Shown here: positions 1 through 53,291 of the stretch, piece after piece
Numbering within the stretch: position 1 is the first letter of the stretch
How the letters are laid out: the number at the start of each line of letters is the position of its first letter
Source: Elusimicrobiota bacterium
GTDB lineage: Bacteria; Elusimicrobiota; Elusimicrobia; Elusimicrobiales; UBA9959
Assembly: GCA_019135865.1 (NCBI GenBank)
Contig: JAGVVD010000012.1
Coordinates: 1-53,291 of the forward strand
Reading direction: 5' to 3'
Length of the DNA stretch: 53,291 nucleotides
The notes under the pieces: model-generated
What the model was told of the DNA's origin: nothing
What the model saw: the letters and a program-made list of their open reading frames with translations, nothing else
Database searches by the model: none
Position numbers and translations under genes: made by a program

Positions 1-303
1 ACCGGACGACCATGCTCCTCAACGGTCTTGGCGTACCTCGTTTTTGTCGGCCTATCCGGTGATGGCCTGTCAGACCTCTGTAACAGTGAGTATAATAAAA
101 CCTGGTTATACAAGGTTTTTCCCCGAGCGGAGCGAAGGGACCGGCATTGCCGGACGGGCATGATTGTCTGAGGCCCGAGGCGCTATGCGCCCGGGCCGAG
201 TTCGTGCCCGGCTGAGCGTAGCGAGGTGGGTTCGGAAAAACCGAACCGTGACGAGCGCAAGGCCCGGTGGGAAGCCTACAGCCCGATCTGCATATGACAT
301 TGT
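1..303. other. Non-coding stretch with three hairpins
   Basis: I see no convincing gene here. The short minus-strand reading frame in 106-300 is rich in Arg and Pro and has no ribosome site. Three inverted repeats stand out: 141-153 (CCGGC-att-GCCGG read as a palindrome), 172-197 (an 11-bp GC stem with one bulged A and a TAT loop) and 229-247 (GGTTCGG, five A, CCGAACC). They are separated by short phrases of the type GAGCGAAGGG and GAGCGTAGCGAGG. A TATAAT box lies at 91-96 on the plus strand without a clear -35. The stretch could be a REP-like intergenic element or a structured RNA, and I cannot decide between them. Confidence 0.4.
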
Positions 304-1023
304 CTAATCCAGTTTGAGGCCGGTCCGGGCGACGCGGGCCTCGAGGGAGGCCAGTTTCTCCGGCGTGCCGATATCGGCCCAGTAGGTGCCGTCGGCGCGG
401 AAGGGGCGTATCCGCTCGCCTATCTTGGCCAGCCGCAGGTAGGCGTCCGTCATGGAGAAGACGCCTTCCTCGGTGAGCTTGGGGAAGATAGCGGGCGAGA
501 CCACGTGCACGCCGCTGAAGGCCAGCGCGTCGGCCTTGCAGGGCTTGTGCGCCCAGCGGGTCTCCTCCTTGCCGCGCCAGCCGCGCAGGCGGCCCTCGTT
601 GTCGAAAAGGAACTTACGCGTCGTCGGGCGGTCCATGACGGCCAGCGTGGCCAGCGCGCCGTTGCCCAGGTGCGCCTTGTACATGGCCCGCAGGTCCATC
701 TCGGTATAGACGTCGGCGTTGTGGACGAAGAAGGGCTCGGGGCCGTCGAGCAGCGGCGCGGCGTGCTTGAGGCCGCCGCCGGTCTCGAGCGGCTTCTCCC
801 GCTCATAGGAAAAGGAGACCTTCGCGCCGAAATTGCCGTTGGCGCGCAGGAACTCCTCTATCTGCTCCGGAAAATGATGCAGATTGACGACGAACTCGTC
901 CGCGCCGGCGGCCATCAGCCGCCGCATTATTATCTCCAGCAGGGTCTTCCCCCCCGCGGTTATGAGGGCTTTGGGTTTCGAATCGGTCAGCGGGCGCAGC
1001 CGCGTGCCCAGACCGGCCGCCAG
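304..1023 (-). CDS. murU: MurU-like sugar-1-phosphate nucleotidyltransferase, no standard start codon
   Basis: This is a nucleotidyltransferase of the NTP_transferase family. It transfers NMP from an NTP to a sugar 1-phosphate. Next to an AmgK-like kinase the best guess is MurU, which makes UDP-MurNAc in peptidoglycan recycling. The reading frame opens right after a TAA at 1036-1038 and encodes the signature LAAGLGTRLRPLT and then SKPKAL near its beginning, so the family N-terminus is present. No ATG, GTG or TTG precedes that signature. The first ATG (927) would remove the nucleotide-binding loop. CTG at 1023 is given as a provisional start. The frame overlaps the kinase gene by about 37 bases in the -1 frame, so coupled initiation, a frameshift product or a one-base sequence error are all possible. 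The C-terminal part has the usual YWADIGTPEKL motif of the family. Confidence 0.75.
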   Translation of the reverse strand: MAAGLGTRLRPLTDSKPKALITAGGKTLLEIIMRRLMAAGADEFVVNLHHFPEQIEEFLRANGNFGAKVSFSYEREKPLETGGGLKHAAPLLDGPEPFFVHNADVYTEMDLRAMYKAHLGNGALATLAVMDRPTTRKFLFDNEGRLRGWRGKEETRWAHKPCKADALAFSGVHVVSPAIFPKLTEEGVFSMTDAYLRLAKIGERIRPFRADGTYWADIGTPEKLASLEARVARTGLKLD

Positions 1024-2447
1024 TTGCCGGTCGCTTTAAGATGCTCCGTCAGCCGCTCGGCGCACCAGACGGAGCGGTGGCGGCCGCCGGTGCAGCCGAA
1101 AGAGATCATCAGGTCGGTGAAATTGCGCGAGCGGTAATTGTCTATCGCGGCGTCCACCAGCGCGAAGACATGGGACAGGAACTCTTTGGCCTCGGGGAGT
1201 CCCTCGATGTACTCGCGCACGGGCTTGTCCATGCCGGTCAGCGGCATGTAGCGCTCCTCGCGGCCGGGATTCGGGAGGCAGCGGCAGTCGAAGACGAAGC
1301 CCCCGCCGTGACCCTTCTCGTCGCCCGGCACGCCGTTGCGGTAGGAGAAGCTCATGATGCGCGCGGTCAGGCCCAGTTTCGGCTTGCCGAACTGGCGCAG
1401 GTACGAGGAATTGGTCATGGCCCTGAAGATGCGGGTGAGTTCCGGCAGCTTCACCGGCAGATCGGCCTTGCGCTGCAGCCATTCCAGGTTCTTCACGGCG
1501 TAGGGCACGCTCTGGAGGAAATGCTCCTTGCGCTCGTAGAAGCCGCGCAGGCCGTAGGCGCCCAGCGCCTGCATGATGCGGACATAGACGAAGCCGTAGA
1601 AATGACGCATGAACTTCTCTTTGTCCATTCTGGAGACTTCCATGGCCCTGTCGATGTAGTAGTCGAGCAGCTCCTGGCGGACCTTCGGCGGCATATCGGC
1701 TTTGGCGTCGTAGAGCAGCGAGGCGATGTCGTAATGGGGCGGGCCCTTGCGGCCGCCCTGGTAGTCGATGAACCAGGCCCCGCCGTCGCGCAGCATTATG
1801 TTGCGGGACTGGAAATCGCGGTAGAGGAAGCCGTCGTGGCCGGCCTCGAGCAGGAAATCGGTAAAGATCTTGAAGTCGTCCTCCAGCTTCTGCTCGCTGA
1901 ACGGCACCTTGGAGAGCCTCAGGAAGTAATACTTGAAATAGTTGAGGTCCCACATCATCGACTGGCGGTCGAAAACGCCGCGGGGATGGCAGAGCTTGTA
2001 ATCCAGTCCCTTGTTGGCCTTGAACTGGAACTTCGGGAGCCAGTCGAGGGCTTTTTTATACTCGGCCTTGACGCTTTCCGGGAAGGGATTGCCGGTCCTT
2101 TCTTTCTGCAGGAAGCCGAACAGCGTGGTGTCGCCCAGGTCCTCTTCGAGATAGACGCCGTTGGAGGCGTCGGCGGAGTAGATCTCGGGCACCGGGAGGC
2201 CTTCCTTGCGGAAATGCCGCGAGAATCCCAGGAAGGCGGCGTTCTCCAGTTTGTCGGGGCCGATGGCGCCGATGACCGAACGGCCGGCGCCGCGCAGGCG
2301 TATGAGCGTGCGGGCCGAGCCGTCGCCCTTGAGAGGTTCCGCGGTTTCCGGCTCGAGGCCGAAGGTCTTCTTGTACAGCGCGCGGAGGTTCTGCTCCGAG
2401 ATCGCCGACAGGTTCTCTTTCTTTTCGGTTCCAGCCTGTTCCGCCAT
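987..2447 (-). CDS. AmgK-like phosphotransferase fused to RapZ C-terminal domain
   Basis: The protein has 486 residues from the chosen ATG. Residues about 20-330 form an aminoglycoside-phosphotransferase (APH) fold kinase: the catalytic loop reads YRDFQSRNIM (about 208-217) and the metal site FIDYQGGRKG follows. Residues about 362-475 match the RapZ C-terminal domain (FDCRCLPNP, GMDKPVREYI, GCTGGRHRSV). APH-type AmgK phosphorylates MurNAc or GlcNAc at the anomeric position, and the next gene is MurU-like. RapZ C-domains bind GlcN6P in enterobacteria, so the fusion may make the kinase respond to amino-sugar levels (inference). ATG 2447 is chosen because GGAGGCG lies just upstream. A TTG at 2516 sits five bases after a TATACT box (2522-2527) and would add 23 residues. 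A hairpin at 2461-2477 lies in the presumed leader. Confidence 0.85.
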   Translation of the reverse strand: MAEQAGTEKKENLSAISEQNLRALYKKTFGLEPETAEPLKGDGSARTLIRLRGAGRSVIGAIGPDKLENAAFLGFSRHFRKEGLPVPEIYSADASNGVYLEEDLGDTTLFGFLQKERTGNPFPESVKAEYKKALDWLPKFQFKANKGLDYKLCHPRGVFDRQSMMWDLNYFKYYFLRLSKVPFSEQKLEDDFKIFTDFLLEAGHDGFLYRDFQSRNIMLRDGGAWFIDYQGGRKGPPHYDIASLLYDAKADMPPKVRQELLDYYIDRAMEVSRMDKEKFMRHFYGFVYVRIMQALGAYGLRGFYERKEHFLQSVPYAVKNLEWLQRKADLPVKLPELTRIFRAMTNSSYLRQFGKPKLGLTARIMSFSYRNGVPGDEKGHGGGFVFDCRCLPNPGREERYMPLTGMDKPVREYIEGLPEAKEFLSHVFALVDAAIDNYRSRNFTDLMISFGCTGGRHRSVWCAERLTEHLKATGNWRPVWARGCAR

Positions 2448-2681
2448 ATTCGCCTCCGATAAGCCGCACAGCGGCTTTCTCCGGCCACGTCTCACCTTCC
2501 CGGCAAATTTTTCCAATGGAAAGTATACCTAAATTTCGCGCCGCCGGGAGTATCCCGGAAAGCCGGGCCGCGGCGGCGGGTCCTGTCGCGCGGGCGTCAA
2601 TAACCGCGGGAGGAGTCCGCCGATCCTCATGAACCGGGGCCGCCCCGGGGAGCGGGAGCGGCTCAGCCGGCCCCGCGGCTA

Positions 2682-2710
2682 TTGACTATTATCAACAAAT
2701 TTCTTAAATT
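2682..2710 (+). promoter_or_regulatory. Sigma70-type promoter of the secreted hydrolase
   Basis: TTGACT (2682-2687) and TAAATT (2705-2710) are separated by 17 bases, in an AT-rich patch inside GC-rich DNA. The gene start at 2745 follows about 28 bases after the expected transcription start. Confidence 0.6.
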
Positions 2711-2744
2711 TATCTAAATAGCGGATCTCAGACGACTTGAACCT

Positions 2745-3815
2745 ATGACTAGAATACCCGGCCTTGTACTGTTGCTTTCTTTCCTTCTCCAGTCCCCCGC
2801 CGCCGCGGCGCCTTGCGGGCCGGACTTCTTCGACGACCCGCGCGGCTGCGAGCTGAGGCTGCCCGAAATGTGCGGCGCTCCCGCCCTGCCGGACGCGCTC
2901 GTTTCGTACGGCGCGGCCCCCGTGGTCGTCACCGTGGCCGGCCTGCGTTTCGACGAGATAGGCCCCGGGAAACTGGAACTGGGTTTTATACTTAGGGTGA
3001 TCCGCCGCTTCTTCCCCGGCAAGTCCCTGGACGAGGCCCTCCTGGCCGGCGAGGTAGAGAATTTCAACACGGAGCATTTCATGCTCGACGCCGGAGAAGA
3101 GCCGCTCTCGGAGAGGATAAGGCTGCCGGACGATTACCTGGAGCAGCGGATACGCGAGTATCCCGGCTGCGCCGCGGCCGGGGTCACGGTTATCCCTTTC
3201 CAGTGGTCGCGCGATCCGGACGACACGGACCAGGTCGTTCCCGCTTTCATGGAAAGGCTGGCCGCCGTGCACGCCGAATACGGCGGGAAGCGTCCGATCT
3301 ATATCCTCGCCCACAGCTGGGGCAGCATGCTCATGCACGAAACGCTGCACCGTCTTTCCAGGACCCGCCCCGACATCGTTATCGACCGGCTGATAACGAC
3401 GGGGTCGCCGCTGGTCCCTTCCAATCCCGTGGTCGCCCTTTTCATAAAGATAGGCATAAAGAAAGAGGACCTGGAGAAGAAGGCCTCCCATCCCGCCAAT
3501 GTCCTGCAGTGGCGCAATATCTGGTCCGGCCGCGATCCCTACTCTAACGAGATAAGACCGGCGGACCTCAATGTGCGGGTGGACGGCGGCGTGGAGAACG
3601 TGGAGCCGACCCTTATAGACCTGATACTTCACAACAAACCGCTGCGCAAAGAGGCCAAGAAGGACCTCTGGCGTATACGCGACATAAAGAAATGGCATTT
3701 CTCCTATCTCGGCGACTTCTCCACGGTGCTGAAGTCGATAGAGAAGGAGATCTCTATCCGCGTGTTCGAACCTTTCGTGGCCGTGCCGATAGTGGACCCG
3801 GCGGCCAAGAAGTAG
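2745..3815 (+). CDS. Secreted alpha/beta hydrolase (lipase-like)
   Basis: The 356-residue protein begins with a Sec signal peptide (residues 1-22, hydrophobic LVLLLSFLLQ then AAAA). An alpha/beta-hydrolase nucleophile elbow AHSWGSM lies near residue 190, with Ser as the likely nucleophile. Candidate acid and His residues follow (SGRDPYSN near 267, KKWHFSYLGD near 320). The text around the elbow (IYILAHSWGSMLMHETL) is like that of lipases that act on esters, but the substrate is unknown. It stands alone: its own promoter is upstream and a strong terminator directly follows. No clear Shine-Dalgarno sequence precedes the ATG. Confidence 0.8.
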   Translation: MTRIPGLVLLLSFLLQSPAAAAPCGPDFFDDPRGCELRLPEMCGAPALPDALVSYGAAPVVVTVAGLRFDEIGPGKLELGFILRVIRRFFPGKSLDEALLAGEVENFNTEHFMLDAGEEPLSERIRLPDDYLEQRIREYPGCAAAGVTVIPFQWSRDPDDTDQVVPAFMERLAAVHAEYGGKRPIYILAHSWGSMLMHETLHRLSRTRPDIVIDRLITTGSPLVPSNPVVALFIKIGIKKEDLEKKASHPANVLQWRNIWSGRDPYSNEIRPADLNVRVDGGVENVEPTLIDLILHNKPLRKEAKKDLWRIRDIKKWHFSYLGDFSTVLKSIEKEISIRVFEPFVAVPIVDPAAKK

Positions 3816-3831
3816 CCGCGCCCGCGGCCGT

Positions 3832-3857
3832 AAAAAAGCCCCGCGAGGGGCTTTTTT
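3832..3857 (+). terminator. Rho-independent terminator after the hydrolase
   Basis: The stem AAAAAAGCCCC and GGGGCTTTTTT closes on the loop GCGA and ends in a T tract. It could also act on the other strand. Confidence 0.9.
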
Positions 3858-3884
3858 ATTTTCCGGGCCGCCGCCGATAATTTA

Positions 3885-3897
3885 TATACTTACCCCA
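3885..3897 (+). promoter_or_regulatory. -10 box six bases before the rlmN start (leaderless)
   Basis: TATACT (3885-3890) is followed by only six bases and then ATG at 3897, and no Shine-Dalgarno sequence fits. Transcription would start at or next to the A of the ATG. No consensus -35 is visible. Confidence 0.55.
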
Positions 3898-4940
3898 TGG
3901 AACTGACCAAAATAGAGGCCTGGCTTAAAGAGAAAGGGGAGCCGCATTTCCGCGCCAAGCAGATACGCGAGGCTTTCTATAAGAAGTTCGCGCCGGGTTT
4001 CGACGCCATCACGGCCCTGCCCGCCCCGCTGCGCGGGGAACTGGCCCGCCGGTTCCGCCCGCTCTCTCTCGCGCCGGAGCAGGTGCTGGTCTCGGCGGCC
4101 GGCGACGCGGTCAAGGCCTCGTTCCGCCTCAGGGACGGCGAGGTCGTGGAGTCGGTGCTCCTGAACCTGGCCGCGGAGAAATGGACGGTATGCGTTTCCA
4201 CCCAGGTCGGCTGCGGCGTACGCTGCCCCTTCTGCGCCACCGGCCGCAAAGGACTCAAGCGCAACCTTTCTCCCGAGGAGATCACCGACCAGGTCCTTTT
4301 CTGGGGCCAGTACCTGGCCAAAGAGGGCCCCGGCCGCCGCGTCGGCGGCGTGGTCTTCATGGGGATGGGCGAGCCTTTCATGAACTACAACGCGGTGTCG
4401 GAGGCCCTCAGGAAACTCTCCGACCCGGACTATTTCGGCATCGGCCAGCGGCACATCTCGGTCTCCACCGCCGGCCACGCCCAGGGCATACTGCGCTTCG
4501 CGCGGGAGTTCCCGCAGGTCAACCTGGCCGTCTCGCTGCATACCGTCGACGAGGAAGTCCGGGACAAGCTGGTCCCGATGAACAAACTTTACCCGCTGCG
4601 CAAGCTGGCCAAGGCCATGGAGGAATACCTGCGGACCACGCGCCGGCAGATCTTCATAGAGTACGCGCTGATGGAAGGTCTGAACGCCGAGGAAAAGAAC
4701 GCCAGGCAGCTCTACGAGTGGATAAAGACCGTGGCGCCGCTCAAATATTTCACGATAAACCTGATAGCCTACAACGAGACCGGCGGCAAGTACCGCGCGC
4801 CCGCGCGGGAGAAGGTCAAGGCCTTCGCGGCGTTCCTGGAAATGCTGGGGGCTTCCGTCACCATACGCAAGAGCCTCGGCAACGATATACGCGGCGCCTG
4901 CGGCCAGCTGGCCTCGGCTAATTTGAAAGGAAAGAAGTGA
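3897..4940 (+). CDS. rlmN: 23S rRNA/tRNA adenine-C2 methyltransferase RlmN
   Basis: RlmN is a radical-SAM enzyme that methylates C2 of A2503 in 23S rRNA and of A37 in some tRNAs. The 347-residue length is normal. The Fe-S motif reads GCGVRCPFCATGRKG (about residues 104-118), the SAM-binding part GMGEPFMNY follows, and the second catalytic Cys is in RGACGQLA near the C-terminus (about 332). The N-terminus (MELTKIEAWLKEKGEPHFRAK) is typical, so the start at 3897 is right even without a ribosome site. Its last 23 bases overlap the 3' end of the convergent membrane-protein gene. Confidence 0.95.
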   Translation: MELTKIEAWLKEKGEPHFRAKQIREAFYKKFAPGFDAITALPAPLRGELARRFRPLSLAPEQVLVSAAGDAVKASFRLRDGEVVESVLLNLAAEKWTVCVSTQVGCGVRCPFCATGRKGLKRNLSPEEITDQVLFWGQYLAKEGPGRRVGGVVFMGMGEPFMNYNAVSEALRKLSDPDYFGIGQRHISVSTAGHAQGILRFAREFPQVNLAVSLHTVDEEVRDKLVPMNKLYPLRKLAKAMEEYLRTTRRQIFIEYALMEGLNAEEKNARQLYEWIKTVAPLKYFTINLIAYNETGGKYRAPAREKVKAFAAFLEMLGASVTIRKSLGNDIRGACGQLASANLKGKK

Positions 4941-5580
4941 ACACCGCCCTGGCTTCCTCGATGAAGCCGGGATAATCCGCCGCGCCGACATAGCCGCCGC
5001 GCATCAGGGTCAGTTTCCCCGCCCCGCCGTTCATCATAAGTCCCCCGCGTCCTTCGAGAAGAGCCGCCGGCCCCGCGCCGAATACCCGCGCCAGGCCCTC
5101 GGCGTCCTCCCCGGTCAGCCTGTAGGCCCTGGAGAAGACCGGGAACTGGGGCAGGTCTATGTCCCTGAACCCCGCCAGCTCTATGAAACGGTCCAGGAAG
5201 TTCTCCGGCCTCAGTTCGAAGGCCGGAATGCCGGCGGGGGCGCCGGTGAGCATAGCGACGGCGTAGCGGCGGGTCCGCCTGTTCTTGCCGCTGCCGGTGG
5301 TGCGGCTGTAGTCGAAAAAATACATTTCCCCGCCGCCCGGACCGGCCGTTCCGATAAGGTTCCTCCGGGTGTGTCTCCCGCGGTCGAAGAGGCCTCCTCC
5401 CCCGCCGGGTAAACCGGCGACCGCCGAGGCCGACGGGTCGAAGGACATGCCGTCGGCGAGGGCGAAACGCTCCAGGTCCTTGCGGCGTTTCCGGGAGGAC
5501 CAGGCCGCGAAGGCGAAGGCCGCGAGAACGCCCGCTATGACCAGTTCCGCCGCATTACCGGCCAGGAGGTCTCCCATCAT
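4918..5580 (-). CDS. Single-pass membrane protein of unknown function
   Basis: I do not recognise a named family. The 220-residue protein has one N-terminal membrane helix (about 12-28, followed by RKRRKD, so the rest is probably cytoplasmic). A soluble part of about 180 residues follows, with a predicted beta-rich stretch (EMYFFDYSRTTGSGKNRRTRRYAVAM) and a FELRPENFLDRFIEL segment. It is the last gene of the par/asd operon and overlaps the lipoprotein gene by four bases (ATGA). GGGGGAG precedes the start. Two ATG codons are adjacent, and either could be used. Confidence 0.75.
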   Translation of the reverse strand: MMGDLLAGNAAELVIAGVLAAFAFAAWSSRKRRKDLERFALADGMSFDPSASAVAGLPGGGGGLFDRGRHTRRNLIGTAGPGGGEMYFFDYSRTTGSGKNRRTRRYAVAMLTGAPAGIPAFELRPENFLDRFIELAGFRDIDLPQFPVFSRAYRLTGEDAEGLARVFGAGPAALLEGRGGLMMNGGAGKLTLMRGGYVGAADYPGFIEEARAVFTSFLSN

Positions 5581-5840
5581 TCTCCCCCTACGGCGGCGGG
5601 GTCCATGCGCCTGGCGGCGGCCTCTTCGTAGAGGGCCGCGGCGGCCTTCGCCCTGCCGACCTGGTCCGTGGCGTGCTTTACGTAATTCGCCGGGGCGGAC
5701 AGGACGTCGGCGGCCGGGGTCGAGACCGCCACCGACGGAGCGGGGGAGCCGGGGTCCCGCGGAACGGGAGGCTGTTCCTGCGGCTTGCGTCCGCAGGCGC
5801 AGGCCAGCGCCAGCGCCGCGGCGATCATCAGATGCTTCAT
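5577..5840 (-). CDS. Small lipoprotein-like secreted protein
   Basis: This is an 87-residue protein with a short hydrophobic N-terminus (AALALACAC) that ends in Cys14 and Cys16, as in bacterial lipoproteins, although the lipobox is not canonical. A Pro-rich linker follows and then a short Ala-rich helical part. The function is unknown. It lies one base after asd and overlaps the next gene by four bases, so it belongs to the same operon. Confidence 0.65.
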   Translation of the reverse strand: MKHLMIAAALALACACGRKPQEQPPVPRDPGSPAPSVAVSTPAADVLSAPANYVKHATDQVGRAKAAAALYEEAAARRMDPAAVGGE

Positions 5841-5841
5841 T

Positions 5842-6864
5842 TTATACCCCCAATTTCCCGGCCGTCAGAAGTTTTTCGGCTATCTGCACCGAATTCCAGG
5901 CCGCGCCTTTGTAGAGATTGTCGGAAACGGCCCAGAGCTGGAATTCGCGCGGATGAGTTCCGGAGCGGCGCAGCCGGCCGGCGTAGACCTTGAAGGTCCT
6001 GTCGCCCTCGCCCAGCGGCGTGGGATAATCCCCCCGCCCGGGCCGGAACTCCACGCCCTCGGCGGCGGCTATCTCGCGGCCGAGGGACTTTAGCGTCCAG
6101 GGCTTTCCGGTGCGGGCCCAGATCGCCAGCGAATGGCCGCGCAGCACCGGCACCCTTACCGCGGTGCAGCTGACCCGCAATCCGGGGGCGCTCCAGATCT
6201 TCCTGAGTTCCGCGGCGACTTTGTTCTCCTCGGAGGAATTTCCCTCCGCGTCGAAGCCGCCGACCTGCGGGAAGACGTTGAAAGCGATAGGGTGTGGGAG
6301 CCCGCGGCCGGGCAGGTCCGGCACGCGGCCTTTTTTGAGCCAATGGGAGAGCTCGGCCCTGAGCTGTTCCATCGCGCTTTTCCCGGCCCCGGAAACCGCC
6401 TGGTAGGTGGCCAGCCGCAGTTCCTTTATCCCGAAGCGGCGGTGGACGCGCGTCAGCGATACGGCGGCGCCGGTGATGGTGCAGTTGGGTCCGGCGACGA
6501 ACCGGGAGCGGCCGTCGAGCCCGCCGGGGTTGACCTCGGGTATCACCAGCGGAACGGAAGGGTCCAGGCGGAAATGGGAAGAGTCGTCTATGCACCAGGT
6601 CCCGGCGGCCGCGAGCTTTTTGCCGAAGCGGGCCGAGACCTCGTCGGTGCTGACGAAGAAGACCAGGCCGCACTCTTTGAGGGCGGTCAGCGCGGGGGCC
6701 GAGCAGCGGTACCTCTTCCCGCGGAAGCGTACGAAAGACTCCCTGCGGCCGGAGTTGAAGGGGAGCAGTTTTCCGACGGGGAAACGCCTTTTTTCCAGGA
6801 GCGCCAGCAGTTCGCCGCCGACCATGCCGGAGGCCCCCACCACGCCGACCGTGAGCGCCGGCAC
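5842..6864 (-). CDS. asd: Aspartate-semialdehyde dehydrogenase
   Basis: Asd reduces aspartyl phosphate to aspartate semialdehyde, the branch point to lysine, diaminopimelate, threonine and methionine. The 340-residue protein shows the NADP-binding GASGMVGGELL (residues 10-20), the catalytic Cys in AGPNCTITG (about 127), the AVSGAGK loop and the His in VPVLRGHS (about 245). The start is ATG 6864, two bases after the preceding gene's stop. Its presence between a par operon secreted protein and a lipoprotein gene is not explained by function. Confidence 0.95.
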   Translation of the reverse strand: MPALTVGVVGASGMVGGELLALLEKRRFPVGKLLPFNSGRRESFVRFRGKRYRCSAPALTALKECGLVFFVSTDEVSARFGKKLAAAGTWCIDDSSHFRLDPSVPLVIPEVNPGGLDGRSRFVAGPNCTITGAAVSLTRVHRRFGIKELRLATYQAVSGAGKSAMEQLRAELSHWLKKGRVPDLPGRGLPHPIAFNVFPQVGGFDAEGNSSEENKVAAELRKIWSAPGLRVSCTAVRVPVLRGHSLAIWARTGKPWTLKSLGREIAAAEGVEFRPGRGDYPTPLGEGDRTFKVYAGRLRRSGTHPREFQLWAVSDNLYKGAAWNSVQIAEKLLTAGKLGV

Positions 6865-6865
6865 G

Positions 6866-7858
6866 CTAATTCCCCCCGGTGAGCGCCGGGATGAGTATTT
6901 CCCTGGAATAGCCGGTGTTCTCCAGCGAGTCCACGGCGGCCGCCCTGAGGTAGAACATGTCGGAGGACATGTTCGCTCTGTCCAGAGTGAACTGGTAGGG
7001 CGGGCGGAAGAGGTAGCGCGTGATGCGCTGCCATTCGAACTTGTCGTAGGAGAGCTCCACCCAGGCGGAGCGCACGTCCTCGCCTATCACCGAGAAGGAG
7101 ACCGCTATTTTCCCGGGGTTCACCTCGGCCATGAACCCCCTTATCAGCACCTTGTAATCGTTCGGCGGGACCAGTTTGACCGCGAGGGCCGGTTTTATGC
7201 CCGCCAGCGGCGTTTCGAGCGTGTTCTCGCCGGTGGGCGGAGCGCCCTTTATGCCGCGGTTGAGCCAGGCGGATTCCTCGTCCGACGCTTCGGACAGGGC
7301 GGCCGCTATTACGGGAGAGCTGGAAGCGGAGGTGAAATAGCGCGAGTTGGACCAGATGGCGAGGTAATTCGGGCCGTCGGAGGAGATGTGGGCCGTCGGG
7401 ACCGAGGCCCAGAACCACTGCGCGGAATCCACCCCGCTTATCGAGTCGTTGGGCAGGGGCTCGCGCGGCAGGTCCTCGGCCTCGACGAGGAAGAAAGTCT
7501 GCTCCCCGCTGAAGGACGGGACCCGCGATATTCCCATGTAGATCTTGCCGGGTATGGGGGAGGGGTCCCAGCCCAGCGGGTGGGACATGATCTTGGCCCG
7601 GCCCAGGCGGGCGCCGATGAAGGACTTGGCGTAGCCGGCGGTGTCGATCGGCGGAAGTTTGATTATCCAGCAGTTGTTGAAGCCCACGTACCAGTCGGCG
7701 TGGAAGCCGCCGTCGGCGTAGAGATAATACCTGGACATGTCCCCCGCCTGGGAGCGGTACGACGGGACGCCGGGCTTGGCCTGGGGAGTTTCCTCCTGGG
7801 CCGCCGTCGCCGCCGGGGCCAGGAGGAGCAGGGCCGCCGTCAGTTCCTTTAGTGTCAT
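6866..7858 (-). CDS. Secreted protein of unknown function downstream of parB
   Basis: This 330-residue protein has a Sec signal peptide (residues 1-20, LTAALLLLAPAATAA then AQEE). I do not recognise a family. The mature part is mixed alpha/beta-looking, rich in aromatic residues and has no transmembrane helix; the C-terminal 100 residues (PNDYKVLIRGF to the end) read like beta-sandwich or fibronectin-type sequence. The ATG overlaps the parB stop by four bases (ATGA), so it is translationally coupled to parB. The much longer reading frame that continues upstream is a shadow inside parB. Confidence 0.8.
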   Translation of the reverse strand: MTLKELTAALLLLAPAATAAQEETPQAKPGVPSYRSQAGDMSRYYLYADGGFHADWYVGFNNCWIIKLPPIDTAGYAKSFIGARLGRAKIMSHPLGWDPSPIPGKIYMGISRVPSFSGEQTFFLVEAEDLPREPLPNDSISGVDSAQWFWASVPTAHISSDGPNYLAIWSNSRYFTSASSSPVIAAALSEASDEESAWLNRGIKGAPPTGENTLETPLAGIKPALAVKLVPPNDYKVLIRGFMAEVNPGKIAVSFSVIGEDVRSAWVELSYDKFEWQRITRYLFRPPYQFTLDRANMSSDMFYLRAAAVDSLENTGYSREILIPALTGGN

Positions 7859-8727
7859 TTTTTTAATATCTGTGTTATTCTTTCGAAATCTTCCAGCGAA
7901 TAGTAATGCAGCACGATCCTTCCGTTCTCCCCCTCCGCGCCGTGATGTATCTCCACCTTGCTGCCCAGCCTGCTCTCGAGCTGCTTCTCCATCTCCTGCA
8001 CCTCGGGCGACTTGACCTTGTGACGGCCTGCGGCTTCGCGGCGCGGCCGGCGCACGGCGCCTTCCAGGCCGCGCGCGTGGTCCTCGGCCTGGCGGACGGT
8101 CCAGTCCTCGGTCAGCATCAGCTCGTAGGCGCGCCGTCGGCTCTCCCTGTCGGCTATGGACATCAGGGTGCGCGCATGGCCTTCCTTTATGCGGCCCGAC
8201 TGGATGGTGCGCTGTATGTCCTCGTCGAGGTCGAGGAGGCGGAGGGTGTTGGCCACGGAAGAGCGGGATTTGCCGCAGTACTGGGCCAGCTCGCCCTGGG
8301 TGATGCCGAACTCGTCCATCAGTTTGCGGTAGGCCTGGGCCATGTCGATGGGGTTGAGGTCCTCGCGCTGTATGTTCTCGATCAGCGACTTGGTCAGCTC
8401 GCTCTGCCTGTCGAGGTCCTTGTGCACTATCGCCTCGATATCGGCGAGACCCGCCAGCTTGGAGGCGCGCCAGCGGCGCTCGCCGGCCACGAGGATATAG
8501 CATTCCCGTTTGGCGTCGCGCCTGACCACTATCGGCTGGGTGAGGCCGTGCCTGGCTATGGACTGCGCCAGTTCGGCAAGAGAACTGTCGTGGAATACCT
8601 TGCGGGGCTGCTCCGGGTTGGGTTCTATGCGCTCTACGGGTATTTTCTGAAGCACCCCGTTCTTCGCCTCATTATTCTCCACCCTGGCGATAAGCGCGTC
8701 TATGCCCTTTCCAAGTGCCTGCCTCAT
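7855..8727 (-). CDS. parB: Chromosome-partitioning protein ParB
   Basis: ParB is the CTP-dependent DNA clamp that loads at parS. The 290 residues contain the N-terminal CTP-binding box GERRWRA (82-88) and ENIQREDLNP, the helix-turn-helix that reads parS (ITQGELAQYCGKSRSSVANTLRLL) and the C-terminal dimerisation region. GGAGGGAAC precedes the start. It lies 48 bases after parA, and two perfect parS sites lie just upstream of parA. Confidence 0.97.
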   Translation of the reverse strand: MRQALGKGIDALIARVENNEAKNGVLQKIPVERIEPNPEQPRKVFHDSSLAELAQSIARHGLTQPIVVRRDAKRECYILVAGERRWRASKLAGLADIEAIVHKDLDRQSELTKSLIENIQREDLNPIDMAQAYRKLMDEFGITQGELAQYCGKSRSSVANTLRLLDLDEDIQRTIQSGRIKEGHARTLMSIADRESRRRAYELMLTEDWTVRQAEDHARGLEGAVRRPRREAAGRHKVKSPEVQEMEKQLESRLGSKVEIHHGAEGENGRIVLHYYSLEDFERITQILKK

Positions 8728-8775
8728 GTTCCCTCCGTTGCTGTGTGTAAAAAGTGATTATAATATATGCGTTTT

Positions 8776-9615
8776 TTAGCCGCCGAAATCGTAATCAGCC
8801 AGGGCCTCTTCGCTGACGCATATATTGGATTCCTTATATGTGTCGGTGTTGACGCCGCGGCGCTTGAGGAATTCGAGGGCCAGGCTTTTGTAGGCCTGCG
8901 CCCCCCTGGAGCTGGGATCGTATACGAAAATGGGCTGGCCATAACTGGGAGCTTCGGCCAGCCGCACATTGCGCGGGACCACCGTGCCGTATAGCTTTTC
9001 TCCGTAATACTTGGAGATCTCGCTGCGGACCTGGTTGGCCAGGTTGATCCTGGAGTCGTACATGGTTATGATGCCGCCGTCTATCCGGAGGTTCGGATTC
9101 AGGGCCTGGCGGATCTTTTCGACCGTATTCATGAAATAGGTCAGTCCTTCCATGGCGTAATACTCGCATTGCACGGGGGTGATGACGGAGTCGGAAGCGG
9201 TAAGGGCGTTGACCGTGAGGAGCCCCAGGGAAGGCGGGCAGTCTATTATCACGAACTTGTACATTTCCTTCAGCCGGGAGAGCGTCCTTTTGAGGACCGA
9301 CTCGCGGGAGAATTCGCTTACGAGCTCGATCTCGGCCCCCGCCAGGTTGTGGGTCGTCGGTATGATGTCCAGCCACTCCACGGAGGTCTGTCTTATTGCC
9401 GCTTCCGGCTCCGCTTTTTCGCAAAGCACTTCGTAGATCCCGGGCATCCCATGCTTCGTCTCCACGCCCAGCCCCGATGTCGAATTGCTCTGCGGGTCGA
9501 AATCGATGAGCAGCGTCTCGTAGTCCAGCGCCGCCAATGCCACAGCCAGGTTTATGGAGGTGGTGGTCTTTCCCACCCCCCCCTTCTGATTAGCTATCGC
9601 TACTATTTCGCCCAT
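8776..9615 (-). CDS. parA: Chromosome-partitioning ATPase ParA (Soj)
   Basis: ParA is a deviant Walker-A ATPase that binds DNA non-specifically and moves ParB-parS complexes. The 279 residues show KGGVGKTTT (11-19), LLIDFDPQSN (Walker A' region) and FVIIDCPPSLGLLT (Walker B). It lacks the N-terminal HTH of plasmid type Ia ParA proteins, as expected of a chromosomal Soj. It leads the operon parA-parB-secreted protein-asd-lipoprotein-membrane protein. AAGGGG is upstream of the start, and the first parS lies about 25 bases upstream. Confidence 0.97.
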   Translation of the reverse strand: MGEIVAIANQKGGVGKTTTSINLAVALAALDYETLLIDFDPQSNSTSGLGVETKHGMPGIYEVLCEKAEPEAAIRQTSVEWLDIIPTTHNLAGAEIELVSEFSRESVLKRTLSRLKEMYKFVIIDCPPSLGLLTVNALTASDSVITPVQCEYYAMEGLTYFMNTVEKIRQALNPNLRIDGGIITMYDSRINLANQVRSEISKYYGEKLYGTVVPRNVRLAEAPSYGQPIFVYDPSSRGAQAYKSLALEFLKRRGVNTDTYKESNICVSEEALADYDFGG

Positions 9616-9639
9616 TTTATACCCCTTGGAGGCATTTGA

Positions 9640-9655
9640 TGTTTCACGTGAAACA
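9640..9655. promoter_or_regulatory. parS: parS centromere site
   Basis: TGTTTCACGTGAAACA is a perfect 16-bp palindrome identical to the consensus chromosomal parS bound by ParB/Spo0J. It sits between parA and its probable promoter, so ParB spreading could also dampen the operon. Confidence 0.97.
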
Positions 9656-10001
9656 TTCAGGTCTTCAAAGAGTTTACAAATATTGTTTTTTTTCTGTCAA
9701 CAGGGTTTTTGAGGCGCGGGAGGGCCTTTTGGTGTCTTCTGTCTGGGTCTTGACTTATCAATAGCCCGGTATGCACGGATGGTGGTTACTAACAGATTTT
9801 GGGGCTCAAACCTGTTAATACGGGGGATATTGCGGGCGGAAAAGAGTTGATTTTGGCTAAAAAGTGGGGATTTTGGTGATTTTCGTCCATTTCTTCCGAC
9901 TCGGTCTCTGCGGGCGGGGTTTTTATGGTTTCGGCGGCATGGGCGCAAAAAAGCCGGCCTATGGAAGGCCGGCTCTTATGCGCTTGCGGGGCGGCCGGCG
10001 A
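9656..10001. other. Gene-free AT-richer stretch between the two parS sites
   Basis: No gene is supported in these 346 bases. The stretch is less GC-rich than its surroundings. It holds three ATTTTGG repeats (9796-9802, 9850-9856, 9870-9876) and the terminator of the operon to the right. I looked for DnaA boxes (TTATCCACA type) and saw none that match well; TTATCAATA near 9755 is only a distant resemblance. Confidence 0.5.
9947..9974 (-). terminator. Terminator of the LiaF-like/DUF2089 operon
   Basis: The 9-bp stem AGCCGGCCT / AGGCCGGCT (9952-9960 with 9966-9974, loop of five) is followed on the minus strand by six T. It lies 63 bases after the stop of the last gene of that operon. Confidence 0.85.
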
Positions 10002-10017
10002 TGTTTCACGTGAAACA
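10002..10017. promoter_or_regulatory. parS: Second parS centromere site
   Basis: This is a second perfect TGTTTCACGTGAAACA, 362 bases from the first. It lies just past the 3' end of the neighbouring minus-strand operon. Confidence 0.97.
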
Positions 10018-10036
10018 TTCCGGGTGGCCGACCGCA

Positions 10037-10333
10037 TTATTCGTTGAGCTTGCGCGCGGCCTCCTCGGCCTTCATTTCCCCTCGCTCGATCCTTTCCAGA
10101 ATGTCGCGCAGGGCTTTTCTAGCCTCCGGACCCCCCTCTTTCGGCTGTCGGGCGCGGTTCCGGTGGAAAAGACCGTCCCAGGCCCCCAGCAGGCCTATCG
10201 CTATAAGGATGGCCGGCCAGTCCCTGGAAAATCGGATCTCGAAAGACAGCAGGCCGTAGTTGTGCGCCAGCAGCATGGCCCCGGCGGCTATGAAAATGAC
10301 GCCCCATTTTACTTTCCTCGCATTGAATCCCAT
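10037..10333 (-). CDS. LiaF-like two-helix membrane protein with SHOCT-like tail
   Basis: This 98-residue protein has two membrane helices (about 10-25 and 36-54), as in the LiaI/LiaF-like membrane region. A short C-terminal helical hairpin ILERIERGEMKAEEAARKL matches the SHOCT-like tail also found in the two genes before it. These families occur together in cell-envelope stress modules of Gram-positive bacteria; here they appear in a Gram-negative setting. AAGGAGGGACC precedes the start. It is the last gene of a three-gene operon ended by the terminator at 9947-9974. Confidence 0.75.
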   Translation of the reverse strand: MGFNARKVKWGVIFIAAGAMLLAHNYGLLSFEIRFSRDWPAILIAIGLLGAWDGLFHRNRARQPKEGGPEARKALRDILERIERGEMKAEEAARKLNE

Positions 10334-10352
10334 GGTCCCTCCTTGTATCGGA

Positions 10353-10724
10353 TTAATCTATATATATCTCTACCTTATTGTTGCCGTCCTGGACGTCCAC
10401 TATCCGGCCGGCTTCTCCGCTTTCGATGTATTCCTGTATCTTCCCCAGGTCCAGGTCATAGCCCTTTTCCTGCAGCCGGGCCTTGATCTTCCCCTCTATG
10501 AACGGGGCCAGTAGTTTGGACCAGCCGAGCGGGACATTGATGTTCACTTTGGCCTTCTCCCCCTCCCCTTCATAGACCCGTACGCGCAGGAAGCGGCCCC
10601 GTTTCGGGACGGAGGCCTCCGCTCTATCCAGTTTGTCGACGGCCTCCAGGAGCTGCATGGCCTCTTCGGAGCTTATCCGCTTCTCCTCCAGCATTTTAAG
10701 TATCTTTATCTTTTCCGGGTTCAT
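10353..10724 (-). CDS. SHOCT-like (YvlB/LiaX N-terminal type) protein
   Basis: This is a 123-residue soluble protein. Residues 4-30 (KIKILKMLEEKRISSEEAMQLLEAV) are the SHOCT-like helical hairpin found at the N-terminus of YvlB/LiaX-type proteins. The remainder, with a short beta hairpin FLRVRVYE and a C-terminal beta strand, is like the start of those proteins but without their long beta-helical adhesin part. The biochemical role is unknown; in relatives these proteins act with LiaF-like membrane proteins in envelope stress sensing. It overlaps the DUF2089 gene by four bases (ATGA) and has GGAGAG upstream of its start. Confidence 0.7.
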   Translation of the reverse strand: MNPEKIKILKMLEEKRISSEEAMQLLEAVDKLDRAEASVPKRGRFLRVRVYEGEGEKAKVNINVPLGWSKLLAPFIEGKIKARLQEKGYDLDLGKIQEYIESGEAGRIVDVQDGNNKVEIYID

Positions 10725-11098
10725 ATGTTCTCTCCTTCCAGTTCGCTCAGCTGTTTCAGCGCCGCCTGCGCGTCTATTTCCCCCCGCTCTAGTCTTTCGA
10801 TGATCTCCGTCTTCCGCCGCCCCAGGTTCTCCGTCGCGGCCGACAGGCCCATGGCCCGGACGAGTCCGTCCAGCCTGGCCCGCACCGTCGGGTAGGATAT
10901 TCCCAGGGCTCTCTCGACCTCTTTTATGCTGCCCCTGGCCGCGATGAAGACCTTCAGGAACGCCAGGTTGTCTTCGCTGAGCGTCGCCAGTTCATTGAGT
11001 TCGAAGGCGCCTTTTATTGAGGTTTTGCATTTGGCGCAGGCCATTTCGGTTATGAGCATTCCTCCGTCGCAGGCGGGGCATTTAGTAGGTATATTCAT
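10721..11098 (-). CDS. DUF2089 zinc-ribbon/HTH protein, probable regulator
   Basis: This is a 125-residue DUF2089 protein. An N-terminal zinc ribbon (CPACDGG and MACAKCKT; four Cys) is followed by a helix-turn-helix-like segment (SIKEVERALGISYPTVRARLDGL, about 60-82). A C-terminal SHOCT-like hairpin (IIERLERGEIDAQAALKQL) ends the protein. The layout suggests a DNA-binding regulator, perhaps of its own operon, as repeated ATATCAA boxes overlap the promoter (inference). ATG 11098 is chosen because AAGGA precedes it and the family starts right before the zinc ribbon. A longer in-frame upstream extension would read through the promoter and is rejected. Confidence 0.8.
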   Translation of the reverse strand: MNIPTKCPACDGGMLITEMACAKCKTSIKGAFELNELATLSEDNLAFLKVFIAARGSIKEVERALGISYPTVRARLDGLVRAMGLSAATENLGRRKTEIIERLERGEIDAQAALKQLSELEGENI

Positions 11099-11146
11099 TT
11101 TATTTATCCTTACCTTTATTAAATCAAAAACAAACTTAATGTTGAT

Positions 11147-11175
11147 ATGATAGCACTTGATATTGATTTTGTCAA
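11147..11175 (-). promoter_or_regulatory. Consensus promoter of the DUF2089 operon, with repeated boxes
   Basis: On the minus strand TTGACA (11170-11175) and TATCAT (11147-11152) are 17 bases apart. Direct repeats ATATCAAG and ATATCAAC, 15 bases apart start to start, flank and overlap the -10 box and could be an operator. The region 11100-11210 is strikingly AT-rich. Confidence 0.85.
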
Positions 11176-11216
11176 GCCCTAAATTAAAAATATTGATAAA
11201 ACCACGGGGGGGGAAT

Positions 11217-11246
11217 AAAAAACCCGGCGCTGGGCCGGGTTTTTTG
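11217..11246 (-). terminator. Terminator of the SPFH gene
   Basis: AACCCGGC and GCCGGGTT (11221-11228 with 11234-11241) form a stem flanked by A and T tracts on both sides, so it can work in both directions. It lies 16 bases after the stop of the SPFH gene. Confidence 0.9.
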
Positions 11247-11262
11247 TGAAAACGCCTGATTA

Positions 11263-12138
11263 TTATCTTGTCTTGGCTCCCACGGAGATGAACGGAACGG
11301 CCTCTCCTCCCGTATACTGGGGGAGGACGCCGTTCCATTTCTCGATGGCTTTAAGCTGGGCTTCCACCTTGCGCAGTTCGATCATCTGGCTGGTGACCTG
11401 CTCGCGCTGCAGGCGGAGGGATTCGGCCTCGCCCTTGGCCTTGGCTATCTGCGATTCCGCTTCCTTCTTGGATTTCTCGACGAGCTTTTCGGCCATTTTG
11501 GCCTGCTGCTCGGCCACCTGCTTGTCCTCGACGGCCTTGAGGAACTGGTCGGTGAAGTCCAGGTCCACGACGGAAATGTCGGTGACGATGATCTCCTTGG
11601 TCTTCAGGCGCTCCTTGCATTCCCGGTTTATCTCGGCTACCAGGTCCTCGCGCTCGCCGATGATCTTTTCGGCGGAGAACTTGGCCGCGATGGACTTGAA
11701 GATCTCCTGCACCGTGGGGTCGACGATGGAGTTGACGTAGTTCGGGCCGAGGTTGCGGAAGATGCTGACCACGGTGTCCTTCTGTATGCGGTGATTGACC
11801 ACCAGGTGGGTGTTCATCGTCTGCAGGTCCTTGGAGAAGGCCTGGGACTTGATGTCCGCGCGCTGTATCTGTATGGAGAAGCGGGTTATGTCCTCCAGGA
11901 AGGGGGCCTTGAAGTGTATGCCCTCGTCGTAGGAATCGACTATCTTGCCCAGGCGGGTCTTTACCGCCACCTCGCCCGGCCGTACTATGAAATAGGCCGA
12001 GAGGAAGAACATGACGGCGAAAAGCCCTATCATGCCGGCCAGTATCTTACCGCTGAGATCCTTTTCCATTCCGCCTCCCTGGCGCTGTTTGAGCGCCTTG
12101 AGCTGCTCCTGCAGCTCCTCGAAGAAGTCCTTTTCCAT
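11263..12138 (-). CDS. SPFH/prohibitin-type membrane protein (HflC-like)
   Basis: This 291-residue protein has an N-terminal charged helix, a membrane helix (about 33-50) and the SPFH domain beginning YFIVRPGEVAVKTRLGK. A long Ala/Glu/Lys coiled coil (about 205-270) leads to a short C-terminal tail. Proteins of this type form ring-shaped membrane microdomain scaffolds and modulate FtsH-like proteases. There is no HflK partner nearby, so it is a single prohibitin-like protein. Two starts are possible. ATG 12138 lies six bases after a TATAAT box with a -35 TTGCCA (leaderless). ATG 12069 has GGGAGG upstream and would remove 23 residues. Both begin MEKD. Confidence 0.85.
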   Translation of the reverse strand: MEKDFFEELQEQLKALKQRQGGGMEKDLSGKILAGMIGLFAVMFFLSAYFIVRPGEVAVKTRLGKIVDSYDEGIHFKAPFLEDITRFSIQIQRADIKSQAFSKDLQTMNTHLVVNHRIQKDTVVSIFRNLGPNYVNSIVDPTVQEIFKSIAAKFSAEKIIGEREDLVAEINRECKERLKTKEIIVTDISVVDLDFTDQFLKAVEDKQVAEQQAKMAEKLVEKSKKEAESQIAKAKGEAESLRLQREQVTSQMIELRKVEAQLKAIEKWNGVLPQYTGGEAVPFISVGAKTR

Positions 12139-12144
12139 GGACGA

Positions 12145-12173
12145 ATTATAACTTTAAAGCGCCGGCCTGGCAA
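12145..12173 (-). promoter_or_regulatory. Promoter placing the SPFH mRNA start at its ATG
   Basis: TTGCCA (12168-12173), 17 bases, TATAAT (12145-12150), then six bases and ATG 12138. The expected transcription start falls on the start codon. Confidence 0.7.
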
Positions 12174-12201
12174 ATCCGGGCCGCGTGACGACGGGGGCGC
12201 G

Positions 12202-12495
12202 TTAATCCCAGCCCATCGAGTCGAGGTCCCCGGGGTCCTCCGCCGGCGGCGGAGGCGAGGATGGGGGAGGTGTGAGCGGCGGCTTTTTCGCCGGGTGCCG
12301 CGCCGCGGGGGTGGTGACGCTCCCGGCCGAGGCGGACGGGACGGCCGGCGCGGAGATGTCCCGCCTGGCGATAACCCAGGCCCTTCCCGCCCGGAAGGCG
12401 GGGATGTGCCCGCTTTTGACCCGTTTGAAAACGGCTATGCGGGAGACGCCGAGTATCGCGGCCGCCTCTGGTATCGAAAGGAAGTCTCCTGGCAT
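12202..12495 (-). CDS. Small excisionase/MerR-type HTH DNA-binding protein
   Basis: The 97-residue protein starts with a winged HTH of the excisionase/HTH_17 class (FLSIPEAAAILGVSRIAVFKRVKSGHIPAFRAGRAWVI, about 5-42). A Pro/Ala-rich disordered tail ends in an acidic segment (EDPGDLDSMGWD). No integrase or phage gene is nearby, so it is more likely a local transcription regulator. Three GTTAAC-like sites lie between its promoter and start, and the same three-site pattern lies before the divergent epimerase gene, so it probably controls both (inference). Its promoter has TTGACT (12539-12544) and TACCAT (12514-12519) with a long 19-base spacer, as in MerR-regulated promoters. Confidence 0.75.
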   Translation of the reverse strand: MPGDFLSIPEAAAILGVSRIAVFKRVKSGHIPAFRAGRAWVIARRDISAPAVPSASAGSVTTPAARHPAKKPPLTPPPSSPPPPAEDPGDLDSMGWD

Positions 12496-12496
12496 C

Positions 12497-12521
12497 GTTA
12501 ACCTATGTTAACTATGGTAAC
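12497..12521. promoter_or_regulatory. Triple-site operator 1 (at the HTH gene promoter)
   Basis: GTTAAC (12497), GTTAAC (12507) and GGTAAC (12516) are spaced by four and three bases, about one helical turn apart. The last site overlaps the -10 box of the HTH gene, which fits autorepression. Confidence 0.65.
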
Positions 12522-12579
12522 ATAAAACAACCAGGTGAAGTCAAGACCTGTATCCGCTGAACATGCTGGGCGAAAGTGC

Positions 12580-12605
12580 GGTTAACTATAGTTAACCATG
12601 ATAAC
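12580..12605. promoter_or_regulatory. Triple-site operator 2 (before the epimerase promoter)
   Basis: GTTAAC (12581), GTTAAC (12591) and GATAAC (12600) repeat the same spacing of four and three bases as operator 1. 12580-12597 is a perfect 18-bp palindrome. It sits directly before the -35 box of the epimerase operon, a position suited to activation or to blocking polymerase. Confidence 0.65.
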
Positions 12606-12608
12606 GGT

Positions 12609-12638
12609 TTGACCGGCGGGGCGGCCGCTTAATATAAT
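12609..12638 (+). promoter_or_regulatory. Promoter of the epimerase-kdsC-ccdA operon
   Basis: TTGACC (12609-12614) and a perfect TATAAT (12633-12638) are 18 bases apart. The start codon at 12661 lies about 16 bases after the expected transcription start. Confidence 0.8.
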
Positions 12639-12660
12639 AAGGGATGGGCGCTTTGGATAT

Positions 12661-13662
12661 ATGAAGATACTCGTATTGGGCGGCACAAGCTTTTTCGGTC
12701 TCGAAACGGCCAACCTGCTCCGCAAGGAGGGGCATGAGGTCACCGTTTTCTCCCGCCGCTGCCCCGTACCCGGCCTGCATCTCGATATCCGCCAGTCGCG
12801 GGGGGACCGCACGGTGGAGGCCGACCTGGTGCGCATGTCGGTGGACCGCTGGGACGCCGTCATAGACAATATCTGCTACGACGCCGCCGACGCCGAGAAG
12901 GCCGTCAGGGTCTTCAGCGGCCGGGTCGGCCTTTACGTCTTCACCAGCTCGTCCGCCGTATACTCCACGCTGGACTCGGCCCCCACTCCTTACCGCGAGA
13001 ACATGACGGCCCTGCTGCCGCCGAAGACCGCGCCGCGCCGGACCCCCTATTACGATTACGCCTCGGGCAAGGCGGAAGCCGAGAAGGTCTTCCTGAACGC
13101 GGCGGAAAGGATCTCGTTCCCCGTCCTGATGGTGCGGCCGCCCGTGGTCATCGGCCCGCGCGACCATACGCTGCGCGCCTATTCCTACTGGCTGCGGCTG
13201 GCCGACGGCGGCCCGCTGTTCCTGCCCGGCGCCGCGTTCCGGGCCAGTTACGCTTTTTCTTCCGACCTGGCGGCGGCTTTCTCCGCTCTTCTCGGCTGCG
13301 GAGCCGGGCCGGGGACCGCTTTCAATATCGCCGGTGGCGAGACGCTGTCGCTGGAGGATCTCGTAAAGCTTTCGGCCCGCATCATGCACCGCGACGCGGC
13401 GATCCTGACCCCGCCGAAGGACTGGCTGAAAGAGAACGGCTGGACGCCCGCCGCCTCGCCGCTGTCGGGCGGGGGGGGTTTCACGCTCGATGTTTCGAAG
13501 GCGCTCAAGGAGCTCGACTGGCGTCCTTCCCCCGCGGAGCGGATGCTCAAAGAATCGATAGACTGGTTCCTTTTCAGATATACCGGCCCGGCGCCGGAGA
13601 ACTACGCCGGCCGCAAGGCCGAACTGGCCCTGGCCGAGAAATGGAAGATGGAGGTCAAGTGA
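12661..13662 (+). CDS. NAD-dependent epimerase/dehydratase (extended SDR)
   Basis: This 333-residue extended short-chain dehydrogenase/reductase has the N-terminal Rossmann motif GGTSFFG (7-13) and the catalytic YASGK (about 137-141) with a preceding SSSAVYS serine region. RPPVVIGPRDH is the usual family motif. It probably acts on a nucleotide sugar, but the substrate cannot be told. It is the first gene of an operon with kdsC and ccdA, under a strong promoter with an upstream operator. Its stop overlaps the GTG start of kdsC by four bases. Confidence 0.85.
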   Translation: MKILVLGGTSFFGLETANLLRKEGHEVTVFSRRCPVPGLHLDIRQSRGDRTVEADLVRMSVDRWDAVIDNICYDAADAEKAVRVFSGRVGLYVFTSSSAVYSTLDSAPTPYRENMTALLPPKTAPRRTPYYDYASGKAEAEKVFLNAAERISFPVLMVRPPVVIGPRDHTLRAYSYWLRLADGGPLFLPGAAFRASYAFSSDLAAAFSALLGCGAGPGTAFNIAGGETLSLEDLVKLSARIMHRDAAILTPPKDWLKENGWTPAASPLSGGGGFTLDVSKALKELDWRPSPAERMLKESIDWFLFRYTGPAPENYAGRKAELALAEKWKMEVK

Positions 13663-14315
13663 AGAAGCGAGACCTGGCCGCGCGCGCGCGCGGGATAAAG
13701 ATAGTCCTGATGGACGTGGACGGCGTGCTGACCGACGGCAAAATGTACTACATCCCCGGCCGCGGCGGCGGGATGGTCGAGTTCAAGGCCTTCCACGCGC
13801 TCGACGGCATAGGTCTTCGCCTGCTCAATAATTTCGGCATAAGGACCGGCGTCATAACGGGGAGGGAATCCCCCGGCACGGAGGAGCGCGCCGCGCAGCT
13901 CGGCATGACCTACTCTTATCTCGGCTTTCTCTCCAAGCTGACCCCGATGGAGGAGATCCTTTCCGCCGAAGGGCTGAAGCCTTCGCAGCTGGCCTATATC
14001 GGCGACGACTGGACGGATATTCCGCTGCTGCGCCGGGCCGGGCTCGCCTGCGCTCCGGCCAACGCCCTGCCCGAGGTCAAGGCGGCCTCCCATTTCACGG
14101 CCCGCAAGGAGGGGGGGCTCGGGGCGGTGCGCGAAGTCTGCGACCTGATACTCTCCGCGCAGGGCAGGATGAAGGAGATCATGAAATGCGTCGAGACGGC
14201 GCATTGGCCTTCGCCGGCTAAGCCGCCGATGAAGATCGTCCGTTATTCGGAGAGGAAAAGAGCGGCCGCCGGCGGAACGGGCAAGTCCCGGGCGGGAAAA
14301 GGCAAGGGCCGGTGA
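13659..14315 (+). CDS. kdsC: KdsC-type HAD phosphatase (KDO-8-P phosphatase)
   Basis: KdsC removes phosphate from KDO-8-P in lipopolysaccharide core synthesis. The HAD motifs are DVDGVLTDG (D19 nucleophile, D21), TGRES and GDDWTDIPLL (about 112). The 218 residues are longer than usual KdsC (about 170-190): the extra part is a basic C-terminal tail (SERKRAAAGGTGKSRAGKGKGR) that looks disordered. GTG 13659 is chosen because GGAGGT lies before it and it overlaps the upstream stop (GTGA). KdsC-like proteins also include sugar phosphatases with other substrates, so the assignment is by family only. Confidence 0.85.
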   Translation: MKKRDLAARARGIKIVLMDVDGVLTDGKMYYIPGRGGGMVEFKAFHALDGIGLRLLNNFGIRTGVITGRESPGTEERAAQLGMTYSYLGFLSKLTPMEEILSAEGLKPSQLAYIGDDWTDIPLLRRAGLACAPANALPEVKAASHFTARKEGGLGAVREVCDLILSAQGRMKEIMKCVETAHWPSPAKPPMKIVRYSERKRAAAGGTGKSRAGKGKGR

Positions 14316-14992
14316 CCCAGTTCCTGGCGGCCTTCGGCGCCGGCGCCGCGTCTTTCCTTTCCCCGTGCATACTGCCGCTGCTGCCCGGCTACCTTTCGCT
14401 GATAAGCGGCTATTCCGCCTCGGAACTGCTGAAAGATCCCGAAGGCCGCCTGTCCCGGGGCGTCCTCAAAGGCGCGCTGCTTTTCTGCGCCGGTTTCGTC
14501 ATAGCCTTCACTCTGCTGGGGGCGGCCGCTTCGGCCGTCGGCGCGCTGCTCGACGCCTGGCGCGGGCCGCTCATGAAGGCCCTCGGCGCGTTGATGGTCG
14601 TCATGGGCCTGCAGATGACGGGTCTGTTCGAACTGAAGCTCTTTAATTACGAGAAGCGGGTGCCGCTTAAAAAATTCAGCGGCACTCGTTCCGGGGCTTT
14701 CCTGATGGGCTTCGCCTTCGCGCTGGGCTGGTCGCCCTGCATCGGCCCGATACTGGCGGGCATACTGGTGCTGGCCGCGGGACAGGAAGTGGGCAGGGGG
14801 ATGGCGCTGCTTTTCGTCTATTCGCTCGGACTGGCGGCGCCTTTCCTGGCGGCCGCCTGGCTGACCGTGCCGGTCTTCGGCTTTCTGGCGAAGTTCCGCG
14901 GGGGAGCGCGCAAGGTCGAGATCGCGGCGGGCGCGGTGCTCGTCGTCTTCGGCGTCCTGCTGATGGTGGACCGGCTGATGTTCGTCGGCTAG
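14312..14992 (+). CDS. ccdA: CcdA-type thiol-disulfide transporter
   Basis: This is a six-helix membrane protein (226 residues) that moves reducing power across the inner membrane, usually for cytochrome c maturation or periplasmic thioredoxin-like proteins. The paired reactive Cys are in FLSPCILPLLPGY (Cys19) and GWSPCIGPIL (about residue 145), exactly as in CcdA/DsbD-gamma. The GTG start overlaps the kdsC stop. Its stop overlaps the convergent pyrE stop within CTAG. No cytochrome c or thioredoxin gene is adjacent in this window. Confidence 0.92.
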   Translation: MTQFLAAFGAGAASFLSPCILPLLPGYLSLISGYSASELLKDPEGRLSRGVLKGALLFCAGFVIAFTLLGAAASAVGALLDAWRGPLMKALGALMVVMGLQMTGLFELKLFNYEKRVPLKKFSGTRSGAFLMGFAFALGWSPCIGPILAGILVLAAGQEVGRGMALLFVYSLGLAAPFLAAAWLTVPVFGFLAKFRGGARKVEIAAGAVLVVFGVLLMVDRLMFVG

Positions 14993-15558
14993 CGCGCCGT
15001 TCTCGACCCGGGCTTTACCAGGGGCGCGCCGCCGGCGCAGAGCGGGCAGACCGCGGGCTCGTACACCGTGAGCGCCAGTCTGAGCAGGCTCGCCGACGGG
15101 AAAGGGAAGGCGGGCTTGGCCGTGCGGTCTATCATCGACAGCGCCCCCAGCACTTTTATCCCCAGGCCCCGCGCCAGTTCCTCGGTCTCCATCGTGGACT
15201 TGCCGGTGGTGAACACGTCCTCCACTATCACGACGCGCGAGCCGGCCGGCAGCGAGAAGCCGCGGCGCAGCGTCAGCCGCCCTTCCTGTCTTTCCGCGAA
15301 AAGGAAATCCACGCCCAGCGCCGCCGCCGTTTCGTGGCCTATGATGAGGCCGCCCATCGCGGGCGAGAGGACCGCGTCGGGCTTTTCGCCCTTCCAGAGC
15401 GAGGCCAGGTCCTTCCCCAGCTCCCGCGCCAGCGCGGTGTCCTTGAGCGCCAGGGCGCATTGCACGTAGTCCGGGCTGTGCAGGCCGGACGAGAGGAGGA
15501 AATGTCCGCCGAGCAGCGCGCCTTTCTCTTTCAGCGTCTCCAGCAGGTCCTTCTTCAT
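14989..15558 (-). CDS. pyrE: Orotate phosphoribosyltransferase
   Basis: PyrE converts orotate and PRPP to orotidine 5'-phosphate. The 189 residues carry the PRPP loop VVIVEDVFTTGKSTMET (about 111-127). The C-terminal tail has a CPLC pair (VCPLCAGGAPL), which resembles a small metal-binding knuckle seen in some bacterial PyrE proteins. The start is ATG 15558 with GGAGGAG upstream, overlapping the pyrF stop by four bases. It is the last gene of the pyr operon. Confidence 0.95.
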   Translation of the reverse strand: MKKDLLETLKEKGALLGGHFLLSSGLHSPDYVQCALALKDTALARELGKDLASLWKGEKPDAVLSPAMGGLIIGHETAAALGVDFLFAERQEGRLTLRRGFSLPAGSRVVIVEDVFTTGKSTMETEELARGLGIKVLGALSMIDRTAKPAFPFPSASLLRLALTVYEPAVCPLCAGGAPLVKPGSRTAR

Positions 15559-16247
15559 GAGATCTCCTCCAGTATGGCCGCGGCCTCGGCGGCCGGGTCG
15601 GGCGCGCCGAGCACCGGGCGGCCGACGACGATGTAATCCGCCCCGGCGGCCGCGGCCTCGCGCGGCGTTGTCGTGCGCTTCTGGTCGTCGGCACGGCCTC
15701 CGGCGCCCGGGGCCGCGCGGCGTATGCCGGGCGTTATTATCTCCGCGCCGGGGCCGAGCGCCGCGCGCAGGCGGGCGGCTTCGTTGGGCGAACAGACCAC
15801 GCCGTCGAGCCCGCATTCGCGCGCCAGCGCCGCCAGGGAGTCGACGGTCTCCGCGGCGCCCGCGCGGAAACCGACGCGCGCGAAGGACGCCTCGTCGAAG
15901 CTGGTCAGCACGGTGATGCCCCACAGTTTCGGCCTGCCGGGCACGGCGGCCGCGGCGCGCAGCATGCCGGGCCCGCCGGAGGCGTGGACCGACAGGGAGA
16001 AGACGCCCAGCCGGGCGGCCTGCTCGACGGCTCTTTTGACCGTGTTGGGGATATCGTGCAGCTTGAGGTCGAGGAAAACGCCGCGCCCGTATTTCCCGGC
16101 CAGCTCCACGCAGGCGGGCCCGGCGCCGGTGAAAAGGGCCGGCCCCAGTTTGTAATGGACGGGCAGTCCCTTTAGCGTTTCCAGGATCTCCCTCTCCGCC
16201 TCCATCGTCGGCACGTCGAGGGCGATTATCAGTTCCGTATCAGGCAT
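15555..16247 (-). CDS. pyrF: Orotidine 5'-phosphate decarboxylase
   Basis: PyrF makes UMP from OMP. The 230-residue protein has the catalytic DLKLHDIPNT (about 60-69) with the Lys-Asp pair, the LSVHASGG strand and the phosphate-binding GRPVLGAPDP near the end. AAGGAGG lies before the ATG, which sits inside the last eight bases of pyrD. Confidence 0.95.
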   Translation of the reverse strand: MPDTELIIALDVPTMEAEREILETLKGLPVHYKLGPALFTGAGPACVELAGKYGRGVFLDLKLHDIPNTVKRAVEQAARLGVFSLSVHASGGPGMLRAAAAVPGRPKLWGITVLTSFDEASFARVGFRAGAAETVDSLAALARECGLDGVVCSPNEAARLRAALGPGAEIITPGIRRAAPGAGGRADDQKRTTTPREAAAAGADYIVVGRPVLGAPDPAAEAAAILEEIS

Positions 16248-17274
16248 CGGCTGCCTCCTTGCCTGCGAGATGCTCCAGTATGCTCTTCACGAAGAATGGC
16301 CCGCCGTAGACGAGGCCGGTATAGACCTGCACCAGCGCCGCGCCGGCGCGCAGCCGCCAGGCCGCTTCCTCCGGCTCCATTATCCCGCCCGAGGCGATGA
16401 CCGGCGCGCCGGCGGCGCCTTCGAGCGCGGCCTTGAGCGAGGTGCGCGCCATTTCACGGAGGGGGGAGCCGCTCAGGCCGCCGGCCTCGTGCTCCCAGCG
16501 GCGCTCCAGTCCCTCGCGCGAGACCGTCGTGTTGGAGACGATGATCCCGGCGCCGCGGCCGGCGATCAGCCGCGCGCAGGCTTCCGTTTCGGCCGGCGAC
16601 AGGTCCGGGGCCAGTTTTATGAACACCGGCTTCTTTTCCGGCCGCGAGGCGGCGAAGCCGAGCAGGGCGTCGAGCAGCGGCTCCAGGTATTCCGGCCGGT
16701 GCAGCTCGCGCAGCTGCTTCGTGTTGGGAGAGCTGATGTTGACGGCGAAGTAATCGCCGTAAGGATAAAGGACCTTCAGCGCCTCCAGGTAATTGTCCCG
16801 GGCCTGGTCCAGCGGGCAGTCGGCGTTCTTGCCGATGTTGACGCCCAGCGGCGCGCGGCGCCTGCCCAGACGCCGCAGGTTCTCCGCGGCGGCCAGGGCC
16901 CCGCGGTTGTTGAACCCCATACGGTTCAGCAGGGCGCCTTTCTCCGGCAGGCGGAACAGGCGGGGCTTTGGATTGCCCGGCTGCGGCCGCAGCGTCACGG
17001 TCCCCAGTTCCAGGAAGCCGAAGCCGAGCGATTCGAGGAAAGGGTAGCACTCGCAGTCCTTGTCGAAGCCGGCCGCCAGACCGACGGGGTTGGGGAAATC
17101 GAGGCCCGCCACCCTCGCCGGCCTCTGCGGCGCCGCGCACAGCGCGCGCATGACCAGCGCCGGCAGCCGGAAGGCCCAGGAGGTTTTGGAAGCCAGCACC
17201 GCGGCGTCATGCGCGGTCTCGGGGTCCAGGGCGAAAAGGGCCGGCTTGGCCAGTTTCTCGTATAAGGACCACAT
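16240..17274 (-). CDS. pyrD: Dihydroorotate dehydrogenase, quinone type (class 2)
   Basis: PyrD oxidises dihydroorotate to orotate with FMN. The 344-residue length and the N-terminal helix (MWSLYEKLAKPALFALDPETAH) mark the membrane-bound, quinone-using class 2. The catalytic Ser is in VNISSPNTKQLR (about 176-187). FMN-binding motifs GLAAGFDKD and NTTVSR and ASGGI are visible. The start shares one base with the pyrC stop (TGATG). The class 2 type implies a respiratory quinone pool. Confidence 0.95.
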   Translation of the reverse strand: MWSLYEKLAKPALFALDPETAHDAAVLASKTSWAFRLPALVMRALCAAPQRPARVAGLDFPNPVGLAAGFDKDCECYPFLESLGFGFLELGTVTLRPQPGNPKPRLFRLPEKGALLNRMGFNNRGALAAAENLRRLGRRRAPLGVNIGKNADCPLDQARDNYLEALKVLYPYGDYFAVNISSPNTKQLRELHRPEYLEPLLDALLGFAASRPEKKPVFIKLAPDLSPAETEACARLIAGRGAGIIVSNTTVSREGLERRWEHEAGGLSGSPLREMARTSLKAALEGAAGAPVIASGGIMEPEEAAWRLRAGAALVQVYTGLVYGGPFFVKSILEHLAGKEAADA

Positions 17275-18557
17275 CAGCGGCGCCTCCTGTGGACGACGCG
17301 CCCCTCCGAGACGGTAAGGACTACGGCGCCGCGCAGGCGGCGGCCTTTGAAAGGGGAGTTCTCCGACCTGGAGAAAAAGGGCGGTTTTACTTCGTATTCC
17401 GCCGTCGGGTCGATGAGCGCGAGGTCGGCGTCCATGCCGGGCAGCAGGGAGCCCTTGGTCCGCAGGCCCAGCAGCCCGGCCGGATTGGAGGAGAGGAGTT
17501 GCGTCAGGCGCGCGCGGCTTATATGCCCGGGGAAGACCAGGTGGGTCAGGCAGGCGGCGGCCAGGGTCTCCAGCCCGATGACGCCGAAAGGGGCGCGCAG
17601 GAGGCCTTTCGCTTTTTCGGCCGCCGGGTGAGGCGCGTGATCGGTGGCGACCATATCTATTGTCCCGTCGGCCAGGCCGCCGATAAGGGCGCGCCTGTCG
17701 GCTTCCGCGCGCAGCGGCGGTTTCATCTTCAGGTCGGCCCCGCCCGCGGGGACGTCGTTCTCGGTCAGCGCGATATAATGCGGGCAGGTCTCGGCGGTGA
17801 CCGGCAGGCCGGCGGCTTTGGCGCGGCGCAGCAGTCCGACGGAGGCCGCGCAGCTCAGGTGCTGGATGTGGAGGCGCCCGCCGGCCCGCCGCAGCGAGGC
17901 CAGGTCCGACCGCAGGGCCAGCGTCTCGGCGCGTCGGTCTATTCCCGGCAGCCCGAGCCGCCGGGAGACCGGGCCGAGGTTGACTACGCCGGGGCCGGTG
18001 ACGGAGAAGTCCTCCGAATGCTGGAGAACGGGGGCGCCCAGGTCCCAGGCCCTGCGCAGGGCCTCCTCGAAGAGGTCCCTGTCGGAGAGCCAGCCGCCGT
18101 CGTCGGTGAAAGCGGCGGCGCCGGCCGCGGACAGCTTCTCCAGGCCGGTGAGGGCCCGGCCCGCGCGCCCTCTGGTCAGGGCGGCCGCGAAGAACAGGTT
18201 CACGGCGCATTTCCTCCGCGCCCGCGCGCGGAGGTCCTTCAGCAGGGAGGGGGAATCGCAGGGCGGGGAGGTGTTGGGCATGGCCAGCGCCGAGGTGACG
18301 CCGCCGGCCGCGGCGGCGCGCCCCAGGCTGCGGAGATCCTCGGCCTTCCCGTCGCCGGGCTCCCTCGCGTGGACATGCGCGTCCACGAAGCCGGGGAAAA
18401 GCCAGAGGCCGCGCGCGTCGACGACGGCGCAGCCCCGCGGGGGAGTTATCCCCGCGGCTATCCTGGTTATTCTGCCGTTCTCGGCGAGAAGGTCGCGGAC
18501 CTTCTCCGGGCCCAGCGCGGGATCAGCCGCGAGGGCCCTTCTTATCAGCAGCTTCAT
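17274..18557 (-). CDS. pyrC: Dihydroorotase (type I, AllB/PyrC class)
   Basis: PyrC cyclises carbamoyl aspartate to dihydroorotate. Metal ligands are visible: FVDAHVHAREPG (HxH), LQHSED, ETCPHYIALT and TDHAPH. The length from ATG 18557 is 427 residues, usual for class I enzymes that pair with aspartate transcarbamoylase; no pyrB lies in this window. ATG 18557 is preferred over the upstream ATG 18590, because GGGAG precedes it and the family begins with the MKLLIRRA strand. It overlaps the end of the upstream membrane-protein gene by 35 bases. Confidence 0.93.
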   Translation of the reverse strand: MKLLIRRALAADPALGPEKVRDLLAENGRITRIAAGITPPRGCAVVDARGLWLFPGFVDAHVHAREPGDGKAEDLRSLGRAAAAGGVTSALAMPNTSPPCDSPSLLKDLRARARRKCAVNLFFAAALTRGRAGRALTGLEKLSAAGAAAFTDDGGWLSDRDLFEEALRRAWDLGAPVLQHSEDFSVTGPGVVNLGPVSRRLGLPGIDRRAETLALRSDLASLRRAGGRLHIQHLSCAASVGLLRRAKAAGLPVTAETCPHYIALTENDVPAGGADLKMKPPLRAEADRRALIGGLADGTIDMVATDHAPHPAAEKAKGLLRAPFGVIGLETLAAACLTHLVFPGHISRARLTQLLSSNPAGLLGLRTKGSLLPGMDADLALIDPTAEYEVKPPFFSRSENSPFKGRRLRGAVVLTVSEGRVVHRRRR

Positions 18558-19503
18558 CGGGACTCCCGGCCCCGCCGACGGCGACGACATCGTGTATCTC
18601 GGGCGAGAAAGCCAGCGGGTTCTCCCTGTAGAGCCCGGACATCGCGCCGGCGATGAAAAGAAAGACGGCCAGAGCCGCCCGCGCGGGACGGGAGGGACGG
18701 AGGAGGCGGAAAACCGCGGCGGCGCCGGCGGCCAGCAGCGCCGCCCCGACGGGAACGTGGCCGGTCATGACCTCGACGGCGGCCGCGGCGTTGACCTTGA
18801 GGTGCACCGCCAGCAGCAGGCCGCCCGAGGCGGCCAGCAGGAACGCGGCCGCCGCGCCCCAGAAACCGCGGCCCGCCGGTCCGGCCGCGCGGCTCAGCAG
18901 CAGGGCCAGCGCGGCGGAGCCGGCCAGCAGGGCGGAGGCGTAATAGAGGAGAAAGCCCGGCTTGAACGAGAGGAGCGCGCGGGCCTCGGCCCCCAGCTCC
19001 CGCCAGGAGAGGAGGACGGCGGCCAGGACCAGGAGGAAGGAACCGGCCGCGCCGGCCGCCGCCGTCCTGGTCCAGCCGGGATTGTCGGCGGCGAAGGCTT
19101 CGGCGGCGGCCAGCAGGATGAAGGCCAGGCCGAGCCAGAGATGGAGAGCCGTCGAGGCGCGCTGCAGCCGCGAGAAGTCGGGGGATTTGGCGGTCCCGCC
19201 CTCCGCCGCCCGTTCGTCCGCGCCCCGCGTTCCCGCCGCGGTCCCTCCGGCGGCGGACCCGGGCCGCGGTCCCTTGAGGGGGGAGGTCTTTTTCGCTGCC
19301 CCGGCGGCTTCCGCGGGCGCCGCTCCGGCGCTCCCTTCCGTCCGGACGGGGACGGCGGGCTGGCCGAAAATGTCGGTGTTCTTCGGCTTCGCGGCGCAGG
19401 CTTCGGCCGCGGGGGTCGAGCCGCAGTCGGCGGCGAGAGGGTCTTGCGCCGCGGCCGCCGCGGGGCAGAGAAGGAGGAGCGTCGTCAATGCGTGTTTCAT
19501 CAT
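18523..19503 (-). CDS. Polytopic membrane protein with signal peptide, unknown function
   Basis: This 326-residue protein starts MMKHALTTLLLLCPAAAAAQ, a signal peptide. It continues with an Ala/Pro/Gly-rich stretch of about 95 residues that contains four Cys or so (DCGST, EACAAK), and then about six membrane helices (about residues 120-320). His residues sit in or next to helices (LHLWLG, AVHLKVN, MTGHVPVG), which could bind heme or metal, but this is speculation. I do not recognise the family. It is in the pyr operon: its start overlaps the nitroreductase stop (ATGA) and its end overlaps the pyrC start. Confidence 0.7.
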   Translation of the reverse strand: MMKHALTTLLLLCPAAAAAQDPLAADCGSTPAAEACAAKPKNTDIFGQPAVPVRTEGSAGAAPAEAAGAAKKTSPLKGPRPGSAAGGTAAGTRGADERAAEGGTAKSPDFSRLQRASTALHLWLGLAFILLAAAEAFAADNPGWTRTAAAGAAGSFLLVLAAVLLSWRELGAEARALLSFKPGFLLYYASALLAGSAALALLLSRAAGPAGRGFWGAAAAFLLAASGGLLLAVHLKVNAAAAVEVMTGHVPVGAALLAAGAAAVFRLLRPSRPARAALAVFLFIAGAMSGLYRENPLAFSPEIHDVVAVGGAGSPDEAADKKGPRG

Positions 19504-20051
19504 AAACCGGGGTTGTACCGCCTGAATTCGTCGGCGGCCTTGCGTTTGCGCGGGGCGGGTCCCTCGCCGGGCCAGCCGACGCTTATAAGTATCTCGGGCC
19601 TCTCGCCCGCGGGCAGCCCGAGGGTCCGGGCCGCGGCCTTTTTGTCGAACCAGCCGAGCCAGCAGGTCCCGAGGCCCAGTTCGCTGGCCGCCAGCACGAA
19701 ATGCTCTCCCGCTATGCCCATGTCCATGTAGCGGAAATTTATGTCCTGGACCTGGTTGCCGATCCAGGCGGTGAAGTTCTGCCTCCTGCCGGTCACCGCG
19801 ACCAGGACCGGCGCCGCGGCCGCGAACCCGCAGGCGGAATATATCCCGCCGAAAGCGGCCGCCGCGAGCTTCTCCTTGAGCGCGGGATCGTCGACGACGA
19901 TGAAAGAGTAGGGCTGCGCGTTGCAGGCCGACGGCGCGAGCCGCGCGGCTTCCAGGCAGACGTCCAGCAGTTCGCGGGGGACCGGGTCGGGGAGGTACTT
20001 GCGCACGCTGCGCCGGGCGGAGGCTATCTTGAGTATGGAGGATTCCGGCAT
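19500..20051 (-). CDS. Nitroreductase-family FMN enzyme
   Basis: This 183-residue protein is of the nitroreductase superfamily: an N-terminal ARRSVRKY (phosphate-binding Arg pair), LAPSACNAQPYSFIVV, and a FMN-binding C-terminal portion (GLGTCWLGWFDKKAA, ISVGWPGE). Such enzymes use NAD(P)H and FMN to reduce quinones, nitro-compounds or other substrates; the substrate cannot be told. It heads the pyr operon. No ribosome site precedes the ATG; a TAAAAT box lies six bases before it, which suggests a leaderless mRNA. Confidence 0.85.
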   Translation of the reverse strand: MPESSILKIASARRSVRKYLPDPVPRELLDVCLEAARLAPSACNAQPYSFIVVDDPALKEKLAAAAFGGIYSACGFAAAAPVLVAVTGRRQNFTAWIGNQVQDINFRYMDMGIAGEHFVLAASELGLGTCWLGWFDKKAAARTLGLPAGERPEILISVGWPGEGPAPRKRKAADEFRRYNPGL

Positions 20052-20057
20052 GCCGAT

Positions 20058-20067
20058 ATTTTATAAT
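20058..20067. promoter_or_regulatory. Shared AT core of two divergent promoters
   Basis: TAAAAT on the minus strand (20058-20063) serves the nitroreductase gene with six bases to its ATG. TATAAT on the plus strand (20062-20067) serves the PAS gene, whose start at 20093 has GGAGGAAG upstream. The two boxes overlap, so the polymerases probably exclude each other. No -35 consensus is seen on either side. Confidence 0.5.
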
Positions 20068-20092
20068 AAAGCGGGGACGGGACGGAGGAAGA

Positions 20093-20431
20093 ATGGAAGA
20101 CTGGGCGGAGGAAGCGGGTTTCGCGGTCACGCTGTGCGACAGGGACGGGAAGATCACCTACATGAACGCCAGGTCGCGCGGGACTTTCGGAAAATACGGG
20201 GGAGGAGGTCTCGTGGGAAAAAGCCTGCTGGACTGTCACCCGGAGCCGGCCAGGTCCAAGCTGGCCGGGATGCTGAAGAAGCCGCGCGTCAACGCGTACA
20301 CGATAGAGAAGGGCGGGGTCAGGAAACTCATCTACCAGGCGCCGCTGACGAAGGACGGAGCCGTTTCCGGGCTGGTCGAACTGTCCGTGGAACTGCCGGC
20401 CGAAATGCCCCACTTCGTCCGCAAGCCCTGA
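20093..20431 (+). CDS. Stand-alone PAS-domain protein
   Basis: This 112-residue protein consists of a single PAS-type sensor fold: GFAVTLCDRDGKITYMNARSRGTFG (about 9-33), GKSLLDCHPEPARSKLAGML, and the terminal strands GVRKLIYQAPLTKDGAVSGLVELSVEL. There is no output domain. Such small PAS proteins usually bind a ligand or heme or partner with a kinase; no such partner is visible nearby. The C-terminal 27 residues are nearly repeated in a degraded copy at 23043-23189. GGAGGAAG precedes the start. Confidence 0.8.
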   Translation: MEDWAEEAGFAVTLCDRDGKITYMNARSRGTFGKYGGGGLVGKSLLDCHPEPARSKLAGMLKKPRVNAYTIEKGGVRKLIYQAPLTKDGAVSGLVELSVELPAEMPHFVRKP

Positions 20432-20450
20432 GGAAAAGGAGCCCCCCGTC

Positions 20451-23036
20451 ATGGAGAAGCCGCCGGCGCGCGGGAAAGCGCTCGTCCTCCTCTCCCGGAC
20501 GGCCGGGGCGGCCGCGCTCGTCCTGGCGGCCTGGCAGTTCGGCTTCAGGCCTTTCGGGGAGCAGGCCCTTCCCCGTCACGCCGACAGGGGGGAATTCCTC
20601 TTTCACGCCGTATACAGCAAGTCCGTCAGTTTCGCCATGCCGCTGCCCGGCATGGCGCTGGCGTGGTTCAAGTTCCATCTCGGCGCCGACCCCCTCCTGC
20701 CGTTCAGGGCCGCGGGCCTGCTGGCCTGCCTGGCCGCTTACGCCATAGGCGCGCGCGGCGGGGGGAGAGGGCGCGGGGCTTTCTTCGCCCTGGCCGCCGC
20801 CCTGGCCGCGCTCGGTCCCTCCGCCAGCGACGCGGAACAGGTCCTCTACGCCTTCTCGCTGCTCGTCTTCCTTCTCCTCGAACTGGTCCGGCTGGAGCGC
20901 GGAGGGTTCGCGCCCGCCGCTGTTTCCGGGCTGGCCGCCGGTTTCTCAATGCTGGTGCGCTCGCCGCTTTTCCTGTTCCCGCCGCTGGCCGCCGTCCTGG
21001 GTTTTTTCTCCGCGCGCGGAAGGGTCCCCGGGACGGGCCGCCGCGCGGCGGCGGCGCTGCTGTTCCTGGCCTGCGCGTACCTGCCGGTGGTCCCCTGGGC
21101 CAGGCTCAACCATCATCTTTTCGGCAGGGTCATACTTTTCGAGGAGGCGCGGCCTTCGAGCAACATAATAACCGGGGCCAAGGGGCTGGTCTTCAGCATC
21201 GAGGGCGACGCCCGGGCTTTCGCCGGCCTTTCGCGGGACGAGAGCGTCTATCCCTGGGCCGTCCGCACGGTGCTGGCGGACCCGCTCAATTACGCCTCCG
21301 CCGTGGCGAAAAGGATCGCGGCGGTCTTCATGATGTTCCCGCTCCTCTTCGCGCTGGCGGCGGCCGGGCTTTTCTTCTGCCGCTCGCCGGGCAATAAGTA
21401 CGCGGCCCTGCTCGCCGCTTATTTCGTGGCGGTACATTGCCTGCTGGCCGTGGAGGAGAGATACTTTTACCCGCTCAGATACCTGCTGGCGCTGATGGCG
21501 GCGGCGGGGGCCTGGGAACTGGCGGCCGGGCGGAGAGAAGGAGGCGCGGCGCCCGCGCCGGCCGGAGAGGCCCGGCCGCTGGCCGCGGGGCTCTTCCTGG
21601 CGCTGGCGCTGCCGTCGGCGGCGGTGCTGTTCAAGGTGTGGGAATATCCCCGCGCGGCGGGGCGCGGTCTTCCCGCGCTGGCGGCCGAGGCGGCCAGGTT
21701 CCCGGCCGACCCGTGGCCGCTGCGCAAGGAGGGCGAAGCGTACCTTTCCTTCGGGCTCACCGCGGAGGGGCTCGAGAAACTCGGCCGGGCCTGCGGCGCG
21801 CAGTATCCCGATCTCTGTCACCTTTCCGGCATTCTCGCCTCGGAGAGGCCGGCCTACCCGCCGGAAGGTCTGCCGGAATGGTACGAACTGTCGCTGGTGA
21901 AGCTGCTGCGGGAACTGCGGCTGGGGCTTTACGCGGAGGCGCGCTCCACGCTGACCCGTCTGCTCGGCCACTGGGGGACGGAGCGCAACGCGGTCAGGGG
22001 CGAGGAGGACGCGGAACACCTGGCGGCGATAAGGAACTCTAATCTGACTTTCTGGGATTCCGACATCAGGGCCGCCCTGCTGTACTGGCCGCCGGAGGAG
22101 CGGGCGGAGCTCCTGTCCCGGCTGGGCCGCATCGGCACGCTCACGCCCAGGCTCCGCTGCCTCATGGAATTCTACCGCGGGGTGACCGGGTCCGCGGGCT
22201 GCCGCGATCCGTTCCAGCGGGACCTCGGCGGCGCCGAATTCGACTGGTCCGGCGGCCTGCGCGAGATCCTCGCCGCGCTGCTGGCCGGGGGGACGGCGCC
22301 GGCGGAAGAGGGCGCGCTGCGGCTGCTCCGCGGCGCGGCCCCTTCTCCGCGGGAAGCGCTGGAAATATTCGACGTCCCGGCTCCCGGCGGTCCCGGGCCC
22401 GCGCTGAAGGCCGCCGCGGCCGCCTACCGCTCTGGACTTTCATCCCCGGACGGCAGGCGGGCCGCGCGGGAACTTTACGGGCTGGACGGGGATAATTTCG
22501 TTCACGCGCTGGTATGGCTCGCCGCGGAGGAGAATTCTCCGGCGGCCCGGGCCGAAGTCGCGCGGCGCCTTTCGGCGCGCCCGTACCCGCTGGCCGCCGC
22601 GGCCGCAGCTTATATCGCGCGGGGGGAGAAGGAAAAAGCGCTGGAACTCGCCAGGGCGGCCGCGCGGGGCCCTCTGCCCGAGGAGGGATGGACGCGGGCG
22701 CTGCTGGCCTTCCAGGGCGCGGAGAAGTACGGCGAGGGGATAGCCGCCGCGGCGCGCGCGCTGGCCGCCTACCCCCGCTCCGCTCCCATCCTGAACGGCA
22801 GGGGGATGCTGCGGGTGCTCTCGGGGGACGAAGCCGGGGCCCGGGAGGATTTCCGCAAAGCGCTGGAAGCGGCTCCGGGAGAGTTCCAGGCCTCCATGAG
22901 CCTGGGGGCACTGCTGGAGAGGGCCGGGGAAAAGGGAGAGGCGGAGGCTTTATACGTCTCGCTGCTGGCCGGCGGCGGGCTGGACCCGGCCCGGGCGGGC
23001 GATGTCCGCGCGGCGCTCGAACGGGTCCGGAGGTAG
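20451..23036 (+). CDS. Membrane glycosyltransferase-like protein with TPR C-terminal half
   Basis: The 861-residue protein has about ten membrane helices in residues 1-400, with an early loop (RHADRGEFLFHAVYS) containing the Asp/Glu pattern usual of GT-C (PMT/ArnT-like) glycosyltransferases. This assignment is tentative. The C-terminal part (about 400-861) is soluble and helical; residues 780-855 read as two TPR units (LNGRGMLRVLSGDEAGAREDFRKAL and FQASMSLGALLERAGEKGEAEALY). TPR tails on such enzymes often organise glycosylation of surface proteins. It lies between an intact PAS gene and a PAS remnant, so it may have been inserted in, or duplicated with, the PAS gene. Confidence 0.65.
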   Translation: MEKPPARGKALVLLSRTAGAAALVLAAWQFGFRPFGEQALPRHADRGEFLFHAVYSKSVSFAMPLPGMALAWFKFHLGADPLLPFRAAGLLACLAAYAIGARGGGRGRGAFFALAAALAALGPSASDAEQVLYAFSLLVFLLLELVRLERGGFAPAAVSGLAAGFSMLVRSPLFLFPPLAAVLGFFSARGRVPGTGRRAAAALLFLACAYLPVVPWARLNHHLFGRVILFEEARPSSNIITGAKGLVFSIEGDARAFAGLSRDESVYPWAVRTVLADPLNYASAVAKRIAAVFMMFPLLFALAAAGLFFCRSPGNKYAALLAAYFVAVHCLLAVEERYFYPLRYLLALMAAAGAWELAAGRREGGAAPAPAGEARPLAAGLFLALALPSAAVLFKVWEYPRAAGRGLPALAAEAARFPADPWPLRKEGEAYLSFGLTAEGLEKLGRACGAQYPDLCHLSGILASERPAYPPEGLPEWYELSLVKLLRELRLGLYAEARSTLTRLLGHWGTERNAVRGEEDAEHLAAIRNSNLTFWDSDIRAALLYWPPEERAELLSRLGRIGTLTPRLRCLMEFYRGVTGSAGCRDPFQRDLGGAEFDWSGGLREILAALLAGGTAPAEEGALRLLRGAAPSPREALEIFDVPAPGGPGPALKAAAAAYRSGLSSPDGRRAARELYGLDGDNFVHALVWLAAEENSPAARAEVARRLSARPYPLAAAAAAYIARGEKEKALELARAAARGPLPEEGWTRALLAFQGAEKYGEGIAAAARALAAYPRSAPILNGRGMLRVLSGDEAGAREDFRKALEAAPGEFQASMSLGALLERAGEKGEAEALYVSLLAGGGLDPARAGDVRAALERVRR

Positions 23037-23042
23037 GGCGTT

Positions 23043-23189
23043 ATGACCCCGGCGGCGCCTATCTTCGGTATCGAGGATCCCGGCATCTCGATACAAGGCC
23101 CCCGCCGGAGGGACGGGGTGTTCGCCGGCCTGGCGGAGCTCTCGCTGGAGCTTCCCGCCGAAATGCCGTATTTCATAAGGAAACCCTGA
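23043..23189 (+). pseudogene. Degraded second copy of the PAS gene
   Basis: This short frame encodes 48 residues. Its last 26 or so (RDGVFAGLAELSLELPAEM then PYFIRKP) match the end of the PAS protein at 20093-20431 (KDGAVSGLVELSVELPAEM then PHFVRKP). The first 22 residues show no PAS sequence. The spacing to the next gene (GAGGGAGGAAC) is like that after the intact copy. It looks like the 3' remnant of a second PAS gene, now probably not functional. Confidence 0.75.
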
Positions 23190-23198
23190 GGGAGGAAC

Positions 23199-23810
23199 AT
23201 GAAACTGAAACTGCCTTATATCCTGCTGGCCGCCTATATCGCGGAATTCCTGGTTCTGGCCGTGAACCCCTACAGCCGCGGAGTCTGGTTCGCCGAGAAC
23301 CTGCCCATAGTGCTGATAGTGGCGGCGCTGGCCCTCACCTACCGCCGCTTCGCCTTCTCGAACGCTTCCTACGCCCTCATGAGCGTGCTGGTCTTCATGC
23401 ACACCGTCGGAGGGCATTATACCTTCGAGCGGGTGCCGTTCGGTTTCGTGACCGACCTGTTCGGCTTCACGCGCAATCATTACGACCGGATAGCGCATTT
23501 CTCGGTAGGCTTCTACGCCTATCCGCTGGCCGAATTCCTGTGGCGGAAAGGGTATACCCGCTCGAAAGGCCTGGTGGCTTTCACCGGAATAACGGCTATC
23601 TTCACCGTGGCGGCCGTCTACGAGATAATAGAATGGCTCTACGCGGTCTCGGCCGATCCCGCCGCGGGCATCGCCTTCCTGGGCAGCCAGGGCGATGTCT
23701 GGGACGCGCAGAAGGATATGCTGGCCGACGGGCTGGGCTCGATCTGCGCCTCGGTTCTCTTCCTGCTGCACTACAAGGGACCGCCCCCGGGCGGGGACGG
23801 CCGGCCCTGA
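23199..23810 (+). CDS. DUF2238 (YjdF-like) inner-membrane protein
   Basis: The 203-residue protein has about six membrane helices and the DUF2238 family signature: HYDRIAHFSVGFYAYPLAEF (about 91-110), AVYEIIEWLYA and LGSQGDVWDAQKDMLADGLG (about 160-180). The function of this family is unknown; the conserved Asp, Glu and His residues in the membrane suggest a metal or lipid site (inference). GGAGGAAC precedes the start. It directly follows the PAS remnant. Confidence 0.88.
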   Translation: MKLKLPYILLAAYIAEFLVLAVNPYSRGVWFAENLPIVLIVAALALTYRRFAFSNASYALMSVLVFMHTVGGHYTFERVPFGFVTDLFGFTRNHYDRIAHFSVGFYAYPLAEFLWRKGYTRSKGLVAFTGITAIFTVAAVYEIIEWLYAVSADPAAGIAFLGSQGDVWDAQKDMLADGLGSICASVLFLLHYKGPPPGGDGRP

Positions 23811-23813
23811 AAC

Positions 23814-23843
23814 AAAAAACCCCGGCGGACGCATCCGCCGGGG
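23814..23843 (-). terminator. Terminator of mutL
   Basis: A perfect 10-bp stem (23820-23829 with 23834-23843, loop CGCA) is followed on the minus strand by six T. It lies 22 bases after the mutL stop and also just past the convergent DUF2238 gene. Confidence 0.92.
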
Positions 23844-23865
23844 GCTGGGACCGGTGCGCTGCGGT

Positions 23866-25647
23866 CTAGACGACGGTGGTGCGCTGGAACCTGCGGGCCA
23901 GCTCGGGCCGGCCTATGTGGAACAGCGTGGGCCTGCCGTGCGGGCAGTGGAAACTGTCCTTGGCCGCTTTGAGGTCCTCGATGAGGCGCTGCGCCTCCTG
24001 AGGCTTGAGGAAATCGCGGGCCTTGACCGATCTCTTGCAGGCCATCGTCGCGATGGTATTGCGCTTGAGCGCCTCGTCGGACTTGGACGGCTCGCCCAGC
24101 ACCTCGGAGAGGTAGCCGAAAAGTTCCTGCGCGGCGTCCTGGCTGAAATAGAACAGCGCGGGCGTGGCGTGCAGCAGCATGTGGGTCGGGCCCGAGCGGC
24201 CTATCTCGAAACCGGCGCCCTTGAGCCAGTCCTGCCAGCGCATGATGTTCTCCGCCTGCGAGGCCGAAAGCTCGACGGAGACCGGGATCACCAGCGGCTG
24301 CACCCTTATCTTTCCCAGCACCAGTTCGTCCATGTACTTCTCGAAGAGGACCCGCTCCTGCGCGGCGTGCTGGTCCACCACCAGCAGCCCGCCGCCGGAT
24401 TCGAAGACGAGGTAGCTCTTCGAGAGCTGGCCGAGATAATTGACCGGCGGCTGATACCATGAAGGCCCGCTTTCTCCCGGCGCGGGTTCGGCGGCGAAAA
24501 GGGCGTCCGTGACGGGTTCCGGTCCCGCGGCCCCGGCAGGCGGCTTGCCGGTGCCGAAGACGGCGCGGACCTCCGGGGAGGCGGCCGCCGGCGGGAAAGC
24601 CGCCTGTCCGGCCGGCGCGGCGCCGGAGTCGATGGCCGCCGAAGCCCGCTGGGTCTTGAGCAGGCGCGCGTTCACGGCGCCGGAGACGAACTTGAATATG
24701 GCGCCTTCGGCGCGGAACTTCACGTCGGCCTTGCGAGGGTGGATGTTCACGTCCACTTCGGCCGGCGGCAGGTCCAGGTAAACGGCGCAGGCCGGATGTT
24801 TTGAGCCGCGCATGATATCGTAGCCGCGGTAGAGGGCCTGCTGCAGGGTCTTCGACGAGACCGGCCTGCGGTTGACGAAGAAGAACTGGTTCTGACGGGT
24901 GGCGTAGAGGGAATCGGGCAGCGAGAAGAGCGCGCGCAGCGAAAGCTCCCCGGCGTTCTGCTCGAGGGCGGTCAGTCCCGCGGCCACCTTGCCGCCGAGC
25001 AGTTCCCTGGCGCGGGCCAGGCAGGCGCTTTCCCAGGGGCCCTTGTCGGCCTTGAGCGAGAAGACCTCCGCGCCGTCCACTTCCAGCGAGAAAGAGACGC
25101 CGGGATTGGCCAGGGCGGCCTCTTCTACGACGCGGATGAGCTGGGCGCGTTCCGACGGGTCGCTCCTTAAAAATTTAAGCCGCGCGGGGACATTGAAGAA
25201 AAGGTCGCGGACCTCGACGGTGGTGCCGCGGGCCGGCGGGGCCTTGCCCTCGGCCTTTATCTCTCCCGAGCCGCCTTCGATGAAAGAGGCGGCATCGTCG
25301 CCGGCCCGGCAGGTCGTTATCTTCAGGCGCGAGACCGCCAGCGCGGAGAACAGCGCCTCGCCGCGGAAGCCGTAGGTGGAGAGCGCGTCGAGGTCCTCGA
25401 AGGCGGCTATCTTGCTGGTGGAATGGCGCATGACCGACAGGCGCAGGTCCTCCGGGGACATGCCGGCGCCGTCGTCGTTGACGCGGATGAGGGCCTTGCC
25501 CGCCTTTTCGGCGGAGACGCTGACGCGCGAGGCGCCCGCGTCGAGGGAATTCTCTATGAGCTCCTTGAGCACCGAGGAGGGACGCTCTATCACCTCGCCG
25601 GCCGCTATCTTGGCCGCGACCTCTCCGGGCAGTACCTTTACGCTCAT
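23866..25647 (-). CDS. mutL: DNA mismatch repair protein MutL
   Basis: The 593-residue protein has the GHKL ATPase motifs IAAGEVIERPSSVLKELIENSLDAGA, DDGAGM and TYGFRGEAL near the N-terminus. The C-terminal endonuclease motif DQHAAQERVLFE (about 425-436) and a CPHGRPT zinc motif are both present. It is therefore a nicking-type MutL that does not need MutH; no mutH is seen. It overlaps the upstream secreted-protein gene by four bases. mutS lies separately at 29197-31773. Confidence 0.96.
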   Translation of the reverse strand: MSVKVLPGEVAAKIAAGEVIERPSSVLKELIENSLDAGASRVSVSAEKAGKALIRVNDDGAGMSPEDLRLSVMRHSTSKIAAFEDLDALSTYGFRGEALFSALAVSRLKITTCRAGDDAASFIEGGSGEIKAEGKAPPARGTTVEVRDLFFNVPARLKFLRSDPSERAQLIRVVEEAALANPGVSFSLEVDGAEVFSLKADKGPWESACLARARELLGGKVAAGLTALEQNAGELSLRALFSLPDSLYATRQNQFFFVNRRPVSSKTLQQALYRGYDIMRGSKHPACAVYLDLPPAEVDVNIHPRKADVKFRAEGAIFKFVSGAVNARLLKTQRASAAIDSGAAPAGQAAFPPAAASPEVRAVFGTGKPPAGAAGPEPVTDALFAAEPAPGESGPSWYQPPVNYLGQLSKSYLVFESGGGLLVVDQHAAQERVLFEKYMDELVLGKIRVQPLVIPVSVELSASQAENIMRWQDWLKGAGFEIGRSGPTHMLLHATPALFYFSQDAAQELFGYLSEVLGEPSKSDEALKRNTIATMACKRSVKARDFLKPQEAQRLIEDLKAAKDSFHCPHGRPTLFHIGRPELARRFQRTTVV

Positions 25648-26789
25648 CGGCGGGCTATGGACAGGTAGTCCAGCGAGAAGGAATAGTCCCGGCCGGTCCT
25701 GAAAGTCCTGCCGCCCACGGCGGGCAGGCCCTGGGAGGAGAACGCCTCCTTCTTCGCCTCCAGCGCCTCTTCGGCTTCGCTCTCGAAGGTGAAGGTCTCG
25801 GGGGAGGAGTAGGTCAGCACCTTCGCCGACGGCGTGACCGTGTAGCCGGCGTAGATGTTGCGGACTATGAAATCCAGGCCGAAGCGCCAGTCCCGGTTCT
25901 CCTTGCGCGCCCAGCGGTGCAGGACCTTTACCCGGGCGTTCTCGAACCCGGCCGCGGTCTCCCCGGCCGCCGCCAGCGCGCCGCTGTCGAAGGGGAAGGT
26001 CTCGGCGGGAGAATAAGTGTCGATGGCGTGGGAGGGCCGGGCCGGTCCTTTATTGACGCGGACGGCGTGCTCGGCGCGCAGCCGCCAGACGCGGTCGGCG
26101 CCGCGGTACGGCACGGCCGCCAGCGGGGCCAGGCCCGCGCGGCGCATATCGGACAAGAGGCCGGGCGCCTCTTCTTCGGCGTCGCTCTCGAAAGTATAGT
26201 TCCCGTGGTCGAAGGACCGTATCTCTATGTCGTAGGAGGGCTGGTTCCTCATCAGGTCCCTGACGGCGTAATCCACGCGGAAAGAGCTGTCCTTGCCGGC
26301 CTTGGTCAGCGTGACGGAGAGCGGGGCCAGTCCGCCGGCGGACATCGCGGCGCGGACCCCGGCGGCGGCCTCTTCGGCCTCGCGCTCGGGCCAGTAGGCG
26401 ACGGGGCTCTCGTAGGACTTGAGGATGACGGCCGGCGGCATTACCGCCGCGTGCTGCACCTGCGGGAGATATTCGATCACGAAGGACCAGCGCCTGTCCT
26501 TCTTCACCACGCGCCCGCCCAGCGTTTTCACGCCGGCGGCCCCGAAGGCGGCGAGCCGCGGCTCCATGGCTTCCTCGGCGTCGCTCTCGAAGGTGTAGGT
26601 CTCCTGCGCCGCGTACTCGGCGATCGCCGTTCCGGGCGTCACGGGGGGCTGCACGGGATGCGGATAGCGGGGCGCCGGGATATCGGCCGTTCCGACGGTG
26701 AAACCGGCCTTCTGTTCGAGCTGGTCCACGGCGGCGAAGGCTCCGGGCAAGAGCGAGGACGCGATAATGAAAGCGAGGGCTGAGCGCAT
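25644..26789 (-). CDS. Secreted protein with five tandem repeats
   Basis: This is a 381-residue protein with a signal peptide (ALAFIIASSLLPGAFA). The mature part consists of five repeats of about 65-70 residues. Each opens with a variant of ETYTFESDAEEA (at about 65, 130, 195, 260 and 330), continues with a helix and a G-rich turn, and closes with a strand pattern such as RRWSFVIEYLP or RDYSFSLDYLS. I do not recognise the repeat; it looks like an alpha-beta-beta unit. The gene is placed directly upstream of mutL (ATGA overlap), but no functional link is apparent. AAGGAG precedes the start, after a short hairpin. Confidence 0.8.
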   Translation of the reverse strand: MRSALAFIIASSLLPGAFAAVDQLEQKAGFTVGTADIPAPRYPHPVQPPVTPGTAIAEYAAQETYTFESDAEEAMEPRLAAFGAAGVKTLGGRVVKKDRRWSFVIEYLPQVQHAAVMPPAVILKSYESPVAYWPEREAEEAAAGVRAAMSAGGLAPLSVTLTKAGKDSSFRVDYAVRDLMRNQPSYDIEIRSFDHGNYTFESDAEEEAPGLLSDMRRAGLAPLAAVPYRGADRVWRLRAEHAVRVNKGPARPSHAIDTYSPAETFPFDSGALAAAGETAAGFENARVKVLHRWARKENRDWRFGLDFIVRNIYAGYTVTPSAKVLTYSSPETFTFESEAEEALEAKKEAFSSQGLPAVGGRTFRTGRDYSFSLDYLSIARR

Positions 26790-26824
26790 ATTTATCTCCT
26801 TGGCCGGTCCCGGCCGGCTTCAAA

Positions 26825-26830
26825 ATTATA
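26825..26830 (-). promoter_or_regulatory. -10 box of the repeat protein/mutL operon
   Basis: TATAAT on the minus strand, followed by a leader of about 30 bases that holds a GGCCGG/CCGGCC hairpin and AAGGAG before the start at 26789. Confidence 0.5.
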
Positions 26831-26874
26831 TTATATAGCGCGAAACGGGGCTTGGGCCCAAAGTCCCCCGATTT

Positions 26875-27273
26875 ATGGACCAAAAGATGGGGAAGCTCGA
26901 TTATTTCTACCTGCTGGCGCCGGCCTGGCTGGCGCTGGAGCTGACGCTCTGGCCGGGCTTCCGCGCGGGGGTCATCGCTCCTTCCGCCGGCTGGGTCGCC
27001 GTTTTCTACGCGATGGAAGCGGGGATAGGGGCCGCTCTGTATTTCCGCCTGCGCCTGGCCGCGCCGGTCGCGCTGCTGGAGAACGCCGCCTATCTTACGG
27101 CGGCGGTCAATTACGTCATACTGGCCCCGATGCATATCGCCGGCTCGGCGGGGACGGCCGACCTGGCCGCCGCGGGGGCCTCGTACCGCGCGGCCCTGCC
27201 CGGCATACTCTATTCCGCCTTTTACTGCGTTTTCCGTATCCGCCGGATCTTAGGGGGGGGCCGGGCGCGATAA
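26875..27273 (+). CDS. Small four-helix membrane protein, unknown
   Basis: The 132-residue protein has about four membrane helices (for example YFYLLAPAWLALELTL, VAVFYAMEAGIGAALYF, ALLENAAYLTAAVNYVIL) and a basic C-terminus (RIRRILGGGRAR). I do not recognise it. The start could be ATG 26875 or ATG 26887, and neither has a strong ribosome site. It stands between a divergent operon and guaB. Confidence 0.6.
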   Translation: MDQKMGKLDYFYLLAPAWLALELTLWPGFRAGVIAPSAGWVAVFYAMEAGIGAALYFRLRLAAPVALLENAAYLTAAVNYVILAPMHIAGSAGTADLAAAGASYRAALPGILYSAFYCVFRIRRILGGGRAR

Positions 27274-27351
27274 GGGCCGCGACGACTAAAGAACTAAACA
27301 ATGTCCCCGGCATTATTGTAAACTCTGTTAAAGCCGCCAAGGAGGTTCCCG

Positions 27352-28806
27352 GTGCTTCAGGATAATATCCGTTCGGCCCTTACCTTCGACGACGTCCTTC
27401 TCGTCCCCGCAAAGTCGTCCGTCATGCCGAAAGGCACCGACCTCTCCACCCGCCTGACGGCCGGCATAAAGCTCAATATCCCGCTGGTCTCGGCCGCGAT
27501 GGACACGGTGACCGAGGCCCCGCTGGCCATAGCGATGGCGCGCGAGGGCGGCCTGGGCATCATACACCGGGCGATGGGCCCGCGGGAGCAGGCGCAGGAA
27601 GTCGCCAGGGTCAAGAAGCACGAGAGCGGCGTCATCACCGACCCGCTGACCATTTCCCCCGACGAAAAACTGTCCGACGCCGTGGCGCTGCTGGCCGGGC
27701 ACGGGGTGTCCAGCGCCGTGGTCGTCGCGCGCGGCCGGCTGGTGGGCCTGCTGACCAACCGCGACCTGCGCTTCCTGCGCGACCTCGGGAAGAAAGTGTC
27801 CTCGGCGATGACGACGAAACTCGTCACCGCGCGGCCCGGCACCACGCTGGAGCAGGCCGAGCGGCTGCTGCAGGAGCACCGCATCGAGAAGCTCCCGCTG
27901 GTCGGCCGCAACGGCGAGCTCAGGGGCCTCATCACGGTGCGCGACATCCTCAACCGCAGGCAGTACCCGGACGCCTGCAAGGACAAGGCCGGCCGGCTGC
28001 GCGTGGGCGCGGCCATCGGCGCCGGCGACGAGGCCGTCGAGCGGGCGGTCGGGCTGGTGAAGGCCGGCGCCGACGTCATCTCGCTCGACTCGGCCCACGG
28101 TCATTCCGCGAACGTCCTGCGGACGCTCAAAGAGGTCAAGCGGCGCTGCGATGTCGAGGTGATAGCCGGCAACGTGGCGACCTTCGAGGGGGCGCGGGAC
28201 CTCATACGCGCCGGCGCCGACGCCGTCAAGGTCGGCATAGGGCCCGGCTCCATCTGCACCACCCGCATAGTCTCCGGGGTCGGGGTGCCCCAGCTGACCG
28301 CCGTGCGCGACTGCGTGCGCGCCGCCAAAGGCAGGGTCCCGGTCATAGCCGACGGCGGCGTGAAGTTCTCCGGCGACATCACCAAGGCGCTGGCCGCCGG
28401 CGCGGACTGCGTCATGCTGGGCACGCTGCTGGCCGGCACCGAGGAGGCGCCGGGCGACATCATCCTCTACCACGGCCGCAGCTACAAGGCCTACCGCGGC
28501 ATGGGCTCGGTCGGCGCGATGGAGGCCGGGTCCAAGGACCGCTACGGACAGCAGGGCGTGGAGAAGGACAAGCTGGTGCCGGAGGGCATAGAGGGGCAGG
28601 TCCCCTACAAAGGCCCGGTCTCGGCGATAGTGCATCAGCTGACCGGCGGCCTGCGCGCGGGGCTGGGCTACTGCGGCTGCCGGAACCTGGCCGAGCTGCG
28701 CCGTAAAGCCCGGTTCGTGCGCATCTCGGGCGCGGGGCTGAAGGAAAGCCACGTGCACGACGTGCGCGTCACCAAGGAGACGCCCAATTACGCGCTCAAC
28801 GGCTGA
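27352..28806 (+). CDS. guaB: IMP dehydrogenase
   Basis: GuaB oxidises IMP to XMP, the committed step to GMP. The 484 residues have the N-terminal [13 protein letters not shown], a CBS pair (about 95-200, [14 protein letters not shown] to [11 protein letters not shown]) and the catalytic Cys in [15 protein letters not shown] (about 302). The flap [12 protein letters not shown] is near the C-terminus. The start is GTG with a perfect AAGGAGG upstream. Confidence 0.97.
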
Positions 28807-28836
28807 GCCGGGAAGCGTGCCCGGGGAGAAAGGGAC

Positions 28837-29190
28837 ATGAGGATACTTATAGTCGACGACAGCGAAGTGACCAGGACGATGATGAACGATTTCCTTACCG
28901 CCATGGGTCACGTGGTGGTGGGTGAAGGCGAGGACGGGGTGGAGGGGGTAAGGCTCTTCTCGGAGACCTCGCCGGACCTGGTGCTGATGGATATGATCAT
29001 GCCGCGCAAGAACGGCATGGAGGCGCTTTCCGAGATAAGGGAATTGTCGCCGCAGGCGAAAGTGGTGATGGTGACCGCCGTACAGCAGGAGGCGCTGAGC
29101 GGCCAGCTCCTGGAAAAAGGCGCCGCGGCCGTGCTGAGCAAGCCCTTCGTCTACGGCGAACTGGAAGCGGTGCTGAAAAAACTCGCCTGA
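28837..29190 (+). CDS. CheY-like single-domain response regulator
   Basis: This 117-residue receiver has the acidic pair DD (8-9), phosphoacceptor D52 (LVLMDMIMP), Thr in VTAVQQ and the conserved Lys in SKPFVYGE. There is no output domain, so it works by protein contact. No histidine kinase or chemotaxis gene is nearby. GGGGAGAAAGGG precedes the ATG, 30 bases after guaB. It ends six bases from the convergent mutS. Confidence 0.92.
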   Translation: MRILIVDDSEVTRTMMNDFLTAMGHVVVGEGEDGVEGVRLFSETSPDLVLMDMIMPRKNGMEALSEIRELSPQAKVVMVTAVQQEALSGQLLEKGAAAVLSKPFVYGELEAVLKKLA

Positions 29191-29196
29191 AGGCCC

Positions 29197-31773
29197 CTAC
29201 CGGGCCCGCTCCTTCCACTCGGCCACGGTCTTCAGCGCCTCCAGCGGCGTCATCCTGTCGGGATCGCAGGCCTTTATCTCGTCCAGCAGGGGATGCGCCG
29301 AGAACATCGGCAGCAGGGGCGGCAGACTGTCGCCCGCCGGGGCGGCCTCGATGCGGTTCCTGTTCTCCAGTTCCCGCAGTATCTCCCTAGCTCTCGCCAC
29401 GCAGGATCCGGGCAGGCCGGCCAGCTGCGCCACGTGTATGCCGTAGGACTTGTCGGCCGGGCCGGCGGTTATCTTGTGCAGGAAGACCACCTCGGTCTTG
29501 CCGGCGGCGTTGGTCCACTCTTTCACCGCCACGTTGAAGTTCTTTATGCCGGCGTATTTCTCCGCCAGCTCGGTCAGCTCGAAATAATGCGTCGCGAAGA
29601 GCACGCGGGGCCCGCCCTCGGCCCGGTGCAGGTATTCCACCACGGCCCAGGCGATCGAAATGCCGTCGAAGGTGGAGGTGCCGCGGCCGACCTCGTCGAG
29701 CAGCAGCAGGCTGCGCGGCCCCGCCAGGTTGAGTATCGAGGCCGTCTCGCGCATCTCCACCATGAAAGTCGATTCGCCGCGCGAGAGCCTGTCCTGCGCG
29801 CCGATGCGGGTCATGATGCGGTCGGTAACGCCTATGACGGCGGACTTGGCCGGCACGAAGGAGCCGGCCTGGGCCATCAGGACTATCAGCGCGTTCTGGC
29901 GCAGGTAGACGCTCTTGCCGCTCATGTTGGGGCCCGTCAGGACCACCAGCTGCGGGCCCTCGCCGCCCAGTTCTATATCGTTGGGCACGAAGGAGCCCGC
30001 GGGCAGCAGCCGCTCCACCACCAGGTGGCGGCCCTCTTCTATCCGCAGCTCGCCGCCGCCGGTCATCTCGGGACGGACCAGGTCGTATTTGACCGCGCTC
30101 TCGGCCAGGGCCAGGAAGGCGTCCAGCTCGGCCGAGGTCATGGCGAAGGAGCGCAGCGCGGCGAGACGGGAGAGCAGTTCGGCGCGCAGCTCGCCGAAGA
30201 GGTGGTTCTCTATGCGGCCGATCCTCTCCTCGGCGCCGAGTATCTTCCCTTCGAGGACCTTGAGCTCCTCGGTGATGAAGCGCTCGGCGTTGACCAGGGT
30301 CTGCTTGCGGACGAAATAGTGGGGGACCTTGGGCAGGTGGGGGCGCGTGACCTCCAGGTAGTAGCCGAAGACCGAATTGTAGCCGACCTTGAGAGAGGGG
30401 ATCTGCGTCCTCTCCTTCTCGCGCAGCTCTATGTCCACCAGCAGTTTCTGGCTGTTCTTGCGCACGCCGCGCAGTTCGTCGAGCTCGGCGTTCCAGCCGT
30501 CCTTTATCACGCCGCCGTCGGAGAGCCTGGCCGGGGGCGTTTCGGAGAGGGCCTTTTCGAGCAGTTCGCGCAGGGCGTTGAGGGGTCTGGAGACCTCTTC
30601 CAGGGATCCGGCCAGGCCCGGGGCCTTCTCGAAGAAGGACGGGGAGGTCAGCAGCATCTTGAGCCGGGGAAGCTGCGCCAGGGCGCGGCGCACGGCCGCG
30701 GCGTCGCGCGGCGAGACGCTGGCGTTGGCCACGCGGCCCAGCACCCGCTCGATATCGGGCACCTGCGAGAGCAGCGCGGCCAGCGATCCCCGGGCCTCGC
30801 GGTCCTCCGCGAGGAAGCCGGTAAAATCGTGCCGCGCCTTTATGGCCGGCAGGTCGCAGAGCGGTTCGAGCAGCCATTTCTTGAGCAGGCGCGAGCCCAT
30901 GGCGGTGCGCCCCAGGTCCAGCGCCCCCCAGAGCGTGTTCGCGTCGTCGCCGCTCTCGGAGCCGACTATGTCGAGCGTCTTTATGGCGGATTCGTCCAGC
31001 TGCAGCCGTCCGCCCGGCTCGAAGAAGGAGGGGGAAAAGGTCTCCCTGAGCCCCGGCTGCGTTTCGCGCAGGTAATTCACGGCGCTGACGGCGGTCCTGG
31101 CGGCCAGGTTGTTGTTCCGCCAGACCGCGCCGCGCTGCCAGGGCAGTTCGGCGCCGTCCGGGTTGAAATAGGGGGTGACCATCGCGCCCGCCGGGACCAG
31201 CCCCGCGGCTTCCAGCCTGGCGGCCGTCTCTTCGGAGGCGACGATCTCCGCCGGGGAGATCTTGGAGAGCAGCGACTGCAGCGCGTAGAAGCGCGGGTCG
31301 TTGACGTTCTGCGCCGCGTGGAATTCTCCGGTGGAGGCGTCGATCCAGGCCAGGCCCCAGCCGACTATGTCGATGTGCAGCGACGCCAGGTACGAGGCCG
31401 TCTTGGAATGCAGCAGTTCGTCCTCTACTATCGTGCCCGGCGTCATGACGCGGACTATCTCGCGGCGGAAGAGCTTGGATTTCTTCGCCTCCTCGCCGGA
31501 GGGGGCGACCTGCTCGCAGATGGCGACGCGGCGCCCCGCCTTTAGCAGCCGGGCTATATAGGTGGCCGAGGAGTGGTAGGGCACGCCGCACATCGGCACG
31601 CCGTGGCGGGAGGTCAGGACCACGCCCAGGAGCTGGCTGGCCGTCTTGGCGTCGGCGTCGAACATCTCGTAGAAATCGCCGAGGCGGAAGAAGAGTATGG
31701 CCCCGGGATGTTCCCGTTTAAGGGCCTGGTACTGCTGCATCAGGGGCGTGTCGGCTGCTTCGGTCTGTGCCAT
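29197..31773 (-). CDS. mutS: DNA mismatch repair protein MutS
   Basis: The 858-residue MutS has the mismatch-reading motif FYEMFDADA (about 33-41), the connector and clamp domains, and the ATPase: GPNMSGKSVYLRQ (about 613-625), DEVGRGTSTFDG and ATHYFEL. The C-terminal dimerisation part is present. It is the last gene of an operon with the upstream dusB (10-base gap), and AAGGA precedes the ATG. Confidence 0.97.
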   Translation of the reverse strand: MAQTEAADTPLMQQYQALKREHPGAILFFRLGDFYEMFDADAKTASQLLGVVLTSRHGVPMCGVPYHSSATYIARLLKAGRRVAICEQVAPSGEEAKKSKLFRREIVRVMTPGTIVEDELLHSKTASYLASLHIDIVGWGLAWIDASTGEFHAAQNVNDPRFYALQSLLSKISPAEIVASEETAARLEAAGLVPAGAMVTPYFNPDGAELPWQRGAVWRNNNLAARTAVSAVNYLRETQPGLRETFSPSFFEPGGRLQLDESAIKTLDIVGSESGDDANTLWGALDLGRTAMGSRLLKKWLLEPLCDLPAIKARHDFTGFLAEDREARGSLAALLSQVPDIERVLGRVANASVSPRDAAAVRRALAQLPRLKMLLTSPSFFEKAPGLAGSLEEVSRPLNALRELLEKALSETPPARLSDGGVIKDGWNAELDELRGVRKNSQKLLVDIELREKERTQIPSLKVGYNSVFGYYLEVTRPHLPKVPHYFVRKQTLVNAERFITEELKVLEGKILGAEERIGRIENHLFGELRAELLSRLAALRSFAMTSAELDAFLALAESAVKYDLVRPEMTGGGELRIEEGRHLVVERLLPAGSFVPNDIELGGEGPQLVVLTGPNMSGKSVYLRQNALIVLMAQAGSFVPAKSAVIGVTDRIMTRIGAQDRLSRGESTFMVEMRETASILNLAGPRSLLLLDEVGRGTSTFDGISIAWAVVEYLHRAEGGPRVLFATHYFELTELAEKYAGIKNFNVAVKEWTNAAGKTEVVFLHKITAGPADKSYGIHVAQLAGLPGSCVARAREILRELENRNRIEAAPAGDSLPPLLPMFSAHPLLDEIKACDPDRMTPLEALKTVAEWKERAR

Positions 31774-31783
31774 AAAGGGGTCC

Positions 31784-32770
31784 TTACCGGCGGACGGAAT
31801 GGAGATATTCTACCAAAAGGGCTCTGGCCTCATTAAGGGTCTTTTTCTCCATGAAGGCCCCGCGCAGCGCGGCGGCGCCCTTGAGGCCCCTGAGGCAGTA
31901 GCCGATGAGCTTGCGCGCCCGGACCACGCCGTTCTCCGGTCCGTAGACGCCGCAGTTGAGTTCCAGGAACTCCAGGAAAAGCTTTATGGCGTCCTCCGGG
32001 CCGCGCTCCTTCACCGGCCGGCCGGAGAGCCCGGCCTCGATCTCGGCGAAAACGAAGGGGTTGCCCACGGCGGCGCGTCCTATCGCGGCGCCGGCGCAGC
32101 CCGCCGCCAGCATGGCCCCGGCCGTCGCCGCGTCCTTCACTCCGCCGTTGCCGATGACCGGTATCTTCACGGCCGCGGCGGTGGCCGCCACGGCCTCCAG
32201 GTCCACCGGTCCGGTATGGAAAGCCTCGGCGTACCGTCCGTGCAGCACGACGGCGGCGGCACCCTCGCCTTCGGCTATCCTCGCCAGTTCCGGGCCGAGC
32301 ACCGCGCCCGCTTTCAGCCCGACGCGCGTCTTGACCGTCACCGGGACCTTGACGGCGCCGACCACGGCGGCCGTGATGTCGGCCAGCAGGGCCGGACGCT
32401 TCATGAGGGCCGAGCCCGCGCCGGCCTTCAGGACCTTTTTCACGGGGCAGCCGGCGTTTATATCGACGACGTCGGCGCCGGCCTCCTCGGCCAGTTTCGC
32501 GGCCAGGGCCATGGCCTGCGGGTCGGAGCCGAAGAGCTGTATGGCGGCCGGGCGCTCGCCGGGCGCGATGTCCAGCATCCGCATGGACTTGCGGTTGCCG
32601 TAGCGCAGGCTGTCGGCCGAGACCATCTCGGTGGCCACCAGCCCCGCGCCGCCGCGGGCGCAGAGCAGCCGGAAAGGGCCGTTGGTGATGCCGGCCATCG
32701 GGGCCAGCCAGAATCCGTTCTTCAGCCTGAGGCGGCCGAGGTCCATGTGCGGCGTCGCTGCGTGTCTCAC
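31784..32770 (-). CDS. dusB: tRNA-dihydrouridine synthase (DusB-like)
   Basis: Dus enzymes reduce uridines in the D-loop of tRNA with FMN and NADPH. The 328-residue protein has LAPMAGITNGPFR (about 22-34), the catalytic Cys in DINAGCPVKKVLKAGAGSAL (about 110) and VTVKTRVG. The GTG start at 32770 overlaps the stop of the upstream gene by four bases; ATG 32746 (MDLGRLRL) would be the alternative. The B-type assignment is by general similarity. Confidence 0.9.
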   Translation of the reverse strand: MRHAATPHMDLGRLRLKNGFWLAPMAGITNGPFRLLCARGGAGLVATEMVSADSLRYGNRKSMRMLDIAPGERPAAIQLFGSDPQAMALAAKLAEEAGADVVDINAGCPVKKVLKAGAGSALMKRPALLADITAAVVGAVKVPVTVKTRVGLKAGAVLGPELARIAEGEGAAAVVLHGRYAEAFHTGPVDLEAVAATAAAVKIPVIGNGGVKDAATAGAMLAAGCAGAAIGRAAVGNPFVFAEIEAGLSGRPVKERGPEDAIKLFLEFLELNCGVYGPENGVVRARKLIGYCLRGLKGAAALRGAFMEKKTLNEARALLVEYLHSVRR

Positions 32771-33483
32771 GGCCTGGAAGGGTAGTTGCCGTCGTGGCTT
32801 ACGGAGAGGTCGCGCGGCTCGCGCCGGCGGACCCTGTTGATCTCGGCGCGGGAAGCGCCGACGGCGGCGAGAACGCGCAGCTGGAACTCGTCGGCTTTAG
32901 CCTCCTGCGCGGTCACGTCGCGCAGCGTGGTGACGTCGAATTCCAGCGGGTTGGCCGTCTTCTTCTCTATCCACTCCGCGGTACCGCCCGGCGGCGGGGG
33001 CGTTTTCCGTCCGCGTTCGGGAGGGCGCGAGGCGGCGCGGTGATAGGAGTGCCAGGCGTGATGCGCGATTATCCCCGCGCACCAGGCGTCCGACCTGTAG
33101 GCGTTGGCGTCGGAGATGAACACGGTCGGGAGACCGGCGTGCGCGCCGAAGGCGGTCTTGTCGGCGCTTCGCACCACATAGACGTACTTGCGGATGAAAT
33201 TAAAGGCGTCCCTGTCGTAGAGCCAGACGAGTTTCAGCGAACGGGTGACCTGCCGGTTGAAACGGGGGGAGCCCTCTATGGCCAGTCCGGAGCCCGGCAC
33301 CGGGCCTTCCGAGGGGGGGACGGCCGCCGCCGCGCTTTCCGACGGGGGCCGCGTCCCGCCGGGGACCGCCGCGCCGGTTTCGTCAGGCGCGGAGCTGCGC
33401 AGCAGGTACCAGGCCGCCGCGCCGAGGACGGCGAAGAAAAGCAGCGCGAATATCCTGAAGCGCAGTCTGGACCGGGATTCCAT
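32767..33483 (-). CDS. Membrane-anchored degenerate metallopeptidase-like protein
   Basis: This 238-residue protein has an N-terminal membrane anchor (IFALLFFAVLGAAAWYLL) and a Pro/Ser-rich linker. The domain that follows shows IIAHHAWHSYH (about 137-147) and then AQEAKADEFQL (about 190). This is like the HExxH plus downstream Glu layout of zinc metallopeptidases, but the catalytic Glu position is His (HHAWH). It may bind metal without cleaving, or use another residue. The perfect terminator just upstream leaves only three bases between its T tract and the ATG, so expression must come from read-through. Confidence 0.6.
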   Translation of the reverse strand: MESRSRLRFRIFALLFFAVLGAAAWYLLRSSAPDETGAAVPGGTRPPSESAAAAVPPSEGPVPGSGLAIEGSPRFNRQVTRSLKLVWLYDRDAFNFIRKYVYVVRSADKTAFGAHAGLPTVFISDANAYRSDAWCAGIIAHHAWHSYHRAASRPPERGRKTPPPPGGTAEWIEKKTANPLEFDVTTLRDVTAQEAKADEFQLRVLAAVGASRAEINRVRRREPRDLSVSHDGNYPSRP

Positions 33484-33486
33484 CTG

Positions 33487-33522
33487 AAAAAGACCGGCCG
33501 GCGCGCGTCTCGCGCGCCGGCC
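33487..33522 (-). terminator. Terminator between the zinc-ribbon gene and the next gene
   Basis: A perfect 12-bp GC stem (33496-33507 with 33511-33522, loop TCT) is followed on the minus strand by GGTC and five T. It lies seven bases after the zinc-ribbon stop. Confidence 0.88.
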
Positions 33523-33528
33523 TTCGCC

Positions 33529-33930
33529 TCACCTGAAGGACTTTACGTAGGACTTGTAGAAGGACTGCAGTTCGTTGTCGGGGTCCTGGAACTCCAGGAT
33601 GTGCTTCTTGCAGCCGCGGCGGGAGCAGATCTGCACCTGGCCGCCCTGCCTGAGGTCGAAAGCCACCATCTGCGCCGAGCAGAGGTCGCATTTGCGCGTG
33701 CTCTTGAGGTCCGCTTTGCAGTGGGGGCAGCGGAAGCCGGCTATCTTGGAGAGCGGTACGGGCAGGGAGGTCTCGGCGTCGTAACTGCCGTAGAGCGAGC
33801 TGAGATAGAGCGGCGCGTTCTTGCCCGCGTAGGTCAGGCGCACGGCTATGGCCGGCTTCCCGTTGAGTTTCTTGGACGGGTCCATCAGGGACTTGCCGCA
33901 ATGCGGGCAGCTTACCGATACGCTCATCAT
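33529..33930 (-). CDS. Zinc-ribbon protein of unknown function
   Basis: The 133-residue protein has three Cys pairs: CPHCGKS at 8-14, CPHCKAD plus CDLC at about 68-85 and CSRRGCKK at about 100. They would form one or two zinc ribbons. The rest is a beta-strand-rich middle part (AIAVRLTYAGKNAPLYLSSLYG). I do not recognise a named family; it is probably cytoplasmic and could bind nucleic acid or protein. GGAGGCGAC precedes two tandem ATG codons. It ends in its own terminator. Confidence 0.75.
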   Translation of the reverse strand: MMSVSVSCPHCGKSLMDPSKKLNGKPAIAVRLTYAGKNAPLYLSSLYGSYDAETSLPVPLSKIAGFRCPHCKADLKSTRKCDLCSAQMVAFDLRQGGQVQICSRRGCKKHILEFQDPDNELQSFYKSYVKSFR

Positions 33931-33982
33931 GTCGCCTCCGTACCGCTGGTAATAAGGGGAAATGATACCAAATTACGCCCTT

Positions 33983-35428
33983 TCAGGCCGACTTCACGGC
34001 TCCCTGTTCTATCCTGGCCCTGTAGGAGGCGTGGAACTTCCGCATCTTCTCCACCAGGGCGCTGATCTCCTCTTTAGGCGGCAGGAAGGTGGTGCGGAAA
34101 TGCAGGGTCCCCGGCAGCTGGCCGAAGCCGGAGCCCGGCACGACGCAGATCCCGGTCTCCTCCAGCAGTCGCAGGCAGTACTTCGTGTCGCGGGAGGTCT
34201 CATACTTGTGGCGCTCGGCCGGGGTCATCTTTCCCGGGTCCGTCCCGTCGGGATGGGGGAGGTCGAATTTCACGAAGGCGTACATCGCGCCCTGGGGGGA
34301 GGAGACGCTCATCCCCTCTATGGAGTTGAGGCCCTTGCCGAGGATGCGGGCCTTCTCGCGCAGGTCCCCCAGGATGGCGTTCTTTTCCTTTTCGTAAAGG
34401 GAGTGGCTCTCGTCGCCGGGCTTGGGCGGGTCTATCATCAGGTAGGTCACGACCTGGCCGATGGTGTTGGAACAGAGGCCTATCGACTGGAGCTTGACGA
34501 GCTCCGCCCACACGTCTTCGGGCATGTTGCGCACTTCCATGTAGCCGCCGCGGTGGCCGCATTCGCCGAGGAAGCCCTTGGATACCGAGTGGAAACTGAA
34601 CAGCGTCACTTCCTTCTCGCCCAGTTCGTGCATGACCTTGGCGAAGGAGTGGAACTTAAGCCCCGCGCCGTAGATGTTCTCCTGGTACACCTCGTCGGCG
34701 AGTATGGCCAGGCCGTTCTCCTTGGCGAAGCGTATGACCATGATGATGTTCTCGCGGGAGAGCACCGCGCCGGTCGGGTTGCCGGGGTTGATGACGGCTA
34801 TCGCGACGGGATTCACGCCCTGGGCGCGGGCCTCGGAGATGGAGCGCCGCAGCTCCGCCTCGCCGAGCTGCCAGCCGCCGGCTTCGTCGAGGAAATAGTT
34901 CGCCTGGCGGGCGCCGTAGAGGTCTATCGTGGCGCTGTAAAGCGGGTACTGCGGTATGGGTATCATGAAGCCGTCCGCGGGACCGCTGGTCAGCATCGTC
35001 ATCGCCGACTGCACCCCCTTGCTGGCGCCGTCGGTCAGCAGTATCCGGTCCGGGTCGGCCGGGATGCCGTCGCGCTTCGATATGAAGTCCGCTATGGCCT
35101 GCCGGATGAAAGGCATGCCGGCGCTCTGCGTGTAGGCGCCCATGCCGGTCGGGTTCTTCTCCAGTATCAGCCGCGCGCGGCGTGCGGCGTCGGCGGGGAA
35201 GGAGGACGCCGTTTCGGGCCTGTCGAGCAGTTCCGGGTATTCCACGAGGGCCAGGACCTGCCGCACGAAGGTGAGCGGCTTCTGTTTGAGGGCCTGCGGG
35301 TTGCCGATATTGCAGTAGGTTATGTGGCGGCCCTGCTTTTCCAGTTCCTGGGCGCGGATGACTATCTTGCCGCGGACGGCGTAATGAGCCTTGAGAAGGT
35401 TGGCGTTGAGGCGGGAGAGTTTTACCAT
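33983..35428 (-). CDS. Alanine aminotransferase of the eukaryote-like type
   Basis: This PLP-dependent class I aminotransferase has 481 residues, about 80 longer than AlaA or AspC of enterobacteria. It shares with plant and animal alanine aminotransferases the CNIGNPQAL start, NPGNPTGAVLS, ADEVYQENIY and the PLP-lysine context SFHSVSKGFLGECGHRGGYMEV (Lys about 290). Alanine-pyruvate/2-oxoglutarate exchange is therefore the likely reaction. No ribosome site precedes the ATG; TATAAT (35435-35440) lies six bases upstream, so its mRNA is probably leaderless. Confidence 0.85.
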   Translation of the reverse strand: MVKLSRLNANLLKAHYAVRGKIVIRAQELEKQGRHITYCNIGNPQALKQKPLTFVRQVLALVEYPELLDRPETASSFPADAARRARLILEKNPTGMGAYTQSAGMPFIRQAIADFISKRDGIPADPDRILLTDGASKGVQSAMTMLTSGPADGFMIPIPQYPLYSATIDLYGARQANYFLDEAGGWQLGEAELRRSISEARAQGVNPVAIAVINPGNPTGAVLSRENIIMVIRFAKENGLAILADEVYQENIYGAGLKFHSFAKVMHELGEKEVTLFSFHSVSKGFLGECGHRGGYMEVRNMPEDVWAELVKLQSIGLCSNTIGQVVTYLMIDPPKPGDESHSLYEKEKNAILGDLREKARILGKGLNSIEGMSVSSPQGAMYAFVKFDLPHPDGTDPGKMTPAERHKYETSRDTKYCLRLLEETGICVVPGSGFGQLPGTLHFRTTFLPPKEEISALVEKMRKFHASYRARIEQGAVKSA

Positions 35429-35434
35429 ATTTTT

Positions 35435-35440
35435 ATTATA
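35435..35440 (-). promoter_or_regulatory. -10 box six bases before the aminotransferase start
   Basis: TATAAT on the minus strand, six bases, then ATG 35428. No ribosome-binding site fits and no clear -35 is seen. Confidence 0.6.
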
Positions 35441-35526
35441 ACTTTTCCGGGAACGGTATGCCCGGGCCCCGGTCCCCTCCGGCTCCCGCCAGCCGCCGCG
35501 TCTCCCGGCCTGCCGGGGGAATTAAG

Positions 35527-35532
35527 TATACT
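35527..35532 (+). promoter_or_regulatory. -10 box of glmS
   Basis: TATACT on the plus strand is followed by a leader of about 22 bases containing TTAAGGAG and then ATG 35561. The leader is too short for a glmS ribozyme. Confidence 0.55.
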
Positions 35533-35560
35533 GTCCCCGGATACGATTAAGGAGTTCAAA

Positions 35561-38131
35561 ATGTGCGGAGTGTTGGGTTTAAGCTGCTTTAAGGACAGGG
35601 AAGACCTCGGCGCGGAGGCCGCGCGGCTGCTGCGGATGCTGGAATACCGCGGCTATGATTCGACCGGCGCGCTGATACAGGATTCCGCGGGGCGCATAAC
35701 GCTTAAAAAGGACGTCGGCGCTCCCAGCGTCATCACCAAAAAACTGGGCATAGACCGGCTGGCCGGGAAACTCTTCTGCGGCCAGGTCCGCTGGGCCACT
35801 TTCGGCGCCGTCACTAAGGAGAACGCCCAGCCGCACGACGCGCGCTGCCACACGCATCTCTACGGCGCCCACAACGGCAATATCACCAACTGCGACCAGC
35901 TCAAGGACTGGCTCGTCTCGGAAGGGCACGACGTGAAGAGCGACAACGACGGCGAGATGCTGGTCCACACGATAGAGCATTTCTTCGCCGTAGAACTGAA
36001 GAGGCTGCGCGACAAGTCCGACAGGCGCGGCCGGTACGCGGCGCTCAAGGCGGCCATACTCGCCGCCGCTGAAAAGACCACCGGCTCTTTCGCGGCCGTC
36101 GTGGTGGACCCCGTCACCGAGCTGATGGCCTGCGTGAAGGCGGGCAGCAGCCTTTACATGGGCGCCGGCTCCGACCGCGAGCACGGCCCTTTCATCATCG
36201 CCTCCTCCGACCTGGCCAGCGTCCTGTCGATGACCAAGATGCTCTATCCGATACGCGAGGACGAGTTCGCGCTCTATACGCCGGAGAAGGCCGATTTCTT
36301 CCATCTCCGCACCGGACGCCCCCTGAAAAAGGAGAAATCCCGCAGCCACCTGCGCGTCGAGGAGACGGGGCTCAAAAAACCTTTCAAGTATTTCATGGAG
36401 CAGGAGATCTTCAGCGAGGCCGCCGCGGCCGCGAAGGTGCTCTCGTTCTTCGCCGACCGCTCGCCGCTTACCGACCTGGCCCGCCGGGCCGCGGCCGGGG
36501 ATAAGGCCTTCGTGCGGGATATCAAGGCCCGCCTGACGGAGCTGGCGGCCGTCACCGACGCCGCGGAGCTCAAGCGCGGCGCCGCGGCTTTCTTCGGCTC
36601 CCCGCTGGTGCGCAAGGCCCTCGCCTACGCCAGGTCCTGCCGGCTGCCGCTGGCCTCCATGGCGCCCGAGTCGCAGATGGCCGATTTCTTCACCGAGCTG
36701 CGCGGCCTCTACGGCTCCGCCGAATGCGGCCAGGCGCTCAAGTTCGCCGACGCGCTGTTCATGCTCGAAGAGATAGACGCGACGCGCGCCGGCATGGAGA
36801 AGTACTGCGCCATAATGGAGCGCTGCCGCCTGCGCGGCCGCTCCGCTTACTTCGTGGCCTGCGGGACTTCCTATAATTCCGCCAAGTGCGCCTCGGTCTT
36901 CTTCAGCCGGCTGGCCGGCGTGAACGTGACGGCCTACCTGCCGGGCGATTTCCGCTCCCAGTGCCTGGAGGCCGTGCGCGACGGCGACGTCGTCATCGGC
37001 ATAAGCCAGAGCGGCGAGACCAAGGACCTCATAGACGTGTTCAACCAGGTGAAGGCCTCCGGCCGCAGGGTCTCCTATGTGAACGTGGTCAACAACGTCA
37101 ATTCCACGATAGCCCTGGAGAAGTCGGACGTCTGCATCCCGCTGCACTGCGGGCCGGAGATAGCGGTGCCCGCCACCAAGAGCTTCGTCAACCAGCTGCT
37201 GGTGCTCTACATCATGGCGCTGCGGCTGGGCGAGCGGCTGCTCAAGCGCAAGCCCTCGGCGGCCGCCGCCGCCAGGCTGAAGAAATATTCCGAGAGCCTC
37301 TACCTGATACCGGAACTGATCGAGGAGACCATAAACGGCACCCGGGACGCCGTCGCGCAGGCCGCGCAGGACCTGCACCTCGAGCCCAGCGTCCACATAC
37401 TCGCCACGGGCATGCACGGCATCGCGCGCGAGGGCGCGCTCAAGGTCCGGGAGGTGGTCCTGAACCACACCGAGGGCTTCGAGTCGCCCGAGTTCAAGCA
37501 CGGCCCGAACACCATCCTGGGCGTGAACACGATATTCGGGATGGAGGGGGTCGGCGCGCTGGTGGACAAGTTCGCCGACACCATCAAGTACGCCGTGGCC
37601 CATTGCGGCAGAAAACTTCCGCCCGACGGCCTCTACCGCATCTTCAGGGCCGTTTCAGACTACGCCTTCTTCGACCGCAAGCCGGCCGGGCTCACGGCGG
37701 CGGAGAAGGAGGTCTTCTCGGGCATACTCGGGAAGCACAATTTCTTCGAGACGATGTACACCAACTACCCGCTGGTCTTCGTGACGGGCCCCAATTCCCG
37801 CGACGTGAACCTGACCGTCTCGCAGATAAACACCCATAAGATCCGCGGCGCCGATATCTACGTCATAGCCGAGGACGACCGGCTGCTGCGCGACGCCGCG
37901 GGCAGGAGCCCCGTCTCCATGTATTCCAAGGCGTACAGGCACGGCTATGTCGCGCTGCCCAGGACGGGCGACGACCTGCTGGTGTTCTTCACCTCCTCCG
38001 TGGCGCTGCAGCTGCTGGCCCTGGAGATGAGCGTGAAGAAGATGCGGTTCCTGGACCGCCTGGACATCAAGGACCACGGCGTGCACCCGGACTCCCCCAA
38101 GAACGTCAGCAAATCGATAACGGTGGACTGA
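35561..38131 (+). CDS. glmS: Oversized glucosamine-6-phosphate synthase (GlmS-like)
   Basis: GlmS makes GlcN6P from Fru6P and glutamine. This protein has 856 residues against about 610 in most bacteria. The N-terminal glutaminase begins at Cys2 (MCGVLGLSCF) with YRGYDSTGA and GQVRWATFG. The hinge-like FMEQEIF is near 280. SIS domain 1 starts near 429 (FVACGTSYNS, ISQSGETKDL) and SIS domain 2 near 609 (LATGMHGIAREGALK, FKHGPNT). The end SPKNVSKSITVD keeps the catalytic Lys. About 130 extra residues lie before SIS1 and about 100 more in or after SIS2 (about 640-760). ATG 35561 is chosen because Cys2 must follow the Met and AAGGAG lies upstream. Confidence 0.88.
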   Translation: MCGVLGLSCFKDREDLGAEAARLLRMLEYRGYDSTGALIQDSAGRITLKKDVGAPSVITKKLGIDRLAGKLFCGQVRWATFGAVTKENAQPHDARCHTHLYGAHNGNITNCDQLKDWLVSEGHDVKSDNDGEMLVHTIEHFFAVELKRLRDKSDRRGRYAALKAAILAAAEKTTGSFAAVVVDPVTELMACVKAGSSLYMGAGSDREHGPFIIASSDLASVLSMTKMLYPIREDEFALYTPEKADFFHLRTGRPLKKEKSRSHLRVEETGLKKPFKYFMEQEIFSEAAAAAKVLSFFADRSPLTDLARRAAAGDKAFVRDIKARLTELAAVTDAAELKRGAAAFFGSPLVRKALAYARSCRLPLASMAPESQMADFFTELRGLYGSAECGQALKFADALFMLEEIDATRAGMEKYCAIMERCRLRGRSAYFVACGTSYNSAKCASVFFSRLAGVNVTAYLPGDFRSQCLEAVRDGDVVIGISQSGETKDLIDVFNQVKASGRRVSYVNVVNNVNSTIALEKSDVCIPLHCGPEIAVPATKSFVNQLLVLYIMALRLGERLLKRKPSAAAAARLKKYSESLYLIPELIEETINGTRDAVAQAAQDLHLEPSVHILATGMHGIAREGALKVREVVLNHTEGFESPEFKHGPNTILGVNTIFGMEGVGALVDKFADTIKYAVAHCGRKLPPDGLYRIFRAVSDYAFFDRKPAGLTAAEKEVFSGILGKHNFFETMYTNYPLVFVTGPNSRDVNLTVSQINTHKIRGADIYVIAEDDRLLRDAAGRSPVSMYSKAYRHGYVALPRTGDDLLVFFTSSVALQLLALEMSVKKMRFLDRLDIKDHGVHPDSPKNVSKSITVD

Positions 38132-38156
38132 AGCGGTCCGCCGTCCAAAAGAAGGG

Positions 38157-38183
38157 CCCCCGCCGTATCCCGGCGGGGGTCTT
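38157..38183 (+). terminator. Terminator of glmS
   Basis: A perfect 9-bp stem (38157-38165 with 38171-38179, loop of five) ends in TCTTT, 25 bases after the glmS stop. The T tract is short. Confidence 0.75.
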
Positions 38184-38217
38184 TCGTTAGCGGCCGGGAT
38201 AAGGCCCGGCCCGGGGC

Positions 38218-40158
38218 CTACTCGTACCGCAGGGCGTCTATGGGGGAGAGGTCGGAGGCCTTCTTGGCCGGCCAGAAGCCGAAGATCACGCCGACGCCGG
38301 CGGAGAAGCCGAAGGCCAGCGCCACGGAAGCGGGCGAGACATAGACCGCCCAGCCGGAGAGCTTGGAAAGGACGAAGGCGCCGCCGGCGCCGGCCGCTAT
38401 GCCGATGGCGCCGCCGATGACCGAGACTATCACCGCCTCGATGAGGAACTGCAGCAGCACCGCCCGGCGCGTGGCGCCGATGGCCTTGCGCAGGCCTATT
38501 TCCTTGGTGCGCTCGCTGACGCTGACCAGCATGATGTTCATGATGCCTATGCCGCCCACGATGAGCGAGATGCCCGCTATGAAGCCGAGCAGCGTGCTGA
38601 AGGTCTTTATGGTGCCCGTGAGCATGGACTGGAACTCGGCCATGTTCATGATCATGAAAGTGTCCTCCTTATGGTCCGGGACGTTCTTGCGCTGGCGCAG
38701 CAGGTCCTTCACCCGCTCCTGCGCCTCTTCCATCAGCTTGTAGTCGGACATCTCCACCCAGATGGAATCCACGTACTGCTTGCCCAGCACCGTCTTCATC
38801 GCGGTCTGGAGCGGTATGACGATGTTATCATCCTGGTCGCGCGGGCCCTGGGCCCCTTTAAAGGGCAGCACGCCGATGACCGAGAAATTGCGGCGGTTTA
38901 TCTTTATGGTCTTGCCGACCGGGTCCTCGTCGCCGAAAAGCTCGTTGGCTACCGTCTGGCCGATGATGGCCACCTTGCGCATCTGCCGCGCCTCCTGGGC
39001 GGAGAAGAACCGGCCGAAGGCCGGCTCTGACGCGCGCATCGAGGGGTAGACCGCGCCGGCCCCGGTCAGGGAAGTGCGGTGGTTCTTGGCCCCGTAAACG
39101 GCCTGCACGCTGCCCGAGACCATTGAGTCGGTGCGGACCACATTAGGGATCCTGGCCAGCGCCGCCGCGTCTTCCATCGTCAACCGGCTGGTGCCGCCGA
39201 ACCCCTGCGACGGGCCGCGGCTGCTCATGCGGGCGGGCATGACCGCCAGCAGGTTGGTGCCCAGCGACGACATCTGCTTCTCTATGGCCTTCTGCGCGCC
39301 GGTGCCGACGGCGAGCATGGCGATGAGCGCGCCGACGCCGATGATGATGCCCAGCATCGTCAGCAGCGAGCGGGTCTTGTTGCTGAGGATCGAGCGCACC
39401 GAGGAGGCCATGTTCTCGGCGACCTCGCGCCAGGTGAGGAAGAAACTGGCGGGCACGCGCACGGGCCTGCCCTCGCCGGCCGGGGCGGGCTTCTTCGTCG
39501 TGTCCTCGATGATAAGCCCGTCCTTTATCTTGATGACGCGGTCGGCCCAGGCGGCTATGTCGGGCTCATGGGTGACGAGCACCACCGTGATGCCGCGCTC
39601 GTTGAGGCCCTTGAAGATGCCCATGATCTCGTCGGCCTGGGCGGAGGCCAGGTTGCCGGTGGGCTCGTCGGCGAAGACTATGCGCGGCTCGTTGACCATC
39701 GAGCGGGCTATGGCCACGCGCTGCTGCTGGCCGCCGGAGAGCTGGTTGGGTCTGTGGCCGGCCCGGTCGGAGAGGCCGACCGAGGCCAGGTGTTTGAGCG
39801 CCGCCGCCGGGTTGGCCTTTTCGCCGAGGTAGATCTGCGGCAGCCCGACGTTCTCGGACGCGGTCATGCGCGGCAGCAGGTTGAACTGCTGGAAGACGAA
39901 GCCGATGATGCGGGCGCGCAGGTAGGAGAGCTCGCCGTCGTCGAGGTCGCTTATCTCGCGGCCGTAGAGCCTGAAAGAGCCCGCGCTGGGCCTGTCGAGC
40001 AGGCCGAGTATGTGCATCAGCGTGGATTTGCCGGAGCCCGACGGGCCCATGATGGCGACGAACTCGCCCTCTTTTACCGTCAGGTCCACGCCGCGCAGGA
40101 CCTCGAGGTCCTCGCCGCCCATCCGGTAGATCTTCCTGATGCCTTTGAGTTCTATCAT
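38218..40158 (-). CDS. macB: MacB-type ABC transporter (ATPase-permease)
   Basis: The 646-residue fusion has an N-terminal ABC ATPase with GPSGSGKST (about 38-46), LSGGQQQRVAIARS (about 140) and FADEPTGNLAS. The MacB permease has one helix before and three after a large periplasmic domain (about 290-500) and the FtsX domain at the end. MacB is a mechanotransmission exporter that works with MacA and a TolC-type channel, both encoded upstream. It is the last gene of that operon. Confidence 0.95.
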   Translation of the reverse strand: MIELKGIRKIYRMGGEDLEVLRGVDLTVKEGEFVAIMGPSGSGKSTLMHILGLLDRPSAGSFRLYGREISDLDDGELSYLRARIIGFVFQQFNLLPRMTASENVGLPQIYLGEKANPAAALKHLASVGLSDRAGHRPNQLSGGQQQRVAIARSMVNEPRIVFADEPTGNLASAQADEIMGIFKGLNERGITVVLVTHEPDIAAWADRVIKIKDGLIIEDTTKKPAPAGEGRPVRVPASFFLTWREVAENMASSVRSILSNKTRSLLTMLGIIIGVGALIAMLAVGTGAQKAIEKQMSSLGTNLLAVMPARMSSRGPSQGFGGTSRLTMEDAAALARIPNVVRTDSMVSGSVQAVYGAKNHRTSLTGAGAVYPSMRASEPAFGRFFSAQEARQMRKVAIIGQTVANELFGDEDPVGKTIKINRRNFSVIGVLPFKGAQGPRDQDDNIVIPLQTAMKTVLGKQYVDSIWVEMSDYKLMEEAQERVKDLLRQRKNVPDHKEDTFMIMNMAEFQSMLTGTIKTFSTLLGFIAGISLIVGGIGIMNIMLVSVSERTKEIGLRKAIGATRRAVLLQFLIEAVIVSVIGGAIGIAAGAGGAFVLSKLSGWAVYVSPASVALAFGFSAGVGVIFGFWPAKKASDLSPIDALRYE

Positions 40159-40185
40159 TTCATTGCCGGGCCCGGCCCGCGCGGC

Positions 40186-41184
40186 TTACCTGCCGCGCAT
40201 GGCCCTGCGCTGCTGATTGCTCATCTTGCCGCGCTGCGGCATGAGAGGGTTATTGCCGCCGCTGGCGGTCTGCGGGCGGTAAGGGCGGCCCTTGTAGAAC
40301 ACGGCCTCGCCTTCCTCCAGCCCGCGCCTGATCTGCACCAGCTCGCCGTCGTCGAGGCCGGTGACGACCCGCTTATGGACCGGCTTGCCCTTGTCGAGGG
40401 CGGTGATGACCGAGGTATTGCCCGCGGCGTCCAGCGTGACCGCGCGGGAAGGGATGAACAGCGACGGCTTCGGCTCGGTGACGCGTATCTTTATGTTCGC
40501 GGTCATCTGCGATTTGAAGAAAGAGGGGACCTTGTCCGGCCGTATCTTGACGGTATAGGTGATGACGCTGCTCTGGTTCTTGCCCTCGTCGAGGATCTGG
40601 AACACGGTGCCCTTCACCGTATTGTCCGGGTAGGCGTCCAGCGTTATCTCGGCGCGCTGGCCCTCCTTCACCCGGCCTATGTCCGATTCGTCCACGCCTA
40701 CGGCCACGATGAGCCGGTCGGAGATGGCGAAAAGCACCGTGCTGGCCCCGACCGTCTGGCCTTCGACTATGTTCTTGAGGATGACGGTGCCTTCTATAGG
40801 GGAGATGATCTTTATCGGCTTGTAGGTCTCCTGCCAGTACTTGAACTGCTCGTCGCCCATCGCGCGGGCGGAATCGAGTATGGCGACGCGGTCGGCGGAG
40901 CTCATCAGCGCCAGGGTCTCTCCCAGGGCGACCCTGTCGCCTTCCTCCACGAGTATCTCCTCGATGCGGCCGCCCGAGGCCGGCTGTATCTCCACGCGGT
41001 TGAGCGGTTCCACGCCGCCGGTGGTCTCCACGTATTCCGCGGTCTCTTTCATGAAGGCCGCGGTCGAGGTGTAGGGGAGTTCCTCTCCGCCGTTCTTCTT
41101 CTTTGAAAAGTACCACCAGCCGCCGCCGGCCAGCAGGGCCGCCCCGGCCAGGAGAATAATGGTCTTCGTTTTGTTCTTCTGCAT
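40186..41184 (-). CDS. macA: MacA-type periplasmic adaptor (HlyD family)
   Basis: The 332-residue protein has a membrane anchor (IILLAGAALLAGGGWWYF), biotinyl-lipoyl halves (VEIQPASGGRIEEILVEEGDRVALGE and SPIEGTVILKNIVEGQTV), a beta-barrel and a membrane-proximal part. The helical hairpin between the lipoyl halves is very short (about 25 residues), unlike enterobacterial MacA, whose long hairpin reaches TolC. The tail is basic (RGKMSNQQRRAMRGR). It lies between tolC and macB with gaps of 12 and 27 bases. Confidence 0.9.
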   Translation of the reverse strand: MQKNKTKTIILLAGAALLAGGGWWYFSKKKNGGEELPYTSTAAFMKETAEYVETTGGVEPLNRVEIQPASGGRIEEILVEEGDRVALGETLALMSSADRVAILDSARAMGDEQFKYWQETYKPIKIISPIEGTVILKNIVEGQTVGASTVLFAISDRLIVAVGVDESDIGRVKEGQRAEITLDAYPDNTVKGTVFQILDEGKNQSSVITYTVKIRPDKVPSFFKSQMTANIKIRVTEPKPSLFIPSRAVTLDAAGNTSVITALDKGKPVHKRVVTGLDDGELVQIRRGLEEGEAVFYKGRPYRPQTASGGNNPLMPQRGKMSNQQRRAMRGR

Positions 41185-41196
41185 GGATCCGTCCCT

Positions 41197-42447
41197 TTAT
41201 TCGCCCAGCCCGGCGCCGAGCAGGTTCTCGACCGCGAGCTTGCGGGTATTGGCGTTCTTGAGGTATTCCAGCTGGTTGAGCCGCGCGTCGACCAGGTTCT
41301 GTTCGATGTTCTCCAGGTCGAGGAAGCTGATCTTGCCGGCCATGTACTTTATCTGCGATTCCTTGTAGCGCTCCTCGCTGGCCTCGAGGACCTTCACGTG
41401 CGCCGCCGCCGTCTGCCTGGCGTTGAGGAACTCGTTATAGTAGTTGACAATGTCGTTCTCCAGACCCAGCACGGCCTCGCGCAGGCCTTCCTCGGCGGCT
41501 TTGAGCGCGGCGCGGGCCGCCCCGGTATTGTGCTTGTAGTAGGTCGGTCCGTTGGCGAGCAGCGGTATCGAGAGCGAGAGGCCCAGCGACCAGCTCTTCC
41601 GCTCCGGGAACTCGTAAGGGCCGCTCCAGTTCATGGACTGGCTGGCGCTCAGCGAGGGCGCGGCGTCGTACTTGGCGGACAGGAGGCGCTCCTCGTAGAC
41701 GCCCAGGCTCTTGCGCTGCGAGACTATGCGGGGTGAGGCCTCGATGAGCGGCCTGAGGTCGGCCGTATCCAGCGCGTATTCCGGCGAGGAGAATTCCCCT
41801 TTTGCGACGAGCGGCCTGTATGCCGAGGTGCCCATGGCGGCCAGCAGACCGCGCCGGGCTATGTCCAGCGAGCGCTCCGCCTTGGCGGTGTCGGCCTTGG
41901 CCACTTCATACAGGGCTCCGGCGTAGAGCATGTTGCCGCGCGACTCCATGCCGCTCTCGTACTTGAGCTTTATGAGCCGCGCGTTCTGGTCGCGCAGGTC
42001 CAGCACTTTTTTCTGGGCGGCCAGCTTCTCCTGGGAGAAGAGCAGGTTCACGAAGGCCGAATAGAGCGTCTGGCGCAGCGAGGCGGATTCGGTCCTGTAA
42101 TCGGCCTCCGCCTTCTCGTAGCTGAGCTTCGACGACCGTATGGAGGAGAAGGTCTTCAGGCTGAAAAGGGTCTCGGAGGCCGAGATGCCGGCGCGCCAGC
42201 TGGTGGAGGGGTCGGTCGAGTCGCCGCCGCTGCGGCCGACAGAATGCGACAGGCTGATATTGGGCATGAAGGCGTTATAGCCGGAGAGGTAGGTGTGCCT
42301 GTTCTGCTCTATCGCCAGCCGCCGGGCGCCGAGGGCCGGGTTATTGGCCAGCGCCTCGCTCACGCACTGTTCCCAGGTTATTTCTTCCGCGTAAGCGGGA
42401 GCGCCGGCCAGGGCCGCCAGCGAAACGAAAAGGAATATTTTTTTCAT
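41197..42447 (-). CDS. TolC-family outer-membrane channel protein
   Basis: The 416-residue protein has a signal peptide (KKIFLFVSLAALAGAPAYA) and two OEP repeats of long helices, with the usual NPALGARRLAIEQNR near the start and a matching half (SPRIVSQRKSLGVYEERLLSAKYDAAPSLS) after the middle. It forms the trimeric exit duct for the MacA-MacB pair that follows. TATATA/ATATAT lies five to six bases before the ATG, with no ribosome site. A long inverted repeat lies just upstream of the -10 box. Confidence 0.9.
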   Translation of the reverse strand: MKKIFLFVSLAALAGAPAYAEEITWEQCVSEALANNPALGARRLAIEQNRHTYLSGYNAFMPNISLSHSVGRSGGDSTDPSTSWRAGISASETLFSLKTFSSIRSSKLSYEKAEADYRTESASLRQTLYSAFVNLLFSQEKLAAQKKVLDLRDQNARLIKLKYESGMESRGNMLYAGALYEVAKADTAKAERSLDIARRGLLAAMGTSAYRPLVAKGEFSSPEYALDTADLRPLIEASPRIVSQRKSLGVYEERLLSAKYDAAPSLSASQSMNWSGPYEFPERKSWSLGLSLSIPLLANGPTYYKHNTGAARAALKAAEEGLREAVLGLENDIVNYYNEFLNARQTAAAHVKVLEASEERYKESQIKYMAGKISFLDLENIEQNLVDARLNQLEYLKNANTRKLAVENLLGAGLGE

Positions 42448-42459
42448 AGGCTTATATAT

Positions 42460-42482
42460 GGCCGCATTACCATAACGCGGCC
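42460..42482. promoter_or_regulatory. Inverted repeat in the tolC-macA-macB promoter
   Basis: GGCCGCATTA and TAACGCGGCC form a 10-bp inverted repeat (one G:T if folded) with a CCA centre. It lies right beside the -10 box, between it and where the -35 would be, with no T tract after it. It is more likely an operator for a dimeric regulator than a terminator. Confidence 0.55.
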
Positions 42483-42519
42483 GGGCCCCGTTTTATTGCA
42501 TGGCGGGGAAAAGATCCGT

Positions 42520-43677
42520 TTACTTGAGCTGTTCCATTCCCGCGAACTCGCGGTCCAGGCGGAAGCCGCGGAGGATCTCTTTATCGTCCGCGGTCCCGGC
42601 TTTTTCGATGGACCGGGCGATGGTCGGGGCCAGGCCGGGGCCCAGCATGAAGCCCTGGCCGCACATGCCCACCGCCAGGACGAAGCCCGCGGGGCCCGCG
42701 CCGGCGTCCACTATCGGGAAGCCGTCCGGCGTCATGGGGTAGAGTCCGCGCCAGATGCGGCGGACCTTCACGCCCGAGAGCTGCGGCATCAGGTTTATCA
42801 TGCGCCGGGAGACCTCCGGCAGGAACTCGGAGGTGGAGCGGCAGTCGTCGCCCCAGACCGGCGGGTTGGGGGTCAGGCAGAACACCAGCTGGCCCTCGGA
42901 ATTCTGGTAAAAATAGTAATTTTTCGACTTGTCGCCGGGCCTTATGTCCACTATCATCGGCTTGAGAAAAGGCTTGAGGGGTTCGGTGATGCCGGCCTCG
43001 TGGCAGTCGGGCCTGACCGGGACCTTCACTCCGGCCAGCTCCGCTATCTCCGCGGCCTTGGCCCCGGCCGCGTCGACGACATGCGCCGCGCCGTAGGAGC
43101 CCTTGTCCGTCATGACGCCCTTCACGGCGCCGCCGGCGGCGGTTATGCCGGTCACGCGCTCATGAAAGCGGAACTCCGCGCCGGCCTTTACGGCGGCCCT
43201 GTAGAACGCCTGGCCGCTGAGCAGCGGCGAGGCGCTGCCGTCGTCGGGGGAATAGGTGCCGCCGCGCAGGTCGCGCGTGGCTATACCGGGCGCGAGCTTC
43301 TTTATCTCCTCCGGGTCCAGCCAGGAGATATTCAGGCCGAAGCCCTGCTGTACCTTGAGCATTTCCTTCAGGAGACGCTCGTCGCTCTCGGTATAGACCG
43401 GGAAGCAGTAGCCGCCCTTGAGCCAGCCGATATCGTCGCCGCGCTTCCCATGCCAGGTGGAGAAGACCTCCAGGCTGCGCAGGCAGGTCTTGATCTTGGC
43501 GCCGTCCGAATGCGTGGCGCGCACTCCGCCGATGGCTTCCTTGTTCTGGCCCTGGCCGGCCGAGGCCAGCTCGTCGAGGACCAGGACCTTGCGGCCCCGC
43601 TCGGCCAGTTCCAGCGCCAGCGGCGTGCCTACGCTGCCCGCGCCTATGATGATGACGTCGTAATTTTTTTCGGTCAT
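42520..43677 (-). CDS. FAD-dependent amine/amino-acid dehydrogenase, catalytic subunit
   Basis: The 385-residue protein is of the DAO family (D-amino acid oxidase, sarcosine oxidase beta subunit, glycine oxidase): FAD motif DVIIIGAGSVGTPLALELAERG (about 7-28), then KEAIGGVRATHSDGA and the C-terminal IWRGLYPMTPDGFPIVDAG. The gene is four bases after the alpha-like Fe-S subunit and is clearly its partner. Similar pairs dehydrogenate sarcosine, proline or hydroxyproline and pass electrons to Fe-S centres instead of oxygen. The substrate cannot be told from sequence. Confidence 0.82.
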   Translation of the reverse strand: MTEKNYDVIIIGAGSVGTPLALELAERGRKVLVLDELASAGQGQNKEAIGGVRATHSDGAKIKTCLRSLEVFSTWHGKRGDDIGWLKGGYCFPVYTESDERLLKEMLKVQQGFGLNISWLDPEEIKKLAPGIATRDLRGGTYSPDDGSASPLLSGQAFYRAAVKAGAEFRFHERVTGITAAGGAVKGVMTDKGSYGAAHVVDAAGAKAAEIAELAGVKVPVRPDCHEAGITEPLKPFLKPMIVDIRPGDKSKNYYFYQNSEGQLVFCLTPNPPVWGDDCRSTSEFLPEVSRRMINLMPQLSGVKVRRIWRGLYPMTPDGFPIVDAGAGPAGFVLAVGMCGQGFMLGPGLAPTIARSIEKAGTADDKEILRGFRLDREFAGMEQLK

Positions 43678-43681
43678 GGTC

Positions 43682-45778
43682 TTAGAAGCCGCTCCAGCCG
43701 GCCTTCTCCTCCATAGCGGTGCGGCACTTTATATTGGCGAAAGTCCCCAGCTCGGTCTCCATCAGCAGCGGGCGCTGCGTCATCGGCGTCAGTTCCTCCG
43801 GCTTCACGCCCTCCGAGCGGCAGATGGAAAGTATCAGCGAATTGCAGGTCTTGGAGCCGCAGGCGCCCATACCGGCGCGCGTGACGGCCTTGAGCTGGTT
43901 GAGGTCCCTTATGCCCGAGCGTATGGCCCTGCGTATCTCGCCCAGCGTCACCCGCTCGCAGCGGCATATCACCGTATCATCGGGCGAGTCCTTGGTGACC
44001 GCCGGCTTGCCGGGTTTTTCTTCCGCGTAGAGCCGCAACCCGGCGACGCGGTCGGCTATGTTCCCGTCCACCGCCAGCTGCACTATGAGCGTGCTGTCGG
44101 CCTTGAAGTCGCGTATGTCCACCACCTTCGCCTTGCCCAGCGGGCAGCCTTCCCAGTCGGTCAGCTCCAGCTCGTCGCCTTTCTTCACTTCGCCGCGGCC
44201 TATCTCGAAGGGCACGGAGACCGTCGGGGTTTTCTCGTCCTTGCGGCGGTCCACTATGGTTATGGCCAGGCCCGGGCAGACGACCAGGCATTTGAAGCAG
44301 CCTATGCATTCGCCCTCGAACCTGGGAGCGGCCATGATGTTCTCTACGGGGATCTTTATCGACTTCTTGGGGCAGGAGGTGGAACAGGGATTGCAGGGGA
44401 TCTCCTGCCGGCAGTGCAGGACGGGATAGACCTTGCGGTCGTGATCGCGCTCCTTCACCGCCGCCGTCGGCCCGGGGCGGGACTTGAGCGTCTCGAGCTT
44501 CTCGTACCAGAAGGCGGGCACCGGGCCGGCCATGATGCCCAGGCTTTTGAGCACCTTGTGCGCCGTTATCTTGCCGCTGAACATGGCGGCCGAGGCTTCG
44601 GCTATCTCCTCCGCGTCGCCGCAGACGAAGGCGTTCATGCCGAAAGCGGCCGCCTGCAGGTGAAATTCGTTTATGGAGTTGAGCCCGACGGCTATCAGCA
44701 GCGTGTCGGCCTCGAAGGTCTTCTCGGTGCCGGGCAGAGGGCGGAACTTGTCGTCCACCTGCGCTATCGTGACCCGCTCCAGTTCTTCCTTTCCTTCCGC
44801 GCGCAGTATGGTGTGACGGGTATAGACCGGCACGCCGAGGCGCCGTATCTTGTCCTCGTGCACCTTGTAGCCGCCGCAGCGCTCCTGCGCCTCGATGAGG
44901 CCGACCACCTGTATGCCGGCCTGCAGCGCGTGGTAGGCCGCTATCAGGCCCACATTGCCGCCGCCGACGATGAACAGCTTCTTAGATGGGCGGACCAGGT
45001 CGCGGTTGACCAGCGTCTGGAAGGCGCCGGCGCCGTATACGCCGGGCAGCGTATTGCCGGGGAACGGCAGCGACTTCTCGCGCGCGCCCGCGGCGGTGAC
45101 GATGGCCTTGGGTTTCACCAGCACATAGGAGCCGTCGCGCACGACGCCCGCCTTCTTGTCGGAGAAAACGGCCACGCAGGAGGAATTGAGCCAGATCTTT
45201 ACCGACGGGAACTCCTTGAGCTGGTCGGTCAGCTTGTCGGCTATGTCTATGCCGCGCGTGCCGGCGTAGCAGTCCTCTATGGAGCCGAAGAACTTGTGCG
45301 TCTGGAGCACCAGCTTGCCGCCCAGCTTGTGCTTGTCGTCCAGGATTATCGTGGGGACATTGAGCTTGCCCAGCTCGATGGCCGCGGCCAGGCCCGACGG
45401 GCCGCCGCCTATTATGAGGGCGTCGGTCTCGATCTCTTCTATGCGGCCCGCGTCCTGTACGCAGGCGGCGGGCGGCAGGCCGGGCACGCCCTTGAGTTCC
45501 TCCACCTTCATGCCCGCGCGCACCGGCGTGACGCAGGATTTCACGGAGATCCCGTCGGCGAGAACCGAGCACTGGGCGCACTGGCCGTTGGCGCAGAAGA
45601 TGCCCTGCGGGCTGCCGTCCTTGTGATGCCGGCTGAAGATCTTTATGCCGTTGGCGAAGAGGGCGGTGGAGAGCATCTCGCCGTCGAGCGCCTCAAGTTC
45701 CCGTCCCTGGAAAGTGAATTTCACCCGCGCGCCCTCCGGCGGGGTAAGTATCATGTGTTCCTGGATGCGTGCGTTCAT
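43682..45778 (-). CDS. Fe-S/FAD electron-transfer subunit of amine dehydrogenase
   Basis: The 698 residues combine four modules. A 2Fe-2S-binding SoxA-type N-terminus (GIFCANGQCAQCSVLADGISVKSC, about 59-82). A pyridine nucleotide-disulfide-type FAD/NAD domain (DALIIGGGPSGLAAAIELGKL, then KKLFIVGGGNVGLIAAY). A 4Fe-4S ferredoxin part (PCNPCSTSCPKKSI and GECIGCFKCLVVCPG, about 460-500). A BFD-like 2Fe-2S tail (VICRCERVTLGEI and GMGACGSKTCNSL, about 600-650). This is like the alpha subunit of dye-linked proline dehydrogenases and related HcnB/opine oxidases. GGAGAA precedes the start. Confidence 0.88.
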   Translation of the reverse strand: MNARIQEHMILTPPEGARVKFTFQGRELEALDGEMLSTALFANGIKIFSRHHKDGSPQGIFCANGQCAQCSVLADGISVKSCVTPVRAGMKVEELKGVPGLPPAACVQDAGRIEEIETDALIIGGGPSGLAAAIELGKLNVPTIILDDKHKLGGKLVLQTHKFFGSIEDCYAGTRGIDIADKLTDQLKEFPSVKIWLNSSCVAVFSDKKAGVVRDGSYVLVKPKAIVTAAGAREKSLPFPGNTLPGVYGAGAFQTLVNRDLVRPSKKLFIVGGGNVGLIAAYHALQAGIQVVGLIEAQERCGGYKVHEDKIRRLGVPVYTRHTILRAEGKEELERVTIAQVDDKFRPLPGTEKTFEADTLLIAVGLNSINEFHLQAAAFGMNAFVCGDAEEIAEASAAMFSGKITAHKVLKSLGIMAGPVPAFWYEKLETLKSRPGPTAAVKERDHDRKVYPVLHCRQEIPCNPCSTSCPKKSIKIPVENIMAAPRFEGECIGCFKCLVVCPGLAITIVDRRKDEKTPTVSVPFEIGRGEVKKGDELELTDWEGCPLGKAKVVDIRDFKADSTLIVQLAVDGNIADRVAGLRLYAEEKPGKPAVTKDSPDDTVICRCERVTLGEIRRAIRSGIRDLNQLKAVTRAGMGACGSKTCNSLILSICRSEGVKPEELTPMTQRPLLMETELGTFANIKCRTAMEEKAGWSGF

Positions 45779-46146
45779 TTTTTCTCCGGTAAGCCGCCGG
45801 ACTCGCGCCGTCGGCGCCAGGAATCAATGTTACAAAAATTTAGCGTTGTCTGGTGGCGGCGCGGCTTAATTCTGCGGGCGCGCATGTTGTTGAGGCGGGG
45901 GATATCGACAAATATCCGTTCGTTTTGTGTAAAGTCCTTAAATAGCCCGGAATATTGGGTTTAAGGGGGCCGCACCGGACCGCATCTCCGTTACGCATGC
46001 TTGACAACGTGACAACAGTCTGTAAGAATATGGCGGTCGGCGCAGGACAGGGGAAAAGGGGCGGGCCGATGTTTTCAAAATTCAACTTTAACGGGAGCCG
46101 CGCGCTTCGGGCGTGCGGCTTTGTCTATTGCCATGGAGGAAAACTT
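45779..46146. other. Gene-free region upstream of the duplicated modules
   Basis: No gene is supported. It holds a hairpin (CCTTAAA to TTTAAGG near 45936-45966), then the module promoter and a leader of about 117 bases. The first half (45830-45960) is clearly more AT-rich than the surrounding genes. Confidence 0.5.
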
Positions 46147-46303
46147 ATGAACCGCATCATCGCAGGAGTTCTCATCATGCTGGCGCCTTGCGCCGCGTTA
46201 GCGCAGGAAGCGTCCACCGCCGCGGAGCAGGTGCCGATAGAGGAATACGTGCCTAAGGTCATCATCGAAGGCAAATGGGGCACGGGGCCGGGGGAATTCG
46301 GGA
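46000..46303 (+). repeat. Leader block, copy 1 of a direct repeat
   Basis: This block carries the promoter, leader hairpin, ribosome site, signal peptide and first 50 or so codons of the NHL protein. It matches 48048-48350 at roughly nine in ten bases by eye. Confidence 0.9.
46001..46028 (+). promoter_or_regulatory. Module 1 promoter
   Basis: TTGACA (46001-46006), 16 bases, TAAGAA (46023-46028). The leader that follows holds a 10-bp hairpin (AGCCGCGCGC, loop TTCGG, GCGTGCGGCT) and then TTTG. Confidence 0.65.
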
Positions 46304-46983
46304 TGGCATCGCAGTTCCCGCTGGGGTATTTTGAGAAATATCAGCCCTCCAGTCTTGCGGTGGATTCCAAAGGAAATATCTATATCCTGGACTTTGTCAA
46401 CGACCGGATACAGAAATTCGACAAGTCCGGCAAGTATCTGACGGAACTGCCGGTGGAAGGGATGAAGGGCGAGTTGGCCGGATATTGTGACGCGGATACC
46501 TGCTATGAAGAACCGCCGGCTCCCGGTCAAAAAATAGAGCGCAAAGTGATGGGGCAAATCGAAGTCCAGGGCATCAATATCGTGATAGACAGCAAGGACA
46601 CGCTGTACTATTACCTCAAACGCAACAAGGATGGCAAGGAAACGGGCGAGGTGTGGCAGTTCAGGAACGACAAGTTGATAAAAAAAACAGAGGTCCCGGC
46701 TCACGGTGGAGTTTATTATGAGGCTCCATTAGGCTTGATACTTGAGCCGGATGATTCGATATGGATTTTCAATATAAAGGAAAACAACAAGAAGACCCAT
46801 GATTTTTATGAGATAAGAAGCGCCAAAAAATATGATTTATCCCGTCGTGAAGAAAAGCGGAAAACATCGCGCGAGAGTCTTGGCGCCGATAAAGCCAAGA
46901 AAGTATTCCAGCGAAGGCGCGCGCTTAATATGGCGGTGACATCGGATGGGATAAAAGTCACACGGACAAGGAAAGGGGAATAG
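46147..46983 (+). CDS. Secreted NHL-repeat protein, module copy 1
   Basis: The 278-residue protein begins with a signal peptide (RIIAGVLIMLAPCAALAQ). An NHL-type beta-propeller repeat follows: WGTGPGEFG and then PSSLAVDSKGNIYILDFVNDRIQKFDKSGKYL (about 72-103), with later strands GINIVIDSKDTLYYYL and EPDDSIWIFNI. The propeller is short and the C-terminus is basic. Such proteins usually bind peptides or sugars. GGAGG precedes ATG 46147. It lies one base before the NlpC-like gene, and a paralogue (48195) has the same first 50 residues and a diverged remainder. Confidence 0.82.
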   Translation: MNRIIAGVLIMLAPCAALAQEASTAAEQVPIEEYVPKVIIEGKWGTGPGEFGMASQFPLGYFEKYQPSSLAVDSKGNIYILDFVNDRIQKFDKSGKYLTELPVEGMKGELAGYCDADTCYEEPPAPGQKIERKVMGQIEVQGINIVIDSKDTLYYYLKRNKDGKETGEVWQFRNDKLIKKTEVPAHGGVYYEAPLGLILEPDDSIWIFNIKENNKKTHDFYEIRSAKKYDLSRREEKRKTSRESLGADKAKKVFQRRRALNMAVTSDGIKVTRTRKGE

Positions 46984-46984
46984 T

Positions 46985-48052
46985 ATGCGTTGGGGGATTA
47001 TTCTAGGTGTTGTTGCATTATTTGAGACGCCGTGTTTCGCCTTAACTCGGAACGATGTTCTCAATCGAGCTGGCGAATACGTGAGCATAGCTTGGGAAAT
47101 AGGCCCTGACAACATTCTTGATGTATACAATCATATGGGGAGTACTTCGGCAACTCCCAACAAGGGGAGTGATGGTTGGGATGACCGTGGGTATGATTGG
47201 GATGTGGAAAATTCGACATGGGTTTATTCAATTGATCGCTGGCCCTTTGTCGTCGGTTCTAGTGTTGACGGCGAGGCGTATGCGTACGGGAGTGACCACA
47301 GTACGGCGACATTCGTCTCTTATCTGGCTACGCGGATAGCCGGTTCCAGGCAGATAGATGTGGATTTGAACATGGATAAAAAAGTGGACTCTCCACTTTT
47401 TTCCAGGATAACGGGCACCGACTGTTCGGGTTTTGTGCAGCAGGCATATGGCCTTCCAAGAAGGCCTGTCTCGGATCCTCCGGGCACGGAAAAATACAAT
47501 GTCACGGCGCTTAAAAGCATTTCTCGACCGGTCTCTTTGGGGGAATTAAAACCCGGGGATATTTTCGCGAGCGTCGGGCATGTCCTGATATTCGAAAAGT
47601 GGGAAGAAAAACACCAGACCGCCCATGTCCGACATGCCGTTCCTTACACTTATTCGGGGAATATCCATAAGCGGAGGGTTATTGACGAGATCGTCGCGGT
47701 CAGCAGTGATACGGCCGGCGGGATCAGGATTTTTAATGCGAATGAAGGAAATACTGTCCCTCACAAAGCCAGAAGCTCATTCCCGCAGTTCGCGTGGACT
47801 ACGCCCGCCTACGTCCATCCACACCCCCTGATGACCCCAGTGAACCAGCTCATAGAGCTGGAGGTGGGCTCCAAGAGCAGCGTGGTGCCTTCCAGCGTCA
47901 TGCTGGTGTTCGACGACCATCTGGTAAATGCTACCACGGTGTACGCGGGCATGGAGGGGTTCTCGGTGACGCCGTCGAGCCCGGCGCTGCGCGTCACGGT
48001 CAGGTACGCGGTGCCGTCGGACCGCCTGCTGGCGTTGGGTGCCCAGGCTTGA
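46985..48052 (+). CDS. NlpC/P60-like secreted protein, truncated module copy 1
   Basis: The 355-residue protein has a signal peptide (GIILGVVALFETPCFA). A Cys-peptidase domain of the NlpC/P60 type follows, with catalytic Cys147 in GTDCSGFVQQAYG and His199 in VGHVLIFEKW. Such domains cut peptidoglycan peptides. Residues 266-350 copy the constant block of the downstream giant protein, after which the protein stops within the promoter of module 2: the TGA stop is part of that promoter's TTGACA. It is therefore a truncated copy, not the natural end of the family. Codon use is more AT-rich than in the neighbours. Confidence 0.82.
   Translation: MRWGIILGVVALFETPCFALTRNDVLNRAGEYVSIAWEIGPDNILDVYNHMGSTSATPNKGSDGWDDRGYDWDVENSTWVYSIDRWPFVVGSSVDGEAYAYGSDHSTATFVSYLATRIAGSRQIDVDLNMDKKVDSPLFSRITGTDCSGFVQQAYGLPRRPVSDPPGTEKYNVTALKSISRPVSLGELKPGDIFASVGHVLIFEKWEEKHQTAHVRHAVPYTYSGNIHKRRVIDEIVAVSSDTAGGIRIFNANEGNTVPHKARSSFPQFAWTTPAYVHPHPLMTPVNQLIELEVGSKSSVVPSSVMLVFDDHLVNATTVYAGMEGFSVTPSSPALRVTVRYAVPSDRLLALGAQA
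47780..48031 (+). repeat. Constant block, copy 1 of a direct repeat
   Basis: This 252-bp block matches 49817-50068 with only about eight differences by eye. It encodes the segment from FPQFAWT to PSDRLL that follows the peptidase domain in both proteins. Confidence 0.95.
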
Positions 48053-48350
48053 CAACGCGATAACAGTCTGTAAGAATATGGCGGTCGGCGCAGGACAGGG
48101 GAAAAGGGGCGGGCCGATGTTTTCAGAATTCAATTGTAACGGGAGCCGTGCGCTTCGGGCGTGCGGCTTTGTTTATTGCTATGGAGGAAAACCTATGAAC
48201 CGCATCATCGCAGGAGTTCTCATCATGTTGTCGCCTTGCGCCGCCCTGGCGCAGGAGGCTTCAACCGCCGCGGACCAGGTGCCGATAGAGGAATACGTGC
48301 CGAAGGTGATAATAGAAGGCAAATGGGGCACGGGCCCAGGGGAGTTTGGA
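48048..48350 (+). repeat. Leader block, copy 2 of a direct repeat
   Basis: This is the second copy of the promoter/leader/signal-peptide block, 2048 bases after copy 1. It begins directly after the truncated constant block. Confidence 0.9.
48049..48076 (+). promoter_or_regulatory. Module 2 promoter
   Basis: TTGACA (48049-48054), 16 bases, TAAGAA (48071-48076), as in module 1. The leader hairpin is kept, with one C to T change that turns a C:G pair into T:G. Confidence 0.65.
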
Positions 48351-48989
48351 GCGCTCGACGATCCGATGCAAGCCGAATATTATGGCGTGCCGCAGTTCCC
48401 TGGTAGTCTGGCGGTGAACTCGAAAGGTGAAATTTACATTCTGGATCACGTTAATGGACGGATTCAGAAGTTCTCACAGGCTGGACAGCATCTCGCCGAT
48501 ATTCCTGTCCTGAGCTGTGCGGATGAGAACAAAAACAACATCGTTAAAGTTGAGGAAATGAAAGACGGCACGATTTCGTTCGATCTGAGAAGCTCCCCTT
48601 CGTTTCTTGGCATCAACATCGTCATAGACTCCAAAGACAACCTCTACTATTACCTCAAGCGTAGCAAGGATGGTAAAGAGACCGGCGAGGTGTGGGAATT
48701 CAGGAACGATAAGCTGGTGAAGAAGACGGTGGTGCCGGTTGGCGGCTCCATAGTTGCCGGGCAAGGTTTAGTCCGGGATGACTCTGATGATTCCATCTGG
48801 ATTTTCAATATCAAAGATAAAGGTCCCGGGTCGTTTAAAAGCCATGAAGTTAAAGAAAATAAAAACTATACGAGGCAGCAGCGTGATGAACGCTATAAAG
48901 GGGTAAAGCGGGGCGTTGTTAAATCCGGGCATAGTTTAAGAAATTATATGCAAGTTTCCAGTGATGGGGTTAAAGTTGTCCGGAAATAA
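48195..48989 (+). CDS. Secreted NHL-repeat protein, module copy 2
   Basis: The 264-residue paralogue of the protein at 46147 has the same signal peptide and first 50 residues (EEYVPKVIIEGKWGTGPGEFG). The middle is diverged with its own NHL strands (PGSLAVNSKGEIYILDHVNGRIQKF) and a conserved later segment (YYYLKRSKDGKETGEVWEFRNDKLVKK). The C-terminus is again basic. GGAGG precedes the ATG. It lies 17 bases before the giant gene and is probably its partner. Confidence 0.82.
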   Translation: MNRIIAGVLIMLSPCAALAQEASTAADQVPIEEYVPKVIIEGKWGTGPGEFGALDDPMQAEYYGVPQFPGSLAVNSKGEIYILDHVNGRIQKFSQAGQHLADIPVLSCADENKNNIVKVEEMKDGTISFDLRSSPSFLGINIVIDSKDNLYYYLKRSKDGKETGEVWEFRNDKLVKKTVVPVGGSIVAGQGLVRDDSDDSIWIFNIKDKGPGSFKSHEVKENKNYTRQQRDERYKGVKRGVVKSGHSLRNYMQVSSDGVKVVRK

Positions 48990-49006
48990 TAAATACGGGG
49001 GCGGCA

Positions 49007-52000
49007 ATGAGAAGGGATAGAGTTTCGAGGCGAGTCTTTTCGGCCTTACTTTTCGGAATTATGTTATCGGCGGATTTCGTCTGGGCTAGAACCAGGGATG
49101 AGGTTTTGGATAGTGCAAAGGTCTATGCGGACCTATTGTGGAAGCCGACAGCATACAATCTGTTGGATGTGAAAAATCATAGGGACAATCTCACAGAAGG
49201 TGATGTGACCAAGATTGATGGTTCGGACGGAATAGACGATAGGGCTTTCAAGTGGAACAGCCAAGATGAGCTTCCGCACTGGGAATACTCGACGAAATAC
49301 TGGCCCTTCGTCGTAGGCTCAACTGTTCATGGCGAGGCGTATGCGTTGGGCATAGATGATACGACAGCTACTTTCAAGAGTAAGTTAGAAGAGATGGATG
49401 GGGGGAAGAGTTGGATCGCAGGGCGCGAGGACGAAAAAGTCCTGCCCGGCGGGTATCTTGGGGTCACCGGCATCGATTGCAGCAGGTTCGCTTCGCGGCT
49501 AATAGAGCTTTATCCTACGACTTGGACAGGAATGTTGAAAAGTATTTCCACACCAATTTCTTATCGTGACATGAAGAAGGGGGACTGGCTTTTTCGGACG
49601 GATCTCGGACATGTCCTGATTTTTGCTGACGAGAAATTCGAAAACCAGCCCAATATTAATTTGGTCCATTCGGTTACATGGGCCTACGGGTGGTCCGAAC
49701 ATGTCAGCAGGGTAATTAAGGATAATGCTGATGTCGATTTTGACGAAACCGGAATAAAACTTCGGGTTAAATCGCGCGTCACGAATCAGTATCAGCCGCA
49801 TGAAGTGTATTCCCCGTTCCCGCAGTTCGCGTGGACTTCGCCTGCCTACGTCCATCCACACCCCCTGATGACCCCAGTGAACCAGCTCATAGAGCTGGAG
49901 GTGGGCTCCAAGAGCAGCGTGGTCCCTTCAAGCGTCATGCTGGTGTTCGACGACCATCTGGTAAATGCTACCACGGTGTACGCGGGCATGGAGGGGTTCT
50001 CGGTGACGCCGTCGAGCGCGGACGGGCGCGTCACGGTCAGGTACGCGGTGCCGTCGGACCGCCTGCTGTCGATCGGTATGCATGCGGTCACGGCGTACGC
50101 GTCCAACCTGCTCGAACTGCGCGATTCCTCGCGGCTGGAATTCCAGGTGACCGACACCTACGATAAGCCCCTGATAGCCTGGGAGGACGCGGGTCCGCTG
50201 CCTTTCATGACCGGCGGATTGCGCGGTTCCAACACGCCCGCGACCGCCCACTGGCTGCACACGGAGCGGGTCGTCTTCCGTTCCTCGGCTTCGGCCGCGC
50301 CGCTGACGGACTTCGTCATCTACGAGGACGACACCATGGGCACCGAGCTCTACCGCCGGGACTTCGTACCCGGCACGCTTTCCGCGGACATAAGCGAGGC
50401 GCTGACCGGGTTCCCGGACAAGACGGAGTATTACGCGCTGCTGCGCGACGAGCTGGGCCATACGACCACCATGTATTTCCATCTCGACAAAGAGGGGCCG
50501 GTCATAGAACCAGTCGGCGTCGCGCGGCTCAACGGCAACGGCGATGGCCTGCTTTGCGACGCTACGGGGCAGGCGATCGACGCCATGTCGGGCCTGGGGA
50601 CCGAGGTCATGAATGTGCCGATCGGTATTCCTCTTGAATACGACGGGCCGACTTATCCGCCGGGCGCCGGGACCACGGGCTTTTCGTTCCCGGAAATACC
50701 TTCCTACATGTCGCTGGCGGTCTTCGACCGCGCCGGCTGGTCCGGGGTCTACAATTTCAAGACCATCTCCTCTCACACGATTTTGGAAGCTTCCAACTCT
50801 TCCTCTTCGGGTATAGGAGGAAGTGTCGGTACTATCCTTAATAGCGCCGAGTTCAATACCGCCGGTCTGGTGCCACAGCTCGGCAAGTGGCAATATTTTG
50901 CAAATCGTCCCACAGGGATGCGGGTGGAACTTTGGGCCGAGACCAACGACCAGGTTTTATTGGATCCCGGTATCCCAATACAGTATACCTACTTGCGCAC
51001 CGGGACGACCAGGTTTTTCGAAGCGACCGGCACCTACTCGCAGACGCAGAGCGCTACATTCAATCTCCCGATGAAACAGGAATTGAAACTTGTGGTGCAC
51101 ACCTACGGCAATACCAATACGGGCACTATCATGAGCGGCAGGGACACCGACGGCGATGATACCCCGGACACCTGGGATCCAGTGCCATACGGCCCCGACT
51201 CTTTTTACTTGGAGGCAAATGGCCGGGCTTCCGCGTCCGCCTTGGACCTGGGCACTGTCCCCCATTTTTACCAGTGGCTGCCGGTCGGCGACATACAGCG
51301 TTTGGAGGCGGGAGCGGTGTATCTTACCATCCGCGGCGTGACGCAGCCGGGCGTCATTACCGTAGACACCGCGCGGCGCACCTTGTCGCAGCCGGGCTAC
51401 AAGATGGCCGGCGATGAGATGGTCTACGAGATCAAGACCGACGCGGTCTTCACTGGCCCCATAACGCTGAACATAGGCTTCAACCGCCCGTCGTATACCC
51501 TCGACCAGAGCTCGTGGCCGGTGATAATGCACTGCCCCGCCGGGGCGGACGACTGCGAACGGCTGGATACCACTTCCGACGGGTTCACGGCCGAGGCCAC
51601 GCTGACCAGCCTCTCGCCGTTCGGCGTGATGGTGCCGTTGGACGATGTGACCGCGCCGCGCACGGAGTTCGCGCTTGTGGGCGAACAGGAATATTCCGAA
51701 AACCAGTTATGGGTCACGCCCGAGACCTATGTCGACCTGACGGCCGACGACCGGGCCAATATCGGCGACGTGAGCGGCGTGGCGGGCATTTATGCTCTGC
51801 TGGACCACGAGCCCACCCCGGAATGCCTGGCCGCGACTTATGACCCCGCCGCCCCGGCCGGGACCTGCGCCAATCCGCGTTACGGCGGTATCTTCCCGGT
51901 GCCCGAGGGCGCGCATACGGTCTATTACGCCAGTTACGACCACTGGGGCAACCGCGAGGAATTCAGGTCCCGCGAGCTGCTCTCCGACGGCACCGCGCCG

Positions 52001-53291
52001 CGCACGGAGCTTCTCTGGAACCTCGGGGACGAGGTGGTATATTGCGGCGATACGCCGTGCCTGGGCCCGTCCGACACGCTGGTCCTGGACGCTTCGGACC
52101 AGGTCTCCGGCGGGGTTTCCTCCGGAGTGGAGTTCAGCGCCCTGCTCATCGACGTCACCCCGGAGAACTGCGGCGGATTCGAAGAACTCGATCCGCAGGC
52201 CCCGCTGGGCACCTGCCTCAATCCGGTCTATACCGGGCCGTTCAGCATGCCCCCCGGACCTCACACGCTGTACTATTTCAGCGTGGACAAGGCCGGCAAC
52301 TTCGAGCTCGCTAACTCCACTCCGGTGTTCGTGGACGACATACCGCCGGTAGTGACGCTCTACGCGGACGGCGTGGAAGTGCCCGACGGGGGCGAGTCAT
52401 TCCTGGTGGCGGGGGCTTCCATAACGCTGGCGGCTTTCGACCCTGTTGACGACGGCTTCTCCACCGGTATCTATGAAACGGAGTATCTTATAGACGTCGC
52501 GTTCGACAGTTGCCCGCCGGAAGAGGAAGACGGCGACGGCGAGGGGGAAGGCGACGGCGAAGAAGGTGAGGGCGAGGATGAAGAAGATGACGGCCCGCGC
52601 GGCACCTGCGGCAATTCGGGCTATGAAGGCCCGTTCACGCTGACGCCCGGCACGCATACCGTCTATTACCTGGCGCATGATATGGTGATGAACGCCTCGG
52701 CGGTGAGGACGGCTCATTTCACGGTGGGGTCCTCATCGGGCCCGGCGGAGGCTTCCATCACGCCCTCTTCCGGCCCTATAGGCCTGCCATTCACTATAAC
52801 GGGCGAAGGGTTCGGCGCTTATTCGGCCGGTACCACGGTGGCGCTGATAGGCGGGACCACCACGCCGCTGACGCTGTGGACCGACACGCAGATAAAGGGC
52901 ACGGTGCCTGGTTCGCTGGCGGCGGGGGAATACCCGGTCCTGGTGATGCGCGGGGCCGGCCTGTTGGCCGAAACCTCTTCGTTCACCGTCGTCGTACCGG
53001 CATTGGCCGCTATCGCGCCTTCGTCGGGGCCTATCGGCCTGCCTTTCGCGCTGAACGGGACCGGTTTTGGCAATTACGTCGCCAATTACACGCGGGTCCT
53101 TATCGGCGGGACGACCTGCCCGCTGACCTTGTGGACTGATACTCAGATCAAAGGGACCATTCCCGGAACTATCGCACCAGGGATGCATGAAGTGCTGGTC
53201 GAGCGTGAGCTTAACGGCGGATTGGTCCAATCCGCGCCGGTGTCCTTTGACCTGCGAAATATGGAGGCTGACTGGATAGCGCCTTCTTCCG
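49007..53291 (+). CDS. Giant secreted NlpC/P60-like surface protein, runs off the window
   Basis: The frame is open from ATG 49007 to the window end (at least 1428 residues, no stop). A signal peptide (VFSALLFGIMLSADFVWA) is followed by an NlpC/P60-like domain with Cys158 in GIDCSRFASRL and His202 in LGHVLIFADEK. The constant block is at 271-354. A long beta-rich part (355-900) comes next. Three Ig-like repeats with Y-x-S-x-D-x-x-GN endings (for example HTVYYASYDHWGN and HTLYYFSVDKAGN) span about 906-1241. At least two IPT/TIG-like repeats (SSGPIGLPFTITGEGFG, then WTDTQIKGTVPG) begin near 1246, and a third begins at the window end. The third Ig-like repeat carries a Gly/Asp/Glu-rich loop (1172-1196). 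The layout is that of a long extracellular stalk displaying an N-terminal enzyme. Confidence 0.9.
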   Translation, partial: MRRDRVSRRVFSALLFGIMLSADFVWARTRDEVLDSAKVYADLLWKPTAYNLLDVKNHRDNLTEGDVTKIDGSDGIDDRAFKWNSQDELPHWEYSTKYWPFVVGSTVHGEAYALGIDDTTATFKSKLEEMDGGKSWIAGREDEKVLPGGYLGVTGIDCSRFASRLIELYPTTWTGMLKSISTPISYRDMKKGDWLFRTDLGHVLIFADEKFENQPNINLVHSVTWAYGWSEHVSRVIKDNADVDFDETGIKLRVKSRVTNQYQPHEVYSPFPQFAWTSPAYVHPHPLMTPVNQLIELEVGSKSSVVPSSVMLVFDDHLVNATTVYAGMEGFSVTPSSADGRVTVRYAVPSDRLLSIGMHAVTAYASNLLELRDSSRLEFQVTDTYDKPLIAWEDAGPLPFMTGGLRGSNTPATAHWLHTERVVFRSSASAAPLTDFVIYEDDTMGTELYRRDFVPGTLSADISEALTGFPDKTEYYALLRDELGHTTTMYFHLDKEGPVIEPVGVARLNGNGDGLLCDATGQAIDAMSGLGTEVMNVPIGIPLEYDGPTYPPGAGTTGFSFPEIPSYMSLAVFDRAGWSGVYNFKTISSHTILEASNSSSSGIGGSVGTILNSAEFNTAGLVPQLGKWQYFANRPTGMRVELWAETNDQVLLDPGIPIQYTYLRTGTTRFFEATGTYSQTQSATFNLPMKQELKLVVHTYGNTNTGTIMSGRDTDGDDTPDTWDPVPYGPDSFYLEANGRASASALDLGTVPHFYQWLPVGDIQRLEAGAVYLTIRGVTQPGVITVDTARRTLSQPGYKMAGDEMVYEIKTDAVFTGPITLNIGFNRPSYTLDQSSWPVIMHCPAGADDCERLDTTSDGFTAEATLTSLSPFGVMVPLDDVTAPRTEFALVGEQEYSENQLWVTPETYVDLTADDRANIGDVSGVAGIYALLDHEPTPECLAATYDPAAPAGTCANPRYGGIFPVPEGAHTVYYASYDHWGNREEFRSRELLSDGTAPRTELLWNLGDEVVYCGDTPCLGPSDTLVLDASDQVSGGVSSGVEFSALLIDVTPENCGGFEELDPQAPLGTCLNPVYTGPFSMPPGPHTLYYFSVDKAGNFELANSTPVFVDDIPPVVTLYADGVEVPDGGESFLVAGASITLAAFDPVDDGFSTGIYETEYLIDVAFDSCPPEEEDGDGEGEGDGEEGEGEDEEDDGPRGTCGNSGYEGPFTLTPGTHTVYYLAHDMVMNASAVRTAHFTVGSSSGPAEASITPSSGPIGLPFTITGEGFGAYSAGTTVALIGGTTTPLTLWTDTQIKGTVPGSLAAGEYPVLVMRGAGLLAETSSFTVVVPALAAIAPSSGPIGLPFALNGTGFGNYVANYTRVLIGGTTCPLTLWTDTQIKGTIPGTIAPGMHEVLVERELNGGLVQSAPVSFDLRNMEADWIAPSS
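49817..50068 (+). repeat. Constant block, copy 2 of a direct repeat
   Basis: This is the second copy of the 252-bp block, 2037 bases after copy 1. Here the reading frame continues into the stalk of the giant protein instead of stopping. Confidence 0.95.

What the first reader, a model, noticed from the sequence alone, without database searches (positions are those of the whole stretch)
46000..53291. Tandem two-gene module with conserved ends and diverged cores: a possible cassette-switching surface enzyme locus
Seen in sequence: two copies of promoter-NHL protein-NlpC/P60-like protein. The outer blocks are nearly identical (46000-46303 with 48048-48350; 47780-48031 with 49817-50068), but the NHL bodies and the peptidase domains between them differ strongly. 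Copy 1 has no stalk. Copy 2 carries the full-length stalk. A crossover between the constant blocks (offset 2037) or the leader blocks (offset 2048) would place the copy 1 NHL/peptidase pair on the full-length stalk and delete the other. This is like orphan cassettes of Rhs or CDI loci, but the cassette is N-terminal and lies upstream. The NHL protein may be a matched partner, chaperone or immunity factor of its own peptidase domain. Function is inference.
Basis: partly seen in the sequence, partly recalled or inferred. Interest (0 to 1): 0.8.

Follow-up and report, generated by a model that had tools for sequence, protein, structure and literature searches.

The report
Surface-enzyme locus with swappable front cassettes
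In an uncultured Elusimicrobia bacterium, a giant secreted protein swaps its front-end enzyme together with the neighbouring partner gene and keeps the replaced pair stored upstream, a mirror image of known bacterial toxin-swapping loci that may serve competition between cells.

Summary
Two promoter–NHL–NlpC/P60 modules lie in tandem. Their leaders (91%) and "constant" blocks (95%) are near-identical, while the bodies between them are saturated at synonymous sites (pS about 0.7-1.0, against 0.06-0.10 in the constant block). The bodies have GC3 0.51-0.58, against 0.77-0.85 in leader, constant block and stalk, so they look imported. Copy 1 is an intact stalkless orphan. Copy 2 carries the stalk and runs off the contig.

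Comparative data support cassette exchange. The paralogous C46 head is 50% identical to a peptidase from another genus but 25-28% to those of its own genome, while the adjacent constant block shows the reverse (78-88% against 44%). In sister species G339 and G340, the cassette active in G339 matches the upstream orphan of G340 (NHL C-tail 72%), not G340's active one (26%). A control locus in the same two genomes is uniformly conserved. Further displaced remnants lie upstream of active modules.

Best reading: an N-terminal, upstream-stacking counterpart of Rhs/CDI polymorphic loci, on proteins probably exported by a type IX-like route. The toxin/immunity role is inferred, not shown. New variant of a known kind.

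The parts
45899..45992 (+). Upstream intergenic element, homologous to the sequence just upstream of the C46 module and of the HEAT array on C6; followed directly by leader 1
   Evidence: blastn 83% with C46 (L036 16530-16598) and 85% with C6 (L047 6992-7063); alignment
45996..46301 (+). Leader block 1: promoter-like TTGACA-17-AAGAAT (46001-46029), 5' region and NHL signal peptide plus constant N-terminus (...VPKVIIEGKWGTGPGEFG)
   Evidence: 91% to 48044-48349; promoter scan; orphan copy of the leader alone at G000:C58:19578-19745
46147..46983 (+). NHL-repeat partner protein, copy 1 (278 aa)
   Evidence: PF01436 NHL 25.5 bits, cut-off 20; 57% to copy 2, similarity concentrated in the leader and mid block
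46985..48052 (+). Stalkless (orphan) NlpC/P60-like head, copy 1 (355 aa); catalytic Cys and His conserved; stop codon lies in the -35 box of the next promoter
   Evidence: NLPC_P60 13.6 bits, below the cut-off of 23; profile A1 matches MepS/Spr structures at E 4e-4
47780..48040 (+). Constant block 1 (start of the stalk region, truncated)
   Evidence: 95.4% to 49817-50077; pS 0.06-0.10
48044..48349 (+). Leader block 2, joined directly to constant block 1 (junction at 48044-48049); the equivalent junction is found in C46 (L036 about 16757)
48195..48989 (+). NHL-repeat partner protein, copy 2 (264 aa)
   Evidence: PF01436 26.9 bits
49007..53290 (+). Full head-stalk surface protein: signal peptide, NlpC/P60-like head, constant block, long stalk with TIG repeats; runs off the contig
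   Evidence: paralogous stalks C25, C48, C22 and C9 end in a T9SS-type C-terminal domain followed by a PorV-family gene
49817..50077 (+). Constant block 2
46303..47779 (+). Variable cassette 1 (NHL body plus head 1), GC 48-50%, GC3 0.51-0.58
48351..49816 (+). Variable cassette 2 (NHL body plus head 2), GC 47-48%, GC3 0.54

Best explanation
This is a polymorphic surface-effector locus that diversifies its N-terminal end. A resident stalk gene (signal peptide, NlpC/P60-type head, constant block, Ig/TIG stalk, probably a T9SS-like C-terminal sorting domain with a PorV partner) acquires new cassettes. Each cassette is a contiguous piece of DNA spanning the body of the upstream NHL partner gene and the front of the peptidase gene. 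Acquisition is by homologous recombination in the constant block on the right and, in effect, at the leader or NHL N-terminal region on the left. The replaced cassette stays upstream as a stalkless orphan that ends in a truncated constant block, directly abutting the next leader. Recombination between the direct repeats can restore the orphan to the stalk or delete modules. Shown here: mosaic silent-site divergence, imported base composition, cross-genus head sharing, orphan-in-one-species equals active-in-another, and stacked remnants upstream. Inferred: export by a T9SS-like route, peptidoglycan hydrolysis by the head, and the NHL protein as matched immunity or chaperone partner in contact-type antagonism.
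For: Silent sites saturated in bodies, 0.06-0.10 in the constant block; GC3 0.51-0.58 vs 0.77-0.85. C46 head vs G020: peptidase 50%, constant 44%; C46 vs C12 copies: peptidase 25-28%, constant 78-88%. Cross-family mosaics: G331-G335 constant 61% with heads 24-25%; G331-G339_39 peptidase 69% with head N 30% and constant 33%. G339:C39 vs G340:C75: NHL C-tail 72% to the orphan vs 26% to the active copy; head N 60% vs 47%; catalytic core 87% to the active copy; orphan and active of G340 share 177 bp at 96.6%. Control locus G339:C33/G340:C10 evenly conserved, about 66-88%. Displaced remnants upstream in C46 (orphan constant 3' fragment), C6 (HEAT genes plus 200-bp stalk fragment) and G340 (WD40 gene whose leader is 85.5% to NHL2's over 152 bp). 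Cassette pair without stalk next to a transposase and two tyrosine recombinases in G335. Cys 16/16 and His 13/13 conserved where present. 18 PorV-family genes over cut-off in the genome.
Against: No strain-level genomes or reads, so switching was not seen in one lineage; the sister-species case is the closest. The Pfam NLPC_P60 cut-off is not reached by the window heads. The T9SS sorting domain scores just under its cut-off (21.5 vs 23) in a paralogue, and the window's own C-terminus is missing. The SprA-like protein is below cut-off. Mantel correlations of NHL and head divergence also hold for the constant block, so they do not prove pair-specific co-evolution. Within-locus homogenisation in G000 rests on 8 clustered sites against 1. 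No experiment on toxicity or immunity.
Confidence: 0.72

Rival explanations
1. The cassettes do switch, but the system is not a toxin/immunity pair: the variable head and propeller partner are a surface enzyme and its co-secreted subunit, diversified to escape phage, predators or glycan changes, or for adhesion or wall remodelling.
For: [quoted passage not shown] Partner types vary (NHL, WD40, HEAT), and all are generic binding scaffolds. In G339/G340 the catalytic core is shared and only the head N-terminus and NHL tail are swapped.
Against: Pairwise linkage of partner and head with stored orphans is the hallmark of toxin/immunity modules (PMC3150448). NlpC/P60 is a recognised toxin clade, and HEAT-repeat proteins are recognised immunity proteins (PMC3482391).
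Confidence: 0.35
2. Old tandem duplication in place whose ends have been homogenised by gene conversion while the middles diverged, without import of foreign cassettes.
For: Within-locus similarity of constant blocks exceeds between-locus similarity (95% vs 88%); conversion would explain near-identical ends.
Against: Low GC3 of the bodies, and a closer relative of the C46 head in another genus than in its own genome; cross-family mosaics.
Confidence: 0.08
3. Selection only: duplicated genes with purifying selection on the ends and diversifying selection on the bodies.
For: Amino-acid mosaic alone would fit.
Against: Silent-site divergence has the same mosaic (pS 0.06-0.10 vs 0.7-1.0).
Confidence: 0.02
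4. Assembly artefact: two paralogous loci of a MAG joined through the shared repeats.
For: MAG with repeat-broken contigs; the longest exact shared runs are 87 bp (constant) and 64 bp (leader), long enough for a k-mer misjoin.
Against: The constant-to-leader junction has its own sequence in C12 and a different one in C46, and an analogous orphan-to-active junction exists in an unrelated genome, G340.
Confidence: 0.05

Closest known systems
CDI (CdiA-CT/CdiI) and Rhs loci with orphan modules (Poole 2011 PMC3150448; Koskiniemi 2014 PMC3967940)
   Same: Variable effector end plus adjacent partner gene exchanged as one DNA block; orphan modules with a short copy of the conserved core; an orphan in one strain is the main module in another; direct repeats (522 bp, 95% in Salmonella rhs; 261 bp, 95.4% here) allow fusion of the orphan to the main gene.
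   Different: The variable end is N-terminal, the partner gene is upstream, orphans stack upstream and keep their own promoters and signal peptides. No CdiB/TPS, VENN, DPxGL or YD repeats seen in the module. Toxicity and immunity untested.
TANFOR polymorphic toxins of Bacteroidetes (PMC7073777)
   Same: Polymorphic, linked to T9SS-type cargo neighbourhoods.
   Different: There the constant TANFOR domain is N-terminal and the toxin C-terminal; no N-terminal cassette exchange described in the parts read.
Tox-NLPC/P60 and Imm-HEAT of Zhang et al. 2012 (PMC3482391)
   Same: NlpC/P60 peptidase as variable domain; HEAT-repeat proteins as linked partners (C48, C6).
   Different: Their toxin domains are C-terminal, and no immunity family was assigned to Tox-NLPC/P60; the term NHL does not occur in the text searched.
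MafB/MafI cassettes of Neisseria (PMC4287609)
   Same: From background knowledge: secreted polymorphic toxins with linked immunity genes and silent cassettes.
   Different: As recalled, the cassettes are C-terminal and downstream; the paper was found but not read in detail.

Membership tests
Rhs/CDI-type polymorphic toxin systems | Conserved trafficking/stalk part with a variable effector domain differing between relatives | tested here: met
   constant block and stalk conserved, heads unrelated; C46/G020 reversal.
Rhs/CDI-type polymorphic toxin systems | Variable domain at the C-terminus, displaced modules downstream | tested here: not met
   Variable domain N-terminal, orphans upstream.
Rhs/CDI-type polymorphic toxin systems | Orphan modules with a fragment of conserved core | tested here: met
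   C12 copy 1, C46 constant fragment, C6 stalk fragment, G340 head 1.
Rhs/CDI-type polymorphic toxin systems | Cognate immunity protein that neutralises the toxin | not testable with these tools
   Only linkage and joint exchange of NHL tail and head N-terminus shown.
NlpC/P60 peptidases | Catalytic Cys (DCSGF-type motif) and His | tested here: met
   Cys 16/16, His 13/13 where present; third position mostly His, Glu in three, Ala in one; MepS/Spr match E 4e-4.
NlpC/P60 peptidases | Pfam PF00877 gathering score | tested here: not met
   13.6 bits vs 23 for copy 1; no listed match for copy 2; a homologue in G335 reaches 22.0.
NHL-repeat proteins | PF01436 above cut-off | tested here: met
   25.5 and 26.9 bits vs 20. 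Full propeller not established: AF2 pLDDT 68, PDB TM below 0.4.
Type IX secretion system cargo | C-terminal sorting domain TIGR04183 | tested here: inconclusive
   Paralogous C48 stalk 21.5 bits vs cut-off 23; the window's C-terminus is not in the contig.
Type IX secretion system cargo | PorV-family partner and SprA translocon in the genome | tested here: inconclusive
   PorV family 139 bits directly downstream of a stalk and 18 over cut-off genome-wide; SprA-like protein on C43 only 80 bits vs 200.

The most novel reading that the evidence does not exclude
A T9SS-type polymorphic antagonism system, patchily distributed in Elusimicrobia, in which the toxin is the N-terminal NlpC/P60-type head and the upstream beta-propeller (NHL, WD40) or HEAT protein is its matched immunity partner. 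It switches specificity by recombining upstream-stacked N-terminal cassettes onto one surface stalk.
Probability: 0.45. Interest if true: 0.85.

Novelty: new variant of a known kind. Interest (0 to 1): 0.74.

Why it matters
Known polymorphic toxin loci vary at the C-terminus and store spare modules downstream; the standard survey states that toxin versions of the peptidases invariably sit at the C-terminus (PMC3482391). A system whose sorting signal must be C-terminal would have to vary at its N-terminus, and this locus shows what that looks like: mirror-image modules, upstream orphans with their own promoters, and exchange between species. It gives a search rule for N-terminal polymorphic effectors in T9SS-bearing phyla and a directly testable candidate for a T9SS role in competition between bacteria.

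Tried and rejected
AlphaFold2 of the head gave pLDDT 34, unusable. AlphaFold2 of the NHL protein gave pLDDT 68; the PDB search returned NHL propellers but at TM below 0.4, so the blade number is open. A genome-contig scan with the whole stalk protein found nothing; a scan with the head alignment found three Elusimicrobia loci and one weak Ignavibacteria locus, 21% identity. Most stalk matches in relatives are to the TIG/Ig repeats and say nothing about the cassette. NHL-head co-divergence by Mantel test was significant (r 0.48-0.67), but the constant block correlates too (0.55-0.60), so I do not use it as proof of matched pairs. The simple-duplication and selection-only readings were rejected by silent-site divergence. 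I considered that the short CATGC before leader 1 is a constant-block scar, but the same flank occurs on C6, so it is probably part of the upstream element.

Full report
What is there. The window is a complete contig (G000:C12, 53,291 bp) of a 2.95-Mb, 59-contig Elusimicrobia genome bin. Its right end holds two tandem modules. Each has a TTGACA-17-AAGAAT promoter-like site, a secreted NHL-repeat protein and a secreted NlpC/P60-like protein. Leaders (45996-46301 / 48044-48349) are 91% identical; constant blocks (47780-48040 / 49817-50077) 95.4%. Copy 1 ends in its constant block, its TGA lying inside the -35 hexamer of the next promoter. Copy 2 continues into a long Ig/TIG stalk that runs off the contig. 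Both constant blocks are in frame.

Not a simple duplication. Codon-aligned silent divergence between copies is 0.34 in the coding leader, about 0.7-0.9 through most of the NHL bodies, about 0.7-1.0 in the heads, and 0.06-0.10 in the constant block. The bodies have GC3 0.51-0.58 against 0.77-0.85 for leader, constant block and stalk. Selection on amino acids cannot produce this; the bodies were imported or exchanged.

Paralogous loci in the same genome. C46 carries leader, a longer NHL protein and a third head on a related stalk, and directly upstream an orphan 130-bp 3' piece of constant block joined to the leader at the same position as in C12. C6 carries the same upstream element, then HEAT-repeat genes, then a 200-bp stalk fragment, then an NHL gene at the contig end. 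C58 has the leader alone. C48 has a HEAT-like partner and a different N-terminal domain on the same stalk, ending with a T9SS-like C-terminal domain and followed by a PorV-family gene. So stalk remnants repeatedly precede the next leader, as expected if new cassettes displace old ones upstream. By alignment, C46 probably continues in C25 and C12 in C22; this is inference from adjacency in the stalk, not assembly.

Heads move between lineages. The C46 peptidase domain is 50% identical to that of G020 (another genus of the family) but 25-28% to the two peptidases of its own genome; the constant block right after it is 44% to G020 and 78-88% within the genome. Across families, G331 and G335 share the constant block (61%) with unrelated heads (24-25%), while G331 and G339_39 share the peptidase core (69%) with unrelated head N-termini (30%) and constant blocks (33%).

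Orphan in one species, active in another. G340:C75 has a WD40 gene with the same leader, then NHL1 and a head truncated right after its catalytic Cys motif (GIDCAEF), then NHL2 and a 1799-aa head-stalk protein. Its sister species G339 has a single module at what looks like the same locus (shared neighbouring gene and kds genes). The G339 NHL C-terminal half is 72% identical to the G340 orphan and 26% to the G340 active copy; the head N-terminus is 60% against 47%; the catalytic core is 87% to the active copy. The two G340 copies share a 177-bp block at 96.6% nucleotide identity, although in that stretch their proteins are only about two-thirds identical to G339's. A second orthologous locus in the same genomes (G339:C33 / G340:C10) is evenly conserved along partner and head, about 66-88%. 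This is the signature used to argue module interchange in Yersinia CDI loci (PMC3150448).

Mechanism. The hypervariable DNA is contiguous across the gene boundary: NHL tail plus head N-terminus, sometimes with the catalytic core. It is bounded on the left by the leader/NHL N-half and on the right by the constant block. Homologous recombination in those bounds swaps partner and head together; integration beside the resident cassette leaves the old one upstream without a stalk. The repeats are long enough to reverse this: Salmonella rhs main and orphan share 522 bp at 95%, and the authors give evidence of recombination between them (PMC3967940). A stalkless NHL-head pair next to an IS240-type transposase and two tyrosine recombinases in G335 suggests one vehicle.

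Function (inferred). All heads keep the Cys and His of NlpC/P60 enzymes, and the profile matches MepS/Spr. Stalk genes in this genome and in others are followed by PorV-family or PorV-like genes, and the genome has 18 PorV-family members over cut-off and a distant SprA-like protein, so a T9SS-like export of the stalked form is likely; the orphan, lacking stalk and C-terminus, should stay periplasmic. NlpC/P60 is a known polymorphic toxin clade and HEAT proteins are known immunity proteins (PMC3482391), so a toxin/immunity pair is the leading functional guess. A non-antagonistic diversified surface enzyme is the main rival.

Distribution. Of 341 genomes searched in the phylum, 8 have a head match and 14 an NHL match at the cut-offs used; three other genomes of the same genus have none. 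The system is patchy, as expected for a mobile, competitive or diversifying trait.

Noticed in passing
L038 (G000:C48:68000-87999) 7335-15912: Another stalk operon: HEAT-like secreted protein, 2193-aa protein with an unrelated N-terminal domain that looks like a permuted papain-like fold (HGAIYVG...DAFVEYCYAAAG, by eye), same stalk and C-terminus, PorV-family gene. A HEAT plus NlpC-like gene lies nearby (16642-18060, minus strand).
   Followed up: partly
L097 (G000:C9:10000-22000) 3387-11219, minus strand: Stalk operon whose upstream genes are an M15-type peptidase protein (800 aa) and a small secreted partner; the peptidase is a separate gene here.
   Followed up: partly
L047 (G000:C6:16000-27061) 5625-11062: An integrase-core (rve) gene, then HEAT-repeat genes (one apparently broken), a 200-bp stalk fragment and an NHL gene cut by the contig end: a stack of displaced partner genes.
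   Followed up: partly
L121 (G335:C99): NHL plus stalkless NlpC pair between an IS240-type transposase and two tyrosine recombinases: a possible mobile carrier of cassettes.
   Followed up: partly
L114 253-2580 (G340:C75): A WD40 propeller gene carries the same leader as the NHL partner genes (85.5% over 152 bp with NHL2), so the constant leader is fused to different propeller types.
   Followed up: partly
L094 (G020:C138): A head-stalk gene lacks its front end directly downstream of a Mutator-type transposase gene.
   Followed up: partly
L045 (G000:C51) 4464-7187, minus strand: A YD-repeat protein with a DPIGF-type core end, which looks like a classical Rhs protein, sits near another stalk gene in the same genome.
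   Followed up: no
L053 (G000:C58:19578-19745): The leader promoter region alone, in front of unrelated genes: a remnant or a borrowed promoter.
   Followed up: no
window 53291; L036 20000; L037 1; L046 1: Contigs of this genome break inside the shared stalk repeats; C12 probably continues in C22 and C46 in C25, by position in the stalk.
   Followed up: partly
L132 6118-7929 (G336:C36): A lone NHL partner gene with a transposase-like gene right behind it instead of a peptidase head.
   Followed up: no
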